This document shows, piece after piece, positions 1 to 37,676 of a stretch of DNA of 37,676 nucleotides. Within the stretch, counting starts at the first letter, position 1, and the number at the start of each line of letters is the position of its first letter. The notes under the pieces were generated by a model. It searched no databases and was not told the DNA's origin. It saw only the letters and a program-made list of their open reading frames with translations. The DNA comes from Anaerolineae bacterium (GTDB lineage: Bacteria > Chloroflexota > Anaerolineae > B4-G1 > SLSP01). The stretch lies in contig JALXBP010000135.1 in the NCBI GenBank assembly GCA_026991395.1, positions 1 to 37,676 on the forward strand. The letters are read 5' to 3'. Made by a program: the position numbers and the translations under genes.

Positions 1-1
1 C

Positions 2-1375
2 CGCCCGCCCGTCTTCGCCTTCGTCGTCCGCGACGGCTACCGCCCCCCGGCCTGGGCCTCGGAAGCGGTGCTCTACCACATCTTCGTCGATCGCTTCCAT
101 CCGGGGCCGGGGCAGACCTTCCGCCCCTGCGAGCGGCCGCATCAGCGCTGCGGCGGGACACTGCAAGGCATCCTCCATCGCCTGGAAGCGCTGGCCGCGA
201 TGGGGATCGACACCCTTTGGCTTTCCCCCATCTTCCCCAGCCCCACCGCCCACGGCTACGACGCGACCGACTACTTCGACGTGGAGCCGTCGCTGGGCAC
301 GATGGAGGATTTCCACGCCCTCGCCGACGCCTTGCACGCGCGGGGGATGCACCTCATCCTCGACCTGGCCCTCAATCACATCAGCGACCGCCACCCGCTC
401 TTCCTCGAGGCCCGCTCATCGCCGCACAACCGCTATCGCGACTGGTTCGTCTTCGACGAGCGCTACCCGCCCGGCTACCGCGCCTACTACCACCTCCCGA
501 CGATGCCCGAATGGAATATCGACAATCCCCAGGTGCGCCGCTACCTCTGCGACGTCGGGCGCTTCTGGCTGAAGCAGGGAGCCGACGGCTTCCGCCTGGA
601 CTACGCCGACGGGCCGGGAGCGACTTTCTGGCTGGAGTTCGTCGAGGCTGGCCGCGCCGTGAAGCCGGAAGCGTGGTTCTTCGGCGAGATCGTCCAGCCG
701 CCGCCCCGGATCGCGCCCTACCGCGGCGTCCTGGACGGGGCGCTCGATTTCGTGTGGGCGGAGCAGGTGCGGGAGACCCTCGCGCGGGGACGCCGGAGCC
801 TGCCGTCGCTGGTCCGCTTCCTCGAACGCCACCGCGCCGCGCTGCACGACGACTTCCTGCAGCCGGTCTTCCTCGACAATCACGATATGGACCGCTTCCT
901 CTTCGCCGCCGGGGACGACCTGCGGCGCGTCAAGCTGGCCCTCCTGCTCCTCTACGCCTGGCCGCAGCCGCCGATCCTCTTCTACGGCACGGAGGCCGCC
1001 TTGACCCAAGAGGTGAGCGTGGAAGAGGTCGGCCTGCACGCCTCGCGCGTCCTCCTGGGCGACCGCCCGGCGGTGCTCCAGCCGTGGATCCGCCGTCTGA
1101 TTGCGATGCGCCGCGCCCATCCGGCCCTCATCCACGGCGAGGAGCGGACCTCCCACATCGACGAGACGACCTGGCTGGCCGAGCGCCGCGCTCCAACGGG
1201 GGGACGCTACCTGCTGGCTTTCCACGCCGCCGACGGGCCGCGCCGGATGGCCTTGCCCGCGCGGTACCACGGCTGCCGCCCCCTCCTCACCCTCGAAGCG
1301 GCCATCGAGGACGCGACGCTCCACCTGGAAGCGTGGGGCGGCGGTCTCTGGGCCTGTGAACAGCGGGCAAGATAG
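2..1375 (+). CDS. Alpha-amylase family (GH13) glycosidase, 5' end truncated by window edge
   Basis: Frame stays open upstream of the listed start at 68 to the window edge (RPPVFAFVVRDGYRPPAWASEAVLYHIFVDRF). GH13 motifs: GFRLDYADG, FFGEIV, FLDNHDMDR. Confidence 0.93.
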   Translation, partial: RPPVFAFVVRDGYRPPAWASEAVLYHIFVDRFHPGPGQTFRPCERPHQRCGGTLQGILHRLEALAAMGIDTLWLSPIFPSPTAHGYDATDYFDVEPSLGTMEDFHALADALHARGMHLILDLALNHISDRHPLFLEARSSPHNRYRDWFVFDERYPPGYRAYYHLPTMPEWNIDNPQVRRYLCDVGRFWLKQGADGFRLDYADGPGATFWLEFVEAGRAVKPEAWFFGEIVQPPPRIAPYRGVLDGALDFVWAEQVRETLARGRRSLPSLVRFLERHRAALHDDFLQPVFLDNHDMDRFLFAAGDDLRRVKLALLLLYAWPQPPILFYGTEAALTQEVSVEEVGLHASRVLLGDRPAVLQPWIRRLIAMRRAHPALIHGEERTSHIDETTWLAERRAPTGGRYLLAFHAADGPRRMALPARYHGCRPLLTLEAAIEDATLHLEAWGGGLWACEQRAR

Positions 1376-1386
1376 GCGGAAGCGTG

Positions 1387-1392
1387 TATAAT
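1387..1392 (+). promoter_or_regulatory. Candidate -10 element (TATAAT) upstream of rnz
   Basis: TATAAT in the 1376-1489 intergenic gap; no convincing -35. Confidence 0.4.
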
Positions 1393-1489
1393 GGCGGTAT
1401 GAAACGCGCCCATTCTGATCGCACAGCACGCCCCTCCGACGGTCTCGGCGGAATGGACCACCACCTCTCGACGGGGAGGTCTATCGCCG

Positions 1490-2479
1490 ATGCTTGAACT
1501 GGTCTTCCTCGGTACGGCCGCCTCCGCACCGACGGTACGCCGCGGGCTTCCGGCCCAGATGGTTCTCTACCGCGATGAACGTTTCCTGATCGACTGCGGC
1601 GAAGGCACGCAGCGGCAGATTCTGCGCAGCGGCCTCGGCTTCCGCCGCCTCGATCGCGTCCTGCTCACCCACGGCCACCTCGACCACATCCTGGGCCTGG
1701 GCGGGCTGATCTCCACGCTGGCCCGCTGGGAAGCGGTGGAGCGCCTGGAGATCTTCGGCGGACGATGGGCGCTCGACCGCGTCGGCGACCTGCTCTTCCG
1801 CGTCGTGCTGCGCGGCGCACGTCCCCCGGTGCCCATCGCGCTGGTGGACATCCGCGCGGGCACCATCCTGGAAAGCGACACGCTGTCCGTCGAGGCTTTC
1901 CCCGTCGTTCACCGCGGCCCTGGCTGCTTCGGCTACCTCTTCCGCGAAAAGCCGCGCCGTCCCTTCCTGCCGGAGAAGGCGGAAGCGCTCGGCGTCCCTG
2001 CCGGGCCGGAACGCCGCGCCTTGGTGCGCGGGGAAAGCGTGCGCCTGGCCGACGGCCGCCTCATCAGACCGGACGACGTCCTCGGCGAGGAGCGCCCCGG
2101 CCTCTCGCTCGCGCTGACGGGGGACGTGGGACACATCGACGACCTCGTGGCGCGCGTCGCAGGCGTCGATCTCCTCGTCTGCGAGGCGACCTACCTGGAA
2201 CGCGATGCGGAGATGGCGCAGCGCTTCGGGCACCTCACGGCAGCCCAGGCGGCCCGGCTTGCCCGCGAAGCCGGTGTGCGGGCGCTGGTGCTCACCCACA
2301 TCTCGCAGCGCTACCGCGTGCGCGAACTGCTGGAGGAGGCGCAGGCCATCTTCCCGCAGACGACGGTAGCGCGGGATTTCGATCATTACCGCCTGACCCG
2401 TCAGGCGATCGTCGTGCGCCATCACGAAGTCGATGAGGAAGAGGTGCTCCCCGCGCCGTCTCTCCCCGCTCTGGAGTAG
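1490..2479 (+). CDS. rnz: Ribonuclease Z (metallo-beta-lactamase fold)
   Basis: FLGTAASAPTVRRG, IDCGEGTQRQ, LTHGHLDHILGLGG, LTHISQRYR; SD GGGGAGG upstream of ATG. Confidence 0.9.
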   Translation: MLELVFLGTAASAPTVRRGLPAQMVLYRDERFLIDCGEGTQRQILRSGLGFRRLDRVLLTHGHLDHILGLGGLISTLARWEAVERLEIFGGRWALDRVGDLLFRVVLRGARPPVPIALVDIRAGTILESDTLSVEAFPVVHRGPGCFGYLFREKPRRPFLPEKAEALGVPAGPERRALVRGESVRLADGRLIRPDDVLGEERPGLSLALTGDVGHIDDLVARVAGVDLLVCEATYLERDAEMAQRFGHLTAAQAARLAREAGVRALVLTHISQRYRVRELLEEAQAIFPQTTVARDFDHYRLTRQAIVVRHHEVDEEEVLPAPSLPALE

Positions 2480-2481
2480 CG

Positions 2482-3372
2482 ATGGCCCTTTTCGTAGACA
2501 CGCACATCCATCTGCAACTGCCCGCCTACGCCGACGACCTGTCCGCCGTGCTGGAGCGGGCGGCGGAGGCCGGTGTGCGCGCCTGCATCGTGCCCGGCCT
2601 CGAGGTGGAAAGCAGCCGTGCGGCACTGACCTTGGCCGAACGCTACGCGGACGGCCCCTGTCGGCTCTACGCCGCGGTCGGCATCCACCCGACGGAGGCG
2701 TACCGCCTCGACGCGGCAGCGCTGCGGGAACTGCGGGCGATGGCCGCGCATCCCCGCGTGGTGGCGATCGGGGAGATCGGCCTCGATGACTACTGGCCGC
2801 GCATCCCCGACCGCGGCTGGCGCTGCGCCGAGCCGGAGGAGCAGCGGGAGGCGCTGCGGCGGCAGCTCGATCTGGCGGCGGAGGTGGGTCTGCCCGTCAT
2901 CCTGCACGACCGCGAGGCCCACGAGGCCATCCTCCGCATCCTGGCCGCCTGGGTCGAGGCGGAGCCGCCGAAACGCGGCGTGCTCCACGCCTACGCCGCC
3001 GGTCCCACCCGCCTCGACGAGGTTGTGGCGCTGGGCTTCGCCGTCGGCGTGGGGGGCGTCGTCACGCGGCGCAAGGCCACGGCGGTGCAAGAGGTCGCCC
3101 GCAGCGTGGCAGCGGATCGGCTCCTGCTGGAGACGGACGGCCCCTACCTGACGCCGGTGCCCTACCGCGGTCGGCGCAATGAACCGGCCTACCTGCCGCT
3201 GATCGCCGAGACGATAGCCCGCCTGCGCGGGGTTACGGCGGAGGCCGTGGGCACAATGACGACGGCGAACGCCGTGCGGCTCTTCGCCCTGGAGGGGTGC
3301 TGCGACGGGGTCAAGCGCGAGAGGGAGGGTTCGAAGGTCGAAGATGAGTCAGAACGGCTTGCGTTATCGTGA
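2482..3372 (+). CDS. TatD family metal-dependent hydrolase
   Basis: VDTHIHL, GIHPTEA, GEIGLDDY, LLLETDGPYLTP typical of TatD DNase family. Confidence 0.92.
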   Translation: MALFVDTHIHLQLPAYADDLSAVLERAAEAGVRACIVPGLEVESSRAALTLAERYADGPCRLYAAVGIHPTEAYRLDAAALRELRAMAAHPRVVAIGEIGLDDYWPRIPDRGWRCAEPEEQREALRRQLDLAAEVGLPVILHDREAHEAILRILAAWVEAEPPKRGVLHAYAAGPTRLDEVVALGFAVGVGGVVTRRKATAVQEVARSVAADRLLLETDGPYLTPVPYRGRRNEPAYLPLIAETIARLRGVTAEAVGTMTTANAVRLFALEGCCDGVKREREGSKVEDESERLALS

Positions 3373-4342
3373 CCTGCTCGCCGAAGAACTGGCCGAGGTG
3401 GATCACCTGCTGCTGGGGGTCCACCGCCTGCAGGAGGGGGTCTCCCCCCTCATCCGCGAGGCGCTCGGCAGACTGGTGATGAGCGGAGGGAAGCGCCTGC
3501 GTCCGGCGCTGGCCCTCCTTTCGACGTACCTCTACGGTGAGGCGCTGCCGCCGCAGGCCTATCCGGTCGCCGCCTCGCTGGAGATGCTGCACACGGCGAC
3601 GCTGATCCACGACGATCTCCTCGATCACGCCGAGGTGCGCCGCGGCCATCGCACGCTCAACACGCGGTGGACGATGGGGGCGACGGTATTGGGCGGGGAC
3701 CTGGCCTTTTCGTGGGCCGCCAATCTGGTTGCCCAGGGCGACAACACGATGCTGGTGCGCCGCTTCGCCGAAACGTTGGGCACCATCTGCAACGGGGAGT
3801 TGAACCAGCTCTTCCACGGGCGGGGCAAGGTGCCCACGGTGGACGCTTACTACGCGCGTATCTTCGCCAAGACAGGGTCGCTTTTCCAACTGGCGATGGA
3901 GGTCGGCCCGTGGCTCCGCCGCCGCCCGCGGGAGGAGATACAGCGCCTGGGCGACTTCGGACGTTCGCTGGGGATCGCCTTTCAGATCGCCGACGATGTG
4001 CTCGATTTCATGGGCGACGAGGCCACCTTGGGCAAGCCGGTCGGCGGCGACTTGCGGCAGGGCCTGGTCACACTCCCCGTGCTCTACTACCTGGAAAGCC
4101 ATCCGCACGAGGCACACCTGCGGCACATCCTCGCGCAGGTAAAGGAGGGGCGCGCGCCGGACGAGGAGACGGTGCAAGCCCTCGTGCTCGACCTGCGGCA
4201 CTCCGACGCCGCCGAGCGGGCCATGGCGACGGCGGAGCAGCACATCGAAAAGGCGCTGGCGCAACTGGCGGCCTATCCCCCCTCGCCCTACCGCGCAGCC
4301 CTGGAGGAGATTGCCCGCTTCGCCGTGCGGCGGCGCTACTGA
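3344..4342 (+). CDS. Polyprenyl (trans-isoprenyl) diphosphate synthase
   Basis: GGKRLRPAL, LIHDDLLDHAEVRRG (FARM), IADDVLDFMGD (SARM), GKPVGGDLRQGLVTLP. Confidence 0.94.
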   Translation: MSQNGLRYRDLLAEELAEVDHLLLGVHRLQEGVSPLIREALGRLVMSGGKRLRPALALLSTYLYGEALPPQAYPVAASLEMLHTATLIHDDLLDHAEVRRGHRTLNTRWTMGATVLGGDLAFSWAANLVAQGDNTMLVRRFAETLGTICNGELNQLFHGRGKVPTVDAYYARIFAKTGSLFQLAMEVGPWLRRRPREEIQRLGDFGRSLGIAFQIADDVLDFMGDEATLGKPVGGDLRQGLVTLPVLYYLESHPHEAHLRHILAQVKEGRAPDEETVQALVLDLRHSDAAERAMATAEQHIEKALAQLAAYPPSPYRAALEEIARFAVRRRY

Positions 4343-4349
4343 GCGAGAG

Positions 4350-5309
4350 ATGGAGCCGCGCCTCTCGGTCGTCATCGTCTCCTGGAACGTGCGGGCGCTC
4401 CTGCAGCGGGCGATCGATTCGCTCTACGCCTCTTGGGAAGGGAGCGGCGCACAGCGCGACTCGCTCGAGGTCATCGTGGTGGACAACGGCTCGCACGACG
4501 GAACGGTCGCGATGGTGCGGGAGCGCTTCCCGCAGGTGCGCCTCGTCGCCAACAGGGAAAACCGCGGCTTCACCGGCGGGAACAATCAGGGCATTCGCCT
4601 GGCACGAGCGCCGTACCTCTTCCTCCTCAATCCCGACACGGCGATCATCGACGATGCCCCCGCAAGGCTCCTCGGCTACCTGGAGGCCCACCCACGGGTC
4701 GGCGTCGTCGGCCCCATGCTCCTCAACGCCGACGGCTCCATCCAGTCCTCCCGGCGGCGGTTCCCCACCCTCCCCGTCCTCTTCCTGGAAAGCACCTGGC
4801 TGCAGGGCCTGGCACGTCCCTGGCTGCGCCGCTACTACGTCGAGGATCGCCCGCCCGACGTCGTGCAGGAGGTGGACTGGGTTACGGGCGCGGCGATGAT
4901 GGTGCGGCGGGCGGCGCTCGATGAGGCAGGGCTTTTCGACGAGGGCTTCTTTATGTACTCGGAGGAGTTGGACCTCTGCCGACGCATTCGGGCCGCGGGC
5001 TGGACGATCGTCTACCTGCCGACGGCCCGCATCTACCACTACGTGGGCAAGAGCAGTGAACAGGTGGTCGCCGCGCGGCACATCCATTTCCAGACGAGCA
5101 AGGTGCGCTACGCCCGCAAGTACCACGGCGCAGCGGTCGCCGAGCTGCTGCGGCTCTGGCTGCTGGGACAGTACCTCTGGCAGATGGGGCTCGAGGGCAC
5201 GAAGCTGCTCCTGGGGCACCGCCCGGCCTTGCGTCGGGAACGGCTGCGGGCCTATCGGCAGGTCCTGGCCAGCGGCCTGCGCGGAGGTCGGCGTCCCCGC
5301 CCTCAGTAG
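4350..5309 (+). CDS. Glycosyltransferase family 2, rhamnosyltransferase-like
   Basis: LSVVIVSWNVRALLQRAIDSL, VVDNGSHDGT, NRGFTGGNNQGI, FLLNPDTAI, DEGFFMYSEELDLCRRI. Start moved from track 4311 to in-frame ATG 4350. Confidence 0.92.
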   Translation: MEPRLSVVIVSWNVRALLQRAIDSLYASWEGSGAQRDSLEVIVVDNGSHDGTVAMVRERFPQVRLVANRENRGFTGGNNQGIRLARAPYLFLLNPDTAIIDDAPARLLGYLEAHPRVGVVGPMLLNADGSIQSSRRRFPTLPVLFLESTWLQGLARPWLRRYYVEDRPPDVVQEVDWVTGAAMMVRRAALDEAGLFDEGFFMYSEELDLCRRIRAAGWTIVYLPTARIYHYVGKSSEQVVAARHIHFQTSKVRYARKYHGAAVAELLRLWLLGQYLWQMGLEGTKLLLGHRPALRRERLRAYRQVLASGLRGGRRPRPQ

Positions 5310-6031
5310 AGGAAGGGGATGAACATCCTGACCCGCTTCCTGTAAGCCTCCCATTGCGCCCCGTAGTGCTCTGCGGCCCAGCGCTCGTTCTTCGGGATGG
5401 CGTCGAAGCGATACTGCAGGAAGTTCACGAGCGGTGCTATCCAGCCCCACAGGCTGCCGCCGATGAGCGCGAAGGCGATGTAGATGAGGAAATCGCCGAA
5501 ATAGTTCGGATGACGGCACAGCCCCCAGAAGCCCGTTGTGAGGAGTTTGCCCTTCGTACCGGGGCGGCCCTTGAAGCGCTGCTTCTGGTAGTCACTACCG
5601 AAGTGGATCACGGTGCCCACGATGTAGACGAGTACCGCCAGGCCATCCATCAGGCTCAGCGGTGCAGTCCTTCGAGCGCCGAAGTAGAAGGGGAGACAAT
5701 AGGCCCATCCCACCGCGTTCGTGAGCAGAACGGCCATCAGCAGCTTTTGCGCGGGAGGCAGACGGGTGTCGATCTTCCCAATGGCGGTCTGTCGGCTCTT
5801 GAAGAGCAGGAGCCAATTCATATGCGCGGCGTAGAGCAGGACCATCGCCAGCATAATGAGGTGCCGCGCTCGCACGGGTGGTGCGGTAAAGATGTACAGC
5901 GCAGCGACGACCACCATCGTGTTGAAGCCAACCGCAAAGGCGATGTGCGTGCGTCGGGTGATGAGGATACCGAGCACGCCCACGAGGGCCATAGCTTCGA
6001 TGACGAGCGCGGCCAACGCCCACACGTGCAT
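5303..6031 (-). CDS. Isoprenylcysteine carboxyl methyltransferase / DUF1295-like integral membrane protein
   Basis: TTGFWGLCRHPNYFGDFLIYIAFAL and C-terminal ERWAAEHYGAQWEAYRKRVRMFIPFLY. Start MHVWALAALVIEAM at 6031 with SD GGAGGT; upstream part of the track ORF is non-coding-like. Confidence 0.8.
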   Translation of the reverse strand: MHVWALAALVIEAMALVGVLGILITRRTHIAFAVGFNTMVVVAALYIFTAPPVRARHLIMLAMVLLYAAHMNWLLLFKSRQTAIGKIDTRLPPAQKLLMAVLLTNAVGWAYCLPFYFGARRTAPLSLMDGLAVLVYIVGTVIHFGSDYQKQRFKGRPGTKGKLLTTGFWGLCRHPNYFGDFLIYIAFALIGGSLWGWIAPLVNFLQYRFDAIPKNERWAAEHYGAQWEAYRKRVRMFIPFLY

Positions 6032-6054
6032 AGTACCTCCTTTCCATTCCGCTC

Positions 6055-6417
6055 CTACGAACGGAAGAAAGCCTCCCCCGAAAGCTCCGACCAGGTCAGG
6101 TGCTTGATGGGCTTGACGGGCGCAATCTGCCGAATGCCGCGGATGGGAAGCTGTCTCTTCGCCAGCTTGATGGGCCGGATATGCTCGATGGGCTTGATGG
6201 GACCATCGCCGGAGGCCACCTCGGTGAAGAAGACGCAGTAGCCTGCGTGATCTCGCACCCACCCATCCTCGAACCAGCCCAAGTGTGCGCCGGAGTACGC
6301 ATAGACGGCATCGCCTTCGAGGTAAGCGACCGGCTCACCATCGAAGAGGTACACATCGACGCCGTCCTCCGTGTAGGCGACGGCCGTGCCCGTTCGATCA
6401 TAGAAGGTCAGCGCCAT
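6055..6417 (-). CDS. Small 4-fold beta-flower-like protein
   Basis: MALTFYDRTGTAVAYTEDGVDVYLFDGEPVAYLEGDAVYAYSGAHLGWFEDGWVRDHAG resembles the 4-fold beta-flower family; purine-rich SD upstream of ATG 6417. Confidence 0.7.
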   Translation of the reverse strand: MALTFYDRTGTAVAYTEDGVDVYLFDGEPVAYLEGDAVYAYSGAHLGWFEDGWVRDHAGYCVFFTEVASGDGPIKPIEHIRPIKLAKRQLPIRGIRQIAPVKPIKHLTWSELSGEAFFRS

Positions 6418-6437
6418 AGCCCCCTCCCCCTCTCGGC

Positions 6438-7862
6438 TCACAGATCGTAGTACAGTTCGATCTCGTAGGGATGCGGGCGGTTGCGGACGGCGCGCTCCTC
6501 GCGGCGCTTGTGCTCGATCCAGCGGTTGATCAGTTCCCGGCTGAAGACCTCGCCGACGAGGAGAAAGTCGTGGTCGGCCTCCAGCGCCTGCAGCGCCTCC
6601 TCCAGTGAGGTCGGCAGCGCCTTGATCTGCGCCTGCTTCTCCGCAGGCCAGGCGAAGATGTCCTCGTCAACGGGGCCGAAGCCAAGCTCGGTGGGGTCGA
6701 GCTTGCGGCGGATGCCGTCCAGTCCGGCGAGGAGTTGGGCGGCGATGGCGAGGTAGGGATTGCCGGTCGCGTCGGGCGGGCGGAACTCGATGCGGGCGGA
6801 GTGGGGGCGGTTGGCATACTTGGGGATGCGGATGGCGGCGCTGCGGTTGCCCAGGGAGTAGATGGCGCTGACGGGCGCTTCGTAGCCGGGGACGAGGCGG
6901 CGGTAGGCGTTGGTGCTCGGATTGGTGAAGGCCATCACCGCGCCGCCGTGGTGGAGCAGCCCGCCGATGTACCATCGCCCCACCTCGCTCAGCGTGCCGT
7001 AGCCCTGGGCATCGTAGAAGAGGTTGCTTTCGCCGCGCCAGAGATGCTGGTGGAAGTGCATCCCCGACCCCGCCTCCCCGTAGAGCGGCTTGGGCATGAA
7101 GGTGGCCGTCAGCCCCAGTTCGATCGCCGTCATCCGCGTGATGTACTTGACGATCTGCACCGCGTCGGCGGCGCGGAGGAGGGGCAGCATCGGCGTCTCG
7201 ATCTCGCACTGCCCCGGCCCGCCGACCTCGTGGTGATGGTACTTGACGGGGATGCCCGCCGCCTCCAGATGGGCGACGATGCGGTTGCGGGCATTGTAGA
7301 GCCGGTCCTGCGGCGGGATGGCGTGATAGCCACCGTGGCGCGGGATGGTGTAGCCGCTGCCAAGCTCGTGGCTGCGCCAGTCCGCCTCCGCCGATTCCAC
7401 GCGGTAGGCGGCGACGTTCATCCTGTTCTCGTAGGAGACGCCGTCGAAGAGGTAGAACTCGAACTCCGGCCCCCAGCGGCTCTCCGTCCCGATCCCGCTC
7501 TGCCGCAGGAAGGCCTCCGCGCGGTAGGCGATGTTGCGCGGGTCGTAGGGGTAGTAGCGGCGCGTATCCGGCTCGCGGGCGGCGGCGATGAAGCTGAGCG
7601 TCGGCTCCTCCCAGAAGGGATCGACGAAGCCGGTCGAGAGGTCGGGCCGCAGCACCATATCGCCTGCGCTGACCGTCTTGAAGCCGACGCTGGAGCCGTC
7701 GAAGGCGACGCCTTCCTCGATCAGGCGGGCGTCCAGGCGGCGGGCGGGGAAGGTTACGTGGTGCCAGCGGCCCCACAGATCGGTGAACTTGTAGTCGATC
7801 ATCACGATGGCGTGGTCGGCAATGAATTGGCGGACTTCTTCCACGTTATTCTCGAACATCAT
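6438..7862 (-). CDS. glnA: Glutamine synthetase, type I
   Basis: VAFDGSSVGF, GPEFEFYLFD, HHHEVGGPGQCEIE, GSGMHFHQHLW, NPSTNAYRRLVPGYEAP, ARIEFRPPDATGNPYLAIAA; SD AAAGGAG. Confidence 0.96.
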   Translation of the reverse strand: MMFENNVEEVRQFIADHAIVMIDYKFTDLWGRWHHVTFPARRLDARLIEEGVAFDGSSVGFKTVSAGDMVLRPDLSTGFVDPFWEEPTLSFIAAAREPDTRRYYPYDPRNIAYRAEAFLRQSGIGTESRWGPEFEFYLFDGVSYENRMNVAAYRVESAEADWRSHELGSGYTIPRHGGYHAIPPQDRLYNARNRIVAHLEAAGIPVKYHHHEVGGPGQCEIETPMLPLLRAADAVQIVKYITRMTAIELGLTATFMPKPLYGEAGSGMHFHQHLWRGESNLFYDAQGYGTLSEVGRWYIGGLLHHGGAVMAFTNPSTNAYRRLVPGYEAPVSAIYSLGNRSAAIRIPKYANRPHSARIEFRPPDATGNPYLAIAAQLLAGLDGIRRKLDPTELGFGPVDEDIFAWPAEKQAQIKALPTSLEEALQALEADHDFLLVGEVFSRELINRWIEHKRREERAVRNRPHPYEIELYYDL

Positions 7863-7890
7863 TGCTCCTTTCGCGAGGGCATCGTCCGGT

Positions 7891-7924
7891 AAAAGAATGG
7901 GGCGCGACCTTTCGACCGCGCCCC
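7891..7924 (-). terminator. Rho-independent terminator of the xanthine dehydrogenase-type operon
   Basis: Perfect 8-bp arms GGGGCGCG (7899-7906) / CGCGCCCC (7917-7924), followed on the - strand by ATTCTTTT; 7 bp past the stop at 7932. Confidence 0.75.
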
Positions 7925-7931
7925 TCTGTGG

Positions 7932-10163
7932 CTATGCCTTGCGCAGACCGCGCAGGATGCGTTCCGCGTTGAAAGGGAAGGCGTCGAACCACCGCCCCGT
8001 CGCCTGACGCAGGGCGTGGTGGATGGCCGGGGCGACGGGGATGAAGGGCATCTCGCCCATCCCGCGTGCGCCCCACGGGCCGTTCGGCTCCTCGTTCTCG
8101 ACGATGATCACCTCCACCTCGTCGGGGATGTCGGCGACGGTGGGGATGAGGTAGGTGCTGTAGGTCGTCGTCAGCGGACGCCCGCCCTTCTGGATGAAGT
8201 GCTCGGTCGTCGCCCAGCCGACGGCCTGGACGACGCCGCCTTCGATCTGGCCGCTGACCAGGCGCGGGTTGATCGCCTGTCCCACGTCGTTGGCGCAGAC
8301 GATGCGCCGCACGTGGACTTCGCCGCTCACCAGGTCGGTCTCCACCTCGGCGGCGATGGCGACGTAGCCGTAGGAGAAGTTGGGGTCGCCGTAGCCCGTC
8401 TGCGGGTCGATCGGCGTCGTCTTCGGCGCGAGATAGACGTACTCGGCCCTAGCGGGGCGTTCCTCCGCCCGCCACTTCTCCAGCGCCGCCGCTGCCGCGC
8501 CTCGGATGGCGTTGCCGATCATAAAGGTCATCCGCGAGGCGGAGACGGAGCCGGAACTGCCGGTGATGGCCGTATCCATCGCCTCTAAGCGCACCTTCTC
8601 GATGGGGACGGCCAGCGCCTCCGCCGCCATCTGCCGGATGACGGTGCGCGTCCCCTGGCCGACCTCGGCGCTGGCGGCATAGACGATCGCCTCCTCGATC
8701 TCGGCCTCGCCGTGCAGTTCGATGGCCGCCCAGGCGTTCTCCTGGTAGCCGAAGGAGAAGCCGACGTTCTTGAAGCCCGCCGCGATGCCGAAGCCGCGCC
8801 GCTTGCTCCCCTCGCCGCCGCCCGGCGGGGCGATCCAGCCCTGTTCGCTCCGCTTCCAGCCGATGGCCTCCGCCGCTTTGATGAGCGTCTCCTCGATGCC
8901 GCGTGCGTCGTCCGGCAGCGGGCGTCCCCAGGGCATCGGATCGCCACCGTGGACGAGGTTGCGCAGGCGGAACTCGACCGGGTCCATCCCCAGCGCCTCG
9001 GCCAGCTTGTTCACCTGCGTCTCGGCGATGAAGTTGCCCTGCGGCGCGCCGAATCCACGGAAGGCCCCGCCGGGGATGTTGTTCGTGTAGGCGGCGAGGA
9101 CGTCGGTCTTCACGTTGGGGATGCGGTAGGGGCCGTTGACGGTCAGCAGCAGGTTGCCCATCACCTTGTTCGTCGTGTAGACGTAGGCCCCCGCATCGGC
9201 GATGACCTTCGTCTCGGCGGCGATCAGTCGCCCGTCCTTCGTCGCCGCCCACTTGGCGTGGACGAAGGCGCGGTGCCGCTTGTGGTGGCCGAAGATGGAC
9301 TCCTCGCGGCTCCAGACGATCTTCACCGGACGCTTCAGCTTCCAGGCGGCCAGCGCCAGGACGATCTGCACCGAGATGTCCTCGCGCCCGCCGAAAGCGC
9401 CGCCGATGGTCGAGTAGAGGATGCGCACCTGCTCCTCCGGCAGGCCGAGCGCGTGCGCCACCTGATGGCGCTCCTCGTGCGCCCACTGCCCGCCCGCGAG
9501 CACGGCGACGCGCCCCTCCTCGTCGAGGAAGGCCAGCCCCGCCTCCGGCTGGAGGTAGGCATGCTCCTGCCCCGGAATCTCGTAGTCCGCCTCGACGATG
9601 ACGTCGGCCTGGGCGAAGGCGGCCTCCACGTCGCCGCGGCGGATACGGTGCCGCGAGACGAGGTTCCCCTCGAAGACCAGTTCCGGATGGATGGCGATCG
9701 GCGCGTGGGGCGGGTGGAGGTGAGGGGCTTCGGGCTCGAGCGCCTCGCGCGGATCGTCGATGACCGGCAGGTCCTCGAAGGTGATCTTGAGCCGCTTCAC
9801 GCCCTCTTCGGCGGCGGCCTCCGTCTCCGCGACGACGGCGGCGATCTGATCGCCGACGAAGCGCACGATGTCGGCCCCCGGTCGATCGCTGCCGGGGCCG
9901 CAGAGGACGGGCTGGTCGGGATACTGCAGGCCGTACTCGTTGACCGGCACATCGGCGGCGGTGAAGACGGCGACGACGCCGGGGACGGCCAGCGCCTCCG
10001 CCGTCTCGATGCTCAGGACGCGGGCGTGCGGACGCTCGGCGAAGCGCAGCTTCATATAGAGCTGCCCCTCCATATTCAAATCCTGCGGGTAGCGTGCCTC
10101 GCCGGTAACCTTCTCGCGTGCATCGATGCGGGGTAGCGGTTGTCCTACGTAGTTGCCTTTCAT
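7932..10163 (-). CDS. Xanthine dehydrogenase family, molybdopterin-binding subunit
   Basis: YVGQPLPRIDAREKVTGEARYPQDL, GGAFGGRED, GAFRGFGAPQGNF, GSSGSVSASRMTF, GQIEGGVVQAVGWATTEHF, GARGMGEMPF. Confidence 0.94.
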   Translation of the reverse strand: MKGNYVGQPLPRIDAREKVTGEARYPQDLNMEGQLYMKLRFAERPHARVLSIETAEALAVPGVVAVFTAADVPVNEYGLQYPDQPVLCGPGSDRPGADIVRFVGDQIAAVVAETEAAAEEGVKRLKITFEDLPVIDDPREALEPEAPHLHPPHAPIAIHPELVFEGNLVSRHRIRRGDVEAAFAQADVIVEADYEIPGQEHAYLQPEAGLAFLDEEGRVAVLAGGQWAHEERHQVAHALGLPEEQVRILYSTIGGAFGGREDISVQIVLALAAWKLKRPVKIVWSREESIFGHHKRHRAFVHAKWAATKDGRLIAAETKVIADAGAYVYTTNKVMGNLLLTVNGPYRIPNVKTDVLAAYTNNIPGGAFRGFGAPQGNFIAETQVNKLAEALGMDPVEFRLRNLVHGGDPMPWGRPLPDDARGIEETLIKAAEAIGWKRSEQGWIAPPGGGEGSKRRGFGIAAGFKNVGFSFGYQENAWAAIELHGEAEIEEAIVYAASAEVGQGTRTVIRQMAAEALAVPIEKVRLEAMDTAITGSSGSVSASRMTFMIGNAIRGAAAAALEKWRAEERPARAEYVYLAPKTTPIDPQTGYGDPNFSYGYVAIAAEVETDLVSGEVHVRRIVCANDVGQAINPRLVSGQIEGGVVQAVGWATTEHFIQKGGRPLTTTYSTYLIPTVADIPDEVEVIIVENEEPNGPWGARGMGEMPFIPVAPAIHHALRQATGRWFDAFPFNAERILRGLRKA

Positions 10164-10174
10164 AAGCGACTCCT

Positions 10175-11974
10175 TTATGACTGGACTTGGGCGGCGTGGC
10201 GACCGCCGTTGTTGATGCCTTCGCCGATGAGCGGCTCGCGCGGGCTGGCGACGACGCCCGTTTCCACGCCGATGATGCGGCGCAGAACGGCGATGGTCGC
10301 CGCGTAGGTCGGGTCCATGCCGTAGTAGGAGAGGTTGCGCGAGCCGAGGTTCCGCCCCTTGCTCATCGGCGTATCGGAAGCGTAGTGGAGGATGCCAATC
10401 TCGAAGGGGACGGGGTAGAGATTGACCAGTTCGTTGGTCGGGTAGCGGCGCGGGCGGATGAACTCGTAGAGCGCCGAAAGGTACGGCCCGGCTTCCATCT
10501 CCACGTCGGTGTAGCCGCGTTCGAGGAAGCCGCGCATATACTCGTCGTTCTGGAGGAAGGTGCCGCGCACCGTCAGCGCCCGCTGATTGTCGAGGACATC
10601 GCCGTAGACGAGGTGCGGGCGGACGTGGGCCGCCTTGAAGACGTTGCCGAAGAGGTAGGTGTTGCGGGAATGCTCATCGTAGACGACGTTGGGGATGAGG
10701 ACATCGCCGATGCGGGCGTTGAGCGTCGCCGCCTTGCCGATGATGTAGGCACCGAGCAACTGCCCCACGTTGACGGCGAGCCGCGTCAGCAGGTGGTAGG
10801 CGGCGAAACCGAGGGGGTAATCGATGTTGAGGATGATCGCCTCGCTGCGGGTCAGGGCCTCCAGCGGCAGGTCGCGCAGCCGGGGGTCTATCGCCTCGCG
10901 GCGCAGCCGTTTCAACTCGATGAGCTGCACCTCCAGATCGAAGGTGTGCTGGCTGGGGATGCGGGTGATGCCGTGTTCGGCCTCCCACTGCGCCCGCGCT
11001 GCCAAGAGATCGCGACCGTCCTCCGTCTGCAGGTACTTCTTCAGCAGGTAGTAGAGGAAGTTGTTGCGATCGCTGGGCGTATCCCCCCGCTGGATGCGCC
11101 GATACTCCTCCTTGATCTGCGGCGGCGCTTGATGACGCAGGTAGTCGAGCAGCCGATCCTCGTGCGCCTGCGCGAAGCCGCTGAGCATATTGACCAGGCT
11201 GTGGGTGTTGCTGGAGACGAAGTAGAGCGGGCGCTCGCGGAGATCGAAGGGGGCCATCTCGCTGACACGGTTCCACCAGCGCTGGGTCGCGCGTCGATAA
11301 TCGATGTGGGAACCGGCGAGGAGCGTAACGCTCATTCGCTTGCGCCTCTGCGCGATTTGCAGGAGAAGCTGCGGAAGCCGCGCCTTCCAGATACGGCGCA
11401 GGCGCTGCCAATCGTCGGGGGAGAGGTGGAGCGTTTCGCGAATCTCCTCTTCCGTCTCGACAGGAATCTCGCCATTGGTCGCCCAGAGTGTCAGCAGTTC
11501 CAGCATCCCCTCCTTGCCGGAAAGGAGCCGGTGCATCTTGTTCCACTCGATCTGGAAGGCGGTGAGCGTGGGCACGAGGTCATCCACATCGGAGATGCTG
11601 GCGATGTAGGCGGCGAGGATGCCTTCCCGCTCGTCGAAGCGCATCCGGCGACGGCGGGCCGGTGCGGCCACCCGCTCCCACGCCTCCACGCCGGGATAGC
11701 CGCGGCGGCGGAAAACCTCCTCGCTCTGGCCGAGAATGACCTTCCTCACCTGCGGGATGCAGGGCGGAAGGCGGAGACTGGCGTAGGTGAAGGCGGACAT
11801 ATCCGGTTCGATGGCCCCGGCGTGGGGATGGAGCGAGGAGTGCATCGCGATGTGCGTCTCCTCCAGCGTGCGGATCTGCACCTCGCTCGTCGTGCGCAGG
11901 AGCGAGTAGATGGTGCGCATATAGAGCGCGATCGCGTCATCGGGTGGACGTGGAATGCTGCGTTTCATCTCCAC
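10175..11974 (-). CDS. Uncharacterised 599-aa protein inside the xanthine dehydrogenase-type operon
   Basis: Long ORF in operon register (7-bp gap upstream, 11-bp gap downstream); GTG at 11974 or ATG at 11968. C-terminal part GKAATLNARIGDVLIPNVVYDEHSR...GYTDVEMEAGPYLSALYEF. Confidence 0.9.
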   Translation of the reverse strand: MEMKRSIPRPPDDAIALYMRTIYSLLRTTSEVQIRTLEETHIAMHSSLHPHAGAIEPDMSAFTYASLRLPPCIPQVRKVILGQSEEVFRRRGYPGVEAWERVAAPARRRRMRFDEREGILAAYIASISDVDDLVPTLTAFQIEWNKMHRLLSGKEGMLELLTLWATNGEIPVETEEEIRETLHLSPDDWQRLRRIWKARLPQLLLQIAQRRKRMSVTLLAGSHIDYRRATQRWWNRVSEMAPFDLRERPLYFVSSNTHSLVNMLSGFAQAHEDRLLDYLRHQAPPQIKEEYRRIQRGDTPSDRNNFLYYLLKKYLQTEDGRDLLAARAQWEAEHGITRIPSQHTFDLEVQLIELKRLRREAIDPRLRDLPLEALTRSEAIILNIDYPLGFAAYHLLTRLAVNVGQLLGAYIIGKAATLNARIGDVLIPNVVYDEHSRNTYLFGNVFKAAHVRPHLVYGDVLDNQRALTVRGTFLQNDEYMRGFLERGYTDVEMEAGPYLSALYEFIRPRRYPTNELVNLYPVPFEIGILHYASDTPMSKGRNLGSRNLSYYGMDPTYAATIAVLRRIIGVETGVVASPREPLIGEGINNGGRHAAQVQS

Positions 11975-11981
11975 CTGGCCC

Positions 11982-13415
11982 CTACACCTCGCCCAGCTTC
12001 GAAGCCGCCTTCTCCACCGCCTTGATGATCTTGTAGTAGCCGGTGCAGCGGCAGAGGTTACCGCTGAGCGCTGTGACGATCTGCTCGCGCGTCGGATGGG
12101 GCCGCTCTTCCAGGAGGTTGGCGGCGCTCATCACGAAGCCGGGGGTGCAGAAGCCGCACTGGACGGCGTCCTCCTCGACGAAGGCTTCCTGCACCGGATG
12201 GAGCGTGCCGCCCTTCGCCAGCCCCTCCACGGTCACAACGTTCGCCCCGTGGGCGCGGGGTGCGGGGACGAGGCAGGAGAGCACCGCCGCCCCGTCGAGC
12301 CAGACGGTACAGGCCCCGCACTCGCCCTCCTCGCAGCCGGGCTTGGCCCCCATCAGGCCGAGGTCGTCGCGCAGCATATGGAGCAGCGTCTTGCCGTTCG
12401 CGCCGCGCACGGTTACGTTCTCGCCGTTGACGACGAACTGGATCGGCTCATCGCCGTCGGTGTGGTGGGCGATCGTCGGGCCGGAGAGGGTCGGACGGAT
12501 GCGGTGCCCGCCCTGGAGCAGCACCATCGCCTCCGGTTGGGGCAGGTCGCGGCGGGGATGGCCTTCGCGGATGGCCTCCAGCCCCTTGCGCACCAGCGCC
12601 TCCACCTCCTGCTTGCGCAGCCAGGCGGAGCCGCGCACATCGTCGATGGGACGGGCCTCCTCGGCGGCCAGTGCGGCGGCCTGTGCGATGATCTCGTCGG
12701 TGAGCGGCTGCCCCTTCAAGGCCCCCTCGGCCTTCGGGGCGCGGATGATGGTCGGGGCGACGCTGCCCATCGTGATGCGGGCCGCCTTGACCGTCGTCCC
12801 CTCCATCGTCAGCACCATCGCCACGTTGGTGACGGCGATGGCGAGCACCTTGCGCAGTCCCATCTTCAGGTAGGTGCCGGCCTCGTCGGCGGTCAGCGGG
12901 GGGATGGCGATGTCGGTGAGGATTTCGTCCTCCTCCATCACCGTGCGCCGCACGCCGAGGTAGAAGTCGGCCAGCGGGATGGTGCGCTCGCCGCGCACGC
13001 TGCGCAGCGTCAGGCGGGCATCGAGCGCCATCAGCGCGGTGATGGTGTCGTTGGCGGGCGAGGCGGTGATCAGGTTCCCGGCGACGGTGCCCCGATTGCG
13101 CAACGCGGGTGCGCCCACGCCCCAGCAGGCCTGGGCCAGCGGCAGCGCCTTCTCCTGGATGAGCGGGGAGGCGGCGACGGCGGCGTGCGTGGCCATCGGC
13201 CCGATGTGGATGAGGCCGTCCTCTCCCAGCGCGATGCGATCCAGCCCGCGCACGCGGGTGATGTCGATGAGGACGGGGACCTTGCGCCCGTGGCGCAGCT
13301 CAAGCACCAGGTCGGTGCCTCCGGCAACGATGCGGGCCTTGCCGCGGTTTTCCGCCAGCAGGCGCAGCCCATCCTCCAGTGATGTAACGGTGTAGTAGGT
13401 TTGCCATAACGCCAT
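11982..13415 (-). CDS. Xanthine dehydrogenase family fusion: FAD-binding (CoxM-like) + [2Fe-2S] (CoxS-like)
   Basis: N-term KARIVAGGTDLVLELRHG...NRGTVAGNLITASPANDT; C-term CEEGECGACTVWLDG...VQCGFCTPGFVMSAANLL...GNLCRCTGYYKII; SD AAGGAG. Confidence 0.94.
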   Translation of the reverse strand: MALWQTYYTVTSLEDGLRLLAENRGKARIVAGGTDLVLELRHGRKVPVLIDITRVRGLDRIALGEDGLIHIGPMATHAAVAASPLIQEKALPLAQACWGVGAPALRNRGTVAGNLITASPANDTITALMALDARLTLRSVRGERTIPLADFYLGVRRTVMEEDEILTDIAIPPLTADEAGTYLKMGLRKVLAIAVTNVAMVLTMEGTTVKAARITMGSVAPTIIRAPKAEGALKGQPLTDEIIAQAAALAAEEARPIDDVRGSAWLRKQEVEALVRKGLEAIREGHPRRDLPQPEAMVLLQGGHRIRPTLSGPTIAHHTDGDEPIQFVVNGENVTVRGANGKTLLHMLRDDLGLMGAKPGCEEGECGACTVWLDGAAVLSCLVPAPRAHGANVVTVEGLAKGGTLHPVQEAFVEEDAVQCGFCTPGFVMSAANLLEERPHPTREQIVTALSGNLCRCTGYYKIIKAVEKAASKLGEV

Positions 13416-13478
13416 AGTCAGCTCCTTATCGGATTTGTGCTTAGCGATGAGGGCCTCGTTGCTGCGACCCTCGACGTG

Positions 13479-14384
13479 CTACGCACGCCTTTCGCGTATG
13501 ATGTAGAGAGGCCGCCCGCGGGCTTCGTCGTAGATGCGGCCCACGTACTCACCGAGGATACCCAGCATCCAAAGCTGGATGCCGCCGAGGAAGAGGGATA
13601 CCGTCGTCGATTCCCTCTCCTCCCGCCGCCCGAAGAGCAGGCGCAGCAAGGCCGCCACGACGGCAAAGGTGCCGAGCAGCAGGGAAAGCTTCAGCGGGAC
13701 GAGGGAGAAGCCGGTGATGGCATCCAGCGCCAGGCGGAACATCTTGCGGAAGGGGTATTTCGTCTCCCCGGCGGCGCGGGCGCGACGGCGGTAGGGGACG
13801 CCGATCTGCCGGAAGCCGACCCAGGCGACCATCGCCCGCACGAAGCGGTGCCGTTCGCGCATCCGCCGCATCACCTCGATGACCTGCCGATCGAGGAGGC
13901 GAAAATCCCCGGCCTCCATCGGAATGGTGATCTCGGTGAGCATCTGGATCAGCTTGTAGAAGAGATCGGCGGTGAAGAGCTTGAACCAGGTCTCGCCCTC
14001 GCGCTCGGTGCGCACGCCGTAGACGACATCGTAGCCCTCTCGCCACTTGGCGATCAGGTCGGGAATGACCTCCGGCGGGTCCTGGAGGTCCGTGTCGATG
14101 ACGACGACGGCGTCGCCGCGGGCGTGGTCCATTCCGGCGGTGATGGCCAGTTGGTGGCCGAAGTTGCGCGAAAAATGGAGCACGACGACGTGCTCCGGAT
14201 CGTCCGCTTCCAGCCGATCCAGGATGGCGGGGGTGGCATCGGTGCTCCCGTCATCGACGAGGACAAGCTCCCACGGCTCCCCCAGCCCCTCCATCACGGC
14301 GCGGACGCGCTCACAGAATGCCTCAATCAGGGCCTCTTCGTTGAAGACCGGTCCAACGACCGAGTAACGTGGACGATCGCCCAT
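13479..14384 (-). CDS. Glycosyltransferase family 2, GtrB/ArnC/DPM1-like membrane protein
   Basis: SVVGPVFNEEALIEAFCERV, VLVDDGSTDAT, FGHQLAITAGMDHARGDAVVVIDTDLQDPPEVI, then two hydrophobic helices near the C-terminus. Confidence 0.93.
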   Translation of the reverse strand: MGDRPRYSVVGPVFNEEALIEAFCERVRAVMEGLGEPWELVLVDDGSTDATPAILDRLEADDPEHVVVLHFSRNFGHQLAITAGMDHARGDAVVVIDTDLQDPPEVIPDLIAKWREGYDVVYGVRTEREGETWFKLFTADLFYKLIQMLTEITIPMEAGDFRLLDRQVIEVMRRMRERHRFVRAMVAWVGFRQIGVPYRRRARAAGETKYPFRKMFRLALDAITGFSLVPLKLSLLLGTFAVVAALLRLLFGRREERESTTVSLFLGGIQLWMLGILGEYVGRIYDEARGRPLYIIRERRA

Positions 14385-14394
14385 CTCGCTTTGC

Positions 14395-14446
14395 CTCCAT
14401 CTCGATGTGGTGTCGGAAGTATACCTCCATTTCGAGGTGGAGACAA
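14395..14446 (-). promoter_or_regulatory. Promoter with two operator-like near-palindromes upstream of the GT2 gene
   Basis: On - strand: TTGTCT (14446-14441), 17 bp, TATACT (14423-14418). Near-palindrome CTCCATTTCGAGGTGGAG (14425-14442) fills the spacer; second copy CTCCATCTCGATGTGGTG (14395-14412), 15/18 identical. Confidence 0.65.
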
Positions 14447-14485
14447 CATCGAGCGGCGTTCAAACGAAAAGGCCCTCGCACCTCC

Positions 14486-14962
14486 TCACGGCACGGTCAA
14501 CGTGACGACCGCCGTAACGTCTATGCCGGCAGGCAAGGTGAAGGGCGCACTGACGGCGAGAGGCTCGCCCTCGACGCGGCTCAACGCGACCCAGCGGAAA
14601 GGGCCGCGCCCGAAGAGGGTTGCAGAAAGCCACCATCGCTTGGTGCCGACGCCGTCCCGCACCCCGTCGATCGGGCCTTGCCAGCCATCGACACGATGCC
14701 ACTGCCCCAGCCCGTCCTGCCATTCGACGACCGTCCACAGCGCGGGATCGGGCGGGCGGAGGTGCAGTTCGATGTAAGCGCCGGGAGGGGATGTTACCGG
14801 TCGCGGGGTTGGCGTGAAGGGCAACGGAGCCGGACGGGTCCAGGTTGGCGTCGGCCCGGCCACAGCGAAAGCCCCGGTCTCCGTCACAGGGGACAGAAGG
14901 ATGGCCCCCATCCCCCCAAGACACAGAAGAAAAAGGATGTACGCTCGTCCTCGACGTCGCAT
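14486..14962 (-). CDS. Small secreted/membrane-anchored hypothetical protein
   Basis: N-terminal RRRGRAYILFLLCLGGMGAILLSPV hydrophobic segment, Pro/Thr linker; starts 3 bp after the stop of the 14966-19720 CDS. Confidence 0.7.
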   Translation of the reverse strand: MRRRGRAYILFLLCLGGMGAILLSPVTETGAFAVAGPTPTWTRPAPLPFTPTPRPVTSPPGAYIELHLRPPDPALWTVVEWQDGLGQWHRVDGWQGPIDGVRDGVGTKRWWLSATLFGRGPFRWVALSRVEGEPLAVSAPFTLPAGIDVTAVVTLTVP

Positions 14963-14965
14963 CGC

Positions 14966-17900
14966 TCACCGTCCTGCGGTAAAGACAAGCGGGCCGAAAG
15001 CATTGTTGTCCTCATTGCTTTCCCGCACCGCGGCCCAGGGAGCAGGTGCCCCCCAGGAATCCACGAAAGCCCACACGCTATGGCTCCCCGCCTGCCATTG
15101 CTCCGGCCATCGACTATCGTCGGCGCGATAGTAAGCATCACCGAAGGTAAGCGTCAGCTCCTCTCCGGCGTCCAGGCGGGGAATGAACCACGAAAGTCCA
15201 TAGACAGAAACGGATTCCCACGCCGTATTGACCACAGGCGGGCGGCTTGGGTCCAGATAGAGATCGACCCAGAAATTCGTAGCCGTCGCCACCCCGTCAT
15301 TGCTCACCGTTACCGAGAGCCGCTGCGGATCATCAGCATCGATGACGAGATTCCGCACACGGAGATCGGGCATATATCCGAAGTCGCGCGTGAGCACAGG
15401 CAGATAGAGGCTCTTGACGACACGTCGCACGTTCAGACGGAAGGGACCTGCGGCCTCACCGCTGACGACGGCATGGCTGAAGTCATCGAAGAAAGTCCCC
15501 CAACTGTTCTCGATAGCCGTCATCTTCCCTACGTAGCGAGTCCCCTCGGTGACAGGGATGCTCTCCTCCTCCCACGCCCCTTCAGGCTCGACGTAGAGCA
15601 CGATCTCGAACTGCCGCCAAGCAGCCGGAGCCAGGTCTCCGAGCGACCACGTCAATTCACGTCCCTCTAAAGAACTCCACGGCGGGATTGCCTCCGTCGC
15701 CGTAACGCCTTCCGGCAGTGTCAGGGTAACCGTGACATCGCGGGCGATAGCATCCCCCGCATTGTACGCCGTAACGCGAATCAGCACCTCCGAAGGGCCG
15801 TAGGTAGGGATGTAGCATTCCCCATCAACGGCCAGGACATCCGCCGTAGCCGACTGCGGGGATTCACCCCACCCCCCTTCACAGAAGTAATCCACCCAGA
15901 TGGCCGCTCCATGAGCTTCCACCGTAACCTTGTTCCCCGATGCCGCCCATTGCACCCCGAAGGGGTCGGTATAGCGAATGCCCGGCCCCTCATTGACGAT
16001 GTTGGGGCCATGATGGGCACGTGAGATCGTCGCCAGGGCGGCGACGGCCTGCTGCGGGGCCAGGGTCCTCGCCTCCGATGGCAGTTCGAAGGTAACCACC
16101 CCATTCGCATCCTCGACGAACGGAATGGTCGGCACCATCGTCGTGAAAAGCGCCGCAAGCGTATCGGAATCAGGATGGGCCGCATCCACCTCCGCCGCTT
16201 GCTGAAGAGCCTGCAGCAGCGCCGCATCGGTGATCCAGGTGGCAGAACGCAGGTGTACATTGGAGGGAAGGCGATCGGTGAGCACGAGACCGGTCGCAGG
16301 GGCAGAGAGATAGGCGGGGACCTCGTCTCCTTCCCCTACCATCGCCAGATGGAGCGGGGGAACGTCATAGCCGTGAGGAAGGTTATCGGCAGCCACCGTA
16401 ATCGGAATCTCGATGATCCGATTCCAAAGCTCGGACGGCAGATCGTCGCCGACCTCTAACTCGAAATACCAGAGGCTACGCCATCCATCGGGGACCGTCT
16501 CTCGATTGAGGAAGGCCAACTCGGCCCAGATCGGCTCCGGTGCAGTCGCAGGATCGGTGTAGAGCAGGGTCGCCGTCATCCCTCGAGGAAGCTGAAGCGA
16601 AGGCACAAGCCCCGTGAGCGTTATGCCGGTGTTGTTTTCCAGCGCAAGCCGAACGAGCGTCCGCTCGCCTGCGTGCAGGTAACTATGGAAAAGCTGCTTC
16701 TCCCGATGGCCGCCGACATACACCGACCACACCAGATCACCATAACCCCATGCCTTGAAGAAGGGATCGTAACGCGATATCCACTGACGCGGCTCATAGG
16801 GATCGCGCATCGTGTAGATAAAGGCCAGCGTATCGCTGTACACACTGACCGCCGTCGGCCCTCCCCATTTCTCGACCTCCCCATCGCTGCGATAGCCCTC
16901 CACAACGTGGGTATGTCCATCGTAGATCTCATACCGATTCGGCCCCGCAACTACCTGATGATAGATCAGCTGCGGACCGTCATCGAGCTTGAACTGCCCT
17001 TCGCGATTATCCTCCTCGTTCTCGACGGTCGCCGTCAAGACAAAGCTGTTACTCGTGCCCAACGGGATACGCAGATGAAAGAGCAGCTCATCGCGGTCAG
17101 GATAGGTGGTCACACTGACCAAACTCGCGTAACCCGGCGTCAGAGGGCTGTAAGCACGGCTCCAGCTTCCCTGCCAGGGAGCAAGACGAATACCCAGCCC
17201 GCGGAAGATGGGGAAGAGCAGCAGGTTCTCGTCCGGATCGATCGTCCTGCCCTCGCCGTTGGGATCGGCGCTGTAAGTCTTGGCAAGGTAACGCACGATG
17301 ATGCTCTCCGGCCACCGCGTGGGGAGATCATTGACCCGCCGCTCGCAGAAACCATCGCCATCCATATCGACCCAGATGCCGAAGGTTACGTTGACCCCGG
17401 CATGCTGCTCGAAATCGGGCGAGCAGGTCGCACAGCTATCCCAATCCCACACATCGTAGAAGGTAGCCCGCAAAGGCATCGTGTGCGTCCGCGACCAAAC
17501 ATCCCGGTACGTCAGGCGCGAGGGAGAAGGGGCAGCAGGCGCATAGGGCGTCGCCGCCTCCAGGTACTCCCGGAAGGGGACGGCCTCCGTCCCCGCCGCC
17601 ACGTAGATCGAACCGGCCTGGTTGGGAAGAACGACAGTCCCCTCGCGGGGCGTGCCCTCGAAGACCACCTCCCGCCCCAACAGTTCACGGGAGTGGACGC
17701 CATAACGTATGAGCGGCTCGTCATACCAGTAGGGCGGCATCTCGCCCAAGTGCCACACCAGCGGCCAGCAGGGCAGAAGGAGCACGTGATCATCGGTTAC
17801 GGTGAGAACATCGGTGTAGGTCGGCGGAATGGTGATGAAGGAGCCATAATCGGTCATCGGCGCAGTGGCACGCAGGGGCAATTCCGTATGGATACCGTAG

Positions 17901-19720
17901 GTGCTCGTGAAACGGCACCAGTGGCGCTCGTCAGGCGGCAAAGCCCGCCAATCCTCAATGGTGATCGTCTGCGTCGGTGCAACCGCCCCGTCCCACAGCG
18001 GATAGTTGCCCGACTGCCAATAGTTGCCCGACTGCCAAAGGTAGGGTTCATTACGCACCCAGATCGTCTCACCATCGTTGGTGGAAAGGATGACGTGCTG
18101 ATCGGCGTAATCCACGATGGGGGCGATGAGATAGACCCAGTCGGTCAAGACCGGCGAGAGGGCCGCCGTCTCCTCCTTGTTCTCCAGCGGCATAGCGAGG
18201 TCGAGGTAGAGGCCCTCCTGCGGGATGCGATAATGACGATCAGGTTCGAGGTCGCGATCGCCGACCAGCCGCGCCGCCATGCGTGAAGTCAGGCGGAAGG
18301 GCTTGTGGCGCGTCAGCACGGGACGACCCGCCTCCTCACGGTAGAAGACTCCCTGCGCGAAGACCGCCTCACCGGAGGCGAGCGTCTCCGGCTCCGTCTC
18401 CGCCCGGAAATCGAGCGTGATGCCGACGTGAGCGGAAAGCGTCCCTATCACCCAGACAAGCTGCGTCGAGCCGTCGGGTGCGGTGAAGATGACCGTCGGC
18501 GAAGGGACAACGGTCGTTGTGAGCAGACGATAGCCGGGGGCAATCGTTTCCGTGACCACCGCATTGTGCAGCGGGGCATCCCAGAGGTTGCGGAGATGCA
18601 ACGTTGCACTGACGGGCACCACCTCATAGGCGGGGAACTCGTGGGAGGGATAGACCGGGTTGAATGTCTGCACCGCATCGCCGTAAAAATCGACGTGGCT
18701 GCTCAAAGCCATCATCAGAGCATCGAGGAAGATGGGGGCCTCATCGCGATGACGTTCATCGGTAGGATGACCAAAGACGGCCACGACCTCGCCGCGACCA
18801 TATGGCTGCCGGATGATGGCAGGCAGCGCCGTCCCGTCCCTGGTATTGACAAAGGTTGCGATGACCTCGGTCGATTCATCGGGGTAGAAGAGAGGATCGT
18901 CCAGGACGTACAATGTCGTCGTGACCCAGCTATAGGCCATCGGCGAGTCCGCCTGCTCGATGCGCAGACGCCCGCGGTTCTCGAAGGCATCCTCGGGCTG
19001 CAGGTAGTCGAGGATCGACTGCGTGGTATCCACGCTCCCCTCGGGCAGCAGTCCCGCCCGCTCGGCCAGGCCCGCCGCCGTCCCCTGTACATAGAGCGTC
19101 CCCCCTTCTTCCACGAAACGGCGCAGGGCCTCCAGCCCACCCGCCTCCTCCAGGCGGGCTATGACCTCCTCCTGAGCATCGAGGCGGTAGGCCGGGAGGA
19201 TCAACAGCGCATCATTCTCCAGGCCGGAGACGACGGTCGTCTCCGTGAGCACCTCGTAAGGCAACGCGCCGCCGAGATAGCCGTCGAGGAGTTGTCGTAT
19301 CGAGGCAAGCTCCCAGCCTGCCACCACCTCCCCTTCCTCATACGGGACCCGCACACTCGAACGGAAGACGGCTACGCCGTCCCCGTAGAGCGCATAGGCC
19401 CGCGTCGGCACCTCCCCCACCGTCGAGGTCAGGCTCGTACACCGGGCACAACTCCACGGCTCCCCCTCGGGGACGATGAGATCGCCGGGGAGGGCCTCCG
19501 TCGTCGTCACGGCAGACCGCCAAAGCCGCCCACCTTCCGCCAGGTGGCGGAATGCACTTTGGTAAGCCGCCTGTCGATCGAGCTGATTGCGCCCCAGAGG
19601 AACCAGCGTGCCGCCCACGCCCGCACGCATCGGCGTCGCCTGCAGGCTCCGATGGATGCCCAGCGCAGCCACGATCAACAACACCGCTACAGCTACCAAC
19701 CGAGTGATCCTCTGCATCAT
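14966..19720 (-). CDS. Large secreted multidomain protein (DUF11-like repeats, CARDB-like C-terminus)
   Basis: Start MMQRITRLVAVAVLLIVAALGI (signal peptide) at 19720 preceded by AAAGGGGG; DUF11-like segments (TLTLPEGVTATEAIPPW...LTWSLGDLAP); CARDB-like PDLRVRNLVIDADDPQRLSVTVSNDGVATATNFWVDLYLD...VRESNEDNNAF. Confidence 0.88.
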   Translation of the reverse strand: MMQRITRLVAVAVLLIVAALGIHRSLQATPMRAGVGGTLVPLGRNQLDRQAAYQSAFRHLAEGGRLWRSAVTTTEALPGDLIVPEGEPWSCARCTSLTSTVGEVPTRAYALYGDGVAVFRSSVRVPYEEGEVVAGWELASIRQLLDGYLGGALPYEVLTETTVVSGLENDALLILPAYRLDAQEEVIARLEEAGGLEALRRFVEEGGTLYVQGTAAGLAERAGLLPEGSVDTTQSILDYLQPEDAFENRGRLRIEQADSPMAYSWVTTTLYVLDDPLFYPDESTEVIATFVNTRDGTALPAIIRQPYGRGEVVAVFGHPTDERHRDEAPIFLDALMMALSSHVDFYGDAVQTFNPVYPSHEFPAYEVVPVSATLHLRNLWDAPLHNAVVTETIAPGYRLLTTTVVPSPTVIFTAPDGSTQLVWVIGTLSAHVGITLDFRAETEPETLASGEAVFAQGVFYREEAGRPVLTRHKPFRLTSRMAARLVGDRDLEPDRHYRIPQEGLYLDLAMPLENKEETAALSPVLTDWVYLIAPIVDYADQHVILSTNDGETIWVRNEPYLWQSGNYWQSGNYPLWDGAVAPTQTITIEDWRALPPDERHWCRFTSTYGIHTELPLRATAPMTDYGSFITIPPTYTDVLTVTDDHVLLLPCWPLVWHLGEMPPYWYDEPLIRYGVHSRELLGREVVFEGTPREGTVVLPNQAGSIYVAAGTEAVPFREYLEAATPYAPAAPSPSRLTYRDVWSRTHTMPLRATFYDVWDWDSCATCSPDFEQHAGVNVTFGIWVDMDGDGFCERRVNDLPTRWPESIIVRYLAKTYSADPNGEGRTIDPDENLLLFPIFRGLGIRLAPWQGSWSRAYSPLTPGYASLVSVTTYPDRDELLFHLRIPLGTSNSFVLTATVENEEDNREGQFKLDDGPQLIYHQVVAGPNRYEIYDGHTHVVEGYRSDGEVEKWGGPTAVSVYSDTLAFIYTMRDPYEPRQWISRYDPFFKAWGYGDLVWSVYVGGHREKQLFHSYLHAGERTLVRLALENNTGITLTGLVPSLQLPRGMTATLLYTDPATAPEPIWAELAFLNRETVPDGWRSLWYFELEVGDDLPSELWNRIIEIPITVAADNLPHGYDVPPLHLAMVGEGDEVPAYLSAPATGLVLTDRLPSNVHLRSATWITDAALLQALQQAAEVDAAHPDSDTLAALFTTMVPTIPFVEDANGVVTFELPSEARTLAPQQAVAALATISRAHHGPNIVNEGPGIRYTDPFGVQWAASGNKVTVEAHGAAIWVDYFCEGGWGESPQSATADVLAVDGECYIPTYGPSEVLIRVTAYNAGDAIARDVTVTLTLPEGVTATEAIPPWSSLEGRELTWSLGDLAPAAWRQFEIVLYVEPEGAWEEESIPVTEGTRYVGKMTAIENSWGTFFDDFSHAVVSGEAAGPFRLNVRRVVKSLYLPVLTRDFGYMPDLRVRNLVIDADDPQRLSVTVSNDGVATATNFWVDLYLDPSRPPVVNTAWESVSVYGLSWFIPRLDAGEELTLTFGDAYYRADDSRWPEQWQAGSHSVWAFVDSWGAPAPWAAVRESNEDNNAFGPLVFTAGR
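18003..18038. repeat. 18-bp perfect tandem duplication inside the large secreted CDS
   Basis: TAGTTGCCCGACTGCCAA twice in tandem; encodes WQSGNYWQSGNY. Confidence 0.9.
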
Positions 19721-19838
19721 TCGCCCCCTTTGCTCTATGGCAGTCCGGCGCTCTCGCCGTCGATGAACGCACCTCGGCCATCGGCAAGCCGCCCAAGGCC
19801 CGAGCCGTCGTCCCGGCCCGCCGGTAGCGAATCGCAAA

Positions 19839-19898
19839 TTCCCTTTGAGGGAAACGGCCTTAGCCTTCAAGGCTACGGGCATTTCCCTTGAAGGCTAA
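19839..19898. repeat. Compound palindromic intergenic element
   Basis: Perfect 13-bp inverted repeat TTAGCCTTCAAGG (19860-19872) / CCTTGAAGGCTAA (19886-19898) plus TTCCCT-ttg-AGGGAA (19839-19853). Confidence 0.8.
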
Positions 19899-20090
19899 AC
19901 GGTGCCCGATGCCATCCAGGCGCGACGCCCCTCCCCGTCCTTCCCACGCAGAGCGGAGGGGTGAGCAAGCCTGCCTCGGTGGTGCTGAACACCTGCCGGA
20001 CGGTCACCAGAAAAGAACGGCAGTACATGTTGCTTATGCATCCAGGGACCCCATCATGTGGTAATACAACTCCCGTTCCTGAGCACAAAA

Positions 20091-21122
20091 TTAATTTTGC
20101 ACCAGTTCCGTAGCCGGTGACCACCGAAGCGGTATGGATTTTTGCATCGCATCGAGCGATTTGATACACAAGGCTCTGTTTTCTTGACAAAGAAAAGTCA
20201 ATTGCCCTTTTCCCGTCCACAGAAAGTTGTAATATACTGGGGTATCAATCCAGTCTATTTCGTCTGTCGCTAAACCGATCAATCTGATGCCATCACGCCT
20301 TTCACCGGTTCCACAAGACACAGCAACCGCCAGCCATCGAGCGTCAGGGGACAATCGTAGGTTGTGGATTTCTTGAGAGATGGTCCCGCCACAGACGGGT
20401 ATCTCGCGTTCTTTCTTCTCCCGGACCTCAATTTCTATGACATAGTCAGATGTCAGTTGGGCAGAGCTGTATGCAGTGGCGATCAATCTATCGCCCCCGC
20501 GCCATATCACATCGGAAAACATTCTCTCCGGCGTAGCCGAGAGCAACAGATCTGCATTGCCCGTGGCGAGATTGACCAAGTACAACCCACTCTGAGGCGA
20601 GTTTAACATACGGACAACGGCCAAATGGTCAGTGGAGGGAGACCAGGCGCATAACGTTCCCCCTTCAATGAATTGTATTATCCTGCCGTCTTGAGAGGAA
20701 AGGATGTAGATCCCGTTTTTATTCTCTGATGTGGTACTTGCTGCTGCTGGGATAGCAATATATTGTCCATCGCGGGATATCCTGGTCTCGTAAATGGCGG
20801 GCGATGTGAATGTGTTCAGACGAGTAGCATTGTCACGATCCCCAAGGTTCATTTTGTATAACTCGCATTGTTCTTGATCGCACAAATAAAAGACCAGCCA
20901 CGATCTGTCCGGCGAGAGCCTGACGCCTTGTAGAGTACCTGCCATCTTCCCTTCGTCCGTTTGTATTCCCGCGGCAAGATCAACCTCTACAATAACGGTT
21001 TCCCCATCAGCATAAGCTGTATAGTACACCACGGGATGCTCGACATCACCGGCACATCCTTGGACAAAGGACAGCACTAGAAAGAGTAATATCACGAGCA
21101 GCATTTTAAACTCATTTTTCAT
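20091..21122 (-). CDS. Predicted lipoprotein with TolB/WD40-like beta-propeller repeats; candidate immunity protein
   Basis: MKNEFKMLLVILLFLVLSFVQGC lipobox; repeated LSPDRSWLVFYLCD, SRDGQYIAIPA, LSPDARWLAVAVS; SD AGGAGG before ATG 21122. Confidence 0.85.
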   Translation of the reverse strand: MKNEFKMLLVILLFLVLSFVQGCAGDVEHPVVYYTAYADGETVIVEVDLAAGIQTDEGKMAGTLQGVRLSPDRSWLVFYLCDQEQCELYKMNLGDRDNATRLNTFTSPAIYETRISRDGQYIAIPAAASTTSENKNGIYILSSQDGRIIQFIEGGTLCAWSPSTDHLAVVRMLNSPQSGLYLVNLATGNADLLLSATPERMFSDVIWRGGDRLIATAYSSAQLTSDYVIEIEVREKKEREIPVCGGTISQEIHNLRLSPDARWLAVAVSCGTGERRDGIRLIGLATDEIDWIDTPVYYNFLWTGKGQLTFLCQENRALCIKSLDAMQKSIPLRWSPATELVQN

Positions 21123-21135
21123 TTGCAACCTCCTG

Positions 21136-24100
21136 CTACGGACCATACCACTTATTAGATAGATAAAGGTTGGTTCCTTCTACTGACCAATGCTTGAAGT
21201 CGCTATCAGATTTTGCTTTATCCATCATCCGTTGGTAGATATCGGAACCATGCCCAAAGTATAAAGCTTCAGGAAATTGGTCCGGCTCACATCCGTTGAG
21301 AATGCCTCGTGCAATGTCCAATGCCTCAAACCAACTCTGCCTGTCCGGGCTTTCCCAGCCTAGTCCTGCTTGCCCCTTCTTGTGAACTAGGTAGTCCTCT
21401 GTTACGTCTTTCGTCTTCCACTCCTCGTATCCTTGGAATTGATGGGGTTGATCTAATACTCCTTGGATTGTATTCGGGAAATCACTAGAATCACGGCGGT
21501 GGACAATGACATATCCTATTGCCCTCATAGCCCTTCTCCTAGCATCTCGATTGCTGTTTTTTCCTCTCTGTTCGGCCCATATAGCCTTAGCCAGCATGAT
21601 CTCTTGAGGAGAATACTGCCTCTGGCGTTCTCTGGCATAGGCATTCGCTTCCTTCCAATAAGATGGCCAGTCGATTTTCCCCTGATTCAAAACATATCCA
21701 GGGTCACCATCTCCCGAGTAATATCCGCATCTGTCTCCATTGTCAGGCGTCGGCGTTTTTTCCTCTCCATATCCTTGTGCTCCATCACCCGATTGGTTCG
21801 GCGATGGAGTTGATGAGGATGAAGATGAGGATGTGGATGTGGAAGTGGAACCAAGTCCCGGCGTCGGTTCTATCGAAGTTGGTGTCTCTTCAGGCGTGTA
21901 ATTGTTGCCACCATTATCACACCCAGCAAGAACGGCCATTATCAAAATTACCATCGTTAGAGATACGATCAGTAATATACGAGAACGCTTCCTCCTCTTT
22001 CCTGTAACAACCACTGTCATTTGTAACAACGGTAATAGCCCCATCAGCAAGCCGATAGGATCAGTCAGCGGTATTGGGCGGTTTTGGTGCCTGGTTGACC
22101 AATACGCGCCTCGCACCGGATCATAGTATCCCCAAGGCGACGAATAAAGCCCTGCCTCTACATCATACCCCAGACCAACATAAGCAAAGAACTGCAACTC
22201 CCAATTGGCTACTAACGGGAAGCCATACTCATCATACAAGTATGGCCTAACCAGGTCGCCGTTTTCGTCCGCCAAGCCTGCCACACTATCGGAGCCATCA
22301 TATTCGTACCAGTAGCGGTCGCCGGCAAAGCCGGTGGCCGGGTTGGGCAGCCGCTCCATCTCGAAGGGGCGGCGCAGGCCGGTCAGCGGCGAGGGAGCCA
22401 GGTAGTAGTAGGTCTCCGTTACCGTGCCGCTCACCGCCAACTGCGCCCCGATGATGTCGAGGCCGTCGTAGAGGTAGGTGATGACCTGCGTGAGCGTGAT
22501 GCCGCCGGGGTAGGCGACCGCTTTGCGGACGCGCCGCCCGTAGCCGTCGTAGGTGTAGGTGGCGACCATCGTCACGGTGATGGCCGCGCTGTCGCTCATC
22601 GTCTTGGTCACGCCCACCAAACGATCCTCGCGGTCATAGAGGTAATCGGTGAGCAAGGTCGTGCCGTTGGTCAAGATTTCGGTCTCGCGCACCCGGTCGC
22701 CGTTCCCGTTGTAGTCCAGCGCGGTCTCGCGGTCCGGCTCCTGGATGCGGATCAACTGGTTGGCCGCGTTGTAGGTGTAAGCCACCGCCTCCGGGCGCGG
22801 GGCGACGGGCAGTTCGGGCAGGCCGGGGTCGGGGGCCAGTACCGTGCCCGTCTTGGTCAGCCGGTTGCCCACGGCGTCGAAGGTGTAGGCGGTATCGCTC
22901 GCCGGGTCCTCGGTGGCGGCGTTGACCAACCGGTCCAGAGCGTCATATTGGTAAGTGTGGGTGATGACGACGGGCGTCGGGCTGCCGTCGAAGGCGGCGC
23001 GGGTCTCGATCACTTGGGTGCGGTTGCCCACCTTGTCCATCGCATAGGCGTAGGCACTTTGGGGATGGGCCGCGCCCAGTTTGCGGTGGTCAATCCCGGT
23101 CAGCCGGCCTGCGTCGTCGTAGGTGTAGGTGGAGGCGACGTCGTTGGGGCGCAAGATGCGCGTCACCTGGCCCAGCGGGTTGTACTCGAAGGTGCTGGCG
23201 TCGCCGTGGGGGTCGGTGAAGGTGGTGAGCCAGTCGTTGGCGTTGTAGGCGTAGGCGACGGCGTAGCCGTTGGGGTAGGTCAGGCCGGTCAGGTTGCCCA
23301 GCGCGTCGTAGGTGCGGGTGATGGTGCGCCCCAGCCAGTCGGTGGTCGTCGTGCGGCGGCCCAGGGCGTCATAGGTGTAGGTCGTGCAGCCCAGGCCGTC
23401 GCACATCTGGAGTTCGTTCCCCTCCAGGTCGTAGGTGAAGGTGACGGGGTGCAGGGTCGGCGGGGTGGAGCCGTAGCGGACGGCGGTCAGGCGGTCGTTG
23501 CTGTCGTACTCGTAGTAAGTGGCCCGCCACATCGCGTCCACGCGGCGGATCAGCCGTCCCGCCGCGTCGTAGGCGTAGGACCATTGCTTCCCCAGGGGAT
23601 TGACCTCGCGCTTGAGTTGATTGAGGAAATTGTACGCAAAAGTAGTCGCGCTCCCGTTGGCGTCGGTGATGACCGTCAGGTTGCCCACCTCGTCGTAACC
23701 GTAGCGGGTCGTGCCGCTGAGAGGGTCGGTGACGGCGATGAGGCGGCCCAGGGCATCGTAGTCGTACCCCGTCGTGTGGCCGTTGGCGTCGGTGACGGCG
23801 ATGACGCGCCCCAGGGCGTCGCGGGCGTACTCGGTGGCATTGCCCAGCGGGTCGGTCGTTTTGAGCAGGCGGCCCAGCGGGTCGTAGTCGTAGGTGGTGG
23901 CCTTACCCTGCGCGTTGACCTGCCGCACCAGGTTGTAGACGGCGTCATACTCCATCGTCGTGGTGTAGCCCAGCGCGTCGGTGAACTGCACCGGCAGGCC
24001 GGCCAGGTTGTAGGTCGTGGCGACGGTGTGGCCGTTGGCGTCGGTGACGGCCACCGGGGTGTCCTCGGCGTCGTAGGTGTAACGGGTGACGCCCCCCAGA

Positions 24101-27100
24101 GGATCGGTGATGGTTACAGCGTTGTCGTTCTCGTCGTAGGTGAAGGTGGTGGCAAAGCCGTTGGGCGAGGTGATGACCACCGTATTGCCCACGGCGTCAT
24201 AGGCGTACTGGGTCGTGGGCCGCTGGCCGTCGGGGAGGATGGGCTGCATCACGGCGGTCAGCCGGTCCAAGGCATCATAGGCGTAGTCGGTGCGGTGGCC
24301 CAGCGGGTCCACCTGAGCGGTGCGGTTGCCCACGGCGTCGTACTCGTAGCGGGTGACGTTGCCCAGCGGGTCCTTGACCGCCACCAGGCGGCCCAGGGCG
24401 TCGTAGGTGTAGTCGGTCACCTCGCCGCGCGGGCCGATGATGCGCACCAGTTGATCCTCGGCGTTGTAGCAGTACTCGGTGCGGTGGCCTGCCGCGTCAA
24501 TGAGGTACTTGAGCCGGTTGGCGGCGTCGTAGATCATCCGCGTGCGGTAGCCCAGGGGGTCTATCGTGGCGACGACGTTGCCGTTGGCGTCGTACTCGTA
24601 GCGGGTGACGGCGCCGGTGGGCTCGGTGACGGCGAGCAGCCGTCCGGCGTCGTCGTACTCGTAGCGGGTAACGTGCCCGGCGGCGCCGGTCATCGCCACG
24701 CGACGGTAGAGTTGGTCATAGGTGTAGTGCGTCCAGTGACCCAGAGGATCGCGCTCGCCGGTCAGTTTGAGGTTGGCGTCGTATTGGTAGAGCCGCTCTC
24801 CGCCCCGTCGGTCAACGGAGCGCACCAGCAGGTCGTTCAGGTCGTACTCGAAGGTAGAGACGTGCCCCTTGGGGTCGGTGATGCGGGTGATGTTACCCCG
24901 GTCGTCATACTCGAAGGTGACGGTGTGGCCGTTGGCGTCGGTGTAGGTGGTCTCCCGCCCGGCGGCGTCGTAGGTGGAGCGGGACTCGGTGCCGTCGGGG
25001 TAGATGGTGCGCACCAAGTTGCCATAGTCATCGTACTCGTAACGGGTGGCATGCCCCAGGGCGTCGGTGATGACGGTCGGCTGGCCCCAGGCGTTGTACG
25101 CGGCCTGCGTCTCCGAGCCGTCCGGGGCGACGGCGCGGGTCAGGTTGCCGTGTTCGTCGTACTCGTAGTGCCAGGTGTGGCCCAGCGCGTCGGTCATCGA
25201 AATGACCTGATTGTGCGTGTCATAAGTCCAGCGGGTGACGTCGCTGGTGTAAGTCGCCCCGGCGGGGATGGGGTCGTAGCGGGCGGTGACGTTGCCCCGC
25301 TCGTCGTACTCGTAGCGGGTGACGTTCCCGTTGGCGTCGGTGCGGCTGGTGAGGTTGTAGTCGGCGTCGTACTCGTTGTGGACGGTGTTGCCCGCCGCGT
25401 CCTGCTCCTGCGTCACGCGGTTCAGTTCGTCCCAGTGATAGACCTCCTGGTGGCCCAGGTTGTCGGTGAAGGTGGTGATGCGGTTGGCCGGGTCGTAGGC
25501 GAAATAACTGTGCGTGCCGCTGGCGTCAATCTGCTCGACCACGCGGTCCCGGTCGTCATAGGTGTTCTGGAGGAAAAGGAACCCCTCGCCGTCCCACTCT
25601 TTGGTCATCCGGTGACGGCTGTCGTACTGGAAGCGGCGCAACGTGTCGGAAGCGAGAGCGATGCGGGTCAGGTTGCCGTCGCCGTCGTACTCGAAGGTGT
25701 AGGTGCGGCCATCCCACAAGGCCATGCGCGTGATGCGGCTGTTCTCGTCGCTCGTCAGAGTGATCGTGCGGCCGGCGTCGTCGTGAATGGCGGTCAGCGG
25801 CGGGCGGGGAACATCCTCGCCGTCCTGCCAGTTGTCCTGGCCGCTGAGGTCGTAATCGAAGTGCAGCCCGTTGCCCCGGCGGTCGCGCTGCTCGGTCAGG
25901 ATGCCGAAACCGCCCACCGTCCGGCTGAAGACCAGCGTCACCTCATCCGGCGTAGTCCACTCCCAGCCCTGGTCGGTGAGGGTCAGGCGGTCGTAGACAC
26001 CGGCCGGGGCGTCGTAGCCGCTGCCGTTCCAGGTGTAATGATAAGTGCGCCCGTCGGCCAGGGCGATGCTCACCGAGTCGTCGCTGTACTGCTGAGCGCG
26101 GGCATTGTAGGGGAAGGACCAGCCGTAGCCGAAGAGGTCGCTGCGCCAGTCCTGGGAGTTGTAGGTCAGCGTCAGGTCGAAGTCCAGCCCGCCGCGGCCG
26201 GGGATGCGGGCCAGGCGCACCTGGACGACGTGGTTGCCGGTCGAGAAACTGACCGGGTCGCCGCCGTAACGCTGATAATTCTGATAGCCCAAGTCGCGCA
26301 GTTTACGCAGAACCTCCGGCGACGGAGGGTCGGGGATGGGAGGCGGTTGGTTGTCCTCGCCGCAGGTCAGGCCCAGTTCGGTCAGGCGGTTGGCGATGGC
26401 CGCGTAGGTGGCGTCCACGACGAGGTCAAAGTGGGTGTGGATAACCGGCCAGTCATAGTTGTGATCTAAGAAGAGGGTCTCGATGTGGGCATAGTGAGGG
26501 GCGACGTTGTAAAACTCTGCATACGGCAATAGGGGATGTGAACCACCCCAGCGATGAGGACGGCTCGTGTAAGTAGTGATAGCGCTAAAGAACTTGTTGA
26601 CGAGGGCAACATCGTTAGAGCGGTGATTATGGTCACGAGCCCAAGCCCATAGTCCACCGTCGTTCCTCACGCCCCACGGATGTCCACGAAGGGCGTTAAA
26701 GGCCAAAGTAACAAACATATCGGCGCCAAAATTACGCGCCCGCCGAGCACGGGAAGAACGAGGGACATACCCCTGCCTTTGCGAGGCATTACGGGTAATG
26801 AGAATATCCACGTGGCAGTTGTTGTCTATGAATCGCTGGCGGACATCTCTGGCCAAGCGGTAAGCGTAAGGGCCTTCCCACACCGTCCCCACACCGGGCC
26901 AATAGGCCCGTCCAACGTTATCGTCAGGGTCCAAGGCCAGTTTCATATTCTGAGCCGCTGCCATCGACAGAGAAGCCTCAGAAAGCTGGGGACGGGAGGC
27001 CAGCGGGGCCATCGGGACGAATTGCCCGACCTCCTCGTTCTCCGCCACGATCATCTGTTGTTCACCATAGTTCGCACCGGTCGGGAGCCAATCCTCGCTC

Positions 27101-27684
27101 TCACCGCGGCGGGTGTACAGGAACAGCAGGCTGGTATCCAGTCCATCCACGTCCTCCGGGGTGTAGTAGACGTAGATGTGCCAGGTAGGGGTTACAATAG
27201 AGACATCCGGTGGTCCGGGGATGATGGTCACCTGGTAGGGGAACTTGTCGATCGGCGTGCCGTCGGCGGCCTCCGCCGTGATCTCGAAGGCCGGCCCGGC
27301 CACGCCCAGGTTATCCGGCGGCAGGGAAGGTGGCGCGATCTCCCGGTAACGAATAGTCACCGTCTGGGTGATGGCCTCAGGGTCGAAAACGATCCGCACT
27401 TTGCCATCGGAGGAGCCGATCTCCCCGCCGGTACCAGGGTTCAGAGTAATCTCTGTGGATGCGGGAGGAACGTATCCTCGGACGATGACCGGCAGATAAC
27501 AGATGAAAGGAGGCCCAGATGTTTGTTCCCTTCCGCGAGGCCGGTAGACATTCACTTGAGATTGTGGTTCGGCCCTTCCCGCCTCTACCGGTTGAAGCCA
27601 CAGAAAACCTGTACTGGTCGCCAACATCGTGACGATGACGATGGCAGATACCACCCTGTTGAGCCATGTCTTCCACGCCTTCAT
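21136..27684 (-). CDS. RHS/YD-repeat protein with N-terminal ZU5-like and amidase-like regions and C-terminal SleB-like hydrolase domain
   Basis: Signal peptide MKAWKTWLNRVVSAIVIVTMLATSTGF; dozens of YEYDxxGNL repeats; RHS core end YSSPWGYYDPVRGAYWSTRHQNRPIPLTDPIGL; C-term LAKAIWAEQRGK...IVHRRDSSDFPNTIQGVLDQPHQF; SD GGAGGAGG. Confidence 0.92.
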   Translation of the reverse strand: MKAWKTWLNRVVSAIVIVTMLATSTGFLWLQPVEAGRAEPQSQVNVYRPRGREQTSGPPFICYLPVIVRGYVPPASTEITLNPGTGGEIGSSDGKVRIVFDPEAITQTVTIRYREIAPPSLPPDNLGVAGPAFEITAEAADGTPIDKFPYQVTIIPGPPDVSIVTPTWHIYVYYTPEDVDGLDTSLLFLYTRRGESEDWLPTGANYGEQQMIVAENEEVGQFVPMAPLASRPQLSEASLSMAAAQNMKLALDPDDNVGRAYWPGVGTVWEGPYAYRLARDVRQRFIDNNCHVDILITRNASQRQGYVPRSSRARRARNFGADMFVTLAFNALRGHPWGVRNDGGLWAWARDHNHRSNDVALVNKFFSAITTYTSRPHRWGGSHPLLPYAEFYNVAPHYAHIETLFLDHNYDWPVIHTHFDLVVDATYAAIANRLTELGLTCGEDNQPPPIPDPPSPEVLRKLRDLGYQNYQRYGGDPVSFSTGNHVVQVRLARIPGRGGLDFDLTLTYNSQDWRSDLFGYGWSFPYNARAQQYSDDSVSIALADGRTYHYTWNGSGYDAPAGVYDRLTLTDQGWEWTTPDEVTLVFSRTVGGFGILTEQRDRRGNGLHFDYDLSGQDNWQDGEDVPRPPLTAIHDDAGRTITLTSDENSRITRMALWDGRTYTFEYDGDGNLTRIALASDTLRRFQYDSRHRMTKEWDGEGFLFLQNTYDDRDRVVEQIDASGTHSYFAYDPANRITTFTDNLGHQEVYHWDELNRVTQEQDAAGNTVHNEYDADYNLTSRTDANGNVTRYEYDERGNVTARYDPIPAGATYTSDVTRWTYDTHNQVISMTDALGHTWHYEYDEHGNLTRAVAPDGSETQAAYNAWGQPTVITDALGHATRYEYDDYGNLVRTIYPDGTESRSTYDAAGRETTYTDANGHTVTFEYDDRGNITRITDPKGHVSTFEYDLNDLLVRSVDRRGGERLYQYDANLKLTGERDPLGHWTHYTYDQLYRRVAMTGAAGHVTRYEYDDAGRLLAVTEPTGAVTRYEYDANGNVVATIDPLGYRTRMIYDAANRLKYLIDAAGHRTEYCYNAEDQLVRIIGPRGEVTDYTYDALGRLVAVKDPLGNVTRYEYDAVGNRTAQVDPLGHRTDYAYDALDRLTAVMQPILPDGQRPTTQYAYDAVGNTVVITSPNGFATTFTYDENDNAVTITDPLGGVTRYTYDAEDTPVAVTDANGHTVATTYNLAGLPVQFTDALGYTTTMEYDAVYNLVRQVNAQGKATTYDYDPLGRLLKTTDPLGNATEYARDALGRVIAVTDANGHTTGYDYDALGRLIAVTDPLSGTTRYGYDEVGNLTVITDANGSATTFAYNFLNQLKREVNPLGKQWSYAYDAAGRLIRRVDAMWRATYYEYDSNDRLTAVRYGSTPPTLHPVTFTYDLEGNELQMCDGLGCTTYTYDALGRRTTTTDWLGRTITRTYDALGNLTGLTYPNGYAVAYAYNANDWLTTFTDPHGDASTFEYNPLGQVTRILRPNDVASTYTYDDAGRLTGIDHRKLGAAHPQSAYAYAMDKVGNRTQVIETRAAFDGSPTPVVITHTYQYDALDRLVNAATEDPASDTAYTFDAVGNRLTKTGTVLAPDPGLPELPVAPRPEAVAYTYNAANQLIRIQEPDRETALDYNGNGDRVRETEILTNGTTLLTDYLYDREDRLVGVTKTMSDSAAITVTMVATYTYDGYGRRVRKAVAYPGGITLTQVITYLYDGLDIIGAQLAVSGTVTETYYYLAPSPLTGLRRPFEMERLPNPATGFAGDRYWYEYDGSDSVAGLADENGDLVRPYLYDEYGFPLVANWELQFFAYVGLGYDVEAGLYSSPWGYYDPVRGAYWSTRHQNRPIPLTDPIGLLMGLLPLLQMTVVVTGKRRKRSRILLIVSLTMVILIMAVLAGCDNGGNNYTPEETPTSIEPTPGLGSTSTSTSSSSSSSTPSPNQSGDGAQGYGEEKTPTPDNGDRCGYYSGDGDPGYVLNQGKIDWPSYWKEANAYARERQRQYSPQEIMLAKAIWAEQRGKNSNRDARRRAMRAIGYVIVHRRDSSDFPNTIQGVLDQPHQFQGYEEWKTKDVTEDYLVHKKGQAGLGWESPDRQSWFEALDIARGILNGCEPDQFPEALYFGHGSDIYQRMMDKAKSDSDFKHWSVEGTNLYLSNKWYGP
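22300..25700 (-). repeat. Tandem YD (RHS) repeats, period about 63 bp
   Basis: Recurrent coding of TYDxxGNLTxxTDxxGHxTxYEYD units. Confidence 0.9.
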
Positions 27685-27872
27685 CGTACCTCCTCCCCCG
27701 CCGCGGGACCTTGTTGCGAGTCAACACAGGATCGACACCCCACGTCACCGAGTCATCAAGTGCGCCTTTGTAACTCCCTATGTAAGGTTAGTCCCGTATG
27801 GACCATGCCCATTAAACCATTTTTAATCTCGTTTGTCTATAGCCCTGCTTGCCTTTTTCGTAAGGTGTAGTA

Positions 27873-27909
27873 ACTAATACTGGTAAGTTCAATTACTAAA
27901 ATCGGTAGT
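27873..27909. promoter_or_regulatory. Direct repeat, candidate operator in the divergent RHS / XRE-regulator intergenic region
   Basis: ACTAATACTGGTAAG (27873-27887) and ACTAAAATCGGTAGT (27895-27909), 22 bp apart. Confidence 0.5.
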
Positions 27910-27925
27910 ACTTCAGGGGGCACAG

Positions 27926-28849
27926 GTGAACCGTCGCCGCGCATTTGGACGCTTGGTTGCTATCTTACGGAAAGAGCACCTGATGGAGGATGGGAGGCCT
28001 TGGTCGCAACAGTATCTGGGGCAACGCTCCGGCTTGGGCACCGTCATCATCGGGAAGATCGAGAGAGGGGAGCGACAGTGTCTGAGCAAGGATGTCCTGA
28101 TTCGCCTGATGGATGCCCTGGAATTGACCAGCAGCGAGCGTCGAGAGTTCTTGCTGGCGGCCACAGGGGTCGAAAAAGCCTATCTTTCGCGCGGCGATCA
28201 GAGCAAAGAGGAAATTCTCGACAGGTTGATGGCGCTGGCAGGCCACATCCACACACCGGCTTACATCGTCGATAACTACTGCGATCTCTTGTCCACAAAC
28301 CGGGCGGCTCTCGAGATATTGGCTCTCGACGTCGAGGGACTGCGTCTGTCGGACGTCCGGCAGCATCCGTTCGGTTTGAATATGTTGTATTTTGTCGTTT
28401 CCCCTGTAGCGGTCCGCCACTTCCAGGCGCTGATGCAAGACTACTGGATCAACTACGTGCGCCAGAATATGTTGCTCTTCCGCACATGCACGCTGCGTTA
28501 TCGGGCAGACCCTTATTTTCGGCAACTGCTCCGAGGCTTGCGTCGCCACCGATATTTCAGGCGCTATTGGCACGATGTCCTGTTCGAAGAGAGAGACCAC
28601 TTTATGAACAACGAGATTCTCCATCTCGTGCATCCACAATGGGGGCCGCTGACCTTCTTCTCGACGACGATCACAGCGCTCAGCGTCGAAGGTGAACTCT
28701 ATCTATGCACATACGTGCCCACCGACCACCACACATCAGAGGTCTTCTTCACCGTCACACAGGGTGGCGGAGCAGAAATGCTCCCTCTGAAAACAGGCCG
28801 ACAGGCTGAGGCCTGCTACAACTGCAGGCCTGCAGGGTTTAGAAGCTAA
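27926..28849 (+). CDS. XRE-family HTH regulator with MmyB-like ligand-binding region
   Basis: GTG start; HTH WSQQYLGQRSGLGTVIIGKIERGERQCLSKDVLIRLMDAL; then TPAYIVDNYCDLLSTNRAALEIL typical of MmyB-type regulators. Confidence 0.88.
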   Translation: MNRRRAFGRLVAILRKEHLMEDGRPWSQQYLGQRSGLGTVIIGKIERGERQCLSKDVLIRLMDALELTSSERREFLLAATGVEKAYLSRGDQSKEEILDRLMALAGHIHTPAYIVDNYCDLLSTNRAALEILALDVEGLRLSDVRQHPFGLNMLYFVVSPVAVRHFQALMQDYWINYVRQNMLLFRTCTLRYRADPYFRQLLRGLRRHRYFRRYWHDVLFEERDHFMNNEILHLVHPQWGPLTFFSTTITALSVEGELYLCTYVPTDHHTSEVFFTVTQGGGAEMLPLKTGRQAEACYNCRPAGFRS

Positions 28850-28922
28850 GCAGCACCCGAGGCCTCGCGGCACTTCCTCGCCAACAACCTTCTCCCTCCA
28901 GTCCCCAAAATCCCCCGACCAA

Positions 28923-28967
28923 ATCCCCCAACTGGGGGATGACGCCCTTCCTATTGTTTTTTATACT
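28923..28967 (+). promoter_or_regulatory. Palindrome + promoter module, copy 1
   Basis: ATCCCCCA-AC-TGGGGGAT (28923-28940), GAC, then TATACT at 28962-28967 inside TTTTTTATACTTTG. Confidence 0.8.
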
Positions 28968-29015
28968 TTGGATAAGGCGATCCTATCGCCTATCCCATTG
29001 CAGAAGGAGGGGAAA

Positions 29016-32000
29016 ATGATGCGAAAAGAGAGTTGGCGTTTGGGTCTTTCCCTCTCACTGGCACTACTTCTCTTCATCGGCATGACGCTCCTCCTCGGGA
29101 GCCGATGGGGACCAAGCACAAGCGTCGCACAGGCCCAAAGCGACAGCACCATCCGCTACGTGGCCCCCGGCGGGGACTGTGGCTCGGTGTCGCCCTGCTA
29201 TAGCAGCGTACAGGCAGCGGTGAACGCAGCCAGCAGCGGCGACGAGATCCGCATCGCCACCGGCACCTACAACGAGAACGCGACCATTGACAAGAGCCTT
29301 ACCCTGCGAGGCGGCTACACCACCACCGACTGGAGCGTCCCCAACCCCATCTCCTACCCCACCGTGCTCAACGGCGGCGGGGCGGGGCGGGTGATCGCCG
29401 CCACCACCTCGGGTATCGACCTCACCATCGAGAACCTGGAGATCACCAACGGGACAGGCGGCATCCAAATCTGCGGCCAATACGACGACGCCTGCAGCAT
29501 CAACGCCACCATCCGCAACTGCTACATCCACGACAACGATGCCAGCAGCGCTGACCCCGATGAGGGCGGCGGCATCTACGCCAAACTCAACGAGGGCTAC
29601 ACCATCCGCATCGAGAAGTGCCGCATCGTCAACAACACCGCCGACGGGACATACGGCGGGGGCGGCGTCTTCGCCTACTACTACCCTCGCGTCATCCTCG
29701 TCGACAACATCATCACCGGCAACACCGCCAGCGGCGGCAGTCAGGCCTACGGTGGCGGTGCGTACGTGGGAGGCACCGCCTGCACGGTGACCGGCAACGT
29801 CGTGGCCCAGAACGCCGGAAGCGGCGGCCTCTACGTAAGCTGTAACGCTCCCATCGTCAGCGATAACCGGATATGGGGGAACAGTTCCGGGCCGTATGAG
29901 ACCGCCGGAGGACTGTACGTCGAGATTCCCACCTCCGGCAGCGGCCTGGTGAGCGGCAACGCCATCACCAACAACACCCATGCCTGTAGCTCCTGTTCCT
30001 ATGCCGCCGGTGGCCTGACGACGAGGGGGGAACTCATCGTGCGGAGCAACATCATCACCGGCAACACCGGTGCCCACGCCGTCTATGCCGGGGGCAACGT
30101 CGTCTTCGAAAACAACCTCGTCGCCGACAACCAGCCCGGCGACGGCCACGACGCCGTGCGGCTGAATCCGGACACCAACTCCAACTGCGGCACCGACGAC
30201 GCCCGCACCTACCGTTTCGTCCACAACACGGTGGCCCGCAACGGCAACGCCACCGCTGTGGAAATTCCGGCTCCGCCCAACACCAACTGCCCTGCCACCG
30301 CCTACATCACCAACACCATCGTCTACAGCCACGCCCTGGGCGTGGAGGCCATCTCCAACAGCATCGCCTACCTGTACCACGACCTCCTGAGCAACACGAC
30401 CAACGTCTCGGGCAATGTAACGCCGGGAGCGGGAATGTACTACACCGAGCCTCTCTTCCTGGCCGACGGCTACCACATCGCCGACGACTCCCCGGCCAAG
30501 GATGCCGGCACCGGCAGCACTTTCGACTACACCGACATCGACGGGCAAGCTCGCCTGATGGGACTGGCTACCGACATCGGGGTGGACGAGGCCCCCTACA
30601 CCGCCACCGTCTCCCTGACCAAGACCCGCCAAGGCAACGGCATCGCCCAGACTGGGAAGCCCATCACCTATGTGCTCACCATCTCCAACGCCGAGACGTC
30701 CGTCTGGCGGCCCGACGTGCGGGTGGTGGACGTCATCACCTCGCCCTACCCGCTGGCGGGCGTGCAGGGCATCGGCGGCAACGCCAACATCGCCTGCCAG
30801 GCAGGGGGCAACGTGGTGACCTGCACCTACCAGAACGTGCCCACCGGCACCACCTACGCCGCTACCGTGGTGATCACACCGGGGACGCCCATCCAGCAGA
30901 ACACGCCGGGCTTCGAATCCCCCGACAACCTGAACATCGCCATCCCCGACAACGGCTGTGGCAGCAACAGTTACGCCGAGCACACCATCGCCGTGAACGG
31001 GTCCGGCACCATCGTGGACGTGGATGTGTTCATCAAGAACATCGCTCACACTTATGATGGAGACCTGAGGATCTACGTGGAGGGGCCGGACGGCACCGAG
31101 GTGGAACTTTCCACCGGCAACGGCAGCAGCGGCGACAACTACATCAACACCATCTTCGACGATGAGGCGGCGAATCCCATCACCGCCGGTTCCGCGCCCT
31201 TCACCGGGCGATTCCGGCCCGAAGGCTCGCTGAGCGACTTCGACGGCAAGGACCCCAACGGCAACTGGACGTTGCGGGTCTGCGATGCAGCCGAGTACGA
31301 CACTGGCACCCTCAACGGCTGGGGGCTGACGCTGACGCTGCAATCGCCGCTCACCCAGACGCTCTCCTGGGTGATCACCGACACCGCCTCGCTGGAGGTA
31401 CTCGACGCCTACGACCCGATCATCACCGACAATGTGGCCGGGCCAGTTACGGTTACGGCGGTCTACACCCCGCCCATACCCGACGTCAAGGTGAGCCAGG
31501 TCGCCCCCCGCTTCGCCAAGCCCAACCAGGTCATCACCTACGGCGTACACTGGAGCAACCAGGGCACTATCGACGCCGAGAATGTCGTGCTCACCGACGT
31601 GCTGCCCGCCGAGGTAACCTTCGGGGCCGCCGACGGCAATCCGACCCACAACGGCCGCTACCTGACCTGGACGTTGGGGACGGTGAGCGCCGGAACGAGC
31701 GGGGTCTACCTCATCACCGCCACCACCAACTCCGGCTTGCAGGACGGGACGATCATCACCAACGTGGCGGGGATCACCACCTCGACGGAAGGAGACCCGC
31801 TGCTGAACAACACCTCCGTGGCGACCACCACCATCTACCAACTGGGCGGGGTGAACATCGAATTGCACAAGCAGGCCACGCCGCAAGCCACACCGTATTC
31901 GGGCCAGAGCCTGCCCAACGAGATCGTCTACACGGTAACCGTGGCCAACACCGGCCAGGTGGACGCCAACGTCACGATGGAGGACCCCATCCCGCAGGGG

Positions 32001-34451
32001 ACCCAGTACGTGGACAACTCGGCGCAGGTGCTCCAGGGCGGCGGCACCGTGCAGTACGACTCCTCCGGCAAGGTCATCTGGGAGGGCACGGTTCCCGTCG
32101 GCCAGTCGGCGATGATCGAGTTCCGCGTCCTGGTCGTCTCCTGCGACGGCGTGGACTGCGGCCGCATCCGCAATGTGGCAACGGCGGTCGTGCAAGGCGT
32201 CTCGTACCAGTGGACGGCCCAGGCCGAGACCGCCATCAAGTGCCCCGACCTGCACGTGGAAGCCCAAATCCCGAAGAACGTCATCTTCAACCCGGTGGGC
32301 TACCCCGAGTACGAAGTGGTGGTGGACTACGACAACCGGGGCGACATCAAAGCCCCCGGCACGCGGATCGTTGCCAATCTCCAGAACGACAACAGCAAAT
32401 TCGTCTCCGCCAACCCGCTGCCCACGGTGCAGGCCAACGATCGCCAGTGGCAGTGGGACGTCGGCGACCTGGACCCGTCCACCGGCGGTCAGATTCGCAT
32501 CCTCGTGCGGGCCACCCGCTGGGACAACAACGGCTACCCCATCGCCATCGGCATCACCACCGAACCGGAGTGGTACGAGTGCCAGAGCAAGCAGAACGAC
32601 GACAGCGCGGTCGGCACCACCTACCCGGCACGGGCGACGCTGAACAAGAAGGGGCGCATCTGGTACGACCCCAACGGCAAGAACGGCCCCACGATAGGGG
32701 TGGAGTGGATCATCTACGGTCGCTACGAGAACGCCCACCCGGACAAGCCGCCGATGGGCCAGATGCGCGTGCAGGACGACTGGCCGATCACCTTCACCTT
32801 GCAGCAGGTCGAGTGGAACTGGGGGCAGGAGGCTTCATACGCCATCGAGAACACACGGCCCTCGACGCTGAAAGGAGCCTCCGGCATCACGGAGACGGAG
32901 ACCCACGCATGGGAAAGCCCCTACGCCATCGTCGAGGGGAGCCAGGTTTACGGGCGGCTCAGCGGCGATGCACCGGCCTACCGCATCCAGGCCGGGAAGA
33001 TGGTCACCAACGTCGCCAGGATGACGGGCACGGTGCAATCGGGCAGCGAGGTCATCGGCGTGATGACCGAGAGATCGGCCACGAGCACGGTAAGGGTGCC
33101 CCTGATCGCGCCCAAGCTGATTGTGCCGGGATACGGGCAGATCTGCCCAGGCCCCGTGCCGGTCAAGGTGCAGGCCCAGCCGTGGGTTACCGTCGAGATT
33201 CGCAGCGATGCGCTGGGCGGGACGTTGGCCACGGGCCTGGCAAATCAGGACGGTCTGTTCGAGGCTACCATCCAGATGCCTCAAAACCGATTGGTCACCA
33301 TCTCCGCCGTGGCCTCTATCGAGGGTGAGGCGAAGTCGTCCAATATCGTCCTCCTGGATTCGCGGAACGTCCACTGGAACCCCCAGACCTCGGAGTGGGT
33401 CGGCACGATCAAAGATGGAGCGCTCAGGGGACAGTTTATGCGCTTTAGCTTCAGAAACGAGGAAGGAAAATATTCCACGCAGGACTGGCAGATGTCCGGC
33501 GTCTACGGCTTCTGGGATACAACGGTACACCTCACCCCCTGCTCAGATATCTGTCCCCAGGGGCAGCGGCACGAGATCGTGATCGAAGCCGATGGCGAGG
33601 AGTACCAAGGGCACTATGACGAGATGGCGAACCGGTTCGTGGTCAACGTAACCGGCGCAGCTCACAACGTGAAGATCAAGAGCCGCTGCGTGGACGAGCA
33701 GACCGGCGAGGTGATCAGCGAGCAGGTCAACGGTGGCCAAATCCTCATCGACCCCGACGGCTTCGTCTTCGACGTGGACAAGGGCGGCACTTACGACACC
33801 GACACCGGTATCTTCACACCGGTAGAGGCGGTCTCCGGCGTAACCGTTACCTGCTACGTCTCGATGCCCGAATGGGGCGGCTGGGTACCCTGGCCCGCCC
33901 ACCTTTACGACCAGGTGAACCCCCAGAACACCAATGCCACCTACGCCGACGGCATCACCACCACCGGCTACTTCGCCTTTTTCACCCCGCCGGGCGACTA
34001 CTACCTGGAGGTGGAGGGCATCCCCGGCTACCAGCGCTGGCGCAGCCCCGTCATCCACGTCATCACCCAGATCGTCCACGTCAACGTTCCCTACACCCCC
34101 TTGCCCGAGACGGCGGCGGTTACGGTTACGCTAACGCCCGACGGCCCCGAGCCAGCAGTCGTCACCGTTCCGATAGGCAGCGCGGTGCAGTGGGTCTCGC
34201 GGGTGCGGGATACGGACACCATCACCGACGTTGTGCGCTGGACGGACAATCCCATCCTGCGTCCCGTCAGCACCCTCGATCCGCTCCAGGACGTCTACGG
34301 CTTCGACGGCGGCTATCTGGAGCCGGGCGAGGGCTACCGCAGACGGTTCCCGTGGCCGGGCGAGTACACCTACACCGACGGAGCCGGTCATACGGGTAAA
34401 GTCGTCGTAACCGGAGGACGGATCTACCTGCCGATCGTCCTCAGACACTGA
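29016..34451 (+). CDS. Large secreted protein: parallel beta-helix, P/Homo-B domain, DUF11 repeats, C-terminal YLPIVLR motif
   Basis: Start moved to ATG 29016 (SD AAGGAGGGG), since the track start 28968 abuts the -10. Beta-helix DNIITGNTASGGSQAYGGGAYVGG; P-domain IAHTYDGDLRIYVEGPDGTEVEL...DPNGNWTLRVCDAAEYDTGTLNGWGLTL; DUF11 IVYTVTVANTGQVDANVTMEDPIPQGTQYV. Confidence 0.92.
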   Translation: MMRKESWRLGLSLSLALLLFIGMTLLLGSRWGPSTSVAQAQSDSTIRYVAPGGDCGSVSPCYSSVQAAVNAASSGDEIRIATGTYNENATIDKSLTLRGGYTTTDWSVPNPISYPTVLNGGGAGRVIAATTSGIDLTIENLEITNGTGGIQICGQYDDACSINATIRNCYIHDNDASSADPDEGGGIYAKLNEGYTIRIEKCRIVNNTADGTYGGGGVFAYYYPRVILVDNIITGNTASGGSQAYGGGAYVGGTACTVTGNVVAQNAGSGGLYVSCNAPIVSDNRIWGNSSGPYETAGGLYVEIPTSGSGLVSGNAITNNTHACSSCSYAAGGLTTRGELIVRSNIITGNTGAHAVYAGGNVVFENNLVADNQPGDGHDAVRLNPDTNSNCGTDDARTYRFVHNTVARNGNATAVEIPAPPNTNCPATAYITNTIVYSHALGVEAISNSIAYLYHDLLSNTTNVSGNVTPGAGMYYTEPLFLADGYHIADDSPAKDAGTGSTFDYTDIDGQARLMGLATDIGVDEAPYTATVSLTKTRQGNGIAQTGKPITYVLTISNAETSVWRPDVRVVDVITSPYPLAGVQGIGGNANIACQAGGNVVTCTYQNVPTGTTYAATVVITPGTPIQQNTPGFESPDNLNIAIPDNGCGSNSYAEHTIAVNGSGTIVDVDVFIKNIAHTYDGDLRIYVEGPDGTEVELSTGNGSSGDNYINTIFDDEAANPITAGSAPFTGRFRPEGSLSDFDGKDPNGNWTLRVCDAAEYDTGTLNGWGLTLTLQSPLTQTLSWVITDTASLEVLDAYDPIITDNVAGPVTVTAVYTPPIPDVKVSQVAPRFAKPNQVITYGVHWSNQGTIDAENVVLTDVLPAEVTFGAADGNPTHNGRYLTWTLGTVSAGTSGVYLITATTNSGLQDGTIITNVAGITTSTEGDPLLNNTSVATTTIYQLGGVNIELHKQATPQATPYSGQSLPNEIVYTVTVANTGQVDANVTMEDPIPQGTQYVDNSAQVLQGGGTVQYDSSGKVIWEGTVPVGQSAMIEFRVLVVSCDGVDCGRIRNVATAVVQGVSYQWTAQAETAIKCPDLHVEAQIPKNVIFNPVGYPEYEVVVDYDNRGDIKAPGTRIVANLQNDNSKFVSANPLPTVQANDRQWQWDVGDLDPSTGGQIRILVRATRWDNNGYPIAIGITTEPEWYECQSKQNDDSAVGTTYPARATLNKKGRIWYDPNGKNGPTIGVEWIIYGRYENAHPDKPPMGQMRVQDDWPITFTLQQVEWNWGQEASYAIENTRPSTLKGASGITETETHAWESPYAIVEGSQVYGRLSGDAPAYRIQAGKMVTNVARMTGTVQSGSEVIGVMTERSATSTVRVPLIAPKLIVPGYGQICPGPVPVKVQAQPWVTVEIRSDALGGTLATGLANQDGLFEATIQMPQNRLVTISAVASIEGEAKSSNIVLLDSRNVHWNPQTSEWVGTIKDGALRGQFMRFSFRNEEGKYSTQDWQMSGVYGFWDTTVHLTPCSDICPQGQRHEIVIEADGEEYQGHYDEMANRFVVNVTGAAHNVKIKSRCVDEQTGEVISEQVNGGQILIDPDGFVFDVDKGGTYDTDTGIFTPVEAVSGVTVTCYVSMPEWGGWVPWPAHLYDQVNPQNTNATYADGITTTGYFAFFTPPGDYYLEVEGIPGYQRWRSPVIHVITQIVHVNVPYTPLPETAAVTVTLTPDGPEPAVVTVPIGSAVQWVSRVRDTDTITDVVRWTDNPILRPVSTLDPLQDVYGFDGGYLEPGEGYRRRFPWPGEYTYTDGAGHTGKVVVTGGRIYLPIVLRH

Positions 34452-34475
34452 TAAGTTGCCCTGCCTTCTCCCCTG

Positions 34476-34509
34476 CCGAGGCCCAGGTCAACAGCAACCT
34501 GGGCCTTGG
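34476..34509 (+). terminator. Strong hairpin after the 1811-aa secreted-protein gene
   Basis: CCGAGGCCCAGGT / ACCTGGGCCTTGG, 13-bp stem with one G:U, 8-nt loop; no clear U-tract. Confidence 0.55.
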
Positions 34510-34530
34510 CAAATGCATAGCTTCCTCATC

Positions 34531-34558
34531 TTGCCTCATCGGCTCTCCTCCCTATAAT
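34531..34558 (+). promoter_or_regulatory. Sigma70-like promoter of the MalT-like regulator
   Basis: TTGCCT (34531-34536), 16-bp spacer, TATAAT (34553-34558). Confidence 0.6.
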
Positions 34559-34686
34559 TACGATCGTCAGAGAGATTCTGACGGCACGGGAGTCCGGGCC
34601 GATTTCCCCGCCTTCTGAGACTCCTGAGTTCATCGTCTCGACGTGCGCCGGTATCGTTAAAAACACTGTCGAACGGCCAACCCGAT

Positions 34687-37401
34687 ATGAAGACGCAGCC
34701 ATCCGACCTCTTTAGCTGGCTCATCACGACCAAGCTCTGGCCTCCGCCACTGCAGGAGGAGATCATCCCGCGCCAGCGCCTGCTCGAGCGGTTGCGTCGC
34801 AACGTGCTCACGAGTCGGCTCACGCTCATCTCCGCCCCGGCAGGCTACGGCAAGACCACGCTACTGGCGACGCTGCAGGCCGCTTACCCCGAACTCCGTA
34901 TGGCCTGGCTCACACTGGACGAGGGCGACAACGATCCCACCCTCTTCCTCGCCTACCTCACAGCCGCTCTGCAGCAACTCAATCCCGACTACGGCGCCTC
35001 TCTTCGCCCTCTCTTGGCCGACCTTCCCCGCTCCGGCCTCCCGATACAACGCATCGTCGGCGTGCTCATCAACGAGGTGGTACGGGCCTTGCCCGATCCG
35101 TTCGTCCTCGTCTTGGACGACCTCCATCTCCTGAACGAGCCGGTCATCCATGTCGCGCTGGATTACCTGATCGAGCGCATGCCACCGCAGATGCACCTGA
35201 TTGCAGCCACGCGATACGATCCTCCGCTCTCACTGGCCCGCCTGCGGGCACGAGGTCAGTTGACCGAACTCCGCATGGCCGACCTGCGCTTCACCAGCGA
35301 GGAGACGGCCGCCTTCCTCAACGAGCGCCTGCACCTGGCCCTTCCCGCCGAGGCCCTGAAGACGCTGCAGGCGCAAACCGACGGCTGGGCAGCCGGGCTG
35401 CGACTCCTCGCAAGCTCACTCGATCGCATCCCCCTCGCCGAGCGCAGCGCCTTCGTCACCCATCTGGCCCGCACCGATCGCTACCTCTTCGACTTCCTCG
35501 CCACCGAGGTCTTCCAGCGGCAGAGCATCGCCGTGCGCACTTTCCTGTTAGAGACCTCCATCCTTGCCGAACTGACCGTTCCCCTCTGCAATGCCGTAAC
35601 GGGCCGGGATGACGCCCAAGCCATTCTGGAGATGCTGGATCGTCGCAGCCTCTTCGTCATGCCTATGGACGAGGCCCGCACCACCTTCCGCTATCACGCC
35701 CTCTTCGCCGAGTTCCTCCGCAGGAAGCTGCGACGCGAGCATCCCCGGCGATGGGTCGAGTTACATCGGCGGGCCGCCCGCGCCCAGATGAACGAGCATC
35801 CCCAGCGTGCCATCGGCCACTATCTGGCCGCCGAGTTGTGGGACGAGGCCGCCCAAGCAATCGACGAGGTAGGCGAGGAACTGCTGCGGGAGGGCTTCCT
35901 GAACACATTGGTGACGATGATCGAGACCCTGCCGCCATCCATCCGCGATACGCATCCGCGCCTGCTCTACCTCCTCGGCGTCTGTGCCTGGCAACGCGGC
36001 GAAGTGGAAGAGGCCCGCGCTCTGCTCTCTCGAGCACTGGAGGCGGTGCAGGCCATCGGGGATGAGGCAAGCTACGGGGAGGTCTTGGGCGATCTGGCCG
36101 CCTGCGCCATCCTGGATATGAACCTCGCCGAGGGGGAGACTCTGATCGAACAAGCCCTGACCTACCCCATCTCACGCCCCACCCGCGTGCAATTGCTGAT
36201 GGAACGGGCCTACTTGAGATCACTGGAGGGCAACGACCGAGAGGCCGAAGGCGACATCCGGGAAGCCTTCACCATCACCCGCACCGCTCCCGCCGATGAA
36301 CCCTCTCTGCAGACGATGCTCCTCTATATGACGCCTTTCTCCACGCTCCCGCCGGAAGGCCCGGAAAGGCTCGAATCGCTGTATCGCTACGCCCTGGCTC
36401 ACCTGGACCCCCATGCCGAACTCCCCTGGGCGTTGCTCGACGGCCTGATGGCCTTCGCGCACTTCTGGCGCGGGCAACTGGATCAGACCCTCGCCTTGGG
36501 GGAAACCGCGCTCGCCGCAAGCGCAGCTATGGGCGGCCATCCCTTCCTGGAAACGGATACCGCGGCTCTGCTGGCTGCAACTTACAGCGTCCTGGGGGAG
36601 ATGGAGCAAGCCCTCTCCTGCTTCGAGCGGCTCTTCCACTACCTCGAAACCGTCCCCCTGGATCGAGGCTCGGCCACCGGCTACCTCTACCTTCTGGGAC
36701 GCACACAGTGGTATCAGGGCAAAGGGGATGAAATACACCGCATCTACCGACGTATGGAGGAGAGCGGCTTCGAGTATGAGCCTCCCTTCGCCGCCATGCT
36801 GCGTTCGATGATGCGCAGCCTGCTCGACTTGGTGGAAGGGGATGAGGAAGCAGCCGAACGGCGGCTCCGCCAGGCGATGGCACAAAGTCGCTATCGCCCG
36901 ACGATGACCCTCTTCGGCAGTCCGGAGATTCTCCTCGCCCATCTTCTCCTGCAGCAAGGCCGGGAAGAGGAAGCGATGCAGTACCTCACCCCCCTGCTCC
37001 ACCAGAGCCGGGCGTGGGAGGCACCGGGGCTTCTGCTGAAAGAAGGCCGCCTCATCATCCCGCTGCTCCGCCTGGCCGTGGAGCGGCAAACCTGCACCGA
37101 TGTTGCCCAACGTGCGCTTCGACTCATCGGTGAAAGCCACGATCTCCCTCTCCCACCGGCATCCCCCTCCGGCGAGCTTCTCACCCCGCGCGAGATGGAA
37201 GTCCTCCATCTCCTGGCCACGGGGGCCAGCAACCGCGCCATCGCCGAAGAGCTGGTCATCAGCTCGGAGACGGTCAAGAGCCACGTCTCCCACATCCTGC
37301 GAAAGCTGGATGTACGCTCCCGCGTCCAGGCCGTCGTCCGCGCCCGCGACCTGGGCCTGCTCCCTCCAAACGTCCCCCTCTCTCCTACCAGAAAGACGTA
37401 G
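34687..37401 (+). CDS. LuxR-family MalT-like (LAL-type) ATP-dependent transcriptional regulator
   Basis: Walker [27 protein letters not shown]-like middle, C-terminal Lux[52 protein letters not shown]. Confidence 0.96.
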
Positions 37402-37426
37402 TTCCCGCCCCGAAATCCCCCTCCAA

Positions 37427-37471
37427 ATCCCCCAGTTGGGGGATGACAACGTCTCTGACGTTTTTTATACT
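37427..37471 (+). promoter_or_regulatory. Palindrome + promoter module, copy 2
   Basis: ATCCCCCA-GT-TGGGGGAT (37427-37444), GAC, then TATACT at 37466-37471 inside TTTTTTATACTTTG; same spacing as copy 1. Confidence 0.8.
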
Positions 37472-37540
37472 TTGAATGACCGGCAATCGTCCGGCGAGGT
37501 CGTTCTACACACCAAGAAGCTTGCAAAGGAGGAAAAGACT

Positions 37541-37676
37541 ATGAACATTCGACATTCCCTCTTGCTTTGGCGGAAAGCGGTCGCGACGGCCCTGGCCGTG
37601 GTGATCATCCTCACGGTATCGGGATGTGCCGGGCAGACCTCCCAACCCTCTCCCGCCGCATCCCCCACCCCTACGG
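37541..37676 (+). CDS. Lipoprotein, N-terminal fragment truncated by window edge (absent from ORF track)
   Basis: SD AAAGGAGG, ATG 37541: MNIRHSLLLWRKAVATALAVVIILTVSGCAGQTSQPSPAASPTPT; lipobox VSGC. Confidence 0.85.
   Translation, partial: MNIRHSLLLWRKAVATALAVVIILTVSGCAGQTSQPSPAASPTPT

Follow-up and report, generated by a model that had tools for sequence, protein, structure and literature searches.

The combination of predicted fold, invariant pocket residues and recurrent gene neighborhoods suggests that the DUF6909 proteins are probably two-domain, AMP-nucleosidase-like enzymes of the nucleoside phosphorylase/nucleosidase (PNP/UP) superfamily, which cleave a purine nucleoside or nucleoside 5'-monophosphate (NMP) and pass the freed base to an adjacent purine enzyme. 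The description of these proteins as PNP-superfamily enzymes that possess an intact sugar/base pocket and are encoded repeatedly beside purine-base genes is well supported by computation. For the protein discussed here, we infer that the neighboring enzyme fed by its product is a xanthine dehydrogenase (XDH). Pfam assigns no function to DUF6909 (PF21850), and a literature search found no paper naming this family. The present analysis offers a testable function for a Pfam family of unknown function that is found in approximately one third of the sampled Chloroflexota genomes.

Gene, operon and family

The window, i.e., the whole 37,676-nt stretch of an Anaerolineae contig that was analyzed, encodes the DUF6909 protein, a predicted purine nucleosidase, on the minus strand (11974-10175), with 599 aa when read from a GTG start. 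The true start is more likely the in-frame ATG at 11968, two codons past the GTG, which would give 597 aa, because this ATG directly follows the Shine-Dalgarno-like AGGTGGAG and most matches of homologs to the protein begin at residue 3. As the earlier note had described, the gene is packed between two genes of XDH type on the same strand: that for the FAD-binding and 2Fe-2S fusion subunit (11982..13415; PF00941, PF03450, PF00111, PF01799), separated from it by 7 bp, and that for the molybdopterin (Mo) subunit with its MoCoBD Pfam match (7932..10163), which follows after 11 bp and whose ATG (10163) has its own AGGAG right behind the DUF6909 stop codon. Judging by this spacing, the three genes look like a single transcription unit. 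Upstream, also on the minus strand, lies a family 2 glycosyltransferase gene (13479..14384) that is kept in the nearest clade. The glnA gene, which the earlier note had taken to fit nitrogen assimilation, adjoins these genes in the window alone; no other locus of our first set has glnA nearby, and we therefore dropped it from the unit.

The protein has a single full-length Pfam match, to PF21850 (DUF6909; E = 5.8e-224; 744.8 bits against a cut-off of 27), covering positions 1-534 of the 535 in the profile, and no match in NCBIfam. This full-length match, together with the recovery of 79 related loci and the presence of DUF6909 in 100 of the 301 Chloroflexota genomes sampled, indicates that the open reading frame is not a chance one. 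An antisense frame on the plus strand (10187-12025) was set aside, since the Pfam and homolog support belongs to the minus-strand frame. A divergent relative comes from Persicobacter: at 24-27% identity it is nevertheless recognized as DUF6909 (E = 1.5e-64) and retains 28 of the 45 invariant positions, among them the four active-site residues discussed below; N256, K414, E492-E494 and D534 are all present in it. Here and throughout, organism names of metagenome-assembled (MAG) contigs are those of the record titles, among which misbinned sequences are possible.

Predicted fold and domain architecture

An AlphaFold2 model of the whole protein, computed from 74 sequences (that of the window and those of 73 relatives, taken from genome contigs), reached a mean pLDDT of 90.5 and a pTM of 0.89. 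A Foldseek search of the PDB with this model yielded 337 matches at E <= 0.001, the best 50 of which are all AMP nucleosidases, methylthioadenosine (MTA)/SAH nucleosidases, PNPs, MTA phosphorylases or uridine phosphorylases; the leading match is AMP nucleosidase (E = 2.8e-6, prob 1.00). The target-normalized TM-scores are modest (0.33-0.64), owing to the large N-terminal domain and helical insertions of DUF6909. On the strength of the model, DUF6909 almost certainly adopts the PNP/UP fold. The assignment to this superfamily had been proposed earlier from two C-terminal motifs; both are present in the protein as quoted, their residues are invariant, and the fold search, the check that was to decide the matter, recovered the phosphorylase fold. 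The domain itself is larger than proposed: judging by secondary structure and the register of the motifs, it starts near residue 247 rather than 370, with the PNP/nucleosidase-fold domain spanning residues about 247-576 (10247..11236, minus strand).

The preceding alpha/beta domain (residues 1-246; 11237..11974, minus strand) attains a pLDDT of 90.4 when modeled alone and contains ten invariant residues, namely H49, R68, R107, R109, S126, D129, D132, E143, K146 and W233. A PDB fold search with these 246 residues gave nothing significant, the best match being a uridine phosphorylase (E = 0.29). All its weak matches above a probability of 0.1 are uridine phosphorylases or their relatives. These matches hint, but no more than hint, that the domain represents a degenerate second copy of the PNP-like fold; an hhalign comparison of the two halves of DUF6909 did not support this idea. 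A domain shared with AMP nucleosidase (Amn) was expected from the order of motifs, but Amn is not listed in the PDB search with the N-terminal domain.

At the sequence level, PDB searches returned nothing meaningful, PF01048 is not among the Pfam matches of the protein, where DUF6909 alone is listed, and phmmer, hmmsearch and hhalign gave no formally significant link to solved or named PNP families. The silence of hhalign says little about kinship with PNP, because the same program also fails to link PNP with AMP nucleosidase, which are known relatives; unguided, it sets DMES...SDKP opposite EMEA...SDTP, with a score that is not significant. In Smith-Waterman comparisons with 10 DUF6909 sequences, short Bacteroidota AMP nucleosidases scored above every one of 25 shuffles in 2-4 cases (Z up to 9.4), compared with none or one case for each of 12 control proteins, and an excess over shuffles was also seen with an MTA phosphorylase. 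These above-shuffle alignments pass through the correspondence of GKAATL...GD in DUF6909 with GKCGGL...GD. The pairwise similarity of Persicobacter DUF6909 to AMP nucleosidases is weak, with a best Z of 3.3 that is equaled by one unrelated control (hemH).

The short Bacteroidota enzymes (L150 and L151, AMP nucleosidases by annotation only) resemble DUF6909 both in this GK-x-GG-L...GD motif and in DMET...SD-N/K-P, which is in register with EMEA...SDTP; in contrast, they comprise about 256 aa, lack an N-terminal domain and show no significant similarity in profile comparison. MTA/SAH nucleosidases and hexameric PNP/uridine phosphorylases share the fold and the VEME and SD motifs with DUF6909, but have Ser or Thr at the position of K414 and lack its large extra N-terminal domain and helical insertions. 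The closest parallel is with Amn (PDB 2guw, 7uwq, 1t8s), which is the top fold match, likewise combines an N-terminal domain with a C-terminal domain of the PNP fold, and shares the IGD and SD-x-P motifs; DUF6909 differs from it in the lack of a significant sequence match and of the AMNp_N domain (PF10423).

Putative active site and reaction

In AMP nucleosidase, the base and sugar are contacted by N205, W383, M404, E405 and D428 and the phosphate by R381, K436 and, from the partner chain, H188 and Y189; across distant homologs, just M404, E405 and D428 are retained (PMC9584410). Our residue equivalences, which come from a manual alignment by motif order and not from superposed coordinates, match FVSSN256 with FTN205, EM493E494 with DM404E405, and ASD534TP with VSD428KP. 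Accordingly aligned, N256 (11207..11209) corresponds to N205, M493 and E494 of the E492-M493-E494 stretch (10493..10501) to the ribose-binding M404 and E405, and D534 of ASDTP (10373..10375) to the active-site aspartate D428, all on the minus strand; each of these four residues is identical in all 106 DUF6909 sequences compared. The position of R381 is taken by K/R465, basic in 105 of 106 sequences, and W383 has no equivalent in the motif alignment. G413-K414 (10733..10738, minus strand), within IIGKAATLNARIGD, matches the LGKCGGL...GD motif of Bacteroidota AMP nucleosidases, and K414 is a lysine in 105 of the 106 sequences.

With this pocket, DUF6909 quite likely cleaves a purine N-glycosidic bond. 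N256, M493 and E494 would hold the sugar of a purine nucleoside or NMP, D534 would protonate the leaving base, and the invariant basic residues would either contact the 5' group or hold the N-terminal domain in place; whether the substrate is a nucleotide or a nucleoside appears about evenly balanced. In our classification the family is AMP-nucleosidase-like in its working. We do not call it AMP nucleosidase, the enzyme that hydrolyzes AMP to adenine and ribose-5-phosphate, since it lacks the AMNp_N domain and its activity is predicted.

Phosphorylases of this fold bind phosphate through R87 and S90 in E. coli PNP and R91 in uridine phosphorylase. In the motif alignment, such an Arg/Ser pair is missing from DUF6909, in which the R87/S90 positions read I411/K414. 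Given the I411-I412-G413-K414 stretch, which lacks the phosphate-binding arginine, we consider hydrolysis reasonably likely. A phosphate-dependent phosphorylase, which would share the fold and the role in purine metabolism but yield ribose-1-phosphate and base or run in reverse for salvage, appears unlikely: phosphorylases are numerous among the leading fold matches, but the topmost, AMP and MTA/SAH nucleosidases, are hydrolases, and isoleucine stands where those enzymes have arginine.

A further alternative is a nucleosidase whose substrate is a non-purine or cofactor nucleotide, e.g., a molybdopterin-linked nucleotide or a modified nucleoside. The N-terminal domain, which is large and strongly conserved and in which R68, R107, R109 and K146 are invariant, could hold a bulky anionic ligand, and in the neighboring Mo subunit the lack of an R880 equivalent leaves the operon's own substrate unsure; moreover, methyltransferase genes lie upstream of DUF6909 in Ktedonobacteria and Persicobacter. 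Nevertheless, those neighbors in the panel test described below that have recognizable small-molecule substrates act on purine bases or nucleosides, and we regard this alternative as improbable. The two methyltransferases are not detectably similar in sequence, so we rejected the notion of a common methyltransferase partner.

The neighboring molybdenum subunit

In bovine xanthine oxidase (XO) numbering, E802 and R880 are the purine-binding residues. The Mo subunit in the window possesses equivalents of Q767, E802, F914, F1009 and E1261, with Asn in place of R880. A few loci have a second Mo subunit that resembles E. coli XdhA; apart from these copies, the Mo subunits adjacent to DUF6909 keep Q767, E802, R912, F914 and Q1040 and, in all but a few cases, E1261. 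Their F1009 position is occupied by Phe or Tyr, and nearly all share the Asn. Because the active-site residues including E802 are kept while R880 is replaced, a purine-like substrate is plausible but not certain. The replacement suggests altered substrate specificity within the XDH group, and the window's Mo subunit scores below the cut-offs of the NCBIfam XDH equivalogs. The genome of the window organism encodes other Mo hydroxylases. It also has four ordinary PNP_UDP_1 genes besides DUF6909, which counts somewhat against the role proposed here.

Gene neighborhoods across the family

In the clade of the window, DUF6909 is flanked by the FAD/2Fe-2S and Mo genes or lies a short distance from them, and XDH genes occur near it in 42 of 118 regions, a count that includes some duplicate records. 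In a tree of 106 sequences, the XDH-linked members all group together (37 rows), in a single Anaerolineae clade; nearly all other Chloroflexota regions examined lack the sandwich. Hence the previously proposed link of the homologs to Mo hydroxylases stands for this one clade and fails for nearly all other Chloroflexota regions, several of which have other purine-base genes instead, and a family-wide XDH rule is ruled out, most of the tree having no adjoining XDH. This distribution also bears on the idea that DUF6909 is a non-enzymatic accessory or structural partner of XDH (in maturation, cofactor handling or as a third subunit) built on a PNP scaffold. That one clade consistently keeps it between the genes for the two XDH subunits fits that role, as does the adjacent YqeC/MocA fusion, a Mo-hydroxylase accessory gene, in one locus (L162), but XDH is not adjacent in most of the family tree and four invariant sugar/base residues would be unexpected in a scaffold, so we consider this role very improbable.

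Beyond the XDH-linked clade, several loci point to purine bases. In one (L163), HGPRT adjoins DUF6909 along with a divergently oriented adenosine-kinase-like gene; in another (L078, apparently the same contig as L165), the neighbor is adenine phosphoribosyltransferase (APRT). In L163 and L191, the divergent PfkB kinase upstream of DUF6909 is close to solved adenosine kinases such as 2pkf. The HGPRT, APRT and adenosine kinase neighbors would also fit nucleoside salvage by a phosphorylase, and an NMP nucleosidase beside a phosphoribosyltransferase would create a futile cycle. Purine permease genes lie upstream of DUF6909 in Armatimonadota, Myxococcota, Pseudomonadota and a Methanosaeta MAG (L066, L063, L072 and L079), and these permeases score best against the adenine-type E. 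coli AdeQ; in Desulfonatronum (L075), an adenine deaminase gene is located downstream.

We assessed this association with E. coli purine genes as the query panel, so that the queries were not picked from the neighbors themselves. Outside the XDH clade, the panel gave 7 matches within 600 bp of DUF6909 (80 kb of sequence) against 2 beyond 1.5 kb (569 kb), with about 0.3 near matches expected, compared with 4 near and 13 far for a control panel of 30 non-purine E. coli proteins. Four of the seven matches are permeases of one clade, and the number of independent cases is therefore smaller than seven. Many Chloroflexota loci have no purine neighbor, with glycogen phosphorylase, HAD hydrolases or tRNA synthetases being found instead. 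Taken together with XDH, the adenine permease, adenine deaminase, phosphoribosyltransferases and panel enrichment bear out the tie to purine-base metabolism that the earlier note had proposed.

Under the nucleosidase reading that we prefer, the freed base would go to the purine enzyme encoded next door, which would be XDH in the clade of the window and, in other lineages, adenine deaminase, purine phosphoribosyltransferases or an adenine transporter. With a nucleosidase-like gene embedded between XDH subunit genes, base release and oxidation could be coupled. Furthermore, AMNp_N was absent from 251 Chloroflexota genomes, such that DUF6909 might supply a missing step of purine breakdown or salvage, base release, in mostly uncultured bacteria in which no AMNp_N-type AMP nucleosidase was found. 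More tentatively, and less probably than the enzymatic assignment itself, the family could be a separate, unrecognized class of purine nucleotide/nucleoside hydrolases, spanning several bacterial phyla and an archaeal MAG, in which the new N-terminal domain completes the active site and which in one Chloroflexota clade forms a base-releasing and oxidizing module with XDH.

Upstream of the XDH-DUF6909 genes in one locus (L031, 61-6242) are genes for two OTCase-like carbamoyltransferases, a carbamate kinase and two PLP enzymes, possibly a catabolic cluster for purine nitrogen or one of the arginine type; L004 and L067 contain similar gene sets. In one Ardenticatenia group (L040, L049, L068 and L158), a Translin-like gene (PF01997, a weak match) is located directly upstream of DUF6909.

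Other genes in the window

Two minus-strand open reading frames without a Pfam match, of 483 aa (4068-5519) and 381 aa (1481-2626), may be antisense artefacts of high-GC sequence. The window also encodes a 2182-aa protein (21136-27684, minus strand) with 22 RHS repeats, DUF6531 and a C-terminal cell-wall hydrolase domain, and two very large proteins with DUF11/CARDB-type domains (28968-34451, plus strand; 14966-19882, minus strand), one of them with a proprotein-convertase P-domain, which are probably surface or secreted proteins.

Follow-up and report, generated by a model that had tools for sequence, protein, structure and literature searches.

Several described systems share parts of their design with the locus analyzed here. 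The RHS/YD toxins catalogued in 2012 combine an RHS shell with an exchangeable C-terminal enzyme, a linked downstream gene and a peptidoglycan target, and the catalogue includes RHS toxins with L,D-peptidase tips as well as polymorphic toxins with FlgJ-like tips, whereas its accessible text contains neither a SleB tip nor an internal lipobox (PMC3482391). The same text states that beta-propellers were not found among immunity proteins and names Imm65 as the only lipoprotein immunity protein. WapA of Bacillus subtilis is likewise an RHS-type toxin, delivered from a monoderm cell without an injection machine, but according to the available part of its description it carries a tRNase tip (PMC5566331). 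In the myxobacterial SitA/SitI system, a lipoprotein carries a polymorphic effector domain, its lipobox is followed by a flexible region, and there is a cognate immunity gene; the sections accessible, however, describe SitA as a lipoprotein of the ordinary type that has nuclease tips and is moved by outer-membrane exchange (PMC8546572), whereas the lipobox of our protein is internal and preceded by an RHS shell, and the genome lacks Omp85. Finally, the T6SS effector T6EC3 was shown to be toxic, has a SleB fold, depends on its catalytic Glu and is paired with an exported immunity protein, while an RHS shell and a lipobox are not described in the accessible text (PMC11148199). In the literature available without subscription, we found no description of an RHS protein that joins an internal lipobox to a wall-lytic tip, nor of such RHS proteins in Chloroflexi. 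The initial annotation remarked that a SleB-like payload on an RHS carrier is not a standard architecture; precedents exist in catalogued wall-active RHS tips (PMC3482391) and in a toxic SleB-like T6SS effector (PMC11148199). The RHS protein with its tip/partner pair seems to represent a hitherto undescribed variety within a known class of bacterial weapons, and what is new relative to known RHS effectors is a putative lipoprotein processing step and a putative immunity role for a propeller protein.

The window, that is, the whole stretch of 37,676 nucleotides analyzed, comes from an Anaerolineae bacterium (GCA_026991395.1, contig JALXBP010000135.1, positions 1 to 37,676 of the forward strand). 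Its RHS gene (21136-27684, minus strand) encodes 2182 residues, by which all positions below are numbered, and ends in the C-terminal sequence quoted in the initial annotation. The protein opens with a segment resembling an export signal (residues 1-35; 27580..27684, minus strand), in which KAWKTWLNR is followed by a hydrophobic stretch with a KD mean of at most 1.93. An Amidase_3-like region follows (residues 270-431; 26392..26877, minus strand; Pfam, 18.4 bits, below the cut-off of 27). Active Amidase_3 enzymes hold zinc-binding His residues at positions where this protein reads LDPDDNVG and TLAFN, so that by inspection the motif His appear to have been lost; the region is probably inactive as an enzyme and is perhaps a wall-binding pseudo-enzyme, and a sequence search for a matching structure returned none. 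Beyond it lie DUF6531 (residues 475-550; 26035..26262, minus strand; 50.2 bits, exceeding the Pfam cut-off) and the RHS/YD repeat shell (about residues 555-1865; 22090..26022, minus strand), with 35 RHS_repeat stretches at 568 bits in Pfam and 25 matches to TIGR01643. Direct sequence relatives of the RHS-SleB protein were absent from 24 genomes of the family and from 399 of the phylum; a match in locus L014 was spurious and belonged to a frame of xanthine-dehydrogenase type. An antisense ORF of 1173 amino acids spans the repeats (22948-26469, plus strand) and is most likely a by-product of high-GC repeat code.

The C-terminal tip is a SleB-like domain, yet not SleB itself. Taken alone, the tip (residues 2009-2182; 21139..21660, minus strand) scored 40.2 bits against PF07486 (E 5e-10; Pfam cut-off 27), and the whole protein gave 36.7 bits, with Hydrolase_2 at residues 2051-2147. 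Because this Pfam stretch begins past the Glu at the catalytic position, we checked that residue separately in an alignment of the tip with 34 Hydrolase_2 relatives, which came from viral contigs and a single Clostridia genome. Glu2038 of WAEQRG (codon 21571-21573, minus strand), in the E.RG motif, was aligned and invariant in all 35 sequences, and the tip also contains the domain's second half (EALYF...). Searches of NCBIfam and of PDB sequences gave SleB as the sole sensible match (crystal chains 4f55 and 4fet, E ~0.002), while the score against the spore cortex-lytic SleB equivalog TIGR02869 was 26.6 bits, far from its cut-off of 236.5. The same alignment, for which the viral contigs supplied nothing but Hydrolase_2 relatives, served as input for an AlphaFold model with pLDDT 79.5 and pTM 0.76 and low confidence in loops of the second half. 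Searched against the PDB, this model matched only the SleB catalytic domains 4fet and 4f55 at E < 0.001 (probability 1.00; target TM 0.58-0.65), all other entries having E > 1. The initial annotation had predicted a SleB-like hydrolase at the end of the RHS protein, and this prediction was borne out by the Pfam score, the conserved Glu and the model alike; we infer that the tip would act as a SleB-like lytic transglycosylase on peptidoglycan. Hydrolase_2 is rare in the class, occurring in 4 of 397 genomes.

Between the end of the RHS shell and the tip we found a hairpin of 18 hydrophobic residues, a basic turn and 19 hydrophobic residues, which ends in a lipobox, LAG|C1922. Arm 1 comprises residues 1877-1894 (22003..22056), the turn GKRRKRSR residues 1895-1902 (21979..22002), and arm 2 with the lipobox residues 1903-1922 (21919..21978; KD mean 2.9), followed by a linker rich in Ser, Thr and Pro (residues 1923-2008; 21661..21918; all minus strand). 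The initial annotation had overlooked this hairpin, as well as the propeller lipoprotein gene discussed below. It had placed the linker directly after DPIGL, where the linker does exist but the lipobox hairpin intervenes, and it had compared DPIGL (1875-1879) with a DPxGL-type cleavage motif; relatives carry NPYxP... at this position, which lends that role no support, and DPIGL instead forms the opening of the hydrophobic segment (KD up to 1.89) and is no conserved RHS end motif. By the positive-inside rule, arm 1 would run from outside to inside and arm 2 from inside to outside. Arm 2 matches a lipoprotein signal peptide in order and length, except that the signal is internal (residue 1922 of 2182) and not N-terminal. 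We know of no lipobox hairpin in WapA. The host genome encodes a signal peptidase II (139.6 bits) and, being rated 100% complete without a detectable Omp85, probably belongs to a monoderm.

Among described families, the hairpin resembles the lipo-invert putative C-terminal anchoring domain NF058595, on which we found no paper. Partial matches ran across the hairpins of the window (26.6 bits) and of a second genome, G479, whose tails gave 20.7-28.4 bits, with 20.7-31 bits as the range over all matches and the cut-off of 37 reached in no case, and the family differs in that its name implies anchoring only, with no payload or partner. The source genome also has weak, lower-scoring matches in other places, of which many seem to be plain lipoprotein signals, so that an NF058595 match alone means little. 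A search across the class at E 1e-8 gave no match, and we therefore built an alignment of junctions instead. Using the RHS end plus hairpin as query, we reached G479 and then G529, G561 and G051 of the same class, which yielded 11 junctions in five genomes including that of the window. Every one of the 11 has a hydrophobic arm of ~18 residues, a turn of 6-9 mostly basic residues, a second arm of 18-21 hydrophobic residues and a Cys after small residues, which amounts to a basic n-region, a hydrophobic stretch and a lipobox with its Cys. As the hairpin sequences themselves differ between genomes, the features in common are the plan and the Cys. The arrangement is rare (5 of the 329 genomes sampled in the class), and an additional phylum sample of 330 genomes returned two of the known hairpin genomes and no new full hairpin.

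Behind this hairpin the tips are exchanged. Besides the SleB-like tip of the window, G479 carries a second one, interrupted by a stop (hhalign E 1.5e-5), and two related 3D tips, one with E 0.019; G529 has an SLT tip (22.3 bits against a cut-off of 21.3) and a 3D tip (27.2 against 23.8), and G561 a GH19 tip (26.1 against 25.5), these SLT, 3D and GH19 scores exceeding their Pfam cut-offs only slightly. All Pfam-assigned tips come from families known to cut peptidoglycan or chitin-like glycans, and the remaining tips are Pfam-less domains, including a possible C39-like peptidase. In three tails of G479, identity stays at 91-94% between the RHS end and the lipobox, beyond which their likeness falls to the level of reversed sequences. 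All loci measured show a fall in GC3 at the lipobox; in the window it goes from 0.84-0.93 down to about 0.42-0.46. Judged from the sequences, a conserved carrier with unrelated tips and a GC3 drop is the mark that tip exchange leaves in polymorphic toxins, and an exchangeable C-terminal tip behind a conserved carrier is one of the features of RHS polymorphic toxins.

Several further tips deserve mention. The C39-like cysteine peptidase of G529 (L067 1575-2279, reverse strand of the locus) was picked out by eye from NACGP... and has no Pfam match; an undetermined stretch and a frame change lie between it and its hairpin. Two related G479 tips (L037 3-905 and L038 2-832; 27% identity) have the same hairpin and related partners and no Pfam match; they are a possible wall-active domain of no assigned family. 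Two G479 tips, P0004 and P0008, appeared SleB-like by eye, an assignment to which hhalign (E 0.14) gives no support, and they carry no family assignment here. One G479 locus also holds an array of tips and propeller genes (L037 2403-4215 and 5375-6430), in which two tips have in-frame stops, beside a transposase-like ORF (L037 7037-8785), and this array resembles a reservoir of orphan modules that have decayed.

Directly downstream of the RHS gene, and overlapping its end by 11 bases, lies a gene for a lipoprotein with a TolB-like/PD40 beta-propeller (20091..21146, minus strand), which we regard as a candidate immunity protein. Its start resembles that of a lipoprotein, its matches to TolB/PD40 propellers are weak (TolB model 26.6 bits), and an HMM built from the G479 partners alone recovered it at E 6e-14. 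Its GC content is 0.489, and it shares with the tip a low-GC patch at ~20.0-22.1 kb (0.46-0.52 against ~0.65 around it). A recognizable propeller protein follows 8 of the 10 hairpin tips for which downstream sequence is present, four of these eight having served to build the HMM and all four having Pfam PD40 matches of their own; the other two partners are a protein with weak propeller matches only (L067) and a lipoprotein without a recognized family (L070). By contrast, a propeller follows none of the 15 hairpin-less RHS tails that have an ORF downstream, which come from these and related genomes (Fisher's exact test ~4e-5, with loci from one genome not independent).

Partners also vary with their tips. 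In the 3D/3D pair the tips share 104 bits and the partners 225 bits, and in the two related tips without an assigned family the values are 31 and 95 bits, against 24-73 bits for the other pairs of propeller partners; the closest full-length relative of the window partner is, by a small margin, the partner of the SleB-like tip of G479. Across seven pairs, tip and partner similarity correlated with r 0.93 (Mantel, p 0.005), or with r 0.78 (p 0.024) across eight pairs with L070 included, a result that rests on the two homologous pairs because the rank correlation is weak. Joint duplication, rather than binding, could also cause this co-variation. Going by gene order and sequence comparison, the propeller lipoprotein is probably the immunity protein of the tip.

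Taken together, we consider the locus to encode a polymorphic RHS effector whose wall-cutting tip is lipid-anchored, together with a cognate propeller lipoprotein as its immunity protein, a reading to which we assign a probability of roughly 0.6. The initial annotation had suggested a polymorphic toxin with a peptidoglycan-attacking payload, and the fold, the catalytic Glu, the GC drop at the tip, the exchange of tips and the cognate-looking downstream gene all speak for it. The main rival is a role outside warfare, in which the RHS protein displays wall-remodeling enzymes on the producer surface while the propeller lipoprotein serves to regulate or dock the enzyme. Such a role would fit the fact that every Pfam-assigned tip belongs to a wall-lytic family, that the enzyme would adjoin the producer's own wall, and that a look for a delivery apparatus, which was not systematic, met none. 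However, the exchange of tips on a 91-94% identical carrier, the arrays of orphan tips, the change in composition at the junction and the tracking of tip by partner form the pattern of polymorphic toxins and not of housekeeping enzymes, and we therefore hold this role to be unlikely, although it deserves to be taken seriously. A counter-point to the effector reading itself is that PD40-repeat propellers are common and that one fold serving several unrelated tips is unusual for immunity.

Two further explanations concern the hairpin. It may be a mere membrane anchor that is never cut or lipidated, its Cys being incidental: an internal lipoprotein signal behind an exported domain of nearly 1900 residues would be unusual, and NF058595, whose score stays below cut-off, is described solely as a putative C-terminal anchoring domain. 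Yet the Cys follows small residues in all 11 junctions despite variable arms, arm 2 has the length and order of a lipoprotein signal, and the host possesses Lsp, so that we regard a simple anchor as rather improbable. We give hardly any credence to the idea that a separate SleB lipoprotein gene was fused to, or starts within, the RHS frame, even if residues 1889 onward resemble a lipoprotein precursor (Met, KRRKRSR, hydrophobic arm, LAGC) and in-frame ATG codons occur at 22044 and 22020. The continuous arrangement recurs in five genomes, and neither an accidental fusion nor an internal start is likely: the junctions of G529 and G051 lack an ATG between YYDP at the RHS end and the basic turn, and we found none of the in-frame starts to be preceded by a Shine-Dalgarno-like motif.

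For the polymorphic effector with a lipid-anchored tip, we propose the following course of events. Sec would export the RHS shell, and the hairpin at its end would dip into the membrane, its basic turn remaining on the inner side. Arm 2 would then act as a complete internal lipoprotein signal, at which signal peptidase II would cut before Cys1922, followed by lipidation of this residue. Cleavage would separate the RHS shell, held in the membrane via arm 1, from a lipid-anchored tip that consists of the lipidated Cys, the flexible linker and the SleB-like lytic transglycosylase. In contact or after transfer, the tip would cut the peptidoglycan of neighbors and might kill them, while the propeller lipoprotein on the same membrane face would block the enzyme and protect the producer. 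Delivery to the neighbor is the least clear step and could occur by contact, by shed membrane or by later release. The more specific proposal, that signal peptidase II releases RHS effectors into a membrane-held shell and a lipid-anchored exchangeable hydrolase, with beta-propeller lipoproteins as an immunity family, is one we advance tentatively, at somewhat less than even odds. If true, it would add a processing and anchoring route for RHS effectors in which an internal lipoprotein signal replaces autoproteolysis, and a common fold, the PD40/TolB-like propeller, would join the immunity proteins, a group for which a large catalogue stated explicitly that beta-propellers were not found. It would also provide a concrete model of contact-dependent antagonism for a bacterial class whose weapons have hardly been studied, with the exchangeable tip/partner pairs as a set open to testing.

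Elsewhere in the window, a cluster at 6438-13415 (minus strand) contains glutamine synthetase, a molybdenum enzyme of xanthine-dehydrogenase type and DUF6909 (744.8 bits; function unknown). PADLOC returned no matches. Surface-type proteins of very large size, which contain DUF11, CARDB and P_proprotein domains, flank the RHS locus (14966-19882, minus strand, and 28968-34451, plus strand), and a gene for an MmyB-like transcription regulator (27926-28849, plus strand) lies divergent from the RHS gene.
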